The notes beneath the pieces were generated by a model. That model was not told where the DNA came from and made no database searches. It saw nothing but the letters and a program-made list of their open reading frames with translations. Shown piece by piece: positions 1 through 64,000 of a stretch of DNA of 64,000 bases. Made by a program: the position numbers and the translations under genes. The stretch is from Malus domestica (lineage: Eukaryota; Streptophyta; Magnoliopsida; Rosales; Rosaceae). How positions within the stretch are numbered: the stretch's first letter is position 1; every line of letters starts with the position of its first letter. Location: assembly GCF_042453785.1 (NCBI RefSeq), contig NC_091672.1:8574501-8638500 (forward strand), given 5' to 3'.

Positions 1-2045
1 TCAAAGAGAAGGTAATCACCCAATGTGTGTGGGATAGAGAGGGGGAAGCTAGCCAAATGTGGGATTCCATGGCTAGTTGTATCCGAAAAGTAGCAAAAGA
101 GGTATTAGGAGAGTCCAAGGGCTTTGCCCCACACCAAAAGGAATCTTGGTGGTGGAATGAGGAGGTACAAACAAAGGTGAAGGCTAAGAAGGAATGTTGT
201 AAAGCCTTATACAAGGAGAGGACCGATGAAAATGGTGAAAGGTATAGAAAAGCGAAGCAAGAGGCGAAGAAAGCTGTCAGAGAAGCTAAGTTAGCGGCTT
301 ACGACGATATGTATAAACGACTAAATACCAAAGAAGGAGAGTTGGATATCTATAAACTAGCTAGAGCAAGGGAAAAGAAGACAAGGGACCTAAACCAAGT
401 GAGGTGCATCAAGGATGAGGATGGAAAGGTTCTTGCTACAGAGAACGCGGTTAAAGACAGATGGAGAGGTTATTTTCATAATCTTTTCAATGAAGGACAT
501 GAAAGGAGTGCTTCTTTAGGGGAGTTGAGTAACTCAGAAGAGTGTAGAAACTACTCCTTTTATCGTCGAATCCGGAAGGAAGAAGTGGTTGTAGCTTTGA
601 AGAAGATGAAGCATAGAAAAGCAATAGGCCCAGACGATATACCAATCGAAGTGTGGAAAGTTTTGGGAGAGACAGGTATAACATGGCTCACTGACCTTTT
701 CAATAGGATTTTGAAAACGAAGAAGATGCCAAATGAGTGGCGAACGAGCACTTTGGTGCCTATCTACAAGAATAAGGGCGACGTACAAAATTGCATGAAC
801 TATAGGGGTATTAAGCTAATGAGTCATACAATGAAGCTCTGGGAGAGAGTCATTGAGCATAGATTGAGGCAAGAGACACGGGTTTCGGACAACCAATTCG
901 GGTTCATGCCAGGGCGCTCAACCATGGAGGCAATCTATCTCTTACGAAGATTGATGGAAAGATATAGAGATGGGAAAAAGGATTTACACATGGTCTTTAT
1001 AGATTTGGAAAAAGCGTATGATAGGGTCCCAAGAGACATTCTTTGGAGGATTTTAGAGAAGAAAGGAGTACGAGTAGCATATATCCAAGCTATAAAGGAT
1101 ATGTATGAAGGAGCAAAGACTGCCGTAAGAACTCATGAAGGACAAACCGAAAGCTTTCCCATAACTGTAGGATTACATCAAGGCTCATCCTTAAGTCCTT
1201 ACCTTTTTGCGTTGGTAATGGATGAGTTAACAGGACATATTCAAGATGATATTCCTTGGTGTATGCTTTTCGCAGACGATATAGTGTTGATAGATGAAAC
1301 TCAGGAAGGGGTAAATGCAAAGCTTAACCTTTGGAGAGAAGTGTTGGAATCTAAAGGTCTTCGCCTAAGCCGATCAAAGACAGAATATATGAAGTGCAAG
1401 TTCAGTGCAAATGGAGGCCAAAACGAGTTAGGGGTGAGGATCGGAGATCAAGAAATACCAAAGAGCGACCGTTTTCGTTACCTAGGATCTATCTTGCAAA
1501 AGAACGGAGAATTAGATGGAGATCTCAACCATAGAATACAAGCTGGATGGATGAAGTGGAAGAGTGCATCCGGCGTGTTGTGTGACCGCCGTATGCCACT
1601 GAAGCTCAAGGGAAAATTTTATAGGACGGCAATAAGGTCGGCGATGCTGTATGGCACAGAATGTTGGGCGGTGAAACATCAACACGTACACAAAATGGGT
1701 GTAGCAGAGATGAGGATGCTTCGTTGGATGTGTGGGCACACGAGAAAGGATAAGATTAGGAATGAGGATATCCGGGGTAAAGTAGGAGTAGCCGAAATTG
1801 AAGGAAAGATGAGAGAAAATCGGTTACGGTGGTTTGGACATGTGCAAAGAAGGCCTACTGACGCTCCGATTAGAAGATGCGACTATGGGACAGAGGTTCA
1901 GGGCCGAAGGGGTAGAGGAAGACCTAGGAAAACTTTGGAAGAGACTCTAAGAAAAGACTTAGAGTACTTGGATCTAACGAAGGACATGACACAGGATCGA
2001 GCACAATGGCGTTCTAAGATTCATATAGCCGATCCCACTCAGTGA
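1..2045 (+). mobile_element. LINE (non-LTR retrotransposon) ORF2, reverse transcriptase part, 5' end outside window
   Basis: The frame is open from the left edge to a TGA at 2043-2045, with over 670 residues visible. It holds a non-LTR reverse transcriptase: the GPDD-type entry motif near 600-640, [13 protein letters not shown] near 1000-1035, and the catalytic FADD at about 1267-1281, followed by a thumb region and a C-terminal tail rich in W, R and K that ends near RRGRGRPRK. The endonuclease that normally precedes the RT must lie left of the window. No internal stop or frameshift is visible, so this copy is fairly young or was recently active. The 3' UTR and (TTG)n tail seen in the second copy at 6511-7128 are missing here; similarity stops just after the stop codon, where a different repeat begins. 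Confidence 0.93.
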
Positions 2046-2305
2046 CTTGGATTTTCCAAGTCTCCAACCAAGAAGTTTTCCTCACTCGGGAAATTAAGGG
2101 AACACTACCCCAACCTACATGCTCCACTCAGAAAGCTTCAACATACAAGCTTCAACAAAAGAAAATTCAAAGAACTTAGCGAAGAAGGCTTTGGTGTATT
2201 TAACACAATACGTTGAAATGAAGGAAAGCTTATTTATTGATATCCCCGATAAGCTACAAATATGTACATATACATGAGTCAAAATAAACACACAAGAGGG
2301 AGCCT

Positions 2306-2980
2306 TCACAAAGGTTGCTTAGGAGAAGTCTCAGCAGTCGGTAGAGCCCCAGAAAGAGAAAGCACCGGAGGGGGATCATTTGGAGCCTCAGTACTGGACA
2401 GAACCCTAGAAGGAGGAGGCATCAGAGGTTGATCATTTGGAGCTTCATTACGCGGTACAGCCCCAGAAGACGAAGGCAATAAATGCCTTTGGAACAAACC
2501 CACAAATCTCTGATGATCAAGTAAAACCTGACCATCAGTTTCCTTCATCTGGTCAAGCTTCCTCTTCATGTTTGTAGCATAGTCATGTGCGAGCCGGTGC
2601 AACTGTTTATTCTCATGCTTGAGCCCTCTAATCTCCTGTTTGAGACTCATCACTTCAGCCGCCAATGATTCAACTTGGCGGGTTCGAGCAAATAGGCGTT
2701 GGGCCATATTAGACACAGAACCTGCACACTGAACACTGAGAGCCAGCGAATCCTTAACAGCTAACTCATCAGACCGTTTGGAAAGTAGTCTGTTATCTTT
2801 GGGAGTGAGAAGGTTCCTGGCCACCACCGCAGCAGTCATATCATTCTTCATCACGGAATCCCCAACGGTAAGAGGACCAGTTGGGGAGACGAAGGATGGG
2901 CGCCATATGTTGTCTGGAGAAGGCGGGGCTGCCTCTTCAACAAGGTTCAAGTCAAAACGACGGTCGGAGGGGCCAGACAT
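2306..2980 (-). CDS. Coiled-coil protein of a repeat element, function unknown (224 aa)
   Basis: An uninterrupted ORF reads from ATG at 2980 (MSGPSDRRFDLNLVEEA) to a stop at 2306. A possible TTG start two codons upstream is not needed. The N-terminal third is polar. A coiled coil spans roughly residues 95-150, with heptad-like Leu spacing around VESLAAEVMSLKQEIRGL. The C-terminus is Pro/Ser-rich with two near-repeats of the type EAPNDxPP. No enzyme motif is present. It lies in repeat DNA with the tandem array just upstream of its start, so I treat it as transposon-derived, possibly gag-like, rather than as a host gene. I do not recognise a named family. Confidence 0.6.
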   Translation of the reverse strand: MSGPSDRRFDLNLVEEAAPPSPDNIWRPSFVSPTGPLTVGDSVMKNDMTAAVVARNLLTPKDNRLLSKRSDELAVKDSLALSVQCAGSVSNMAQRLFARTRQVESLAAEVMSLKQEIRGLKHENKQLHRLAHDYATNMKRKLDQMKETDGQVLLDHQRFVGLFQRHLLPSSSGAVPRNEAPNDQPLMPPPSRVLSSTEAPNDPPPVLSLSGALPTAETSPKQPL

Positions 2981-3119
2981 TTTCAAAGGTGTTGAAGAGA
3001 GAAGAGGTCGGACAAATCAAGATCTTAGAAGTGCAAGAATGAAGCTTCTACTGGTGGAGATTCAAGTGTGCTTTGGAACTTAATGCCAGCCTCTATAAAA
3101 ATCTGCACTCGACGGAGCT

Positions 3120-5200
3120 TCAGAAATCAAAGAGGCGCCTGCTCAGAAATCGAAGAGGCGTTTGCTTTCTCAAAAGTTGGGCTGCTTAGAGATCACGAGG
3201 GTTGATCTCAGAAATCGAAGAGCTGTTTGCTTTCTCAAAAGTTGGGCTGCTCAAAGACCACGAAGGCTGATCTCAGAAATCGAAGAGGCGCTCGCTTTCT
3301 CAAAAGCTGGGCTCCCTAGAGACCACGAGGGCCGATCTCAGAAATCGAAGAGGCACCTACTTTTCCAGCCTTGTCAGCACCTGTCACACGCACACTCAGC
3401 TTTGCGGAAATTATGGGCATTCTGTCAAAGACTTCTGGGGAAGTAGAAAACACATGAATCTTACTGTTCAATCACCCACTTCCCACACGCAACAATAGCT
3501 CATGGGTACCACAGATAACTTTGCCAAAGTTCTCTGCCAAAGTTGAGCACGTGAAGCTTGCAGCTCCCACTACATCGCTCTGACCAAGAAGGGTAAAAGA
3601 ATAGCAAAGAAACAGCACTAACAAAGTTTAGACCCATAAATTTTGAAGGTCTAGCTACCATATTATTACCCACAAGGGTAAAGGAACAGTACCACTGCTG
3701 GATAATTGGAAAGTCCATGTATGTCAACCTCTGTGCTTCGTGGCAAGGTAGACTAGCAAACATGCCCAACCTTTACTCACATTCGAGAAAACACTCCCAA
3801 TAAGATTGCTTGCTCCAAAATCGAAGAGGCACCGTCCCCCGAATCTAAAGAGCCAGACTCCCAACATGACTATTTTCTTAAAAATCGAAGAGAGGGTAAA
3901 GGAACAGTACCATTGCTGGATAATTGGAAAGTCCCTGTGTGTCAACCTCTGTGCTTCGTGGCAAGGTAGACTAGCAAACATGCCCAACCTTTACTCACAT
4001 TCGAGAAAACACTCCCAACAAGATTGCTTGCTCCAAAATCGAAGAGGCACCGCCCTCCGAATCTCGAGAGCCACTCTCCCAACATGATTACTTTCTCAAA
4101 AATCGAAGAGACACTGCTCCCCGAATCTCGAGAGCCAGACCCCCAGCATGATTGCTTTCTCAAAAATCGGTGAGGCACCGTTCTCCGAATCAATCGAAGA
4201 GGCGCTCGCTTTCTCAAAAGCTGGGCTGCTCAGAGACCACGAGGGCCGATCTCAGAAATCGAAGAGGCATCTACTTTTCTAGCCTTGTCAGCACCTGTCA
4301 CACGCACACTCAGCTTTGCAGAAATTATGGGCATTCTGTCGAAGACTTCTGGTGAAGTAGAAAGCACATGAATCTTACTGTTCAATCACCCACTTCCCAC
4401 ACGCAACAATAACTCATGGGTACCACAGATCACTTTGCCAAAGTTCTCTACCAAAGTTGAGCACGTGAAGCTTGCAGCTCCCACTACATCGCTCTGACCA
4501 AGAAAGGTAAAAGAATAGCAAAGAAACAACACTAACAAAGTTTAGACACATAAATTTTGAAGGTCTAGCTACCATATTATTACCCACAAGGGTAAAGGAA
4601 CAGTACCACTGCTGGATAATTGGAAAGTCCCTGTGTGTCAACCTCTGTGCTTCGTGGCAAGGTAGACTAGCAAACATGCCCAACCTTTACTCACATTCGA
4701 GAAAACAGTCCCAACAAGATTGCTTGCTCCAAAATCGAAGAGGCACCGTCCTCCGAATCTCGAGAGCCAGACTCCCAACATGACTACTTTCTCAAAATCG
4801 AAGAGAGGGTAAAGGAACAGTACCATTGCTGGATAATTGGAAAGTCCCTGTGTGTCAACCTTTGTGCTTCGTGGCAAGGTAGACTAGCAAACATGTCCAA
4901 CCTTTACTCACATTCGAGACAACACTCCCAACAAGATTGCTTGCTCCAAAATCGAAGAGGCACCGCCTTCCGAATCTCGAGAGCCAGACTCCCAACATGA
5001 TTACTTCCTCAAAAATCGAAGAGACACTGCTCTCCGAATCTCGAGAGTCAGACCCCCAGCATGATTGCTTTCTCAAAAATCGAAGAGGCATCGTTCTCCG
5101 AATCTCGAGAGCCAGATACCACAGACCACTTTTTCAAAGTGCTCTGACAGAGTTAAAACATGTGAAACTGGCAGCTCCCACTACCGTGCTATGACCAAGC
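3120..5200. repeat. Nested tandem repeat array (about 60-bp, 218-bp and 914-bp periods)
   Basis: Three levels of repetition can be read directly. A motif containing CAGAAATCGAAGAGGCG recurs every 60-65 bp in 3120-3360 and again later. A block containing GTCAACCTCTGTGCTTCG starts at 3723, 3941, 4637 and 4854 (4854 with one change), spacings of 218, 696 and 217. A larger unit starting at 3367 restarts at 4281, a 914-bp shift, and a third start is recognisable near 5117. Many small ORFs here are by-products of the repetition and are not listed. Confidence 0.85.
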
Positions 5201-6510
5201 AGGGTAAAGGAATAGCATTACTACTTGTTGTTAGGGAGACTCCTATATATGTCGACCTCCATCCCCAACGGACAGGCAGACCTGCAAAAATGCTCAACCC
5301 TTCATCATATCTGAGAAGGCACTCCCAACAAAGCCTTTCGAAATATTCAGCTTTCTTTCCCCCCGATAATACCTCTGCAAACAAGCTATACTAGAGCAAG
5401 AATATCTCATATCATCAGGGTTAAAAGCAAGAGTATCCCATATCATGCTTTTTCCCTGTTTTTTCTTTTGGCCTTGTTTTTACCTGCAAGACAAGGAGAA
5501 AGAGAGCAATCAGTCAGCACTTGGAATCAAGCTTCCAGCCAGGAACTGACTGCCTGGAACCCCTTACCTGATTACTTACCTGGCATTGCTCTCGAGTACT
5601 CATCTTCATCATCTTATGTTTCCAGGGAAGATTCCGCATCTGCTTGAGGAACAGATAGGGCAAGTGCGAAGGATACAAGGAAGCATGTGGAGACAAGCGT
5701 AACAGCACACGTGCCGATACATCCATTACTCTGTCAAAAGCAAAAGTATCCCATATCAGCAGGGTGGAACGTACTCTAGATTTGATGGACTTGTTTTGAC
5801 CCTCAAATTCTTCAGTCGGCCTTATACTCTGGAGGAAACCAGAAAACCCTCCAGCTCAGTTCAAGAATAAGCCTGTGGAAAGTTACTTCTTCAAAAGCAA
5901 AAGTATCTCATATCATCTCTTCTCATTTTTCTTCTCTTTATCCTTCATGCTGCTGCAAGATGGGGAGAAGGTGAACAATCAGTCGGAGCTCTGATTGCTT
6001 ACCTTGTCTGTCACCTCTTTCAGCAGACCCCCTAGCTCGGCGACTTGGGGGACTCCTACTACATGGTTTGTATCGCGCTTGACCAAGCCTGAAACTACAA
6101 GTAAGCTTCAAGTGAAATTGATACATTACCTTGTGCATCTCCACCAGTTAAAGATACCACCCCTGGATGGAGGAAGAGTACTTCCAGAGAAGATGCCACA
6201 TCTACCTATGAGACAGATAAGGCAAGTCAAGACGACACCACACTCCGATACTTAGAAGTTTCGTGATTACGAGATCATTCTCCCACAATATTTCCTAATG
6301 TCATTTGTACTAAATCATTCACTCGTACTCACTAAAGGAGAGCTTGAACCTATGTACTTGTGTAAACCCTTCACAATTAATGAGAACTCTTCTATTCCGT
6401 GGACGTAGCCAATCTGGGTGAACCACGTACATCTTGTGTTTGCTTTCCTATCTCTATCCATTTATATACTTATCCACACTAATGACCGGAGCAATCTAGC
6501 GAAGATCACA
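5200..6510. other. Non-coding right part of the repeat block
   Basis: No usable ORF. The text has runs such as AAAAGCAAAAGTATC that recur at about 5425, 5737 and 5894, suggesting a degenerate dispersed repeat. The part from about 6250 to 6500 resembles the end of a plant LTR (a short CT-rich segment ending just before LINE sequence resumes), but I found no second copy in the window to confirm this. Confidence 0.4.
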
Positions 6511-7096
6511 AAAAGCGACCGTTTTCGTTACCTAGGATCTATCTTGCAAGAGAACGGAGAATTAGATGGAGATCTCAACCATAGAATACGAGCTGGATGG
6601 AAAGAGTGCATCCGGCGTGTTGTGTGACCGTCGTAGGCCACTGAAGCTCAAGGAAAAATTTTATAGGACGGCAATAAGGCCAGCGATGTTGTATGGCAGA
6701 GAATGTTGGGTGGTGAAGCATCAACACGTACACAAAATGGGTGTAGCGGAGATGAGGATGCTTCGTGGGATGTGTGGGCACACGAGAAAGGATAAGATTG
6801 GGAATGAGGATATCCGAGGTAAAGTAGGAGTAGCCGAAATTGTAGGAAAGATGAGAGAAAATCGGCTCTGGTGTTTTGGACATGTGCAAAGAAGGTCGAC
6901 TGACGCTCCGGTTTGAAGATGTGACTACGGGACAGAGGTTCAGGGCCGAAGGGGTAGAGGAAGACCTAGGAAAACTTTGGAAGAGACTCTAAGAAAAGAC
7001 TTAGAGTACTTGGATCTAACGGAGGGCATGACACAAAACCGAGCGCAATGGCGTTCTAGGATTCATATAGCCGACCCCACTTAGTGGGAAAAGGCT

Positions 7097-7127
<31 letters not shown>

Positions 7128-7128
7128 C
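6511..7128 (+). pseudogene. 5'-truncated, frameshifted LINE 3' end with (TTG)n tail
   Basis: From 6511 the sequence closely matches the first LINE from 1463 onward (same AGCGACCGTTTTCGTTACC start). It carries a small deletion near 6600, a frameshift and an in-frame stop near 6914-6916, so it cannot encode protein. Its 3' end continues past the ORF stop into GGGAAAAGGC and a (TTG)n tail at about 7097-7127. 5' truncation and a simple-repeat tail are what target-primed reverse transcription leaves. Confidence 0.85.
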
Positions 7129-10100
7129 AATAAAAATGTCTTATTTGTGTAATCGATGTTGACAGTGACCATTGAATTAGCAATATTTGTATTATTTCAT
7201 TTATAATCTCTTTATTTCATGACTTAATTAAGAAGTTAAGATATGCAGTTTGGCATGTATTTAATATTTATATTTGGGATACAGACACTTGAGAGAAGGA
7301 TGATGTATGTGTTCAAAAGGTTGAAGCAATGCGTCACTCCCAACTAAATTTCTCTGTCCTTCACACGAGGTTTTTCAAAAGAGTTGCAACCGTCCAACAA
7401 GACGCTGGTATTGATCCTTGTTGGTTGGCACAAATGACGTTTGCTCATCATCATACACTTAATTACCCGTCACACGTGTCATTTTACTTAATTTTCGATA
7501 ATTTTTTTCAAAATTGAAAATGTAACATTTAATATGAAAGTTAATTAAGGTTAGGTAAAGAACATGTGGCACATGATTAGTTGTATAGTAAGCATACACT
7601 ATAGTTATGGTGGTGAGCAAAAATACTCCCCACGACATATTTACATTGAGATAAAAAGAAATATCTAGTGGAAATATAGACACTTTGTTATAAATAGATA
7701 AAAGTGAGAAAGAGAGATAAAATTTGCTTGAGATAAAAGTAGAACGAGTGCAATGTATCACACTGTTTATTTTCGCAAGTGTATCACACAATGCAAGTAA
7801 AGAGAGGGAAGAGGTATATGTATTATTGCTTTCACTCTTGATCTTATGTGTTGTTTGATCATACAGTGCATACTCTCTATATAGTCATTTACGTGCAAAA
7901 GTCTACAAGGAAAATTAATGCATGTTAAAAATCATATCATCCAACAATAACAAAATTTGACAATACCATTATTTTTACTCCATACTTTTTCCCTTTTGAT
8001 TCAATCATGTGGAATTCAATTCCCATAAATTTTACAACACACTTCGATTTTCAAGAAAATACTACAACGTCCCTTCAAAGTGCTGTTTTTTCAACAAAGT
8101 CACTTCCCGTGACTATCATATCATCCACATACCCACAACCATGGTACTCACCTCGTCACCCTTTCGCTTCAAAACATGTGGTCAAATTAGCGTAATGGGC
8201 AATCCATAAATCTGCTAGAGATATGAGAACCCAAATTTATATTAATATTTTCCATCGAGCAAATGTGTTCATTTTTGCTACTGGAGCAAGTCTTTGGGAC
8301 TATCATCAGCAAATATATCAGATATGTAGGGATTTCAAAGATATCACAAAAAAGGATCTGATTTTCACCCATTTTTTAAGCCTCCCACATGCTCTTCTTT
8401 ATTTCTAACCATCAGATTGAATAAATCAAATAAAGAAAACGAACATGATTGAACAAGAGTATGTAAGAGAAAGAAAAAAATGAGTGTTTATCATTTCCCA
8501 ACAGAATTTCATTTTGTTTGTAAAAGTTTTCTTTTTTGCAATGTAAGTGCGGCTGTCTCCCTACATTTTACATTTCTCGGAGAAAATTGGTGTCGAACGC
8601 CAAAAACGCTATCTTGTAATGGAATTGTGCACTAAGCTGAGAGCTCGACATTAAAACACATGAATAAATTAACCTTGAGAGCTCGACATGATGAATGACA
8701 TGATAATCTGCACAGAAAGAACTCAAGATCTTCTCCTCGCTACTGCACCTTAATCACGAGAAGTGTATGGGGAGTTTAGGGTTTATATTATTGCAGGATG
8801 AGCAAGGAACTCAATGCGGACTATACTAGAAACCCTAATAGCCTATGAATGTACTATCAAAGTCTGCGAGGCTTTCTTAGCTCACAAGAAATCCCTTAAT
8901 TGCACTAAGTTAAATTTGGGAATATCACTTAACTTGGTCCACAAGGAATAGTATAATTAAGACTCTAACCTAACTTGTTTCCTAAGTTAACTGTGAAACC
9001 AATTCTGGATAGGGAATTAGGGTTTAGTCTAACAAGATTTAGTTCTCATAAGTGCTATATTTATGCTGGTTGGATATGGATCCCTTGTAGTTGAGGAATT
9101 GTAATCCTATATTTCTGATGAATTATAATTGTGTAGTTGTGGTGTTTCTTTCGGCATGTATGACCTTTTGTTCCACAGGGATTTCCCATGTGGTTTTTTC
9201 CAATAAAAATATGCTAAAATCATGTTTGACATGCAGATCTTACGTAACTTCTAGAACGTTCTTAATGAAGTTTTATTTGACCTAAAAAAATTTTACTTCT
9301 TGGTTGCTATTTACATTTCTAATATGGACGACAACGAGATTCCAAATTCAATTCCTCCCTCCTAATGTTTGTAAAATGTTGCTAATAATAAATAATCACA
9401 AGTAAATTTTCATTTGGCAAATTGGCTGAAATAATAAATGTACAAGTTTCAATTGTTATCCCTTTGTAGTATTTGATGGATATACACCCAACACTCATCG
9501 TCAGTATGTAATTTTGATCGGTTCAACAATTACAATTTATAAATTCATATTTCAGCATATTTCTTTATGTAGTTTACAAGTTTTATAACATTTCAAATTT
9601 TCATGTTGCAGTGGTAGAGCATTTTATCCTCTACACCCCTAGCATGAATTCAACCCCAAACAATCACTCCTTTTGAAAAGCAGAAAAAGGAAGAAAATCT
9701 CCAAATCATATAAATATAGAAATATGCTTTAAAAATAATAAAAAACAATCAAGCTAAGAGAAACCAGATACCGTTTTGAGAGAGAGATCCAGAATTCTCA
9801 CTATTTTTTAGATTTATAAACCAAATTCAAGTTAATGAAACCTTTAACAGGAATTTTCACAAAACTATCAACTAATCAGAACGGTTTTTTATTAGGTTAT
9901 GGTACTTGATTCGCCATAAAAGAAGAGGATTATATTATAACAATCCCTTTAGTTACTTCGTTCTCTATTTCTATGTGAGAGAATTCTTAAGAAAATCATT
10001 TTGTTTCTACCAAGCTAAAACAATTTGTCGAATAAAAGAATTGTCTTCCAAATTTCAACAGAAACCCAACAACATGGGTTAAAGTCTAAAATTCTAAGAA

Positions 10101-10223
10101 AACAGATTGTATACAATTCTGGATGCTAAGATCATCATTCAAACAAAAACAATTAAAATATTTAATTGGCTATTCTCTTTCAACACCAAAGTTTAAATCC
10201 CTCCCCGTCGTTTAGATAATTTT
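7129..10223. other. AT-rich intergenic DNA, no gene recognised
   Basis: Only short ORFs with no recognisable similarity occur. Around 9603-9660 a tRNA-like stretch (GCAGTGGTAGAGCA followed about 30 bp later by GAATTCAACCCC) resembles the A and B boxes of a decayed SINE in plus orientation; confidence in that is low. Confidence 0.5.
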
Positions 10224-10484
10224 AATGAAAAATATGTTAAGGTTTGTAAAAAAAAATCGAATTGAAAATAAAATTTGCCACAAATATTGTAATATTTCAT
10301 TGGGAAAAATCAGATTAATACTTCATTATTTCCTTTCTTTCTTATCACAAAACAATGAAAAATATGTTATGATTTGTAAAAAGAAAAAAATCGAATCGAA
10401 AATTTGCCACAAATATTGTAATATTTCATTGGGAATAATCAGATTAATATTTCATTCTTTCCTTTCTTTCTTATCACAAAACAG
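10224..10484. repeat. 130-bp direct tandem duplication
   Basis: Two adjacent near-identical units start with AATGAAAAATATGTTA at 10224 and 10354. Each ends with CTTTCTTTCTTATCACAAAAC. They differ by a few substitutions and small indels. The second unit runs into the stop codon of the minus-strand small-protein gene. Confidence 0.9.
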
Positions 10485-10752
10485 AATACAACATAAACTC
10501 ATTGGTGGTGTTGGTCTCCATATAAGCTGCCGCCGCCGCCTTGACGCCGCAACTGGTCATGATGACGTCATCGGCTGATCTGCCATTGGTGGTGGGCTTC
10601 TTCTGGGGGGGAAGATGATGGTGTTCTTGATCGGAGGTAGAGGAGCTGCAGGGAGGATGGTAATACAACCGTCCGGTTTGTGGGCAATGAGAGTGAAACC
10701 TTGCTGCTATTCTCACCCCCGTATCCAATAATTCCACCCACTTCGCCGCCAT
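10474..10752 (-). CDS. Small conserved plant protein of unknown function (92 aa)
   Basis: A single-exon ORF runs from ATG at 10752 to TGA at 10474-10476. The N-terminus ([20 protein letters not shown], then [14 protein letters not shown]) is compact and looks conserved; from memory, very similar N-termini occur in small single-exon plant proteins with no assigned role. The middle is Ser/His/Pro-rich and low in complexity. There is no signal peptide or membrane segment. Upstream (10790-10840) the sequence is an AG/CT tract like those in the 5' leaders of other genes here, and a TATTAAAA-type box lies near 10866-10878 on the minus strand. Base composition is clearly richer in GC than the surroundings, as expected for a real exon. 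Confidence 0.7.
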
Positions 10753-10865
10753 CTTTCTGGATTTTTATGTCTCTCTGCCGATCTTTTTCTTGCTCTCTTC
10801 GTAGAGAGAGAAAGAGAGAAATCTAGAGAGAGAGAACCCAATACAAAGAAGGGGGAGACCTTGGT

Positions 10866-10878
10866 CCTTTTAATAGCC
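10866..10878 (-). promoter_or_regulatory. Possible TATA box of the 92-aa gene
   Basis: Read on the minus strand, CTATTAAAAG lies about 115 bp upstream of the ATG at 10752 and just upstream of an AG/CT-rich leader. Position and composition fit a TATA element, but no transcript evidence is available. Confidence 0.35.
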
Positions 10879-11767
10879 TTTCCTATGGTATTTGTGTCTT
10901 TCCATTTGTACGGTTTTTATACAAAGGTCCCAAAGTTTCTATCAATTGTTGTGGTGCCCTTTTATTTTCATTAATTTCTTCTTATGTGAAAGGCTTCAAC
11001 GAATCAATTTACTCAATTTTTAGGGCAAGTGGTGGTGTGGATATATTAAAAGAGCTTACGAAAGAAACAAATTTAACTAAAAAAACATGGTAGATTCTAT
11101 TATTTTGGTGTGGGTTAGCACGATTTCAACAACCAACTGTGGGGGTACAGAATCAAATTCTACGATTTATTAAAAAAGAATAATTTTTTAGTTTATAAGG
11201 TAGTAGCGTATTTGGACAATTAAACTTAAAACGTCAGAACTTGTGATTTGCCACTTACTTATGTGGAGTGTGAAATTTTTTATTAACTTAAAGATTTAAG
11301 GTACGTTTAATTTGATATCAAGTGAGATGAACATGAATTCAGACTTGCATGCTTCACATATAAATTTATAAATTAAAAAATTGCACGATTTTTTTTATGG
11401 GGATGTGTCAACGTGTCACGTGATGACCATAATGAAATAGAATTCCACCATATTGATGAAAAGTTCAAATATAGCAGAGTTGAATGACTGAAATGAAAAT
11501 ATGCCAGAATAAATAACCCTTACAACTTTTTCTAGGCCAAGATTTGACTCATTCATTTTGTTAATTCATTTTTGGTCCAAGGAATGCTGCGTCATGTTCT
11601 GCAGCGCTACGCGTTGAATATTCGCATTTAGTCGAAGACTCGGTGCTGAAACGCAAGAACATACGCCGCTTATCTGGTATTGAACGCTTTATGGCATGAA
11701 AATACCGAAAAGTCCCTTCTTATAAGCCCTTTGTTGGATTTCCTTGAGGGTTCTTCAGATAACTATC

Positions 11768-11935
11768 CATTCTTTTTTTTTTTTTTTTTGTGGAACAATC
11801 GATATTATCTACCCTAAGAAAAGGGGCAAGACTTAATCTCATAATGAGCTAGCAATAATGTGGTTCAAATTCGTTTTTGAAAAGAATCGAACTTAATACC
11901 TCTTATTTATCAGTGGAGATGAAAATTATTCATTT
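11768..11935 (-). mobile_element. SINE (tRNA-derived), minus orientation
   Basis: It begins with a poly(T) run at 11768-11790 (the tail seen from the plus strand), followed by ACAATCGATATTATCTACCC and AGCTAGCAATAATGTGG. The same order of blocks recurs at 59658-59810 and 59887-60050. On the minus strand a GGTTCGATTC-type B box can be read around 11885. Confidence 0.65.
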
Positions 11936-12127
11936 TTATCCTTTGATACGTGAACTATGATACATTTCAAGAACAATCACCAGCCATCCATCGATCATGT
12001 CATACGGAATATATAATTATAGCATTTTAATTAAAATATTACCTTGTCGGTTTCTTTAAAGAAAAATGGATTGGTACGTATTAGTGAATAAAAATGTATA
12101 AAGGTTGCTTAAACTGTCCAAATTTGA

Positions 12128-12310
12128 AACTATCACGGGATGGTCTAGTAGTTAGTGTAAATTCTAAACTCGTAGCACGACTGATCATGAGTTCAATTCT
12201 TGACGCTAATAAATTATACAATGATAATTGGAAGATAGCTGAAATGTCTCTATGAGTCTTTTCAACTTCTGTAAAAGTAGATTGTCGTAACTTCGCCACT
12301 AACTAGTTTC
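12128..12310 (+). mobile_element. SINE-like tRNA-derived repeat
   Basis: GGATGGTCTAGTAGTTAGTG resembles a Pol III A box and GAGTTCAATTCTTGA, about 40 bp later, resembles a B box. The downstream part ends with a CTAACTAGTTTC and A/T-rich tail. It is not a tRNA gene because no cloverleaf closes. Confidence 0.5.
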
Positions 12311-12816
12311 TTTTTAAAAAACAAAACACCGCCCTAATTTGGTGCTTTATTCTTTGCTTATGCATTAGGTTTCTGGTTATTCATTTCAAAGCCAAAGTTC
12401 AGGTTCGTCATTCCATTCACACCGGATTAAATGCCAAACCAATACTTACCTCACGTTAGTATAAAGAACGTTCCATTATATTAACTAATTAACCTTTACA
12501 ATTTTATATTTTATTTTCTGGTGTCACTATATACACACCTAGAATATATATTATATTCGCAGCTTTAGCTATCCATCATATACCAAAATTTTCCCAACCC
12601 AATCAAGGGAGCGGATCCGGATCGGATAGCTAAAACCCCATTATTTCTGACCCGACCCGTACATGCTCAACCGGGTCTCCTTAGCTACCTACCAAGCTAG
12701 CTACCTTCTCATGCTACCTGCAAATAAAAACAATAAATCATAATTAATATGAAAATGAAATTTAAGTGAATTTAAGCAGCTATTAGAATCTTGAATTATG
12801 ATCGTACTAATATTAT

Positions 12817-12972
12817 AAGGAAAACTAATGAAAATGGCTTGAAAACTTTGAGTTTTAATGATAAGGACAAAATAAAGGGTAAAGTGAATAGTACCAGGAT
12901 TGACTTTTTAGTGTAAAAATGTGGTTTTTCGTTAAAGTGAACAGTACCAGGTGCTTTTCGTTAAAGTTCCCA
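12817..12972. mobile_element. Dispersed MITE-like repeat, copy 1
   Basis: It opens with AAGGAAAACTAATGAAAATG and contains GATAAGGACAAAATAAAGGG and GATTGACTTTTTA, and a repeated TTTTTCGTTAAA. The same blocks in the same order occur at 48716-48860, and a partial inverted copy lies at 29596-29660. Confidence 0.7.
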
Positions 12973-13067
12973 ATATTATATTTGTTAACTGTTGAAATTT
13001 TTTTTTTTTTTGTTAAAGTGAAAATATTTTTGTTCGTCACCATATAAATTATCGGTAAATAAATAAA

Positions 13068-14129
13068 TTAACAAATTTTAAAATTTAAATTCATTTGGCA
13101 ACACTTGAATAACAAACTTATAAATATATATACCGAGTAAACATAAGGATTGTGACGGCCTCCAGAGCCTGCTCTTTTGACCTTCTCTAGCTTCAACAAC
13201 CTGCAGCAACAGAAAGACACCATCTGTATTGGTCAACAATATTTTTCACCACGAGCAGCCAATTACATATTGCCACGTAATGTTGTGTTATAGGTTCATA
13301 CTAACAAATAACAAACCACTATAGTTGGATGCATTTCAACCGTCGGATCCTCTTCCCCCGTCTTTCCACTGTTTAGAACCGACGGTCGAAAAGCTCCAAC
13401 CATTCGTGCGTATCACACGCAAGGTTCCACGTGTCATAAACATGAAGAGAGAGAAGGGGAATGCTAACATTCTGAGCGCTTTGCTGGTGTCAGGACTGTC
13501 ACCGATGGTCTGACGGATCTTGACTTCAGACAGCCAGCCGGCGCCGGACAAGAGCTTCAGAATGGCGTCGGCTTTCCGGCGCATGTGAGACGACCAAGTC
13601 AGCCGCCTTCGTTTCATCGGATCCTCCCGGACCACCGCAAGCTTGATACTGCTCCATCCTGATCTCGACACGTGGTGCTGGCTTCGGCTTCGCGCGCTGG
13701 AAGCCGCGCTGGAGGTGGTGGACACGCACGAAGACTCTGTGGTCTCAGATCCGAACGACGCCGTCGCTTTGGACGATCCAGAGATGGTTTTCCAGGTCGT
13801 CTGAGTCTTTGAGCGGCTTCTCCGAACAACCTGATTAGGAAAAAATACAAATTATGTAAACAAGAAAGCAAATACTAATTGATTAGAGAGATTAATTAAA
13901 AACCAGATTAAATAATCAAACTTCTTAATCATCTGCTTAATCTTCGTTCCTGAAAACGATATTCTAGCAAATTCACGAACACAAAAATCACAGTCCGATT
14001 TCTTGCCAAAATACAGCCAAACAGCAGATTAAGAACAACATTAATTAAGCAAATTGTCGATTTGTTTGTGTAAAATGCAATCGGATTATGCAGAAACTCA
14101 GTCAAACAGAGTGCAAAAAAATTGGAAGA

Positions 14130-14173
<44 letters not shown>

Positions 14174-14493
14174 CTCAGGTTGAACTGAGATTCATCTCAC
14201 TGTGAAGAGAAAAATTGAAGAAAACCGAGATCACAGTAAGAGGAGAGCAGATTCAAGTAAAATGATGAGAAAAATGGAACTCGGAAATCACAGTTGGAAT
14301 TCAGAGTTCAAAAGGCCACTCGGATCGGATTATGCACGAATTCAAAACTACAGTTGGAATTGAGCTCAGGTTATGCACAAATTCAACCAAACAGAAACTA
14401 AGAATTGAAAAACTGGAAGAGAAACAGAGAGAGAAGCTCACAAATCACAACAAAATCAACCAAACAGCACCTAAAAATTCAAAAAATTGATCA

Positions 14494-14535
<42 letters not shown>

Positions 14536-14898
14536 ACCTTGAGATTCATCTGACGACGAAGAGCAGCAAGCGCCATGATCCTGATCTTACGAGCTCGAAT
14601 CTCATCCGTTGAGATATCGCTGGTAGTGATCAACGAAGTGCAGGACTTGATGGAATCGCCAGAAACCGAGCTTCCTCTGCAACTCTCGATCTTGCTTCGC
14701 TCCCGTTCGTCGTCCAAACAGAACCTGCAAGTTCAAGCAAATGAATCAGAAGATATTAAAACGATCGAAACACAGAAACGCACAGATTAAAGCGAAGCGA
14801 ATTGAAAGCGTGGATTACTTCGGAGGTGTGGCGGTGAGGAGAAGCAGAGCGGAAGCAACTATGCGTTCAGTTGGAGACGGAAACGGAGCCATAGCCAT
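13068..14898 (-). CDS. Four-exon plant gene of unknown function, nuclear/DNA-binding-like (253 aa, assembled by splicing)
   Basis: Exons on the minus strand: 14898-14819, 14724-14538, 13830-13469, 13200-13068. Each intron has GT and AG ends, and the exons sum to 762 nt with phases that join cleanly (split codons AA|G and AT|G). The protein starts MAMAPFPSPTERIVASALL and has a Ser-rich middle. A basic segment near residue 162 (KRRRLTW) precedes the block HMRRKADAILKLLS (171-184), then SEVKIRQTIGDSPDTSKALR (190-209) and LLKLEKVKRAGSGGRHNPYV, with the last intron inside this block at ALRM|LLKL. The C-terminal block looks like a small helical DNA-binding-type module conserved in plant proteins of unknown function. 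The tail after NPYVYS is longer than I would expect. Two (GA)n runs sit in intron 2. The family assignment rests on recall; the exon structure rests on the sequence. Confidence 0.8.
14135..14171. repeat. (AG)n microsatellite in intron 2 of the four-exon gene
   Basis: An uninterrupted AG dinucleotide run, inside the 707-bp intron between exons 2 and 3. Confidence 0.95.
14497..14533. repeat. (AG)n microsatellite next to the intron 2 donor
   Basis: An AG run that starts only a few bases downstream (in gene orientation) of the exon 2 splice donor at 14537. In the transcript it reads as a CU tract directly behind the donor. Confidence 0.95.
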
Positions 14899-14989
14899 AG
14901 CCACTGCTTCTCTCCCTCTAGCTCTGAAAACTGGCGGTTCTTCGCCTATATTTGAAAGTTTCTCTCTCTAAAACCTTTTCCGTCTCTCT

Positions 14990-17270
14990 CTAAACCGTTT
15001 AAGATAGTCACGTGGAGAGGAGATTGCCTTGGGTAATGAGCCTGCGGGCCTCGGAGTTTGTTAAAGAGCCAGCTGGCTACCTGACCTGTTTGACTGGGGC
15101 AAATTTTCATTGGGCCTGGTAACTAGGAATTGCGATGATTGCATAACCCGACCCACCGTCAGACCTGTTTATTTTTTATTTTATTTTCCAACTAGAAATT
15201 TTATTAATTTCTCTAGCTAAAGTATTTTTTCGACACCGGATTAGGAGAATCCATCCTACCTGAACGATAATAAATGGTTTAGGAGAAAAATTGCTTTGCT
15301 TCTAGAAGATCTCGAAGCACTTTCTTATAATTCAAAACGCTTTTATGTTTGGCGGAAAATATTTATAGTGATAGGTAATAGAAGCGTTTTTTAGAGAAGC
15401 ACTTTGAGCTATAAGGTTGAGAGATATTTTTAGTAATGTAGAAGGTGTTTTGAAAATCTGTGAGTGTGTACTTTGCTAGATAACAAAAAAAATCGCACCT
15501 TCTATTCACCACGCAATGAATTTTGAAGAAATTAGTTTTACAAGTTAATTCAAAGAACAAAAATATAAACACGAATTTTATTGAAGAGAAAAATTTAATG
15601 GTGAGGTAAATGTAGCATACTTACAAAGTTACAAGTAGCAAAACGAATAAGGAAAATTGATCGAATATACAGATCTGCATGTAGCACTTCATGTCCAACT
15701 AGTTTAACTTCCGCCATATGGATCCCTTGGAACTCGATAAGCACTTCACATTTATTTGCAGTAGGGAGACTTCACAATCAACCACAAACTACTTTGGCAA
15801 TCGTTTCTTATGGAGCGTTTGCATGAGGCACTTTATAGTTCAATGGAACTTGGTATAAATTGTTATGAATGTACTACATGAATTAGATAAAACGGCTTGA
15901 AAAATTACTAGATGCAGAACAGTTTGCTTAGGGTTGGTTTGGTATTGCTGTGCTTTGAAAAATAGCTTCGTAGTGCTTTATTAGTTCGTTGGTAGTGTTC
16001 TAGTTGTGCATTATTAACAATTGAGTCTAGGGTTAATGTTTACCGGGCAGTCAGGTTGATGTTCGAGAATATTTGTGTAAATGCTGCGTCTTGGCTGCTG
16101 TCGCAGCGTGGAAGGGAGAAAGTGAGAGAACACGGGAGGGAAGGAGAGAGAGAATTAGTGTGTTTCCTAAATGGGCAAAACTAAAATAAACAAAATTAAA
16201 AGGATAATATTAGGGATCAAAATTTTAAATCAAATTATATGTCATCAATAGGAAATAAACACGTTAATCAACATTTAAATAATAATCTAATCATCAACAA
16301 CTATATCATTTGGTTTACAAAATTTGGTTTAAAAATTTAGTTTTCCTAACATTACCCGTATTAAAGAGTGCTGCTAAGAACACACCAAATCTTCTTCACA
16401 AAAAAGCCGTGACCTTTCTGTGACCTCCTTAAAAATGTGACACGTGTTTACTCACTTACTAATTTTAGTTATGTTAACTTTTATGTTATCCTAAACCTCT
16501 ATTATCTCTTATCTTATCTTCTGAAATTTTAGAGAAAATAATAACAAGAAACAAACGACGTTTGGACTCTTCCAAAATATCCTCTATCGCAACTCCCTTC
16601 TCGCTTGCTTTGGCTTCCAAAATTCTCACTCTCTATATCCAAGCACTGAATCATGGAGCCAAAAATTCATGTGCAAAGAGTTGGGCACGACATAGAACAA
16701 TAAAAGCTTACTCACAACAGAGCCGGTCTTAAGGGTGTGCAAAGGATGCCACCGCACAGGAAGAAGGGCCTCTGAAATTTCTTGACATTTACACATACAT
16801 ATACATATAAATATATTAATGTGCAAGAGAATCCCAAAGTTATCTGCCAGCGGTAGTGGTTTAGACTTCATACCTTTTCACCTAGGAGCGGGGATCGATT
16901 CCCTATGGTTTTGCTTTGAAATTTCGAACTTTTGCATATTATAAAATTAAGCAGACAAATTTACACAAAAACATATGGCGGAAATTTGCATCCATCCGAC
17001 TTGTTTTTTGCATTAACGAAAGTATTTTAGTCTGACAAAAAAAAAATTATTATAAAGAGATGTGGGATTAAGCCAAATCGTTCTTGATCATACGATAAAT
17101 AGTGTGAGAAATACTCCATCGATCCAATGGATACCATAAAATTGCAGAGCTGCAATGGAGAACAACCAACTACAACTCCAGAACGTGATCCAGTTCATAT
17201 AAACAAATAAACAAATAATACAATAGAAGAAGAAAGAAGACAGAGACCCCCCGTCCCCACCACCAAACTG
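14990..17270. other. Intergenic DNA, no gene recognised
   Basis: AT-rich, short ORFs only. Around 16848-16915 a tRNA-like passage (GGTAGTGGTTTAGAC and, about 35 bp later, GGGATCGATTCCC) suggests a plus-strand SINE remnant. Nothing else is recognisable. Confidence 0.5.
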
Positions 17271-17277
17271 CGAGAGA

Positions 17278-17281
<4 letters not shown>

Positions 17282-17312
<31 letters not shown>
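17282..17312. repeat. (GA)n microsatellite upstream of the STELLO gene
   Basis: A GA run about 320 bp upstream of the STELLO start codon, in the probable promoter or 5' leader. Confidence 0.95.
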
Positions 17313-17316
<4 letters not shown>

Positions 17317-17633
17317 GTTGTATTCAATCAAGACGTGAAATTTAAGAAACTCTCTCTCTTCTCTGACTACCACACCTGTCGCCTGTCGGCAGTGCAACAA
17401 CTTGAGCGTGCGAGAAAGAAGGAAAGCAATCACTCACCAACTTGCTGAAATCACACGCAGCCGGCAGCTCAGCTCTCAACATCTTGTTGCTGTACAGAAG
17501 CAGCACTGCGGGTGGATGTTTGTCGGTGCATCTCAATCTGTCGATACAGCGTCCGAGTCAAGGCATTTCTGACTGAGCTCAATCTGTCGATACAGAAAAA
17601 TCTGGGGCGTTTGGGGGTTTTGAATTCGTTTCG

Positions 17634-20600
17634 ATGTTTGTCCAAGAACGCAACGGACCCAAATCCCCAAAATACTCTCACTCCAACTCCAGAGCGTCGC
17701 TTTCCTTCGCTCCGAATCTCGATTTCTCCTCATGGGTTTCCGAGAATCTGTACAAAATCGTCACCGTCGTGCTTCTGATCGCCACCGTCGCCGCCCTCTT
17801 CGTCCTCCGTAACATCGGTGACACCGCCGCCTTGCTCTGCTTCGAGACCCAGGCTCAGAACCTCGAGAAGATTCGGATGCCCCAGCTCGAATCCACCGTC
17901 AAGACCATCTCCGACACGTCGTCTCCCTACGCCAGCTTCCGATCTGAGAAGTGGGTTGTCGTTTCCGTCTCCGATTACCCGTCTGACTCGCTCAAGAAGC
18001 TCGTGAAGCTCAAGGGGTGGCAGGTCCTGGCGATTGGGAACTCCAAAACGCCGTCGGATTGGAGCCTCAAAGGTGCTATCTTTCTGTCCCTTGAACAACA
18101 AGCTCAATTGGGTTTTAGGGTTTTGGAGTACTTGCCTTATGATTCTTATGTTAGGAAGAGTGTGGGATACTTGTTTGCGATCCAGCACGGGGCGAAGAAG
18201 ATCTTCGACGCTGATGATCGCGGAGAGGTGATTGGTGATGATTTGGGTAAACATTTTGATGTGGAATTGATTGGTGAGGGTGCTAGGCAAGAGACTATAT
18301 TGCAGTATAGCCATGAGAATCCCAACAGGACCATTGTGAACCCGTATATTCATTTCGGGCAACGCTCTGTGTGGCCGAGAGGTTTGCCATTGGAGAATGT
18401 TGGTGAGCTTGGCCATGAAGAGTTCTACACTGAGGTTTTTGGTGGAAAGCAGTTTATACAACAGGGTATATCCAATGGACTTCCTGATGTCGATTCTGTG
18501 TTTTATTTTACACGAAAATCAGGTTTGGAAGCGTTTGATATCAGGTTTGATGACCATGCCCCAAAAGTGGCATTGCCGCAGGGGACGATGGTGCCTGTTA
18601 ACTCTTTCAATACAATTTACCATTCGTCGGCATTTTGGGGTTTGATGCTTCCTGTTTCTGTTAGCACAATGGCTTCTGATATATTAAGGGGTTACTGGGG
18701 GCAAAGGCTTTTGTGGGAAATAGGTGGATATGTTGTAGTTTATCCCCCAACTGTTCATCGGTATGATAGAATTCAGGCATACCCCTTTTCTGAAGAGAAA
18801 GATCTTCATGTTAATGTAGGACGTTTGATCAAATTTTTGGTTTCATGGAGATCGGGTAAGCATAGGTTGTTTGAAAAGATTTTGGAGTTAAGTTTTGTCA
18901 TGGCAGAAGAGGGGTTTTGGACTGAGAAGGATCTGAAGTTTACCGCTGCTTGGCTTCATGACTTAATTGCTGTAGGGTATCAGCAGCCTAGATTAATGTC
19001 ATTGGAATTGGATCGGCCACGGGCAAATATTGGTCATGGGGATACAAAAGAGTTTGTCCCGCAAAAATTTCCATCAGTTCATCTTGGAGTTGAGGAAACA
19101 GGAACAGTGAACTATGAAATTGGAAATTTGATTAGATGGAGGAAGAATTTTGGGAATGTTGTGCTTATCATGTTTTGCAGTGGACCTGTGGAACGTACTG
19201 CTTTGGAATGGAGATTGCTTTATGGGCGGATATTTAAAACTGTGATCATTTTGTCTGATCTAAAGAACACCGATCTTGCTGTTGAAGAAGGAAAATTGGA
19301 GAATGTATATAAGTAAGTTGTTTTTCTCATGAATTTGAACCTCATCTTGCTTATATCACTTCTATTAGATTACATTGTTGGCTTTCAATCATGTTGAATT
19401 GTTTAGTTCCACTTCCTATATTCTTCTGGGTAGGTGGGGAGTAAGGATTAAGAAGAGAAGGGGATGCGTGGTAATCAATTGAAACTTGTTTTGATTTAGA
19501 TACATTAATCCAAGGATTAGGTTAGATACATGTTTAAGTGATATACAAATTGTGGACATATGAGTTTTCTATTTTTAAAGGTTTTGATTGATTGTTGCAA
19601 GAACAACTGGGATAAACCATCTTGATATAGTTGTATTGGAATTCTCATGGTTAAGACTTGTTAGGCATAGTAGTAGATGAGAATAGGAGCTTAAATGTGC
19701 AGTTAAAAGTAAAAGTAGGGCATCTTTTGAGACATGCAATTTTATATAACCGGACGCATTTGTGTTAACATTGGAAATTTACTTGTATGAAATTATATAG
19801 TGGCATCAGTGACCTAGCTAAGTTACACGAGTTCATCATCCATGACAACTTTGCGGATTGATACCCACAGTATAGGTTTTTGTCATCAAGTAGGGGATGT
19901 CATTCTAAGCTCTGTCCATTTCTTGAAGGCGGAGTGCAGAAAGTTTCATCACTTAAAGGGGTGGTAGTCTCAGGCTGCATTTATTTATTTTTTTTGTATA
20001 TATCCGCATTGGGATCTTACTACATATTCAGTAGCTTGTTACCAGAATTCGAGATTCAATTGCATGTCTTCCTGATCGTGTTATGATTGAATTTCTGCAG
20101 TTAATGGTTGGTATTAGTTATACTAAAAAAACCCCGCAGTTTAGAAAGTATTTTAATTTTAGAGGAGTATTGTTATTTTTCATTTCTTCTCGGTTTTGTG
20201 AATTGGTGCCTTTTGGAAAGCCCTATGGGCTAGTTACGTTTATAGAATTTCTGCTAAATAAGATGAGTTAACTGAAGACAACTTCAGAAGCAAGTCCTGT
20301 AACCCCCAATTCTATTTTAGGCTGCAGAATCTGTGCATATCCCCTGGAATATGTCTGGTGCAAAGTATCTTTTATTTGAAGGACTGTTGAATTGCTTCCT
20401 TAGAATGCAAGTTTGGTAGTTTCGCTGTCAATTTTACTTTTTCTTAAGTATTCATTTTAATAGTTTATGATGATGGAGAAATGGTTGTATGTGAAATCCT
20501 AACTGTTTTTTTACTTACATTTTGGTTAAAGGCTAGCTGGAATTAGTTAAGATGGGCCATTGCTAATTTTCTGGTTGTGCTTTTTCATATTTCTTTGTAG

Positions 20601-21321
20601 GTACATGCCCAAAATTTTTGATCGATATTCCGGGGCAGATGGATTTTTATTTCTTCAGGACAATACTATTCTTAATTACTGGAATCTTCTACAGGCAGAC
20701 AAAACTAAATTGTGGATCACAAATGAGGTAACATGACTTCGAATAACCCATTTACACACATATAAACCTTCTATAATAGGACTACAAAATTGAAAATTCA
20801 AACTGTTATAGTATCGCTTTCTCCCTCACAATTTCAATGGGATTCAGGTACCCAAGTCTTGGAGTACTGTGTCAACAAAAGACAACTCAGAAGAATGGTT
20901 TTCAAAGCAAGCAGGCATGGTAAAGAAGGTTGTTAGCATGATGCCAGTTCACTTCCAAGTCAGTTATAAGAACAGTGTAACTAGTCGCAAGAGCGTCACA
21001 TTATGCAGTTCTGAGGTGTTCTACATCCCTCGTCGGTTTGTAGCTGACTTCGTCGATCTTGTTAATCTAGTTGGGAATCTAGAAATTCATTACAAGGTTG
21101 CCATTCCAATGTTCTTTCAAGCATTAGATTCACCTCAGAACTTTGACTCGGTGCTCAGTACAATGATATATGAGGAACAACTACCTTCTACGAATTCTTC
21201 ATCCTTGTATTCGGCTAAAGTACCTGCGGTTCACCCATGGAGTGTGACAAGCGAACAAGAGTTCATTAAACTAATAAGAGTAATGGCAGAAGGTGACCCT
21301 CTCCTAATGGAGTTAGTTTGA
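17634..21321 (+). CDS. STL: STELLO-type Golgi protein (cellulose synthesis cofactor, DUF288), 759 aa
   Basis: Exons 17634-19312, 20601-20727 and 20848-21321, all with GT-AG introns, join to 2280 nt. The protein is a type II membrane protein: a cytosolic N-terminus (MFVQERNGPKSPK), one membrane helix at about 41-58 (KIVTVVLLIATVAALFVL), then a large lumenal region with GWQVLAIGNS (128-137) and FDADDRGEVIGDD (191-203), a DxD-like site. The C-terminus MAEGDPLLMELV is the family's usual end. Length and sequence agree with Arabidopsis STELLO1/2, Golgi proteins that bind cellulose synthases and help assemble or export the complex; glycosyltransferase activity is proposed there, not shown here. The first exon carries about three quarters of the protein. 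The gene is convergent with CHLH. Start chosen because the N-terminus matches the family. Confidence 0.96.
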
Positions 21322-22239
21322 AGGTAACTCATCTCTTTTGATACTAAAAATACCGTGAAAAGGGTGTAAGAAAACATGTACCATTTCGTTAACTGTCATA
21401 CGGAACTCTTTTCTTCTTTTTTAGGGGGTATCTTCGGTCGCTTTTTTCCTCGTTTTCATTTTCTGTAGGTTTACGTTTTACCATTCGTTACTGATTGAAG
21501 ATCCCCCCAAAAGATGTATTCATCTATCTCTTTTTGTTCATCAATATATGAAATTAGAATTTGTGTCTTCAACAATCCCAAATTTGACTTGTAGATTGAT
21601 TCAAATTCTTGCAACTGCTACATTTGGCTTTTTGGTTAGAATGTCTCTGTCTCAAACGTAATATCATCTTGAATTATTAAACTCCCCGAGAGTAACCGGT
21701 ACTGGTGGCTAGCTCTCCAACCTTTATTTCTTTTGGCAACTCGTCCTCTACAAAAACCCCGAAATGTAATTTCAAAGGGGGGAATGAGTAAGCTCGGGCG
21801 ATTTCGTTCATAACCTTCCTCCTGTGAGGGACGGGTCACACCCCGAAATCACTAAGCATACTCATTCACTGTCATCAGATTAAGAACCTGATGGTAATCA
21901 ATACTAGTTCTGTTATTTTGACATTTGAGAGCTGTGAATGTATGGGAAACCGATGGCTAACCGACGATATGGAGATTGTTTATGACAGAAATTGTGAAAC
22001 AATGTATTTATAGGACTTACAAATGTGCAAAGTAGCAGTACAGGTACATATCCCCGAAAACGAAATGAACTACGGTGGGGAACTGGTTAAAAAGTTCACA
22101 TTTGACGGTTCCTAGAGGCTTTGCCTGTCCTTTTGGAAGGAGCTGGAGGAAGGGAGGGGCAGAGAGGAGCTCAAGTAAATCGTAGTGTTACTGTTTTTTG
22201 CAAATTAATTTACAGTGTTCTCAACAACGCTGTATGAGT
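21322..22239. other. Convergent intergenic region between STELLO and CHLH
   Basis: About 0.9 kb separates the two stop codons and must hold both 3' UTRs. Possible polyadenylation-type A/T-rich elements occur around 21540 on the plus strand. No further gene is seen. Confidence 0.6.
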
Positions 22240-25200
22240 TTACCGATCGATTCCCTCAATTTTGTCTTCAACTTCTTGGTACAACTCCTTCAACTTCTCA
22301 ATGTTCTCCTCTGCGGTGTCCCAGTAACCGCGTCCGTTGGCCTCGAGGAACGTCTGTACCAGCTTCCTGAAGGAGTTCGGATTCGTCTTCATGAGCCTCT
22401 CCAACATCTCCTTGTCTTGAATGAAAGTTGTGTTGGCCTCTTCGTACACCCAGTTGTCAACTTGGCCAGAAGTTGCACTCCACCCAACCGTGTTAGTCAG
22501 CCTTTTCTCAATTTCCCGAACACCCTCGTATCCACTTGACAACATTCCTTCGTACCACTTCGGGTTCAACAACTTCGTCCTTGCATCAAGACGTACGGTC
22601 TCAGACAGTGTGCGAACCTGCAATGCAAGACAAGCTTGTTAACTGGACACAGGAGATTCTGCAGTATAAGCAAAAATATAGTACACCGGCGTATTGATTC
22701 TCACCTGGGCATTGGCTGTGGTGGTGTCAGCAATGTAAGCACTGGGTTTCTTTCCATCTTTCCTTAGGCTTTGCACCAGATTGGTCGGATCCGAGTCAAA
22801 GTAGTGACTCACATCAGTGAGTGAGATCTCCGACGAGTCAAGGTTTTGGAATGTTGCCTCAGCTGTGCTCAGAGCCATCTCAAAAACTTTCCTGTTCTCA
22901 GCCATGCCTACACCGGGGGCATCAGAATCAAAAGCAAACGACTTCCGACTTAGATACATGTCTTGCAGCTGCTTCTCATCGTTCCATGAGGAGTTTTCCA
23001 CAGCAAGGTTTATGTTGGAGGAATATGATCCCGAGGCATTGGAGAAGATTCGGGTCGCAGCTTCACGAACCCCGATCCCTAGGGTTTCTGCTTGCTCCAG
23101 TGCGTGCTTCCTGATGAAGTTTTGCTCCACTGGCTCGTCTAGTTCAGCTACCATCTTCACTGCCCGGTCAAGCAAATTCATCTGCAGACAATAAAATTTC
23201 GAGAAATCGTAACTATTTTATACTATTGTGAGTGCCACATTATGTTTCTAACGTGTATCACAAGACAATACCTGATTGATGAAGAGGTCTCTGAAAACAC
23301 CTGAGCAGTTGACAACGACATCAATCCTCGGTCTTCCAAGCTCCTCAAGAGGTACTATCTCCACCCGGTTGACCCGTCCAAAAGCATCTGCAACTGGTAA
23401 TACACCCACCATCCACAAAACCTGAGCCAAGGATTCACCGTAGGTCTTGATATTGTCTGTACCCCACAAAACAAGTGCTACGGTCTCAGGATACTTTCCC
23501 CCGTTATCGATCTTCTGCCTCTCTATCAGCCTCTCCACCACAATTTTTGCACTCTGCATTGCTGCTGTTGTGGGAATAGATTGTGGATCAAGTGCATGAA
23601 TATTCTTTCCCGTTGGCAACACTTTCGGGTTTCTTATCGGGTCACCACCGGGCCCTGGCTCTACATATTTACCCTCCAATGCTTGTTTCAAACTCCCTAT
23701 CTCATTGTCAGCCACAATTAGCTTCAAGCATTCTGCCAAGAACACGAACAATGTTCTGAGCTTCTCCCTGTCAGCCCTGTAAAATTTTGTGTTTGACAAG
23801 TACTGCACCCATGGTTCGTTTATACCGAACCCAAGGATTGAGCTCAGTTTATCAGCTACGTCAACTACTTGGCCCTTGCTATTTGTCGTACGCTCCACAA
23901 ATGCATAAATTGCTCCCCGTGATGTGTCAGTTATTTGCCGAAGAAGCTCTACATCCTTCAATACCCCTTTATCGCTGCTTCTGTAAATATCCTCTATGTC
24001 TCTTCCGGCTGTCTCTGCTAATATAGATGGGAGGGAAGAAATCCCTTCTTCTGGACGGTCCAGTGCGGCAATGTTAACCAGAGTTGCAACTGCTTCCATT
24101 GCTGTGGGAGGCTCACCAATGACGTGAAGCCCGCAAGGCAACAGGCGGGACTCAATCTCCATGATTTTGGAATACACCTTTCCGACCACAAGATCTCGTT
24201 CTTTTGCTGAGATTTCCACTCCTTCTTCGGGTAGGTCTACGTCCTTGTCGAGATTGCACTGCTTGGCTGTGCTGATTATTGAGCTAACAATCTGTGACCC
24301 GCGGCCTGTGTCTTTCAAGGATTGATAGGAGGAGATGAGCTCACTCAACTGCTTAAGACCTTTGTAAAGTCCAGCATTTTCTGCAGGAGGAGTCAGATAG
24401 CTGATAGTGTTGGCATAGCTACGACGTTTAGCTATGGTAGCTTCAGATGGGTTGTTAGCAGCATAGTAATAAACATTGGGGATGTTCCCAATCAGACTGT
24501 CCGGGAAACAGGCGTCACTCATTCCCACCTGTTTTCCAGGCATGAATTCGAGTGAACCGTGAGTACCGAAATGTAGAACAGCATCAGCTTGGAATATCTT
24601 TTCAACAAATGAATAGTATGCTGCAAAGCCGTGATGTGGGCTAGCAGATTTGGAGAACAGCAGCCTCATCGGATCACCCTCATAGCCAAATGTGGGCTGA
24701 ACACCAATGAAGACATTTCCGTACTGTTTCCCATATACCAAGAGATTCTCTCCATCAGAGTTGAGGTTACCGGGAGGTTTTCCCCAGTTTTCCTCCAATG
24801 CAGTGGCATATGGAGTTAGGCTTTGGTATTCACGGACCCCCATCTTGTATGCGACATTCAGATTTGGGCTGCTGAATTGAGCCTCTTTGTCGTGAATTAC
24901 ATCCTCAATCAAAGCCTCTGAAGTCTCTGGAAGGTTCTCAACATTGTAACCATCTCTTTTGAGTTCTTGCAGAACCGAGAAGATTGAGGCAAAAACATTG
25001 AGGTAGGCAGCTGTTCCAACATTTCCTTTGTCTGGAGGGAAACTGAACACCGTGATAGCTACCTTCTTCTCTGCCTGCATCAGTGTACAAAGTTTAGTCA
25101 GTGAATAATCACAGATTGAAGACATCATGCCTACGAAATACATTTTACTCATGAACAGCAAGAAGATGACGATATTTTAGTATACCATTACACCAGCCAA

Positions 25201-27224
25201 AGTAATAGGTAATTTACTTTCGTCATCATCGTTAAGATCAAATTTCTATCTTAAAGTCTGAAGCAATGACAAAAGCAACGATGAAACTCAAGGCATATTC
25301 AAAGATTTCAGGTTTACACCCGCTTCACAACCCTGAAGCCCCCTCAGGAGCCGAAAAAGTGCAGATTCATGAAGTTCCTTTCTTTCATAGTCATTTTTAA
25401 AGATAGATATGCAATTATAGTGTTTTATATTGAAAATAGGCATGAAAGTTCGTTCTTTACAGGTTCATGTCATGTGTTCAAAGCGACTTCCTTAATTCTA
25501 CGAAGAAACAAGAAAACGTATAGTGCATACCTTTGCCTTCCTTTTCAATTCACCCCATCTGATTGCCCTGATGCAGAGCTGTTCTACCCTCTTGTGAAGA
25601 GCATGTGATTTCCCTGCAATCACATTACAACATTCAGCAACACTTTGTAAATTTTGACTACAACGGTTCATACGAAGAAGCACGGAGAATAATTTTTTCG
25701 GTTAAGCTTTCCAAAATTAAGAAAGCGTTTATCTCGGCTTTCTTCTAAGTAGTCATTCCGAAGTGCTAAATGAAGACTAGTTATGAATCATAGATATGGT
25801 TAAAGGATAAAGCTTTACTGACCTGTTCTAGGATCCCGGCCAGCGAAAACGATGGGCTCCATGCCTCCATCCAGCTCTGGGAGAGCCACTTGCAATGCCA
25901 CCTGAATTGGGTGCAGACCCAAAGTGCTATTCAACCACTCCTCAGTAGTCTGGAACACCAAAGGCAATGCAACAATGTATGGAACGTCGAGCTTCATCAG
26001 AGCTTCAACGGCCCGCGGATGATCCTGTCTTGCTGGCCCCCCAACAAGAGCAAAACCAGTAAGCGAAATCGCAGAATGAATGAACGGCTTCTTAGTAACC
26101 GGATCAATCAGAAACCTCTCAACCGGCCCTGAAAAGTCAAGCCCACCAGCGAAAATCGGTATCACCTTTGCCCCTCTTGCCTCCAATTCCATGATCACAG
26201 CCACATAGTGACTCTCATCTCCGGTAACAATGTGACTCCTCTGTAGAATCAACCCGACCACAGGCGCATTCGGGCTCTTAAGCTTCTCATTGGCATCCTT
26301 CCTAGTTCCATACCAATTCAAGTACTCCTTCACATCATCATACATACAGGGTGCCAAAGGGTGCCAAATTCCGGTATCCAAAAATAAAACCGGGTCTGAA
26401 TACGGAATCTTTTCCCCTTTCAGAGCCGGAACATAAGACCCCGATATCATCTTCACGAAATTCTGCAAGTTATCCGGCGATCCACCGAGCCAAAACTGCA
26501 AACTGAGAATGTAAAGCCTAGCATCCTGAGCTTTATCACTCGGCAGGTACTTCAACACCTTCGGCAAAGTCCTCACAAGCTTGAGCATGCTGTCAGCGAA
26601 CCCGGCGGACTGCTTCTTCCTCTTGAACAGCTGAAAAAAGGGGCTTTTCGATTGCCCGAGCTGCGACATGCTGAAAGATCCCAACTTGTTGAGCCTCATG
26701 ACTTCTGGCATTGACGGAAACACCAACACTGCATCCATCCTGTCCCTCTGCTTCTCCACAGCCTCCTTCACCTTGACTGCAAGCTCCTCCACAAAAATCA
26801 AGGACCCAATGAAAATGTTGGCGTCCTCGAGGTCTTGGCAGAACATTTTGTAGGTGTCGGCGTCACGAAGCTCTTCGACTAGATAACCCACAACTTGGAA
26901 GGAGGCGTAGCGGTTGCCCGCGTTGAGGGACTGGACAGCGGCTGTGAGGGAGGATTGGTACTGAGCCTCCAGGACGACATAGACAATTTTGACAGTGGGG
27001 AGGCCCTGCTTGTTTTCGGGGACGATGCGGCGGACTTCCTGGGTGGTTTGGGTGAAGAGGCCATTGCCCATGGCACATTTCACTTTGAGGGAGGACTTTG
27101 AGCCCAAATTGCTGGTTTTTTTGGGGAGGAAGGAGTGGAGAAAGTATTGCTTTCTGGAGAGGGAAGAAAGTTGGTCTGCTTTTGCGTTGGGTAACGTGAA
27201 AGGTGAAGACACTAATGAAGCCAT
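22240..27224 (-). CDS. CHLH: Magnesium-chelatase subunit H, chloroplast (1380 aa)
   Basis: Five exons on the minus strand: 27224-25823, 25613-25531, 25074-23272, 23181-22705, 22617-22240. All introns are GT-AG and the phases join exactly, giving 4143 nt and 1380 residues, the usual plant length. The N-terminus ([19 protein letters not shown]) is a typical chloroplast transit peptide; a TTG two codons upstream is not the start. Then come the N-terminal CHLH domain and the CobN/BchH body, e.g. [40 protein letters not shown] and [20 protein letters not shown]. The subunit binds protoporphyrin IX and, with CHLI and CHLD, inserts Mg2+, the first committed step of chlorophyll synthesis. The Arabidopsis orthologue is GUN5, involved in plastid-to-nucleus signalling. 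Exon 2 is only 83 nt and easily missed. No inactivating change seen. Confidence 0.97.
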
Positions 27225-27299
27225 TGCCAATCAGCTTCTCTCCACCACCAAAAGCAGAGACTCCTCTGTTTCAAAAGTGAGGAGTGAGAAGGTGGAGTT

Positions 27300-27306
<7 letters not shown>

Positions 27307-27352
<46 letters not shown>
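27307..27352. repeat. (GA)n microsatellite in the CHLH 5' leader
   Basis: A long GA run about 80-130 bp upstream of the CHLH ATG; in the transcript it would read as a CU tract. Confidence 0.95.
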
Positions 27353-27354
<2 letters not shown>

Positions 27355-28699
27355 CAGAGAGCTCTCTTTCTTTTTCTTTGGGTTCTGGAGAAGTTTGGAG
27401 TCTTATAGTTTGTGTGAAGGGAGGGAGGAGAGCAGAACAACACTTGGGGGAGTGAGGAAGAAACAGTTGGTTTTCATAGCCAGTGGTGGAAGTTGGGGAC
27501 ACGTGGCTTAATGGGTAGTCAGGGAATTATGAGGGAAGTGTTTTTTTACGAGGTAGAGTTTCAATTTGGTCTATAATTTTTGGAGGAGTGAGAGAGGGAG
27601 GAGAGAGAGAAAGAGAATCAAGAAGTGGGCAATGGGAGTGTGGTAAGCTAATCTGTTTGGGTCATTGTGATGGAGTTTGCTGCATTCTGATTGGTTGGAA
27701 TGGATTTCTTATAAGGAGGCATGAGAGAGGGAGTGTGGATGATGAGAGAGAAAGGGGGAAAGAGAAAGATATTCCTTAGTTTCATTTTCTTGTTAAAAAA
27801 ATCCCTTCTTTTTAATAATTTAGTGTCCTTTTTCAGTGCGAAGTAGATATTTTTTTCCTGTGAATGCCCTGAGAACACCAAGTATTAAAGCATAAACTTG
27901 AAGAGAGAGAAAGAGGGGAGGGTGTGAGTGTAATGAGAACCAGTTATAACAACTGGTGAAGACAATGACACATGAACGTACGGCAGAACATATGGCCCTC
28001 TTGAATTCAGGTCCTTTTTATCTCGGATGCAAGAGAAGGATGCAAGTGAAACAGGTTTACCGTCATCAGTGTATATCAGACTATTAATATAAATTTACGT
28101 CGAGAATTTTACACATGACTTCATACTTGTGGTCTGAGACTTACGGTAGCGGGAAACCCCTCCTAGGTGGTTCTCTTCGAATCAAGACCTTAATTGAAAT
28201 TATGAAGGCAAATTTTACCCCACAAAAACAAAGCAAAAAGAAAAAAATGTTGTAAATGTTGTAAATGTTGTAATGTAATATGTGGATGGCCCACATGAAT
28301 AGTTTATTACTGAAGATCTTTAATGAAAAGGGTTTAGGCCAACAAATATTTAACTAAAAATCATCCCAAAATGTTATTTAACTAAAAGGGCTCAAAGTTT
28401 AATAAAAAAAATCATCCAAAACTATTATCCACGGGTCAAACTTACAAGCTCAACCATTTACAAATCCACACTTCCGTAAATACCCCTAAATGATTCGATA
28501 TTATCCTGACTCTTCACCAACCTCAACCCAGCACGAAACCGAATAATAACTCCCTGTCTTCCTATCAAATCAAATTCCCCCATTTCAAAAACAACCAAAT
28601 CAAAGTTCAAACCAAAGTAGAAAAAGGAAGCATTCATCGGAATAAAGCCGCCGAAACAAGTTCAAAGAAGTTTAATGGCAGAAACCGACGAAAAAGTGT

Positions 28700-29226
28700 C
28701 TGTAAAAAAAAAGAATCAAAACATAAAATTGTTTCTGGAGAACCCAAAACATAACACTGTTTCTGGAAAAAAAAAACCAGATACAGTGTTTGTTTTGTCT
28801 GTGCATAAACAAACATTGTAGCTGGAAAGAAAAGAACCAAAATCCATAAATAGTGACTTAAATTCCAAAAACAGTAACTTAAATTTCAGAAACAGTGACT
28901 TAGATTCCATAAACAGTCTATATTTTAACCTTTGATTGTTTCTTTTCTTTCATACATCAGTTGATTATATTTAAGAAACATGGTGCTTATTTTACTTTGA
29001 ATCCAAATATAGTGAATTTCACTATTTCTTTTCTAGCTTACATTTAAGAAACAGTGTCTATTTCATTTGGATCCAGAAACAGTGAATTAGGTTCCAGACA
29101 CAGTAATTTAAATTCCAGAAACAATGACTTATATTCCAGAAACAGTGTTACTTAAAATCTAGAAACCCATAAACAATGTTACTTAAAATCTAGAAACAGT
29201 TTATTTTTACAGTCCAGAAACAGTGA
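28700..29226. repeat. Degenerate short-repeat field built on AGAAACAGTGACTTAAATTC
   Basis: Around a dozen imperfect units containing (C)AGAAACAGTG, often followed by ACTTAAATTCC, are spread over about 500 bp; the first few (28735-28790) are in the opposite orientation. Spacing is irregular, so it is not a clean satellite. Confidence 0.7.
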
Positions 29227-29595
29227 TTTGTCGTTATTATTGAATAGCATGCAGATCTCAAATTTATTTTATGGAAAAACAAACAATGAAGTCCATTGAT
29301 GAAGAAAAATTGAAAAACAGTATCTCGTATACACTATGAATAATAACGACGATCACATTTCAACGAAATAATACAAAATATAAATTAAATAGCATGAGGA
29401 TCTATATTTTTGTTTTAAAGAAAAAGAAGAAGGTCTACAAAACAACGATGAACTCCATTAACGACAAAAATTTGGAACTTAACCTAAAAACGTTAGGGGT
29501 AAAATCGACATATCATAATTTATTATAGTTGGGCCATTTTAGTTGGACTACTTTAATATGAGCCTTGTACTAATCTTTAAACAAAGCTTATAACA

Positions 29596-29660
29596 TGGTT
29601 TTCTTATTAAAACTAAAACTTTTCAAACTATTTTCATTAGTTTTCCTTTATTACTATTCA
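29596..29660. mobile_element. Fragment of the dispersed MITE-like repeat, inverted
   Basis: Read on the minus strand it gives AAGGAAAACTAATGAAAATA and GTTTTAGTTTTAATAAG, the start of the repeat seen at 12817 and 48716. Only about 65 bp remain. Confidence 0.55.
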
Positions 29661-29689
29661 TTCAAAGAAAAATTAGATGGGTTATCATT

Positions 29690-30023
29690 CATATGAAGAA
29701 AGTTTGTAAAGCAAATAGTGTTATTACAATAATCTTTTGCCTATAAAATGAGAGCATAACGAGGAAGAAAGAAAGGAGAAAGAAAATAAGAGAAGGAGAA
29801 GAAGAATAAGAGAAAGAAGAGAGATACATAATAAAATACCAGTGAGCTGGGCTAGAGAGAAGAAAGAAAATAGTGAAAGTTATATTTATACTCCTATTAT
29901 TTCACATAATAAAAGAAAGTACTACTGCTGCCCCGAGGACGTAGGCACACTTGCCGAACGTTGTAAATATTATGTCTTATTTACTTTATGTTTCACTGCA
30001 CACATACCGTCAATTTTATAACA
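29690..30023 (+). mobile_element. Ty1/copia-type LTR remnant (right end)
   Basis: A TATA box in GCCTATAAAATGAGAGC at about 29740 and an end reading TTTATAACA, followed directly by CGTTATCAGCACGAG, look like the 3' end of a copia LTR plus its primer-binding region. The left boundary is a guess. No matching LTR lies in the window. Confidence 0.5.
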
Positions 30024-31680
30024 CGTTATCAGCACGAGAAGTTCTTGTGTCAATGGAAAGCACAACGCTATAAATCCGGTGAAGCACTACCTACCTCTCA
30101 GCTCTGTCAGCTAGAATCTCGCAGATAAGAAAATCTTTTTATTTCATCTTTATATCTCTTTATAACTAATTTTCTTAAAGTAAATGTACATTTGGTTATA
30201 TAATTACTATCATTATTATTAACAGAAAATCTGATAGCCATGTAAACAGCCTCTGATCTCCAACTTGCTGACCTTGGATTGAGATACTTCCTTCTTGAAA
30301 GTTGTTCGTCCGCCCAGTACCTATAACATATCAAAATTTTATAAAATTCCATCTGTGCAATCATCGCAGATGTCTGAAACATCAACCTAATTTCCAATTA
30401 CGCAGAAAATTGAACAGCCATCTTATGAGTACCAAAACTCCATTTTCAGTAGCTCAGATTGAAACTGTTTCTTTAGGAAAGTTGTTCGGTATACTCTTAT
30501 CCATATTATACTAAATTTTGAGTTAAATCTAATGGTTTAATCTTCTCATAAGTTGTAGATACTACTCTTGACTCCAAAACCTATGGGAACCTTTTCGACT
30601 TTTTCGAAACTCACCAAAGAAGGAACACCAATTGGGACTTATTGTTACTATTACTTCCAAAGTAACTAAAAGGATTTAGAACTGTGAAATGAAAATAAAA
30701 TAAAAAAGATGAAACAAAAGAAAGTAGCAGACAAAGAAAAAGAAAAAAAATGAGATGGAGACTTAATCATTGCCTTTTCTGTTTTGGCATATTTATGTGT
30801 ATGGTGTTGGTTTAAAGCCATATCACAAGTTCTATTTATTTAAAGCAATTTATTTACAGTGAGTGGAGTTATTATCCTTTACTTTAAGCTTTAATATTTA
30901 TGTGAATGGTGCTGAATCAAAGCCATTGTCACAAACTTTATTTGCTTAAAAAGCAATTTATTTAACATGGCTAGAATTACAGCCTATTGCTTTAATTTAT
31001 TTAGTGTACTACATTTTATGATGAGTATATAAAAGAACTCGAAGTTCTTTGATCATATTAGAACTTGAAGTTCTTGATCCTCATCATATAAATGATTAGA
31101 CTTGAAGTTCCACCATTAAAAAAATCGGACCCAAAGTTCCTCGATCAAATTTAAACCTGAAGTTTTTTAATCAACTAAGAGAGCAGCAATTCCTCAATTA
31201 AATTAAAATGACGGTCATAAGTGCCTCGGTCCACAAACTATTACATGAAGGCCAAAAGTTCCTTGATTCATGTAAATGAGGACCATAAGTTCCTTAATCC
31301 ATGTACAAATTAAGTATGTGTATGAATTCCAAAAATATAAACCTAAAGGTTCTAATGATGTCGATTTTGAGAATAAATTTCGAGTACATATGAATAATAT
31401 TTTGACCTAAAGTTCAAAATATGAATAATGTTAAGAACTTGAAGTTCTAACATTTTGTGTAGACATATGTTATATGTGGAATGAGTTAATGATCGCAATT
31501 TCCATCATATCTGAATTTCTTCCTCTTGGGAATAAGAAAATGGTGAACTTAGTGAAACTCGATTATGTGACGATCGAAAACTTACACAAGAGATACTTTC
31601 ATGAATTCGTAATGCTCAAGAACTCATGTGGGAGGGGCCGCGATGGGGTGGCCTGTGCGGGAAGACGACTTTGACGACAA
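30024..31680 (+). mobile_element. Decayed internal region of a copia element
   Basis: Downstream of the LTR end the region has no long ORF. A short frame at 31534-31620 encodes MVNLVKLDYVTIENLHKRYF, which resembles the start of the copia gag at 61719 (NLNKFDFATLEVSRRNYLKW). Between 31030 and 31440 the phrase GACTTGAAGTTCC and variants recur many times. All of this points to a dead retrotransposon. Confidence 0.5.
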
Positions 31681-33266
31681 AGGTGATAAAGGTAAAGGAG
31701 TATCCGGGTTGATGAGTCAAAATGTTGGATTGTAACCAAAGAAACGGGAGTTTCAAGCTGATGTTTACGGAGGTAATCAGATATACTTGGTTGTCGAATT
31801 GGGGCTGCTGAGTGTGCTTTTTGTTTTTTGGAGTGGGGGTGTGGGGTGGCTTTAGAAGAATGAGGGACAAAGCTGGAATTTTTGAGAAAGTTTTTTAATG
31901 TGAGGTGTTTTCATAAAATTGTGGGGTGTGTATAAAATAACCCTTTTAGAAACCAACTATGATAAAAAGATAATACTTGGATACTCACTAGTAAGTTTTT
32001 TACGTACTCACTTTTTGATTTGGTCCAATATAAAAATATCATGTGTTTCTTGTTTTTAAAGTCCAAGAAAAATTAAATAACATATATATATATATATATA
32101 TATATATTTTAAACAATAAAACATGTGTTATAATATCATCGGACAAAAAAAAAAATAAGCACTCAAGTATTACCCGTGATAGAAATCCTTTAAATTATAT
32201 TAATCAAAATATTGCTCGAATAAAAATCAATCTTAGTTTCTTATAAAGAGTTTGACCTGTTATGTGGAAAAAAAAAGAAAAGGCAATGCTATGCCAACTT
32301 TCATTTTGTCATCAACACTTCTTGTACATGTATTTTAAAATAGTAAAATTATTATATTTAGTGTATAATGATAAATTGGAAGTGTGAATAGAAATTACGG
32401 AAAAGAATATCTGAATTGATATCTCTAATTTCTTCCGTGAGACGAAAGCACCGCAATGCAGTGCCATCAATTCATTCATCATACACGTATACTTGTCAGT
32501 GGTATACTCATGTTGCGTTTATTAATAACATCATGTACTTTAGTAATTATTACGATATCAATTATTGTAATTTTTGAGAGATACTCTTATCACTAATTCA
32601 CTACGCGGCAAACCCATATTAAACGGAAGAGTGAATAAGTAGTGATTGGTCGAGTGTCGCCGTTGAAACTATGAATTAGTTTGCATGAATCTCTCCTAAT
32701 TTTCATCCAAGGGGTCCTTGCTTTTTAGTGGTAATGATTGGACCTATAGTTTTTCCTCACATTTTAAATTGACACCACATATTTTGGGAATATTGGGCCG
32801 GACAGACAACACAAGCTCAACTTTTGTTGAAAGAAGCCGAAATCTGTGATTGTTTTTCATTATTTGCCCCTCGGATATATAGAGAAGAAGAAACACACGA
32901 CGTACAGCACTCTCTGGGATAAACACTTATGACTCGTTTACTAATCCGTAATCAGACTGAGAGGAATTGAATTGAGAATGAATTAGAATGATGAGGTTTT
33001 TTTTTTAATTAAAGTCAGATTGTTGTTTAAGTTGTTTACAAACATTATCGACAAGTAAAATATTCATTCTAAATATGCAAAAATTAAAACTTCGGCGGTA
33101 TATAACTAAAACAGAAGAACCGTTCGACATATAAAATAACCAAAATTGACTAACGATTTTACCTTTTAGAAACCCTTCTCTAGGGTAACACAATGCCAAC
33201 ACAAAATAAGGATAGGATGAATTTGCAAATCAATAACACAAACCCCTTAGGCGATGAAGGACGAAA
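31681..33266. other. Intergenic DNA, no gene recognised
   Basis: AT-rich; includes an (AT)n run at 32082-32107. The segment immediately left of 33267 must contain the RRP43 3' UTR. Confidence 0.5.
32082..32107. repeat. (AT)n microsatellite
   Basis: An uninterrupted AT dinucleotide run. Confidence 0.95.
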
Positions 33267-36200
33267 CTAATCAACCTCCATACCAGAGATGGCTTCATCT
33301 AAAATCGCCTGAAGCTCCCTCGCTCTTTGTCTAGTCAGCGCAACACAGTCCTGCAACCACAGAGAGTACTCCTTGTAAGAATCTGGATCATGACTTAACA
33401 GGTATTTTTGACAGGCCATCTCTTATTAAACTTAATCTTAGTTAATTATTACTCCGCTACACTAACATCTTTCTGCATATTCACAAACTGGTGCAAATAT
33501 GTGAACAAATAAATTATAATTCACCAAGATAGTTTTCAGGACAAGGAATCAAGTTTCAGAACTGCTAACATTTTGATTAAGTTGCAAACCATTTGAAAAG
33601 TAGAACCTTTTTCCCTCGAAGTTCCAGTTTTCAGAGGTTACAAAGTTTCACAATATTGGTTCAAACAGCAAAAAGGGTGAAATTTTGATGACAAAATCAG
33701 TTTTAACAACCTTGGATGTAACATGAACACGACAATCCATTCACATATACTTTTTCTCTACTTTCAGCTATCACTGTTGAGCAGATAGAATGCAGTAACA
33801 GATTTTGAATTGTAATCGTAACCTCCTACAAAGTTTGAATTGTGGGGTAGCATCAAATTAATAACTTTAGGGTCAACACTAAGTAACTAACCTGGATAAC
33901 TGAGGTATAGGCAAGAACTGGTCCACCGGGCTTGTAAAGAGACACAAGTTGACCGGATGAATCCAAAACCACAGTTACAAGAGTTTCCATGATGGACTCT
34001 TCCTCTGCTGTAGGGTCAGCCAAGATGTATTTCTTATGAAGTATGCACGTCAATGAAAATGGAATACTGCTTAGTGTGAGTTTCCTCTTCCCGTTATTGA
34101 CTGCCTCCTTCCCACCTTGTTCCTCAAACATAACTACTACTTTTCCTTCATCATTCATCGAAACTACCGGAATCTGCACTGCAAGGCATGGAAGTAATAA
34201 GACAAAGATGCTGCAGCACAACACAATTTCAGCATTGAAATTATAATTCTAAGCATAACACCCACAGCAGAAATGACTGCACTCTAATCCTATGCTACAA
34301 TTTTATGCATTTGTATTTTGCTCAACTAAATGATTTTACAAAGACTGGAATCCCATCATTTCATCCCATCCCAATTGCATCACTCAGCAATGTCACCTCT
34401 TTGCTCATTTGTACTTCCATTTGCATAATTTCCTTTCCTAAAACCCCCCGAACTTAAACTTCTGTGTCGAGAATACCGTGAGGGTACCCATCCTTTTGAC
34501 AGCAGTATAAATGTCAAAATGAAATGGCATAGTAGGGAAAATCCAACCAAACTATGGGTACAGTTTCAAATAAAACTTGAATTAAATATAGGAGAACACA
34601 AGATGTGTACAAGTTGGATTCATCTACCCTACAAATCAATTGTAGTTTTATATATTAATGGACAAACAACATAAGCTTCACCAGAATTTGGTTAAGTTCC
34701 AGCTTTTTAAATATATATCTTTTCCTTCTTTCTTCCATGCATACATTTTCATACATTTAGTCGGGTACAATAGTACACAATTTGAATAATATACTTGCTC
34801 TAGAGTGCATATCTGGAGTAGGTCGGGCAACTAAGTGATCCCATATGCTGTTTTATGTAGCCAGCACATTACACAGGGATTGTACAGAATACCAAATGAT
34901 GAGATGGTTGTAACACTTACAGTGAGAAAAGGCAGCAACTGCTGACAGCAAAGCTGCATCGAAAAGAGCACCATCAGCATCCAAACAATATATGTCCTGC
35001 ATGAGACAAATCAGACATTACTTCATAATATATATCCTACAATGACAAAAAAAAAAAGCCATAATAATTGACGACTATGATTTTCCAGGTTTCAAAGTAA
35101 ATACCAAGTAGGCCATCCAAGCAGCTTTTCCACTGATTAAGGATAGCTCCTTCAAATTAACCATGCCAGAACTGCAACAAACGAAGACAACTGGTAAATT
35201 CCCAAATGAAAATATCAAATGAAGCATCAGATATTTTAACCGTAAATAGGATACTGATACCAGCATAAAATGTTCTGAATTCAAGCACAAAAATCAATTC
35301 AACTAAAGCCAGTATAGACAAGTTGATTTCAACATCCAATATTCCTTTTAAAATTGTTATTTGGGATCCTCAACAGTAGAACTACTTTCGTAAGGTAACA
35401 ATCGCTTAGTACTCTATAAGATTATGGCCTCAGGTGAATTCATTAAGTACTCAAGTAATGGACACTAAGAGATGAGACTTGGATGAACTGATAAAATAGA
35501 AGCACTCCTACAAGCAATAGGAATTGACACACAAGTAACCCACCTCTTATATTAATATGAACAGATCATTCAAAAGAAAACTGATATCACTGAGAAGTTC
35601 AACTAAAGAAACTTTAGGTAGAACTGAGAAATGAAAAACAACTAGACTGACAATTCACTTGCCTTAAAATAGTGTCAGATAGCTGCTTTGACACAACCGG
35701 TGCTGCATCAGCGGGCCTGCCAGGCCTAACAGTTGGAGAACAAATTGGAGGCATGTGGAAATCAATTGCTGAAAATAGAAAAGTTTTTAAGAGTGGACAA
35801 TCTGTTAACTAGAAGAGAACAAAATCACATAAAGTTCAAGGAAGAGAAGAAATACAACTTAGCGAGTTGTGCACACTAACCTATGCAGCCTTCATCTGGT
35901 GACTCTGTTGGAGGGGTCATGACTTCCATTTTTATTGCAGCGAGCATTGTCTGAATCCAAAAATCCTCATCAGTCACACGACTGTATATTTCATTTAAAT
36001 ATCGAAAACAAACACACATAGTTAGATAGTGATAAGCAATTACAGTTGAACCAATCTTTACTAATGCTGACCCATCAGCGGATGCAACTGCACCTACATT
36101 AAAACAGGAAAGGGTTCAGTTTACATGGTTAAATAAACTTGAGGGTTGCATAAACCAAGTTAAAACAAAGTAAGGAATAGAGAATCCATGATATTGATTC

Positions 36201-36380
36201 TAATGCACGCTTTAGCTAACCAAGGGCTGAAGAAGTCTCTCTAGCTTCGGTTAGTGACCTGCCATCAGGGCGTGTAGATTTAACAAAATGGCTCTCATAA
36301 AACTGAAGAGGAAATAGACGTCTGAAAGCATCCCCGTCCATTTCGGACAGCAAATCCCCAGAACCATCAGGAAGCCCCAT
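33267..36380 (-). CDS. RRP43: Exosome complex subunit RRP43 (299 aa)
   Basis: Eight coding exons on the minus strand: 36380-36221, 36093-36044, 35950-35881, 35768-35663, 35171-35105, 34996-34921, 34178-33892, 33350-33267, summing to 900 nt with all phases matching. The protein begins MGLPDGSGDLLSEMDGDAFR and carries the RNase PH fold: FYESHFVKSTRPDGRSLTEA, then GSALVKIGSTTMLAAIKMEV, GRPADAAPVVSKQL, and the second lobe KKYILADPTAEEESIMETL and LVSLYKPGGPVLAYT. RRP43 is a catalytically inactive RNase PH-like ring subunit of the nuclear and cytoplasmic exosome, which processes and degrades RNA 3' to 5'. Seven introns; the one after exon 4 has a GC donor (AAG|GCAAGT), needed because the nearby GT would put a stop in frame. 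A 5' UTR intron (37097-36420) is plausible. Confidence 0.95.
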
Positions 36381-36419
36381 TGTCTCTTCTTCGTCTAGTT
36401 TCCTAACTATGCTCCTTGC

Positions 36420-37097
36420 CTTACAAAAGCAAAAGATGCATACTTTCAGCATAAAACCAAAATAAGAATTCAACCACAAAGATAAAAAGAACAAACATTC
36501 ATTGAATTTTCGATACAAAGCTACAACAAATTATCCATACAAACTTCTGTTTCCATATTCGAGAGACACCCATATTAACATTAACAAACACAGTAAAATC
36601 AAGAAGGTTTATTAAAACAGTGAACTTTAGCAGTATTGAAGATTGGAAGGGGGGAGGAAGAACCCCGTTTTCGAATTTCACAAAAAGGAACAAAACCCGG
36701 TAATGAAAAACCATTTGTAAGTTTCCTTCTCGAAAATAATACCTGACCCAGACAGAATTTCACATTCGTTGCTTACTATGAATGCAACACCAACATCGGT
36801 TGTTTCAAAATTCAAATAACACACACAGCCCCTAGTTGTTTGTACCTTTCCAGTTTCCAGTAGAAAGACTATATAACTATATAAATATATATATATATAT
36901 GAAAAATTGATTTCAGAAAGACCAGAATCTCAAAAGCGTTTCCCTTTCTAGCATCCCACGAAAAAATGAAACTAAAATCCCAAGAAAAAAAAAACAGAAA
37001 TAATAGATTGAATGTGGTGCAACAGAGAGTTTGCATGTGTTTCTATGATCGAATTGAAGTTTTAGGCATTCAAGAGAAAGACAGAGAGTGATCATAC
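36420..37097 (-). other. Probable 5' UTR intron of RRP43
   Basis: On the minus strand CACCCAG|GTATGATC at 37098/37097 is a good donor and GTAAG|GCAAGG at 36420/36419 a possible acceptor, 39 bp upstream of the ATG. A leader exon would then lie at about 37098-37130, next to a GA run. Inferred only from splice signals. Confidence 0.5.
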
Positions 37098-37118
37098 CTG
37101 GGTGAAGCTTCGTAGTTC

Positions 37119-37124
<6 letters not shown>

Positions 37125-37158
<34 letters not shown>
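37125..37158. repeat. (AG)n microsatellite in the RRP43 leader or promoter
   Basis: An AG run just upstream of the putative leader exon of RRP43. Confidence 0.95.
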
Positions 37159-37159
<1 letters not shown>

Positions 37160-37336
37160 CTGTGCAGTGGACGGGTCAAATAAATGGGTTAGGTTTGGAT
37201 TAAGTATACCCGTTTGAAGTTCGGTTACGGGTTTACATAACCCGTACCCGCCACGACCCGCTACTTTTGTTGTTTTTAGTGTTTCAATGATGATTTTGGT
37301 GTAAATTACATTTTTGCATCTTTAAAGTTTATAATA

Positions 37337-38476
37337 GGGTAAATTATATTTTACCTCATCAAGTTTGCGGTCGATTTTAATTTCTTACAATATCTTTAAA
37401 ACATTTCAATTTCATACATTTACTTATCATTTTATTTCAATTTCATACATCCATTAGAAAATCTGTTAAGTAAAGCGTTAAGTGATGACATGGCAAATAT
37501 GGGACCCACATTTATGCTGATGTGGCTGCCAAATATGTGCCACGTGATAAAAATAATAATTTTTATGCATTTAAAATTAATAATATTTACCCTATTAAAA
37601 AAAACAAACAAACCCATAAACCTAAAACCCCCGACCCACCTCCATCTTCTCCACTCTCTTCACCTCCCCTCCCATCCAAAAACTCACCCCATCCCACCCC
37701 ACCCCACCTCCCCCACAACCCCACACCCCACCCCCCACCCTCACCTCCCCCACAACCCCCCACCCCACCCCTTATCGTGCACACCCCTCACCTGGTGCTC
37801 CAGAATCGGCGATTTCTCCTCCATTGCGAACGCCCTGCACGCCATGGATAGATCTGGCCAGCTCAACGCCTGGTGCGTCATGCTCAATGCCATTTTCTTT
37901 GTAGCCAAACAGAAATTAAGCCCCAAAGGTGAGAAAAAAAAAATTGAATTCAAAAGTTCAAATTTTTTACAAAAAGTTTATGAATTTATCACCTCTACCT
38001 TTTCCTTATGGAGATTCAGATTCTCTTTCCATTCAGTGAGCTTTTCTTAATTTTGAATTTTCATATCGTTGTTTTTGGGTGGGGTGGGGGAGGTGGACGT
38101 GGAGGTGGGGGTGGGGTGGGATGGGGTGTGTTTTTGGATGGGATGGGAGGTGAAGAGAGTGGAGGAGATGGAGGTGGGTCGGGGGTTTTGGGTTTGTTTG
38201 TTTGTTTGTTATTATTTTTTTTAAGGGTAAATATTATTATATTTTAAATGCATAAAAAATATTATTTTTGCCACATGACACATATTTGGCAACCACATCA
38301 GCATAAATGTGGATCTCATATTTGTCATGTCATCACTTAATGGTTTACTTAACAGATTTTCTAATGGATGTATGAAATTAAAATAAAATAATAAGTAAAT
38401 GTATGAAATTGAAATGTTTTAATGATGTTATAAAGAATTGAAATCGACCACAAAAGGGGTAAAATGTAATTTATCC
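37337..38476. mobile_element. MULE-like element with about 400-bp terminal inverted repeats
   Basis: The left arm starts GGGTAAATTATATTTTACC (37337) and the right arm, read on the minus strand, starts GGATAAATTACATTTTACC (from 38476). The arms pair for roughly 400 bp, through ATGACATGGCAAATATG, a run of AAACAAACAAACCC and a C-rich segment. Flanks TTTATAATA (37328-37336) and TTTACAATA (38477-38485) form a 9-bp target-site duplication with one mismatch. Long arms and a 9-bp duplication fit Mutator-like elements. No transposase is encoded. The 260-bp core (about 37790-38050) is unlike the arms and has a GC-rich start that could be captured host sequence. Confidence 0.85.
38060..38200 (+). repeat. 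G-rich tract with quadruplex-forming pattern in the right MULE arm
   Basis: Many GGGG/GGGTGGG blocks lie close together (about 38078-38128); the left arm carries the complementary C-rich tract at about 37680-37770. ORFs here are Gly- or Pro-rich artefacts. Confidence 0.8.
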
Positions 38477-38963
38477 TTTACAATATGTTACAATTTGGCC
38501 CAATTCTTTCAGTAAGTTACAAATTGTTAAATGATTGCCCCTTCATGCCCACCTACCAAGTTAATTGTTATTTATTCATGTTACACTATGAGCTTTTGTA
38601 TTTTTTGCTTACATCTCTTTCTATATCTAGATTATTAATCTTTACAATTAAGGAAGAAAGGGTTTAGGGTTTTTTTTCAGTTAAACAATAGATTTTGTTA
38701 GATTAGATGTTATATTAGCCACCGATAGGATTTGAACCCACGTCGTCATGTAAGGACTCAACACATTTCCACTATTATGGTAAAGGGCCACTTGTAGCGA
38801 AAAGATTTAGATTAAGTTTAATAAAACTCTTAAGCTATCCTGTGCTTCAGTAATTGAAACAACTAAAAATCGTAAGATCATATGACAATACCGAAAAAAG
38901 AGCAACAATTGACGTGTAAACAAAAGCAATTTACTACTTGACCATGATACTGGTGGCCATTAA
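38477..38963. other. Intergenic DNA with a possible SINE remnant
   Basis: At about 38715-38800 the minus strand reads GGGTTCAAATCC (B box) with a weak A box about 40 bp before it, consistent with a decayed tRNA-derived SINE. Nothing else recognised. Confidence 0.4.
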
Positions 38964-39846
38964 GGGTGCGTTTGTTGCACCGGACTATCTCGGACTGAAC
39001 TAGCTTCAGGGACTAAGCTGGACTGGCTTAGACTAAACTAACCTGGACTAACTTAGTGAAGCGTTTATGGCAGTGTCGGACTAAAAACATGATAATTAAT
39101 AAATTCGAATATTATATTATTTAATCCCTTTTTATTAATATTTTATTATTAATTATCTCTTCATTTTTTTGTCTGAAAACTTTCCTCTTCAAAAACCAAT
39201 TCCACAATTTGAGACCAAAATTTGAGATCAAATCAAAACAACTCCAATTCCACAATTGCAGAGTGTCTCGTCGTCGAAATAGTGTCTCAAAACCAACTAT
39301 AATTCCGCAAATCATAGTCTCTCAGGCTGCTACCTCCATCTTCTTTGCTGGTCCCAGCGTCCTAGCATCTTAGGCGGCAATCCCAAGCCGCTTCGTCGTC
39401 TCCATCGTCGTCGTGGATGCCGGCGTTCTTGGCTTTTCAGATTCCTCCATCGCAATCATGTTCCTCACCCACTACTGGGTTCACAAAGATCTCGTGATTT
39501 GGGTTTCAACGAAACCATCTGCATTGATATGTGCCCACGACGGTCGGAGGTAGTAGAGGTTATGGGCCTTGTCAGAGGAGGAATAGGTGGAAGATTGGTA
39601 GAGAAGGAAGACGGAAGAGGGGACTCTAGGACTTAGACGAGGAGAAGACGACATAGAAGGAGACGGTCTTAACAGTCCGACCGAAATTGGGGATCTTCGT
39701 GAAGAACACCTAGAGAGGTATATAATCCGAGCGAGTCCGACCTAAGCTTATTAAACCTAATCCTTGTCCAGACCAAACAAGGGACTACAATAGCAATTAG
39801 TCTAGTCCAGTTTAGTCCCCCCTAATCCGGTTAAACAAACACACCC
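38964..39846. mobile_element. PIF/Harbinger-like non-autonomous element
   Basis: Left end GGGTGCGTTTGTTGCACCGG; right end read on the minus strand GGGTGTGTTTGTTTAACCGG. Both ends continue with matching GGACTA-type blocks. The element is flanked by TAA (38961-38963 and 39847-39849), the 3-bp TWA duplication of PIF/Harbinger elements. At 883 bp it has no transposase; the middle (39340-39660) contains CGTCGTCGT-rich, exon-like sequence without a long ORF. Confidence 0.8.
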
Positions 39847-39979
39847 TAAAATCGTGTGTTTAACTTCTTTTTATGCACTTCCAATAGCCTTGAGTGGGCT
39901 TTGGATAAGCATCCAGTTTCATAAAGCTAATGTATTTTACTAACCCCCCCCCCAAAAAAAAATCATTATCTCAATATCT

Positions 39980-40906
39980 ATATTTTTTTAGCCAAATTTT
40001 TTTCGTGATCCCTATGGTGACACGCCACTTTCGATGTAACCTTCGTGGTGAAAAAACTTTTAATTAAACTCTCGTGGTGGGCCTTGTTAGCAATTGAGGT
40101 CGAAATCCAAACTTCTGTTAATCTTCCATTAAATAAACTCACATGACTATCACATTGAGGGTCAAATTCGTCATTTCAATCCAATTTACATCCTATTTTA
40201 TGGACATCTAGTATGAGTTAGGGTTTAATTGAAATTAGATTTTATAGAAGAAAAAAAAGGCTTGAACGCGAAGAGTGAAACTAAACTCGTAAAATCACTT
40301 CAATGGCTAGAAGAAGAGGTAAAGGTGAAGTCGCACCTAATTTCTTAGGTATGATTTAATTTTGTTTGGAAATCCTAATACTTCTAATAAACCATTGTAT
40401 ATTTTTCAATGCCAACACATCTTTAATCATGAGTTAGAGTCGTAGTCTTACTTGAATTTTCATTCTTGTATCACTTTGGATATGTTTTTCACAATGGGCT
40501 TGGCTTGATCTGCAATTTGACTAGGTTAACAGGATTTGAGGTGATGGTTAATGACGGTGGAGGTCGACTAGTGGCTATGGTGGTGGCTGGGAGCCTGAGA
40601 TGAGATACGGGGACTGTTGAGTTTTTTTATCTTCACAAGTTTCTTTATTTGTAATTTTATTTTAATTCAATCATGTTTTTGTTCTTTTATTTTCCAAAAT
40701 AAATAAACTTAATTTTGACCGATCCACATATGATAGTCACATGATTTTATTTAACTAAAGACTAACTGAACTTTGGATTTGGACCTTAATTGTTAATAGA
40801 GCTCACCACGAAAGTTTAATTAATAGCTTTTTCATGACAATGGTCACATTGAAAGTGACATGTCACCACAGGGACTACAAAAAAAAAATTGGCCTTTTTT
40901 TTTTCA
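39980..40906. mobile_element. Second long-TIR element, MULE-like
   Basis: The first about 170 bp (CCTATGGTGACACGCCAC, then AACTCTCGTGGTGGGCC) pair with the last about 170 bp read on the minus strand (CCTGTGGTGACATGTCAC, AACTTTCGTGGTGAGCT). Outside them a 15-bp direct repeat with one mismatch, ATTATCTCAATATCT (39965-39979) and ATTATCCCAATATCT (40907-40921), is the likely target-site duplication, perhaps extended by chance. The interior has no long ORF. Confidence 0.7.
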
Positions 40907-41514
40907 ATTATCCCAATATCTTATTCACTTATTCCTATAATTGACCAAACTCAACAACATTAAGGATGTAGAAGGAAAGTAAGCCTGTTTGGTACTTAAG
41001 CTCAATTTTTCCCACGAATAAAACTTTTAGGGAGAGAGAGAAAAAAGAGCATAGAGTTAAATGTTAATCAAATTTGATTCTTTGAAAGGTGTAAAATGTA
41101 ATTTTTTTAAATGATACCAAAGAGAGAGAAGAGAGAGAAGTAAGGCTGTGGAGTGAGCGGATAAAATGCAGTTTATTTTAGTTGTTATTTTCTTGAGTGA
41201 TACTCGAACGAGCTTACATGATCACCTATACATGAAACAAAATCCATCTCTTTCTATATCTAGAGACTAGATTGTTAATATTTTTGCATTTATCAATTTA
41301 TTGTTCATTGTTATGACTCCAGGCAAATAAAAGATGGGACAAGTACGTGCAAATAGGGGTGGGTTCAAAATCTTGAAAACCGGAAAAAAATAAAACCAAT
41401 GCCCAAAAAAACCAAACCAAACTTAGAAAGCTGAACCGAAATTGATTAGTTCGGTTTCGATTTTGGTGATCCGAAAATCGAACAGAACCTAAACCGAACC
41501 AATATATATCAAAC

Positions 41515-42325
41515 GACAAATATTTTTACACTTCTTTTTAGCCATTGGATTTTATAACATCCAAAGGTCTTAATTAAGAGTGATGCGAAGGGTTTTGAAC
41601 ATTAAATGATGTGGATTATAATTAATAATATAAATAATAAATAAAACTAAAAATAAAAATAATAAAAACTGGAAGAAAAAATAAGAAAGAACCGTAAGCA
41701 TTCGAACTTCAAAGTTAGGGGGAGGGTAAGAGACCTCCATTGCACTACTGCACATGGATCTTCTCATGGTCTTTTTTTCCTGATCTTTGGTAAAAAAAAA
41801 AAAAACCCTTCCTGATCTCTTTACTCTAGAAACCCATGTGTTATTACCATTTATCAGGAGATATGTTTTCCCGTTCAGATTGTTCTTATGCTTGGCCAAT
41901 GAGGGAAAAAATCATTTTCCACAACCTAATTTATCACTCAAAGATATCAGGAATGAAGAATTAGTGTTTCGAGTTCGATAGCTTGATACGCTTTGTGTGA
42001 TTCTTAATTTTATATCAATCAAATCAAATCAACATGGAGTGAAGACGATGGATTTTATCATCTCCTTCTTACATTCGTGGTCAGCCCCTATTCTTGAATT
42101 TCAACGTTGTTTTGATTATTATTTTTTTAAAGTTTAAATCTATTAGTTGATTCTTATTCATAATATATAATTGTTTATTTATTAATTATAATCCACATCA
42201 TCATCCATGTCACTTAACGTTTAAAATTTTCAACATAATTTTTAATAAGACCATTGAATATTATAAAATCTAAAGGCTAAAAAAAGAGTAAATATATTGG
42301 TCAAATTATTTGTCCCTTAATCATA
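41515..42325. mobile_element. Inverted-repeat element nested in the hAT-like element
   Basis: Left arm TTTTTAGCCATTGGATTTTA through GATGTGGATTATAATTAATA pairs with the right arm read on the minus strand (TTTTTAGCCTTTAGATTTTA through GATGTGGATTATAATTAATA), each about 110-140 bp. Exact ends and target duplication were not resolved. No coding capacity. Confidence 0.65.
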
Positions 42326-42328
42326 TCC

Positions 42329-42840
42329 AAGGTATAAAATATCGATGATATCGGAAATATCGGTAGTCCAAAAACACAGAAATTTCGATGGAAATATTGG
42401 GATATTATCGATATCTATAAAAATTGAATAAAAACCACGGAAATTGTAAGAAAAACTTGGAAATTTTTATTGAAACTTTGCAAGATGTTTATTTAGTCAA
42501 TTATCTATTAGTTTATCACAAAAAAATTGGAAGAAAATGCATTGCATGATGGATTTAACTGATTTAAGTTGATTATATAGCGAGCTGGTAAACATTATGA
42601 GTGTTGAAAATATGTAGTAATTAATGAAAGAAGTTTAAACACACCATAATCATTTATATATAATGAATTAGTACAATATTTTTCACTTTATACATTGCAT
42701 GGTAAGATACATAAGTGACTTAATACCACATAGAGTTCCTATCAAGGTCTAAAATATCGATGATATCGGAAATATCGGTAGTCCAAAAACACGGAAATTT
42801 CGATGGAAATATCGGGATAATATCGATATTTTAGACCTTG
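42329..42840. mobile_element. MITE with internal duplication of its end
   Basis: AAGGTATAAAATATCGATGA at about 42330 and AAGGTCTAAAATATCGATGA at about 42745 are direct copies of an about 85-bp block. The right end reads the inverse, ATCGATATTTTAGACCTTG (ends 42840). The part 42744-42840 is thus a small palindromic element by itself, and the whole looks like two overlapping copies. Confidence 0.65.
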
Positions 42841-43329
42841 TTTCATATCCATATATATTATATATTAATTATGAAAATGAATGAACATGCTAAACCAGGC
42901 CGTGAACCTGGGAAATTAGGCCATCTCCAATCGAATAAGCGCCAAAGGGCTCCCTTTCGCCCTATAGCCTTACAAGAAATTAATATTTTAATGAACAGTG
43001 TCATACTATATTTTTTAACATCTTCAACCAAGAGGGCCAAAGAGTCATAGGCTAAACATAGTCCTTTGACAAAAAACCATCTCCAACCGAGGATATACCA
43101 AACATAATTTATTATTTTAATTGAATTAATATGGTTACTTAAATTAAACTACCATATTAAAATAAGATTTTCTGACATATTTTGAGTGCCACTTGTCGCC
43201 AAGTGAATAAGCCTTCATATTTCTTATCTTTATATAATCTTAATAAGTTTTATTTTGTTTAATGTTGTTTAAGTTTGAATAACTCCCCCAAGTAGTACTA
43301 AGGTGGAGATTGTGTTGTTTAATGTTGTT

Positions 43330-43512
43330 TAATTTAAAGAGTACAACGTAAATATTAAAAACTACAACAACTTCAATTTAAAGATTCAACAACTTAAATT
43401 TAAAGATTCAACTACTTCAATTTAAAAACTACAACTTAAATTTAAAGACTACAACAACTTAAATTTAAAAATTACAACTTAAATTTAAAAACTACAACAA
43501 CTTCAATTTAAA
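43330..43512. repeat. Short tandem repeat, ACTACAACTTAAATTTAAAG type
   Basis: Imperfect units of about 25 bp (CTACAACAACTTCAATTTAAAG and variants) repeat about seven times. Confidence 0.75.
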
Positions 43513-43986
43513 GACTATAATCATCATCTTCATCCGCCATTGTAGGAGTATAGTCAGATGTAAACAACTCCGGTCGGGCCATAATTTCCCTTTTTTCCTA
43601 TCAAAATATTCCTTACTCATTGGAGTGTAATCCAAAGTGTTCCCTTGCATGTTCCTATCATCCATCTCTTCTTATATTTGTTTTGCCTGTGCTTCGTGCC
43701 TACGGTTCCTTTCTTCCGCGGCAAAGGCATTTTGTTCCGCCATTAATTGCAATGAGGATGCCATTTCCTGTTGAAAGGCTAAATCATCATTTGCCTTGCC
43801 CTTTTCCTTCAATTTTCGGACCTTGTTTCGTCCCGTAGCCCTAGGTATGGGAGATTCACCCTGAGACGGATTTTCTACCCTTGTTTCTTGAATTGTAGGA
43901 GATCCTTGTTCATCCCCAACTGCATTTGAGGAAACACTTCCGTAGGACCAAATCTTTCTTGAGATGGATCTTGAAATAACACCCAC
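43512..43986 (-). pseudogene. Harbinger ORF1-like (NAM-associated) C-terminal fragment
   Basis: Read on the minus strand, the frame gives a charged helical segment, ATGRNKVRKLKEKGKANDDL and LQLMAEQNAFAAEERNRRHE, continuing after a stop with text like KEYFDRKKREIMARPELFTS. This Lys/Glu/Arg-rich helix resembles the C-terminal NAM-associated region carried by ORF1 of plant PIF/Harbinger transposons. It lacks an N-terminal Myb/SANT-like part and has a stop near 43670, so it is a fragment. Confidence 0.55.
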
Positions 43987-44610
43987 CTTTTACAAATTTG
44001 TCAACAACCGTGATGATGAATATTTATGTTCATTTGAGGAATATTGTAATTTTATTCTTCTTTGTTAGTTATTCTTATTAGCCAAAGCGAATTTTATCCA
44101 CCAAAAAACAGTTGGAAATCTTCAAAAAATTGTTACATTTAAGCTCAATCATGACTGCCCATTTCAAATTAAAACCTCTACATGAAGGGGTTGATTTTGC
44201 GTTGTTTACGACTATAAAAAAAATCTGAAACTGGACCTAAAAAACCAAATCAAAATTAAACCGAACTGAACAAAAATCGAAAAAATTTAAACCGAATCAA
44301 ACAGAAAAAATTTAAACCAAATTGAACCGAACTGAAAATTCGATTTGATTTCGGTTTTGGCAAAAAAAGGGAACCAATTTGAACCGAACCCACCCCTACG
44401 TGCGAATGTAATAAAAATAAAGTTAATATTACTTGACAGTTATACTGATAAAGGGACTTTTAGGGTAGGAATCCGTAACTTAAGGTACTAAACTGCAAAT
44501 GTATAAAATAGAGTGACAAATATGTTACCGAGTCTAAACTAGAGGGTCTCAAGTGTAATTAAGTCTACAAAATCTTTAAACCCTACTAAGCTCTCGAGCT
44601 CAGCTCAGGC

Positions 44611-44641
44611 AGAGAGAGAGAGAGAGAGGAGAGAGAGAGAA
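44611..44641. repeat. (AG)n tract immediately before the CTU2 start codon
   Basis: An AG run with one GG interruption ends 1-2 bases before the ATG at 44643, so it is the CTU2 5' leader. Confidence 0.95.
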
Positions 44642-44642
44642 C

Positions 44643-47600
44643 ATGGCGTGCAGTGCTTCAGGTTGCGAATCAAATTGCTACAAAACCCAACAAGAAGAAG
44701 ATGAAGATGTCAAAGACAACAACAATTACAAATCAATTTCTACAAACACTAGAAACAACAACAGCAACAGTAGTTTGTGCCTCAAGTGCAAGGCCAATCA
44801 ACCCATCTCTTCCAACACCGACGGCGGCGACGAAGCGCGCTTCTGCGCCGATTGCTTCCGCGGCAATCTCTTCGGGAAGTTCAGGTTCGCTGTCACCTCC
44901 AACGCCATGATTTCTCCTACTGACAATGTCCTCGTTGCCTTCTCCGGTGGCCCTTCTTCCAGGTCCTTCTCTTTCTCTATCTGGATCAATCTTAAACGTT
45001 CATCGATTCTGTTTTAATGGTAATTTTGCTTCTTGTAGTAAGAAATTTTGTGCGTAAGATGATTTAAAAAAAAAAAATGAATCTTTTAAGAATTTGAAAG
45101 ATGTATTTTTCGTTACGGATTTGTTGAAATTTGGAAAATGTTATTTTGGTTCCAGGGTTGCTTTGCAGTTTGTACATGAGATGCATAATAAAGCACAGAA
45201 GAATTTCGATGCCAGTAGGGATAGATCGTTGCCAGTTTTTGGGGTTGGAGTTGCATTTGTTGATGAGACTTCTGTTTATTCTGTTCCGTCTGGTGAAGTA
45301 GAAAACGCAATTGAAGATATTAGATTGATCGTGGAAGACCTAGCTCCACCAACAAAAGAACTGCATGTTGTACCAATTGAAAGTGTATACTCTTCAGATT
45401 CTGGTGATGGAAGGGATAGATTAAATCAGTTGTTAGATGCTGTTCCTGATGCTACTGGGAAAGAAGATCTTTTACTTCACATGCGGATGTTGGCATTGCA
45501 AAAGGTTGCGAATTTTATATAAATTTCAGTTGAAAAATACGGTGAAGGGCATCATAGTGAATTCTTGCTGAATGTTTTGTTTTGTTTTGTTTTGAAGGTT
45601 GCCTCTGAAAAGGGATACAACAGACTTGTGCTTGGATCATGCATATCGAGGATTGCTTGCCATGTTATTACAGCCACTGTCAAGGTTTGCTTTTTATGCC
45701 TTAAGTTGGATGCGCATTTCCTCCGAAAATAAAATTTCCTACTGTCACTGGTCAATGCATTGTCCTTCAATACATTTTATTTGAGAATTAGTTCTGTCCC
45801 CGTCAAAAATAACAATAACTGGTAATCCTGTTCATAGATCAATAAAATACACTGGTCAATGTAGTGCTTCATGCAATTGCTTTGCATATATTTTGATACG
45901 TTGAGAATATTTTTTCTGTTCTGGTGTTGAAGCTATAATTTTTAGTGTTCCAAATATATATATATATATATATACAAGTTTTTAATTTTATTTAATTGGA
46001 AAAATATAGTTAGTTTTAATACAGTTTTTAATTAAGCTGAAATGGTAATAAATTTTATTGCATTAAACAAAAAAAAAATTACAGATGAAGTGGACAAGAT
46101 GGCCACAACTAACCTAGCAAGACATCGTCTCAGAGACTCGGATAATAGATTGTGTTGTGCGACATTTAGTAAATTTATTCCTGTATGCGATCCCCTTTTT
46201 TTTTTCATGGAAATGGTGTTTATAGTTTAAACTTTTGTAATTCCATTTGACTCAGCTTTTTGTCCAACTAAAGTAGGAAGGTTGATGATTTTTGGAATGA
46301 AGGACCGTTTATATCAATGCTATATATTAGTTTTTGTTGAAGTGTTATGCCAAAACTTTGAAGGTATTTTGATCTTACTTATATTTTCTTTCAACAGGGC
46401 CAAGGATATTCTTTACCAGCTGATATACAATATGTTGATGCAAGGTGGGAGATCCCAGTGTTACTTCCTCTTCGTGATTGTCTTGCACGAGAGCTGACCA
46501 TGCTTTGCCGCCTTGATGGGTTTGTAATTTATGCAACCGTATAACTTATGTTAGAATTTTGTTATCCTTACTGAATTATGTATCTGATCTCTCACCTTGG
46601 CAGGGCAGTCTAAAAACTGTGGAGTTGATGAGAAGTCCTAGTACTGGAATAAACGGCTTGGTCTCATCATTCGTGACACTTTTGCAGGTAGAAATGGCAC
46701 TGTTTTTCTCATCATTTATGTGTGATCAAAGATATTTATTAAAGAATGGTTTTGGCATGAGATTTTAGAAAGAACAACTTCACTGGTAGAGTTTAGCATG
46801 CACTTGAAGAGCAATTATTGTTTTTGTTCAACAATTTTGGGTGGGTACACAATTAAGCAAGGGTTAATCATTGTTTAGCAAGAAAGATTTGTAAACGGTA
46901 TCTCCAGTACCCCTGGAAAAGTTGATGAGGTTCGTTTTAAAGGCTAAATAGTGAAACATTTCTTTTTTCAGTTACTAAAGTGACACTTTTCAAAACATGT
47001 TTTTTGTAGAAATATCTTACTGCAAGACATACATACTCTTGTTCCACAAGTAATCGTCTTTGGTTCTGAACTAGCTATTATACCTTGATGTTGGGTTCAA
47101 ACATATCTTAATGGGCAAGTCTGATTGACTTTTGTTATCCAGGAAGAAAATCCTTCTCGAGAGTGCACAATTGTGAGAACTGCTGGAAAGCTTATCCCAT
47201 TTCATTTTAACGGAATTCAAGAGATAAATGACTCTAAGGTTTCTTTGGAAACTCGAAGGCGTCTGAAGAGATATAACCTTAAACCTAATGAATCTTTTTC
47301 CTCAGAGTCATTCTGCTTTATCTGCAATAGCCCACTCAGCCGATCTGACTTGCTAAGTTTGAAGAATTTTGAGGAGCACAAGACAAGTTATGTCTGCTGT
47401 TTAAGCTGCCAGTTTCAGATACTTCCTGAAGACCCCTCATCAATAAATCAATTTTTTACTCTTTTTCCTCAGCAGCTGGCTGCTCGAGCAAAGCATGACA
47501 ATCTTGACCATTACAGTGTCCTCAGGTGAGAATAGTATACATATTAATCATTTGATGCTTTGCTGATGGCTTGAATCAATGACGATACTGGGTTTAATGC

Positions 47601-47995
47601 ACATGCATGTAATGGGGTTAAGTTCGAAAAGAAGAAAACTACTACTAAATGAACTTAAAATTAATTATTTCTTTGTCATCTTATACCACAAATCTTCAAA
47701 CAGAAGTCTGAAGATTATCAGAAAACTTATGGGGTTGGCATTCTCGAGAGGGGGTAATCTAGACACCGTCTAGCACTGAATGGCTGCATATTTCTGTGCG
47801 GCGATCATGTACAAAACATTTAATCAGCTTCAGTTGGTCTTTTATGGTGGCATGAGTTACCTTATACTGTTGTGTAGTTGAAGAGAAATACACCGAAATG
47901 AAAAGGCTACAGTCATTTTTAATTCAGCCATTGCGTTTTCTTTCAGGGAACAAATACAAGATTGCTTGCTCTCAGAAGGTGAAGATGAGACTTGA
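44643..47995 (+). CDS. CTU2: Cytoplasmic tRNA 2-thiolation protein 2 (462 aa)
   Basis: Seven exons: 44643-44962, 45156-45504, 45598-45684, 46398-46519, 46609-46687, 47143-47525, 47947-47995; 1389 nt, phases consistent, all GT-AG. CTU2 (yeast Ncs2) pairs with CTU1 to thiolate wobble uridine-34 of cytosolic tRNAs for Lys, Gln and Glu, using sulfur from URM1. Visible features: zinc-type pairs C46/C49 (CLKC) and C68/C71 (CADC), a PP-loop-derived stretch LVAFSGGPSSR (97-107), VFGVGVAFVDETSVYS, GYNRLVLGSCISRIACHVIT, and a C-terminal zinc site CFIC...CCLSC in exon 6. The exon 5 acceptor is the second AG (GGCAG|TC) of two close ones, fixed by frame. The last two exons are duplicated intact at 52063-52944. 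The match to Arabidopsis CTU2 is strong along the whole length. Confidence 0.95.
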
Positions 47996-48715
47996 ACCGA
48001 CTCGCCCATGCCTGGGATCTATTTTTTTATAAAGGTAGTGAAAGATTTGGTTGGTCAGATTGTTTCTAAAGGATAGTGGACTTGTGATGCGAACAACAAT
48101 CACACAACTGCAGGTATCAATTGACGGTGTTTGGTTGACATCCGAGGCTGTTCTAACTGTCCAACAGGCCTATAATTTATGTTTGTCTTGATGGCGTGCA
48201 TCATAGGTTTGAAATTCGAGCTTGGTTTAGTTGAGATTGTATCTGGTTTGCGAATTATTCAGTTGTTTTTTTATTGATAACTAAAAAATGGGACTGGCAT
48301 AGGCCCGTTTCATCAACATTGTACGAGAAACACTCAATTCTCTGATATTTTGGCATTAGAAGATTGACCAAATTTTGTGCATTCAACAGATTTTCCAAAT
48401 TTATTTATACAATTTGAGATTTGAGACCCAAAAAGAATAAGTAGATAAATCTACTAGTTTAGTACGATAATTGGTACGAATTTTTGGTATGGTAACCATG
48501 CCAAACCTAGCCCTAACTACGGCGGTGGTGCCATGGGAGATAAGTGGAAAGAGAATTCATTTGGCATCTTTTTTTTTTTTCTTCTCTAGCCATTAGATTA
48601 AATAAATCAAATGGTAAAAACAGAAAGCATAAGGAGAATGACAGAATCATTTTCCAAGCGGAAAACAAGTCCCTATTTGTGTTGGTATGAACAAAGCTTT
48701 GTTTTTAAGGAAAAT

Positions 48716-48860
48716 TAATGAAAAATGTTTGAAAATTTTGAGTTTTAACGATAAGGACAAAATAAAGGGTAAAATAAATAATATCAGGATTGACTTTTTA
48801 ATGTAAAAATATGATTTTTCGTTAAAATAAACAAAACCAAGAGTTTTTCGTTAAACTGCA
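48716..48860. mobile_element. Dispersed MITE-like repeat, copy in duplication unit 1
   Basis: Same block order as 12817-12972: AAGGAAAATTAATGAAAAAT, GATAAGGACAAAATAAAGGG, GATTGACTTTTTAATG, TTTTTCGTTAAA. Absent at the corresponding place in unit 2. Confidence 0.7.
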
Positions 48861-49676
48861 TTTGTTTTTATTGTCTTTTTTTCTTTAGTTGACTTGATTC
48901 TCCACACCCATGGTTGAAAAAATTGTTACGTTGGTCATCCCACACCTATGGCTGGAAAAATTATTAGGTTGGGATAATTAGACAACGTGACTGATTGATC
49001 GATTGACATAAGACATATTAGGTGGTGTCAGAGGGGTTGGGTGGGGCCAAAATACTGGGAGGTAAGATTGGGGTGGGTGTTATGTTTCTTAAGCCGAATG
49101 GCTACGTGATTTGATAAAACAATATTGGTACAAAACTCGGTAGGATTTTTAGTTAAAATGGTATGTGAAATTGATATAATTTTTTATTTTAATTTTTGAT
49201 ATTGAAAATCGATAGAATTGATCTCTAAATTTATCTACCGTAAATCAATTTTATATTTTTATTAAAATTTGTCAATATCCTCGATAAGTGGAGAAATTGG
49301 TTTGATAAAAATATTTGGAATTGGATCCGCTTCAGACCTTGTGTCCGAAGTCTCAAGATTAATCCATCTAGGCTGCTGATTGGTGTGTAAAAGAAATTAA
49401 AGTTGTTAGTTTGTATATGGTAGTATAGAAGAATAAGTTAATAGAGACCGTTGAATTTAATTTGTGCGGTTTAAATTAGTCGATCCTTAATCTACAGACA
49501 GAGGAACGAATCTAATTCCAAAATACTTTTACCCACTAGGCTTTCTTTATAGTTGTTGACTTTATAAAAGCATATTAGAGTTAGATCTACCTTCAGCTAA
49601 GAACCGGAATCATTACTGAGAGTGAAGACTAGAAAAATCTGAATTACCTTCAGCTCACCTCATCGAGCAGAAGAAG

Positions 49677-50063
49677 ATGGCTGAGCTTGGATTTCCGTTA
49701 GCAGCCATACTCATTGAAAAGCCTCGGCTCCGTTGCTTCAGAGGAGATTTGCTTGGGGTTAAAGCGGATTTGCAAAAGCTTGGGTGCACCATGTCCGCCA
49801 TCAGAGACTGCTCTTTTATGACGAAGAGAAGCAAGCCCATAATAAGGAGCTACGCAGTTGGGTACGACAACTTCAAGATGTGCTTAGATGTGCTTATGAT
49901 TTGTTGGAGGAGTTAGAGTGCGAAGATTTACAAAGGCAATGTGGTTCGTGATAGTGGCGCAACTAGAAAGGTAAGCCGTTTCTTTTCCCGTTCTAATTCG
50001 GTTGCAATCCGATTGTGTGGGTCATGGAATCAAGCAGATAAGGGAGAGATTATGTGAGCTTAT
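49677..50063 (+). pseudogene. CC-NLR resistance-gene fragment (coiled-coil start only)
   Basis: It begins ATG GCT GAG, giving MAELGFPLAAILIEKPRLRC, then KADLQKLGCTMSAIRDCSF, followed in other frames by text for LRSWVRQLQDVL and, near 49960-50060, for RKVSRFFSR and IRERLCEL. This is the N-terminal coiled coil (Rx_N type) of a CNL immune receptor, broken by frameshifts and cut off before the nucleotide-binding domain, just before an A-rich stretch. Confidence 0.8.
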
Positions 50064-50089
50064 AAAAAATAAAAATAAAAATAAAGAAA

Positions 50090-50975
50090 AGAAGAAAAAG
50101 ATAAGAACTTTGCTGATTTCTGTGTGTTCCAATGATGCCCATGACTGAAGAAACTGAGATATTTCGTGTTAGTCGCCACAATCTGTTCCTACCTTGTTGC
50201 CCTCTATCAACAAATTTGGTAACTCGCTTCATTTGATACGATCTGCATTCCACACAGCAAATACAAGCATAAATTTCTTATCATTTAATGCATCTCGTAG
50301 TTGTTCTTGCATTTGATCCAGATACAACCCTTCAGTGATCTTTGTACCCAATGCAGAGCAAAGGATCTCTTTTGCCAATCTAGTAGTATCAAAAGTCCAC
50401 TGACATATGCTGCCACATCCTTAACTCAAAATTCCTTACGACTCTCTCATCGTTGTACCCAAATTGGCAAGTGTGGTGTTCTCTAAACCTTCGAATCCCA
50501 CTGTACGAATAACATACACATTCTCATTATCCCTACCTTGATGATCATCGCTTGGTACCATTTGAAGGTCAACTGTATTTTTCTGTTTCTCATCACCAAG
50601 ATGACGGTGATGATGAACAGTGCAAAGATCAGCAAAGCTCACATAATCTCTCGATTTCATGACCTACTCTCCAGCGAAATGCAACTAGATTAGAATGGGA
50701 AAAGAAACGGCGTACCTTTCTAATTGCGCCACTACCACGAACCGTTTGCCTTTGTAAAGCTTCGCACTACCAACAAATCCTCAGCATTAAGAACCACGTC
50801 TTGAAGTTGTCGTAGCCAACTGCGAAGCTCCTTGTTATGTGCTTGCTTCTCTTCAGCATCCAAGAGAACGTCTTTGATGGTGGACATGGTGCGCGCAAGC
50901 TTCGCAAAGCTACTTCAGTTGCTGTGGAGTCCATAAAGATTTCATGATCTTGTTGCCTTAGCGCCAATCTCCCTT
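50090..50975 (-). pseudogene. Inverted CC-NB-ARC pseudogene
   Basis: Reading right to left, 50975-50760 encodes coiled-coil text in shifting frames. At 50660-50436 the frame includes FADLCTVHHH and then VGFEGLENTTLANLG, a decayed P-loop where GGLGKTTLAKL is expected. Around 50380-50290 the translation AKEILCSALGTKITEGLYLD is the segment after the P-loop. At 50280-50090 fragments like AVWNADRIK (kinase-2 region) and RNISVSSVMGIIGTH (RNBS-B region) follow. The order is right for a CNL, but it has frameshifts and a mutated P-loop. Confidence 0.75.
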
Positions 50976-52062
50976 CAGAACAAAATATTGGAAAATGGAT
51001 TTAACTCGAATGAGAGATGACTTGGGGAAAACCGAGGTAAGTTGTTCTCTAAAATACTGAAAGTATGTTTAATGAGATTGATGACAGGAAAATCACCAAC
51101 ATAGGAAGTGTGACTGATAAATCATAAGCCTACTCACTCGTCTTACTATTCTTTATGTCCCTTAGATGAAGCCATATATTCCTCTTCCAAAACCTCTGCT
51201 TCTTTATTTTAGGATTGCCATGACTTGGAATAAAGAATATAAATCCGCGGAACTCCCATTGTTCTGTTTTTATCTGATCAAGTGAGTAACTCCAATCTAA
51301 TTTTCTCTGCAGTGAACTCAGATAAGATTGATATGAAAATGAATCCATATGTGACTCAGAAAGTTTGTTCGAGCATATTTTTGAGAGAATCATTGTCTGA
51401 TATGCCGGTGGTCGATTGTTATAAGTTCCTGTTTATAAGGAAAGATAATAATTATTCTGTTATAAATTCCGTTATGCTCTAGTGCAGTCACTAAGAATTA
51501 TTATCTCCTCTCTTACTCTGCCTTTTTAAGTAGCTAAACAGTTTTGTGCTGCAGGGCTGGTATTGAACTTGTAAAGCTATCTGTATGCACATAAAAAAAT
51601 TCACTGACAGAATCTGCAGTATTTGTATATGTACTATATGCATCTTGCATGAGGCGCTGCCACTTAATAGTTTCGTGGTTCAACCAACCAAGATGCAGGA
51701 AAATCAACAAGTGATTTTGCTGACAGTTTACATCGGACCAGCAAACTCACACATGAACAAACTCAGAACAATTAAGCAAGGGTTGATCATTGTTAAGTAA
51801 GAAAGATTTGTAAAAGGTATCTCTAATTCCCTTGGAAAAGTTGATAAGGTTGGTTTTAAAGACTAAATCGTGAAACTTTTCTTTTTTTCGGTTTCAAAAT
51901 AATGACACTTTTCAAAACATGTGTTTTTTTAGAAATATCTTACTGCAAGACATACTTTTATTCCACAAGTGATCGTCTTTGGTTCTGAACTAGGTGTTAT
52001 ACTGTGATGTTTAGTTCAAACATATCTTAATAGTCAAGTCTGATTGACTTTTTGTTATCCAG

Positions 52063-52944
52063 GAAGAAAATCCTTCTCAAGAGTGCACAATTGTGAGAAC
52101 AGCCGGAAAGCTTATCCCATTTCATTTTAACCGAGTTCAAGAGATCAATGACTCTAATGTTCCTCTGGAAACTCGAAGGCGTCTTAAGAGATATAACCTT
52201 AAACCTAATGAATCTTTTTCCTCAGAATCATTCTGCTGTATCTGCAATAGCCCACTCAGCCGATCTGACTTGTTAAGTTTGAAGAATTTTGAGGACCACA
52301 AAACAAGTTCTGTCTGCTGTTTGAGCTGCCGGCTTCAGATACTTCCTGAAGAGACCCCATCAGTAAACCAATTTTTTATGCTTTTACCTCAGCAACTGGT
52401 TGCTCGAGCAAAGCATGACAATCTTGACCATTACAGTGTCCTCAGGTGAGAATAGTATACATATTTAATCATGTATTATGCTTTGCTCATTGCTTGAATC
52501 AATTTTCATTATTCCTTAGAAGCTTGAAGATAACTTGTTATGGCACTGGGTGTACTGCACATCCATGTAACGGGTTAAGTTCGAAAAGAAGAAAACTGTA
52601 CTACTAAATGAACTTAAAATTAATTATTTCTTTGTCATTTTATACCGCAAAACTTCAAACAGAAATTTGAAGATTATTAGAAAGTTTGCATTCTCGCGAG
52701 GGGGTAATCTAGACAGAGTCTACTGCTGAATGGTTCCGTATTTCTGTGCTGCGATCATGTACAAAACATTTGATCGGCTTCTGTTGGTCTTAAATGGTGG
52801 CATGAGCTGCCTATATCGTTGTGTAGCTGAAGAGAGATGAAATCAAAGCGAGAAGTCTACAGTCATTTTAATTCAGCCATTATGTTTTCTTTCAGGGAAC
52901 AAATACAAGATTGCTTGCTCTCAGAAGGTGAAGATGAAACTTGA
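52063..52944 (+). pseudogene. Duplicated CTU2 exons 6 and 7 (partial gene copy, frame intact)
   Basis: Exon-6 copy 52063-52445 (383 nt) and exon-7 copy 52896-52944 (49 nt), the same lengths as in CTU2, with acceptor AG, donor GT and stop codon kept. The translation differs at a modest number of residues (e.g. CCIC for CFIC, both keeping the Cys-x-x-Cys). No promoter or exons 1-5 accompany it, so it is listed as a partial copy; a read-through transcript could still splice into it. Confidence 0.85.
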
Positions 52945-53446
52945 GTCGACTCGGCCATGCCTGGGAACTTTTCTTCTATAAAAGTGGTGAAAGCTTTGGT
53001 TGGTCAGATTGTTTCTAAAGGATAGTGGACTTCTGATGCAGGTATCAATTGAAGTTGTGTGGTTGACATCCAAGGCTGTTCTAACTGTCCAACAAGGCCT
53101 ATACTCGATATTTATCTTGATGGCGTGTATCATAGGCTTGAAATTCAAGCTTGGTTCAGGTTTGAATTCGAGCTTGGTTCAATGAGATTGTATCGGGATT
53201 GCGAATTATTCAGTTGTTTTTATTGGTAACAAAAATGAGGCTGGCATTAGGCCTGTTTCATCTAACTGTACAAGAAACACTCAATACTCTGATTTTTTGG
53301 CATCTTATGCATTGCAAGAAGATTGAGTAACTTGTGTGCATTCAACAGATTTTCTAAAATTATTTGTACGATTTGAGATTTGGGACCCAAAAACAAAATA
53401 TAAATCTACTAGGTTGTTACGATAAATGGTTGGGGATTTTGAAATG

Positions 53447-53646
53447 GGAATTGGATCCTCTCTGAGGCAAAGCCTTGGATCCTCCTGACCCACTAACACG
53501 AGCTGTTGGATTTTGATCTAACTGTTACAATTATTTTAACTTTTAGAGGGACCCCCCCTATTTGTAGCTGTTGGATCAAAATCCAACGGCTTGTGTTATT
53601 GGGTCAGGAGGATCCCGATGATTTGCCTCGGAGATGATCCAATTCC
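53447..53646. mobile_element. 200-bp MITE with 9-bp target duplication, inserted in unit 2
   Basis: The ends GGAATTGGATCCTCTC and, read on the minus strand, GGAATTGGATCATCTC continue as about 90-bp arms (GATCCTCCTGACCCA and TGTTGGATTTTGATC in both). Flanks TTTGAAATG (53438-53446) and TTTGATATG (53647-53655) differ at one base. Unit 1 has the empty site TTTGGTATG at 48483-48491. Confidence 0.88.
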
Positions 53647-53973
53647 TTTGATATGGTAACTTGTGTGACTTCATTCTCGAACATCACACCCATGGTAGGA
53701 TAAATTCGTAGGTTGGTCATCCCACACTCATGGTAGGAGAAATTTTTAGGCTGGGATGACCAAACCACGTGATTGAACAATATAAGACACATCGGGTGGT
53801 GTCAGATGGGGTGCGTGGGGTCAAAATACTAGGAGGTGAGAGTAGGGGAGGGTGTTTTGTGTCTTAAGCCGGACGGCTACTTGATTTGATAGTTGTTGAC
53901 TTTTTTAAAAGCATATTAAGAGTTTGATCATATCTTCAGCTAAGGATCAGATTCATTAGAAGACTAGAAGAAG

Positions 53974-54657
53974 ATGGCTGAGTTTGCATTTCCATTGGCA
54001 GCCAAACTCATTGTAAAGCTCGGCTCCATTGATGACGAAGAGGAGCAAGTACGTATAAGAAGCTATGCAGTTGGCTACGGCAACTTGAAGATGTGCTAAG
54101 GATTTGTTGGAGGAGTTTGAGTGCGAAGCTTTACGAATGGTTCGTTAGTGGTCCAACTAGAAAGGTACGCTGTTTCTTTTCCCGTTCTTATCCATTTGCA
54201 TTCCAATTGAGAGCGGGTCATGAAATCAAGGAGACAAGGGAGAGATTATGTGAGCTTAAAGATGATAGCGACTTTATTTATCTTCGGATTGTTCATCATT
54301 TTGGTCATCATGTAAGGGAGCATACGACGCTCTCCTTTGTCCGCGCTTGGGAGGCTATTGGTAGAGACATGGAGAAAAATAAAATTATTGATCTTGTAAT
54401 GCACCAGGGTGGTGACCAAGGTGGGAGTGAGAATGTCTCTGTTAATTCTATGGGACTTGGAGAGGCCTAGGAAAGACTACCAAGTTGGTGTACAGTGATC
54501 AGAAGGTCCTTCGGAATTTCGACTTGACGTGGCAGGATGTATCACTGGAATTTGATGTTACTGAATTGGCAAAAGATATTCTTAGTTGTGCACTAGGTAG
54601 AGAGATTAGTGAAGGGTTATCTCTGGATCAATTGCAAGAAAAACTACCCGACGCTTA
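53974..54657 (+). pseudogene. CC-NB-ARC resistance-gene fragment in unit 2
   Basis: It starts ATG GCT GAG (MAEFAFPLAAKLIVKLGSID), then passes through frameshifts to a 125-residue open stretch with IKETRERLCELKDDSDFIYL, IGRDMEKNKIIDLVMHQGGD and a P-loop region ending in MGLGEA and a stop (54470), where GKTTLA should follow. Downstream text (54480-54650) encodes FDVTELAKDILSCALGREIS in another frame. The order CC then NB-ARC is clear; the protein is not. Confidence 0.8.
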
Positions 54658-54663
54658 ACAATA

Positions 54664-54716
54664 TCGACCGCCAGCATATTTCAGAGACAATCATTGTTCG
54701 ATACGCTGGCGGTCGA
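54664..54716. other. Perfect 12-bp inverted repeat (hairpin)
   Basis: TCGACCGCCAGC (54664-54675) and GCTGGCGGTCGA (54705-54716) can form a 12-bp stem with a 29-bp loop. Only the right half has a clear counterpart in unit 1, near 51404-51418, there with changes. Confidence 0.6.
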
Positions 54717-55024
54717 CTGTTATAAAATCCCTTGTGAACTAGAGCAGTCACTAAGAAGTATTCTTACTCTGACCTTCTAAGTGGCTATACAGTTTGTACT
54801 GCAGTGCTGGTATTGAACTAGCATGCACATCAAAAGCTTTAGCAACAGAAGCTGCAGTATTTGTATACGCACCAGATGCATCATTCATGAGGCACTGCCA
54901 CTTTATAGTTCCGTGGTTCAACCAAACAAGACCAAACAAGACGTAGGAAAATCAACAAGTAATCTGCTGACAGTTTACATGGGACCAGAAAGCTAACACA
55001 TGAACAAACTCAGAACAAGATAGA

Positions 55025-55345
55025 ACGAAGGCTGTCCGCTAATCAAATTTTTATGTGTAAATATTAGACCCGTCTCATAACAAAATAAAATAAAAATCTT
55101 ACTAAACAATAATCAACTTCCTGCCTCAAGACTTGCACAGAATGAAAACTTTGGTACTTGTCATTCAAGTTAAAGATGCAATGCTCTATACAGTCTTTAA
55201 GGCGAAATCCAATTCTCAGAAGCATCGAAGAGAAAGGAAAATGCAGCTGGAATGAACTAATCCCAAATGCGATGCAGTAACTCACTCAGTTGGAAGCCAG
55301 AAAATAAAGGCTTTACATATACCAGCTGACGAGAATTACCATACA
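55025..55345. other. NTAQ1 3' flank
   Basis: No ORF of note; probably the 3' UTR of the minus-strand NTAQ1 gene, beginning right where the segmental duplication ends. Confidence 0.55.
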
Positions 55346-57702
55346 TTAAGGAATCTGGGAAAAGAACTCCTCCAGCTGATTTTCTGTTACGACCACACCA
55401 AGCTTTTCAGTAAAAACTGCATTGGTCACGTCAACTCCTGTTCCTGTCACCGCATCTGTAGCATGGATCTGAAAGTAACCATCCAGGTTGTGTACAGTCC
55501 CATCTGCACAAGTTTACAAAACCCCAGGAAAAAATAAATCCAATTCTGTTGTGCATAACTCATCACCTGATGCAGGACAATATGAAGGGATGTAGAAATA
55601 GAAGAAATCTGGGCTCACTCTGGCCTTTGGCATCACACCAAAGGGAATCACTCCAACAAAGAAACTAGAAAAATTCTGGCATCACAACGGCCTTCAGCTT
55701 CACACCGAAGGTGCCTTGGAATCACTACATGGTTGCTGTGCTTCACACACAGGTAGGAAACCCAGAACTTTTTTTATTAACAATCTTATTTTTAAAAAGC
55801 TTACAAAGTAGCCCCTTTTATAGCCCCCTTTTATAGGAATTCTAAAGACTAATGTATGACACCTAATACATTACAACTAATTTGTAGACTACACTGCATT
55901 TATTACAAAGGAAAGTAAAAAGACTCTGATATATTGAATTTTCACTTGGACACTCCATCACCACCTCACTTGGAAAATAGCTTTTAGAAGTTCAATGCCA
56001 GAACAAAATAATTAAGCTACTAAGAAGGGGTAAGTAAAAGAGGAGATTATAGTTCTTAGTTGACTGCTCTAGCTCATTAGGATTTATATAAAATTATTCT
56101 CCTTCTCTATAAACAGAGGATATAACAATCGACCATAAGAAGCTTGATTTCAGCTACTTTCTAGATATCAAACAAAATTCTTAACTCACGGCTCAATTTT
56201 CAATCTTATCTGACATTACTACAAGAGCAAAATTAGATGGATTTCCCCTCTTGACCGCATAACGAAACAAAGGGAGTTCCAAGAAATGACAATCCTAAAA
56301 TCAAGAATCAGATACTTAGTTCTTAAGACTCAGATAATGGTTCTCAAGTGACTGATGTAGCTCATTAGGGAATATATATAAAATTAGTCTCTTTCATTCC
56401 AAACAGAACTTATAACAATCACCACAAGAAGCATGATTTTGGCATGAACCTGAACTCGGGCAAGTTATGCACCTTCCATCTACTTATTACTAGTAGTAAT
56501 CAATAGTGGCTATTGAATCACATAAGTTTCAATCTTATCTGACATTACTACAAAAACAAATTAGATTGGAGTTGCTTGATCGAAAGAAAAAGAAAAAAAA
56601 GGGAGTTCCACACATTTTTTAATTTTTCCAAGAAGTGACAATTCAAAATGATTCCACCATCATCAGACCACATAAAAGCATCAGAGGATTTTAGCACTTA
56701 CCCTGCGCAACAATAGGCTGATAGAGAGGAGGTTGACGAAGCCAATTTCCATTAGAATCTTTCATGTGTCTTCTATCAGAGGCAAAGAAACGAAGGAATA
56801 TTGGGGCATGCACAATCCGGAAACACCTGCATCACGGTACCCGCAAAGATATCAATATAAATAGAGGGTAAGAAACTTATCAGATATATGGCATGTTATG
56901 TTGCAAGATCACAAATTTTTACCAGATCAATAGTCCCAATAACCTCACAACGTAACATCCCAAGTATCATTAGAACATTTCCCTATAAATGCAAAACGCT
57001 AAGGTGATGAAGTACCTTCGCAATTCAGAAAAGGTCTGAAACGAGGGGCAGAACGTTTCCAAGACATAGGTTGCTAAAGGACAAGGAAATGCAAGACTCG
57101 AATCCAAATCCCACACTAAATGTGTTGCGGGTGTGTCACCACTGCCTTTTTTCTGCACGCAAATGACATGATAATCCCACAGAACAACCCCATCCGCTCG
57201 ATTGCTGGCCTTCTGGCGCCACAACGGGATCTGCACCATTTTATTTACACCAGAACAAACTCTAAGTTCATTAAAAACAAGACAAATGAAACATAAATTT
57301 TAAGTCAAACAGCCAGTTGGGTAACATGGGAACAGAAAATACATGCCTGTTTCTTGTCATTGGAAATGAAAACAACGAAAAGATCAGAACCCTGTGCATC
57401 TGCGATGCCCTTTTTGCACAGCTCCTTGCAAAGCAAGTACACATTCTCCTCACTAGAGACATAAAAGGGTGATTAATTTGATTAGCAATTGAGCAATAGC
57501 ACAACACAAAAGCCAAAAACCAAAAACACAAAACGCGGGGTTAGGACAGTTCGCGGGGGCAGTGTTCCCACCACTTGCACCCAAGTTCGAATAAAAAAAG
57601 GCCTAGTTGATTGGCTTTACTGACGTACCAGTAAAATGGGGTGTGATGGAACCGAGAGATGTCGCAGGAGCTCTCGCTTACTTCCAACTTCGACGTCGTC
57701 AT
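55346..57702 (-). CDS. NTAQ1: Protein N-terminal glutamine amidohydrolase (225 aa)
   Basis: Five exons on the minus strand: 57702-57629, 57452-57347, 57230-57016, 56826-56702, 55503-55346; 678 nt in phase. The enzyme deamidates N-terminal Gln to Glu, making proteins substrates for arginylation in the Arg/N-degron pathway. The catalytic Cys-His-Asp set is visible: C25 in FYCEENVY, H81 in the family signature WDYHV (79-82), and D101 in [26 protein letters not shown] follows. C25 is split by intron 1 (TG|T). Intron 2 has a GC donor (CAG|GCATGT), required to keep KKQ|IPLW in frame. Intron 4 (56701-55504) is about 1.2 kb. Length agrees with plant NTAQ1. It shares a 201-bp head-to-head promoter with the DTW gene. 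Confidence 0.95.
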
Positions 57703-57903
57703 CTCACTCTCTCTCTCTCTCCCTCCGGGGCCTCTCTCTGTGGAATTGAATCTCACTTCCAAATTTAGTACCCAGCCTCCCCAACGACGCGTCGTTTCTA
57801 AACCCAGCAACGACGCCGCGTTTTCCTTGCTCTACCTAGGGCATAAAAACGAATCGGTGCCGTTGGTCTCCACACAGCATCTTCACCAGCGAGCTTCATA
57901 TAG
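57703..57903. promoter_or_regulatory. Shared bidirectional promoter between NTAQ1 and the DTW gene
   Basis: Only 201 bp separate the two start codons. The interval is comparatively GC-rich, has a CT tract (57703-57723 and 57731-57739) next to the NTAQ1 ATG, and shows no obvious TATA box in either direction, as in many compact bidirectional plant promoters. Confidence 0.7.
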
Positions 57904-58707
57904 ATGGAATCAGAAGACCTCAACAACCTTGACATTTTCTCCGACAGCGCCGCCGCCCAAGCCGATCCGACTCCGCGTGGGCCCAGGCCCATATGCAGCA
58001 ACTGCACCCGACCCGGCCCAGTATGCCTCTGCCAATCTCTCCCGGCCCGGCCCATCCAAACCCAAACCCATGTCATAATCCTCCACCATCCCCACGAAGC
58101 CAATCACAAGCTTTCCACAACCCCAATCCTCACCAAATGCCTCTCCAACGCCACCGCCGTCATCGGCCGCAAGCTCCGGCCAGGCCTTTCGCCGCTGCTC
58201 GACCAATCCCCTCCCGCCATATACCTCTTCCCGCCCACCAAATCCTCGCCCGCCGTCACCCTACCGGACCTCCCAGCATCCCCTCTCCCTCGCGTTCTCG
58301 TCGCGTTCGACGCCACGTGGAAGCACGCGCGGGAGATGGTGAAAGCGAGCGAGGGGTTTTTGTCGGCGTTCGCGACGAGGGTTTGTTTGGATGTGGACGA
58401 GAGCGCGAGCGGTGGGAGCATTTACGACTCGGAGTTGGTTCTGAGGAAGGAGCCGTTTGGCGGGTGCGTGAGTACGTTGGAGGCTGTGGCCAGAGCTCTG
58501 GGTGCGCTTGAGCCCAATGGGGTGGAGATTGAGGCCCAGCTTATTGGGGTCTTGAGGGACATGGTGGGTTTGCAGGCTGGCTATCTTAATAAGCCCATAA
58601 AGCCCAGGCCCAAGTTGTTGAAGAAAGGCAAGCAAAAACAAAGGCTCAGGATTGAGAGTGAGAGTGGGAGTGAGAATCCTACGATGTCGGGTCTCGGTCG
58701 AAATTAG
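57904..58707 (+). CDS. DTWD2: DTW-domain protein, probable tRNA-uridine aminocarboxypropyltransferase (267 aa)
   Basis: A single-exon gene. The N-terminus has a Cys cluster, C31, C34, C41, C43 (CSNCTRPGPVCLC), probably zinc-binding; HHPHE (61-65) and the signature DATW (136-139, in VAFDATWKHAREM) follow; near the C-terminus EPFGGCVSTLEAVARAL is the usual end of the fold. DTW/TDD proteins belong to the SPOUT superfamily and transfer the aminocarboxypropyl group of SAM to uridine (acp3U) in tRNA; the human DTWD2 type acts on cytosolic tRNA. Whether it is the DTWD1 or DTWD2 type I infer from overall similarity only. A Lys/Arg-rich tail (KPRPKLLKKGKQKQRLR) may bind RNA or direct nuclear import. 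GC content is well above the local average. Confidence 0.92.
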   Translation: MESEDLNNLDIFSDSAAAQADPTPRGPRPICSNCTRPGPVCLCQSLPARPIQTQTHVIILHHPHEANHKLSTTPILTKCLSNATAVIGRKLRPGLSPLLDQSPPAIYLFPPTKSSPAVTLPDLPASPLPRVLVAFDATWKHAREMVKASEGFLSAFATRVCLDVDESASGGSIYDSELVLRKEPFGGCVSTLEAVARALGALEPNGVEIEAQLIGVLRDMVGLQAGYLNKPIKPRPKLLKKGKQKQRLRIESESGSENPTMSGLGRN

Positions 58708-59657
58708 GTCCGCACTCGATTAGTGAATTGCCTTTTAAAGTTGGATATGACATTGGATATTGTTTTTAGTGAATTGCCTTCTGTTCTTTATCTCTGGCTT
58801 TTGTATTTGCTTATTTCATTTGTTTGTTTTGTCCACTCACAACCAAAACCCTGAGGCCGCGTTAGGTCGGAATATCATTTGTCGGGATGTAATGGAAATT
58901 TAAATTGTTAAAGAAAGCAAATTTGTCATAAAAAGACGGCAATCAATGCATCTTTCGGTTATTTCCCAACCTTGGACTTATTCAACATGAAAAGTCAACC
59001 ATTTTCATTTCCAATCTCTGTTTCTGGCATATCAAACGTAGCCTTCAAAGGAAATAAAGTCTACTTCTTCAAACCGTTCCATAAAATGATTAAGGCTGTC
59101 CGTTCGTACTCAAGTTTGAATTTTATTTTGCTAGAAATTATAAATTGTATTAGTGTAGAACATCTGCTTCTCACACAAAAGAAGGTTTACAATATAAATA
59201 CATTGGAGGTCGTATTCAACTTTTTTATTTAGTGTCCAATAGTGCACCGACCAGACCGTCATGATGTAATACCTCACAACAATATCCTCTTCATTTGCTC
59301 TATCATCATGTGTACAACTGTCCTGGCATTGTAACTTCCAAAATGGGAAAATATGAAGCAATACTTAATATTTTAGTAAATTAGTCAAAGTATATTGTAT
59401 TTTTCTATTATTATAATATAAACGATATGCGGATAGTCTTGGGGCTTTGAGTCTTCCTACAGCGTTTCATATTTAGAAAAAAAAAATCTTATGCACATGA
59501 AAAACTCAAAAATCTACTACTTGTAAAGTTTTTTGCATTTTTAAATAATAAAAATTGATTGCATTATTATTTTTTTAACTATAATATTATTTACATTAAA
59601 GGGTGAGAGAGTGAGCTAAATTTCACAATGATCTAGTCATAATGACAAGATTTGTAT

Positions 59658-59810
59658 CTCACGTTTTTTTTTTGAACAAACGATATTATTTACACTAAGA
59701 AGGAGGGGGTAGACTTAGCCTCACAATGGGCTAGCAATAATGTGATTCAAATTCACTTTTGGCGAGAATTCCTCAGTTTTAAATAAAGAAAAACACCACT
59801 TTAATATCAT
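59658..59810 (-). mobile_element. SINE (tRNA-derived), minus orientation
   Basis: Starts with poly(T) followed by GAACAAACGATATTATTTAC, then AGACTTAGCCTCACAATGGG, CTAGCAATAATGTGATTCAA and TTGGCGAGAATT, the same order as the copies at 11768 and 59887. The right (5') end is degraded. Confidence 0.72.
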
Positions 59811-59841
59811 TAGACCATGATTCTAAGTTACTATTGATCGC

Positions 59842-59843
<2 letters not shown>

Positions 59844-59884
<41 letters not shown>
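59844..59884. repeat. (AT)n microsatellite
   Basis: An uninterrupted AT run directly before the poly(T) tail of the next SINE. Confidence 0.95.
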
Positions 59885-59886
<2 letters not shown>

Positions 59887-59892
<6 letters not shown>

Positions 59893-60050
59893 TTTTTGAA
59901 CAAACGATAATATATACACTAAAGGGAGGAGGTAGACTTAGTCTTACAATAGGTAAACAATAATGTGGTTCAAATTCATTATTGGCGAGAATCAAACCTA
60001 AAACCTCTCACTTACAGATAAAAAAGAATACCACTAGATCGTAATAATAA
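59887..60050 (-). mobile_element. SINE (tRNA-derived), minus orientation, fuller copy
   Basis: Poly(T), GAACAAACGATAATATATAC, TAATGTGGTTCAAATTCA, then TTGGCGAGAATCAAACCTAA (B box on the minus strand as GGTTTGATTC) and CCACTAGATCG (A box on the minus strand as GATCTAGTGGTA). This is the most complete of the three copies. Confidence 0.78.
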
Positions 60051-61718
60051 GTAACAAATTGTTTTGCGTCCTTTTTGTGGGGGAAGGTCCATAAACTTTG
60101 TTATTGTGGCAATGTGTTGTGAGCACAACCTTCTAATTTTATGCAGTTCGTAAATTTCTACATTGAGACCTCCCACGTGGAGGAAGAAATGGATGTGGAC
60201 CAATGATTCAAAGAAGACTGATCCAAATGTGCATATAGGCACCACATGGCACGTGATATGTTCACTTTTGTGCACTCCCACTTAAAAGCTCTCGCACTAT
60301 TGTGTAAAAGAACTGCTTTTTCTGATGTTCTTCCGATCAGTTGGTTTAGCGGCTTTTCGTTTCAAATTTGTATTCCACCTTGTAGAGATATAATCACGAT
60401 ATATTTGTGATGAAATTGATATTAAGTTGTGGTTTGTTGGGCTTGTTATAAAAATCTATATACCAAGTTTCACTTTCTTTTTCTTCCCCCTACTTCCACT
60501 ATTTTTCTATCCCTCGTTGTCCCATTGGCTTAAATGATATATAATTCATTTGGCCTTTTAGTTATTGAGTTTCGATTAAGCTAATATCGTGTATTCTGCA
60601 AATCAACATTAAAAAGACGCTTAAAAGACAAAATGGAGTAAGCATTTCGGCTAATTTATTCTGTGTATTTTCAAATTTCGCTAATTTGGTTACTTCGCTT
60701 TTATCTATTCATGTAATTCGGGTTGATTTGTGATTAGTAATACTTTATTCATGATATGTATTTGTAATGCTATTTTTTTAATGAATAAAATATTATACTT
60801 TTCTTCAACAAAAAAAAAAATTTTGAAAAGAGCAAATTAAGAGAAAATCTTTTCAAATGGTTTTCTCTTTAAAGCTTATCATTAAATAAATACACAGTTA
60901 GATTTAAAACATATTTAAGGAATAACCCATTGTTAAGGCCCAAAAATGTCACATGCAAACCCAATCAAGTCTTGAAGCCCAACTGTTATACAATACATGC
61001 AAAGGTGCGGAATCGAGAAGGAGTCATGCTCGTAATCATGCCATGTTACGTTAATCAAACCACATATTTGTGTAAATCACACCACGCTTGTGCAAACTCA
61101 TGCATATTTGTCACGCCAAGTTTTATCATGGTAATCAGTATTCATGCTAAGATAAACCCAAGTCACATGTCCGGGACTTGCCAAGTGAATTGTGGTGTGG
61201 ATGGTTACGAGAGTTTATCAGGCCTATGTGGAGTCAAAATTATGAAAGACTTTGGGTTGCTTGGGGCCCAAAGATCCAAGCCCATACTCTTCGAAGTCGA
61301 CATAGGTAAGTCTGAGAAAGCAAACCTAGTTTCTTCCTTTCCCTAGCAAGCTAACCAACTTAGTTAGGAAGGAACAAGCCCTGAGCCTTAGAGTCACGTG
61401 AAAGCCCATTAAGACATGCATTTAATGAAGAGAGAAGCAGACTTTTCCTTCCTAACTCACCCAGAAGACCATCGCATGAAAGCCATGAGATGCGACACCA
61501 AAAGTAACATTTGTGGAAAACTGACACGAGAAAGCAGCGCCTCGGAAAGGAGGCGCATCACAATCTTCACATGAGTGGCTAAGTTACCACATGAAACCTG
61601 TAGCTTTCATGCTTAAATTAAACCAATACATGTCTATAGAACCCGAGTGTTCTACGATGTTTGTCTATGGACTACCATATGACTAACTACGTTTTGTCAT
61701 ACTTTCCGTTTTAGGGAT

Positions 61719-62267
61719 ATGTCGAACTTAAACAAGTTCGATTTTGCCACTTTGGAAGTCTCTAGAAGAAATTACTTGAAGTGGGTTCAAAATGTGAAGC
61801 TCCATCTTATTGCAAAAGGTATTAGGGCCACCATGAAGGTACCTATCGATGACAAACCCGTTGATGAAGCTCATAAAGCTACTGCAATGATTTTGGTTCG
61901 AAGACACATCCATGATGCAATGCAGACAGAGTACCTCGCTAAGGAAGACCTATGCACCCTCTGGCTTGCTTTGGCTGACCGTTTCGATCACCAAAAAGAC
62001 ATTTACTTGCCTGAAGCAAAACACGACTGGCAGCATTTACGCTTCCAAGACTTTAAGTCCGTGAATGAATTCAACTTTGAAGTTTGTAGAATTCGATCAC
62101 TGCTTAAGTTTTGTAAAATGGACTTAACAGAAGTTGATTTACTAGAGAAGACCTATTCGACCTTCCATGCCACCAATATTGTCCTGCAGCAACAATGTAT
62201 GGTACATAAGTTCACCAAATGTTCAAATTTGATCTTTGTTTTACTTCTCGCTGAAAAACAGAACTAG
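61719..62267 (+). pseudogene. Copia gag (182 aa open part, then broken)
   Basis: ATG at 61719 gives MSNLNKFDFATLEVSRRNYL, then TLWLALADRFDHQKDIYLPE, HDWQHLRFQDFKSVNEFNFE and LLAEKQN, the UBN2/copia gag family. The stop at 62265 is premature; a zinc-knuckle-like CYCCGS near 62525 and PKAPNFKNKGKA just before it continue the gag in another frame. Confidence 0.85.
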
Positions 62268-62908
62268 ATTTCAAGCTTGACCAATTAGCTCGAACGCTAC
62301 GCTTGAAGCGCACACGACTAATTCTAGCAACCACAAACGACGAAAGAATTGTTATGGCCGTGGAAATAGGCAGCAAGCCCAACCACGGGCCTAAGGTCAA
62401 CAGAGCCAATGGCCATCCAAGGGAGGAAATTTGACCCAGAAGCACCAACCCCTTGCCCCTAAAGCCCCAAACTTCAAGAACAAGGGAAAAGCGACCATTC
62501 AATCGGCTTCCACTGAAATGGACATGTGCTACTGCTGTGGATCAAAGGTCATTAGTCACGTGTATGCAGAGCTACCCCTGAGGCTATTGCCCAGTACCAT
62601 TCCCGTCGTGAGTCTAACTTTGCCCATGTGGAACATCCTGAAGATATTACTACATCTATGGAGATATCATATTTTCAGGAGGCATCAACTCTTATGGACG
62701 AATAAGTTTTATTCTTCTAGACTTGTTTTTATGGTGTTTTTACCCCTAGTGGCTGAACCCATTAGGAGTGGCCGGACCCCCCCTAATTTTTAGGTTTCTG
62801 GTTTAATTTTTGGACAATTTTTCTAAGTATTTGGAATACTTTTTTTGGTTTTGGTTTTTATTTTTTTATATTTTTTTATGGATATTATTTCTCGAATTGA
62901 TTAATTGA

Positions 62909-63313
62909 ATGAATGGAATTATATTTATGCATGTGACCAATTCAATCAATTTATTTCTAGGTATGTTTAGTGGGGAAGTTAGTTGTTTGGCTGATAATGC
63001 TACTACGCACACCATATTGCGCAAGCAACACTATTTTACTAACTTCGTGCCTAAGAAAACACCTCTGACAACTTTCTCAGGCACATCTAACTTGATTGAA
63101 GGATACAGAAAGGCCCATGTCACGTTGTTTAATGGTACTATCTTAACCATTAAAGAGGACTTTTATTCTCCACGTTCTGGAAGAACATTGTTGAGTTGTA
63201 GAGATATTCGAGATAATCAATATCATATTGAAACCACTGAAGAAAATGGTTTTGTATTTCTTTGTATCACTTCTTACGAGTATGGCCAGAAATATATTCA
63301 TAAGAAGTTGTAA
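62909..63313 (+). pseudogene. Copia protease and gag-pre-integrase region, degraded
   Basis: CLADNATTHTILR (from about 62980) is where the aspartic protease motif DSGATTHT stands in intact elements: the DSG has become DNA, so the active site is lost. The following NLIEGYRKAHVTLFNGTILT and LLSCRDIRDNQYHIET belong to the same domain. A stop follows at 63311. Confidence 0.75.
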
Positions 63314-63490
63314 CGTCTTTCAAGTGGGTTGTACGTCACAACCATTCGCGGCATAGAAGCCCAGCATATGGCGGGCCCTATGCTTGAGTTCTAGAGTGCT
63401 TTACTGCTTTGGCATGATTGTATGGGACATCCCGACATGACATGATGTGCCCCTCCCTACATTAGATTCCCGCTATGCAAAGCTTGTTCT

Positions 63491-63853
63491 TTGGGAAAGT
63501 TGAATAATCAACCCTCGATTACAAAGGTTATTCACAACCCTCCTAAGTTTCTTCAGAGGATTCAAAGGGATATTTGTGGACATATCCAACCAATATGTGG
63601 ACCATTTAGATACTTTATGGTGTTGGTTGATACATTAACACGTTGGTCACATGTCTGTTTATTGTCCACACGCAACACTGCATTTGTGAAACTCCTAGCA
63701 AAAATTATTAAGCTAAGGGCTCACCACCCTGATTATCCGATCAAGTTGGTTCGACTGGATAACGCTGGAGAGTTTACGTCACAGACTTTTAATGACTATT
63801 GCATGTCAGTTGGGATTGAAGTAGAATATCCTGTACCCTATGTTTACACCTAA
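63491..63853 (+). pseudogene. Copia integrase core fragment
   Basis: The frame encodes QRDICGHIQPICGPFRYFMV and VDTLTRWSHVCLLSTRN, with LDNAGEFTSQTFNDYCMSVG, the second and third catalytic parts of the rve integrase core, and a stop at 63851. GLTKAFIKCLQL continues after the stop, so the copy is dead. Confidence 0.85.
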
Positions 63854-64000
63854 AACGGCTTGACAAAAGCTTTCATAAAGTGCCTTCAATTGATAGTTCA
63901 GACTTTGGTTATGAGAACCAAACTGCCTGTATCTGCCTAGGGCTATGCAATATTGCACGCAACTATGCTGGTCCGCCTGAAGCCCACCACTACCCAACCT

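Follow-up and report, generated by a model that had tools for sequence, protein, structure and literature searches.

This locus raises the question of how part of a housekeeping gene came to stand twice among broken NLR pieces, and whether its second copy is junk or an alternative ending. Partial tandem copies are usually regarded as debris. The gene concerned is probably CTU2, which encodes the partner subunit in wobble-uridine thiolation of tRNA and for which we built a seven-exon model in the window, i.e., the whole 64,000-nucleotide stretch of Malus domestica DNA analyzed here (NC_091672.1, 8,574,501 to 8,638,500; Table 1). The C-terminal 199 residues of its predicted product score 29.8 bits against the Pfam CTU2/NCS2 profile (PF10288; cut-off 27.9), with the full 462-residue protein under the cut-off at 24.1 bits; a search for this family is uninformative, as it returned no matches in this genome and likewise none in 14 control genomes. 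The ends of the protein resemble those encoded by Arabidopsis CTU2 cloning primers, as given in the available part of PMC10863982. Beyond the window's two copies, the genome yielded no further CTU2 match, and relatives were recovered neither from viral contigs nor from solved structures, while none of the 37 pattern matches in bacterial and archaeal genomes was confirmed. Rfam (at gathering score) and ARAGORN each returned nothing over the window.

Table 1. Coordinates of the CTU2 gene, the duplicated units and their components (positions within the window)
Feature	Position	Strand	Basis or remark
CTU2 gene, 462 aa	44643..47995	+	seven exons; Pfam CTU2 on C-terminal part
CTU2 exons 1-5	44643-44962, 45156-45504, 45598-45684, 46398-46519, 46609-46687	+	gene model
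Unit 1 of tandem duplication	46849..51767	+	self-comparison
CTU2 exon 6 (unit 1)	47143..47525	+	gene model
CTU2 exon 7 (unit 1), through stop codon	47947..47995	+	gene model
Sequence private to unit 1	48476..48889		includes a dispersed repeat (48703-48855, sharing 86% identity with 12813-12965)
Insertion private to unit 1	49117..49545		mostly absent from C14 counterpart too
NLR fragment D1 (Rx_N part), broken	49660..50064	+	Rx_N E 4.7e-7
Broken NLR fragment I1, inverted, in unit 1 only	50100..50930 (about)	-	Rx_N E 2.2e-12
Junction	51764..51775		breakpoint comparison; ACAA (51768-51771) common to left edge, junction and right edge
Unit 2 of tandem duplication	51768..55018	+	self-comparison and genome-wide DNA search
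CTU2 exon 6' (unit 2), open, splice borders as in exon 6	52063..52445	+	comparison with exon 6
CTU2 exon 7' (unit 2), through stop codon	52896..52944	+	comparison with exon 7; amino acids identical
Palindromic insertion private to unit 2	53447..53646		foldback, MITE-like by form only
NLR fragment D2, broken	53966..54660	+	DNA match to C14 NLRs

The two head-to-tail units proposed in an earlier note on this DNA are borne out by paired marker sequences and by self-comparison. Both AATTAAGCAAGGGTT (46851, 51770) and ACTCAGAACA (51761, 55008) occur exactly twice in the window, and self-BLASTN yields five collinear, same-strand matches between the units, each with E <=4e-33 and far beyond chance: 46849-47580 with 51768-52503 (90.3% over 740 columns), 47587-48475 with 52545-53430 (81.6% over 929 columns, gaps counted), 48903-49116 with 53685-53891 (79.1%), 49815-50062 with 54029-54258 (80.4%) and 51457-51771 with 54717-55018 (77.8%). 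A genome-wide DNA search with 46100-48480 recovered the query itself and one further match, which starts sharply at query base 750, i.e., at the claimed left edge of 46849. With two collinear direct copies, one junction and sharp outer edges, the tandem segmental duplication is confirmed as real, and consists of one head-to-tail copying of a block from CTU2 intron 5 to near the end of NTAQ1. The numbering of intron 5 and exons 6-7 agrees with our gene model; the right edge, previously set at 55024, is corrected to 55018, with an ambiguity of four shared bases. The diagonal of the self-comparison is real but not continuous, and the units differ in length (4919 bp and about 3250 bp) owing to the sequence private to each. 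Three non-coding stretches shared by the units are 87.6% identical without gaps (12.4% mismatch) and carry 21 indels in 1154 aligned bases, which together with the private insertions points to an old duplication that can hardly be an assembly echo.

The putative CC-NLR pieces caught up in the units are dead. Rx_N exceeds its cut-off in two of nine pieces and NB-ARC in none of the nine, and the three pieces of D2 scanned gave no Pfam match. They align to C14 genes, one of which has an open frame of at least 783 codons. Unit 1 additionally holds the inverted piece I1, unmentioned in the earlier note; silencing by the NLR inverted repeat of unit 1, which spans 49760-50910, is a possible consequence.

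The second terminal exon pair of CTU2 has fared differently from the NLR pieces. Exons 6'+7' show no indels against 6+7 in 432 bp and keep the splice borders, with 17 of the final 143 residues differing between the endings (a count between the copies); exon 6' retains every cysteine of exon 6 and has one extra. The Pfam CTU2 profile hardly separates the two endings (24.1 versus 25.3 bits), and its response to altered versions of the C-terminal part is uninformative (differences of at most 0.7 bit). The genome-wide DNA search found no upstream CTU2 exons in the unit 2 copy, and the second ending has a single Met, at residue 106 of 143. Upstream of exon 6' there is no ATG in frame, on which ground a stand-alone protein from unit 2 was rejected, and a splice joining 6 to 6' throws the sequence out of frame. 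Coding use would therefore need mutually exclusive splicing from exon 5, and the two exon pairs are both open with their splice borders while their joint use is unproductive, as is characteristic of mutually exclusive terminal exons. Use of the distal ending would span a 5.4-kb intron and pass unit 1's own 3' end. The intactness of this second pair had been overlooked in the earlier note.

Since exons 6'-7' kept their frame, splice borders and most amino acids, selection most likely protected them for a good part of the time since the duplication. The absence of exonic indels differs from the non-coding count (Fisher P 0.002), and does so even when homopolymer events are removed (17 non-coding indels, none exonic; P 0.006), while NLR fragments D1 and D2 in the same units, as an internal control, have 13 indels in 365 aligned bp. 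Exon differences fall 9, 6 and 15 times on codon positions 1, 2 and 3, and comparison of the two pairs gives dN 0.054, dS 0.153 and a ratio of 0.35 (Fisher P 0.008). The foremost alternative is that 6'-7' are an inert, promoterless fragment, never or only briefly used and open by luck, as might be expected of a copy with neither start codon nor upstream exons. Under neutrality throughout, such a copy is still intact in 0.46-0.84% of simulations (at the non-homopolymer non-coding indel rate), and intact with at most 17 amino-acid differences in 0.01-0.4%. This rejection comes mostly from the missing indels, which abound in the non-coding and NLR neighbors; on amino-acid changes alone, a neutral second copy reaches 17 or fewer in 0.6-30% of simulations, and a neutral phase lasting up to about 0.32-0.61 of the copy's age remains compatible at the 5% level. 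We regard an inert relic as a substantial minority possibility.

Gene conversion from unit 1 could also keep the second exons looking alive without use, a reading to which the longest identical run (65 bp, 47481-47545), spanning the exon 6 donor, and the single difference among the 49 bases of exons 7 and 7' lend some color. However, the exon synonymous divergence is as high as the non-coding divergence between the units (0.12-0.15), which indicates that the exons, taken together, escaped recent overwriting and renders this explanation improbable.

As to how the copy arose, unequal crossing-over requires homologous direct repeats at both edges. Such an origin, raised in the earlier note, gives the right form of product, and old flanking repeats could have eroded, but we found no homologous direct repeat within 400 bp on each side of the breakpoints, the best other match between the flanks being a 21-bp inverted one (E 0.002). 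The proposal is thus unsupported and we consider it unlikely. The edges instead share the 4-base overlap ACAA at the junction; 2.1% of random breakpoint pairs share at least four bases, making this weak support taken alone, but along with the lack of a flanking direct repeat it makes microhomology joining the better fit. The join may have been made by replication-based template switching or by end joining. An assembly artefact joining two alleles or counterparts end to end is very unlikely given the mismatches, indels and private insertions distinguishing the units, the continuation of unit 2 into NTAQ1 without N, and the lack of a C14 CTU2 copy at hand for misjoining, as CTU2 sequence was found nowhere else in the genome.

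The neighborhood on C14 bears on where the NLR pieces came from. NTAQ1 is the convergent neighbor of CTU2, and the copied block stops about 330 bp before the end of its coding part. The C14 counterpart region, with the chlH counterpart at C14:8340188-8342080 (95%), has this NLR-NTAQ1 neighborhood as an NLR cluster: an NLR with the same upstream flank adjoins NTAQ1, and related NLRs are interspersed with repeated fragments of NTAQ1 and DTW. The NLR therefore predates the C12/C14 split; rather than bringing it in, the duplication copied a mixture that already existed. Thus, the earlier suggestion that the duplication explains the mixing of CTU2 with NLR pieces is half right: the block was copied together, but the NLR was already present before the split. 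Because the divergence between units 1 and 2 overlaps with that between C12 and C14 pieces, the order of events rests on NLR trees, in which D1 and D2 are sisters (support 97 over 985 columns and 89 over 392) and the eight C14 NLRs used form a clade (support 90 and 97).

We accordingly favor, at a probability of about 0.5, an account combining an old microhomology duplication with retention of the second exons as a distal alternative ending. A block carrying CTU2 exons 6-7 and the putative CC-NLR piece located between CTU2 and NTAQ1 was copied, probably after the C12 and C14 counterparts split, and would have been joined at a short microhomology. Since then, the NLR pieces have decayed and each unit has gained private insertions, with the second terminal exons kept under likely selection. 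Exon 5 would be spliced to either 6-7 or 6'-7' to give two CTU2 endings, and present or past service as the distal ending would be the likeliest reason for the retention of 6'-7'.

Like other partial tandem gene duplications, this one placed part of a gene alongside the original without its promoter and first exons; unlike them, a complete terminal-exon pair stayed open while the co-copied DNA decayed. Mutually exclusive exons arising from tandem exon duplication, such as the Dscam arrays and OGDH exons 4a/4b, likewise comprise similar tandem exons, and inclusion of both 6 and 6' shifts the frame as it does there; in contrast to these, going by the partial accounts available, the CTU2 exons are terminal with their own stops, are separated by 4.9 kb that includes NLR debris, and have a predicted use. 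The locus also recalls NLR clusters carrying pieces of neighboring genes, as on C14, but C12 has a dead NLR, with CTU2 as its passenger. Among the open-access matches listed for tRNA 2-thiolation in Malus, plant terminal or tandem exon duplication and apple NLR clusters on chromosome 14, no title or abstract opening describes this locus.

The mixing of NLR with housekeeping sequence goes far back; the NLR locus grew on one of the two chromosome counterparts but died on its partner. As the dead NLR pieces from the same event decayed while the adjoining coding exons did not, they serve as an internal control, so that junk and an alternative ending can be told apart by a direct test on RNA. More tentatively, CTU2 may have had two selected, mutually exclusive C-terminal endings in this plant ever since the old duplication caught NLR pieces between them; these isoforms would differ in and near the cysteine-rich C-terminal part and could modulate the tRNA thiolation on which Arabidopsis immunity depends. 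A second CTU2 ending, if true, would matter for translation control, because Arabidopsis CTU2 is, in the available part of PMC10863982, required for both tRNA thiolation and resistance to a bacterial pathogen.

Self-comparison of the window recovers two head-to-tail units, and the marker words by which the earlier note had recognized them lie where it placed them and are absent from the rest of the window; its observation of a tandem duplication is correct. Both units begin with the 3′ part of CTU2 intron 5, exon 6, intron 6 and exon 7, continue through ~480 bp of 3′ flank and ~210 bp of middle sequence, and end with a CC-NLR 5′ fragment followed by an end piece, with unit 1 being the longer of the two. 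Within unit 1, the oppositely oriented NLR fragments form a long inverted repeat (49769-50039 versus 50646-50908, 80.1%), and the 1151-nt stretch holding it has a predicted fold of -497.8 kcal/mol, a figure that stands without a shuffle baseline; the repeat is a possible source of hairpin RNA.

Features of the duplicated units and of the upstream region (window coordinates)
Feature	Position	Strand
Unit 1	46849-51767	
Unit 2	51768-55018	
CTU2 exon 6; copy in unit 2 (6′)	47143-47525; 52063-52445	
CTU2 exon 7; copy in unit 2 (7′)	47947-47995; 52896-52944	
Sequence private to unit 1	48476-48889	
Sequence private to unit 1	49117-49545	
Inverted NLR piece and further sequence, private to unit 1	~50100-51456	
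Palindromic insertion private to unit 2	53447-53646	
Direct NLR fragment D1 (unit 1)	49660-50064	
Direct NLR fragment D2 (unit 2)	53966-54660	
Inverted NLR fragment I1 (unit 1)	50100-50930	minus
Large Mg-chelatase H-type protein gene	22-27 kb	minus

The CTU2 gene model has seven exons and, with exons 6-7 of unit 1, yields a 462-aa product, labeled CTU2 because of its Pfam CTU2 match, which clears the cut-off of 27.9 bits when the C-terminal 199 aa are scored alone (29.8 bits) and falls short of it for the whole protein (24.1 bits). Exons 6′ and 7′ equal exons 6 and 7 in length (383 and 49 nt) and have identical acceptor and donor borders; joined to exons 1-5, they likewise give 462 aa and retain all seven cysteines of exons 6-7, plus one extra. 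Joining exon 6 to 6′ shifts the frame, with the first stop at codon 458 of 590 read. There is no in-frame ATG upstream of exon 6′, and a coding role therefore requires splicing from the upstream CTU2 exons.

Across three non-coding stretches, comparison of the units gives 143 mismatched sites out of 1154, plus 21 indels; the two exons differ at 30 of 432 sites without any indel, the differences falling on codon positions 1, 2 and 3 in 9, 6 and 15 cases (144 sites each; dN 0.054, dS 0.153). In simulations (20,000 per setting) in which copy 2 was neutral for its whole life, it stayed intact in 0.46-0.84% of runs at the non-homopolymer non-coding indel rate and in 0-0.03% at the NLR-piece rate; copies both intact and with at most 17 amino-acid differences made up 0.01-0.4% and 0-0.01%, respectively. 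The case against neutrality leans on indels, as amino-acid differences alone stayed at or below 17 in 0.6-30% of simulations that had copy 2 evolve neutrally. Neutrality for part of the copy's age is compatible, up to at most 0.32-0.61 of it by indel rate. The longest run identical between the units (65 bp, 47481-47545) spans the exon 6 donor and is a candidate for gene conversion or a splicing signal.

Unequal crossing-over, which the earlier note had offered as one mechanism, is not borne out: once the units' own homology was set aside, no suitable direct repeat was present within 400 bp either side of the three breakpoints, where the remaining matches were only 11-24 bp (best, an inverted 21 bp, E 0.002). 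Longer repeats could have been hidden by erosion since the duplication. The breakpoint sequences favor joining by a microhomology-type event, with ACAA common to the left edge, junction and right edge, although this motif is weak alone (2.1% of random breakpoint pairs have at least four matching bases).

The window occupies C12:8574501-8638500. D2 has at least 22 matches in the genome: at least 14 at 7.82-8.43 Mb of C14, the counterpart chromosome (nine NLR places and five short 5′ pieces), at least two at C12:25.0 Mb, at least one short piece on C3 and at least five in the window, itself included. The NLR at C14:7903811-7907694, whose open frame runs to at least 783 codons, lies with its upstream flank next to an NTAQ1 end; the window, where an NTAQ1-like gene is the convergent neighbor, shows the same arrangement. 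Two trees drew on 13 sequences (D1, D2, I1, eight of the nine C14 places and the two at C12:25.0 Mb, omitting the short C14:8212940 and C3 pieces). Both pair D1 with D2 as sisters (support 97 and 89), unite the C14 NLR genes in a clade (90 and 97) and group I1 with D1 and D2 (58, weak, and 85). Because of these groupings and the C14 NLR-NTAQ1 order, the NLR was already in place when C12 and C14 split, and the tandem duplication would have come later. Summed branches in the 392-column tree are ~0.16 for D1-D2 versus ~0.22 for C12-C14, but the ranges of plain distance overlap (direct unit-to-unit pieces, 0.106-0.193; window-to-C14 pieces, 0.053-0.241), which counts against this dating. Since NTAQ1-end and DTW fragments recur between the NLRs of the C14 cluster (7821231-8435384), passenger duplication is a habit of this locus.

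Three of four reading-frame pieces of the NTAQ1-like neighbor match Nt_Gln_amidase (E 7e-9 to 1e-23), 55349-55513, presumed to be its last exon, matches nothing in Pfam on its own, and the gene beyond has a DTW domain. Broken retroelement polyprotein pieces lie at 61683-63853 (integrase core above cut-off, Pol_BBD below). On the other side, the Mg-chelatase gene, which we take to be chlH, is retained on C14 (8340188-8342080, 95% over 1893 bases); its 24377-25076 segment matches C9:8625648-8626347 at 98% over 700 bp, perhaps a recent gene fragment. The repeat-rich block at 1-7128, with internal direct repeats and 92-97% matches at C14:8346016-8352137, resembles a mobile element of recent origin, and the inverted repeat 37332-37733/38077-38480 (87.8%; relatives of ~73% at C14:7931147-7931429) is by its form a putative foldback element. 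C14 pieces are collinear with the window up to ~33.9 kb, and tblastn of CTU2 against 110 kb of C14 gave one chance-level match only (E 6.8). Across 651,096,769 bases in 19 contigs, all seven matches listed for the CTU2 protein lie in the window, and two DNA searches found nothing but the two units among the matches listed; the case that CTU2 has no match elsewhere in the genome is strong but not absolute. A paper on Gillenia assigns apple 17 base chromosomes, puts its sequenced genome at 643.2 Mb and describes fusions and fissions that connect Malus Chr12/04/14 (PMC8558331).

According to the accessible portions of two papers, which carry no statement on this CTU2 locus, Arabidopsis ROL5 partners CTU2 in tRNA thiolation and the CTU2 mutant shows hyper-susceptibility towards a bacterial pathogen (PMC10863982), and the rice CTU2 homologue SLG1 is credited with more thiolated tRNA and with resistance under high temperature (PMC8325679). 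The age of the duplication and the history of its NLR are new information, as is the intact second ending of CTU2, which we infer may be in use.
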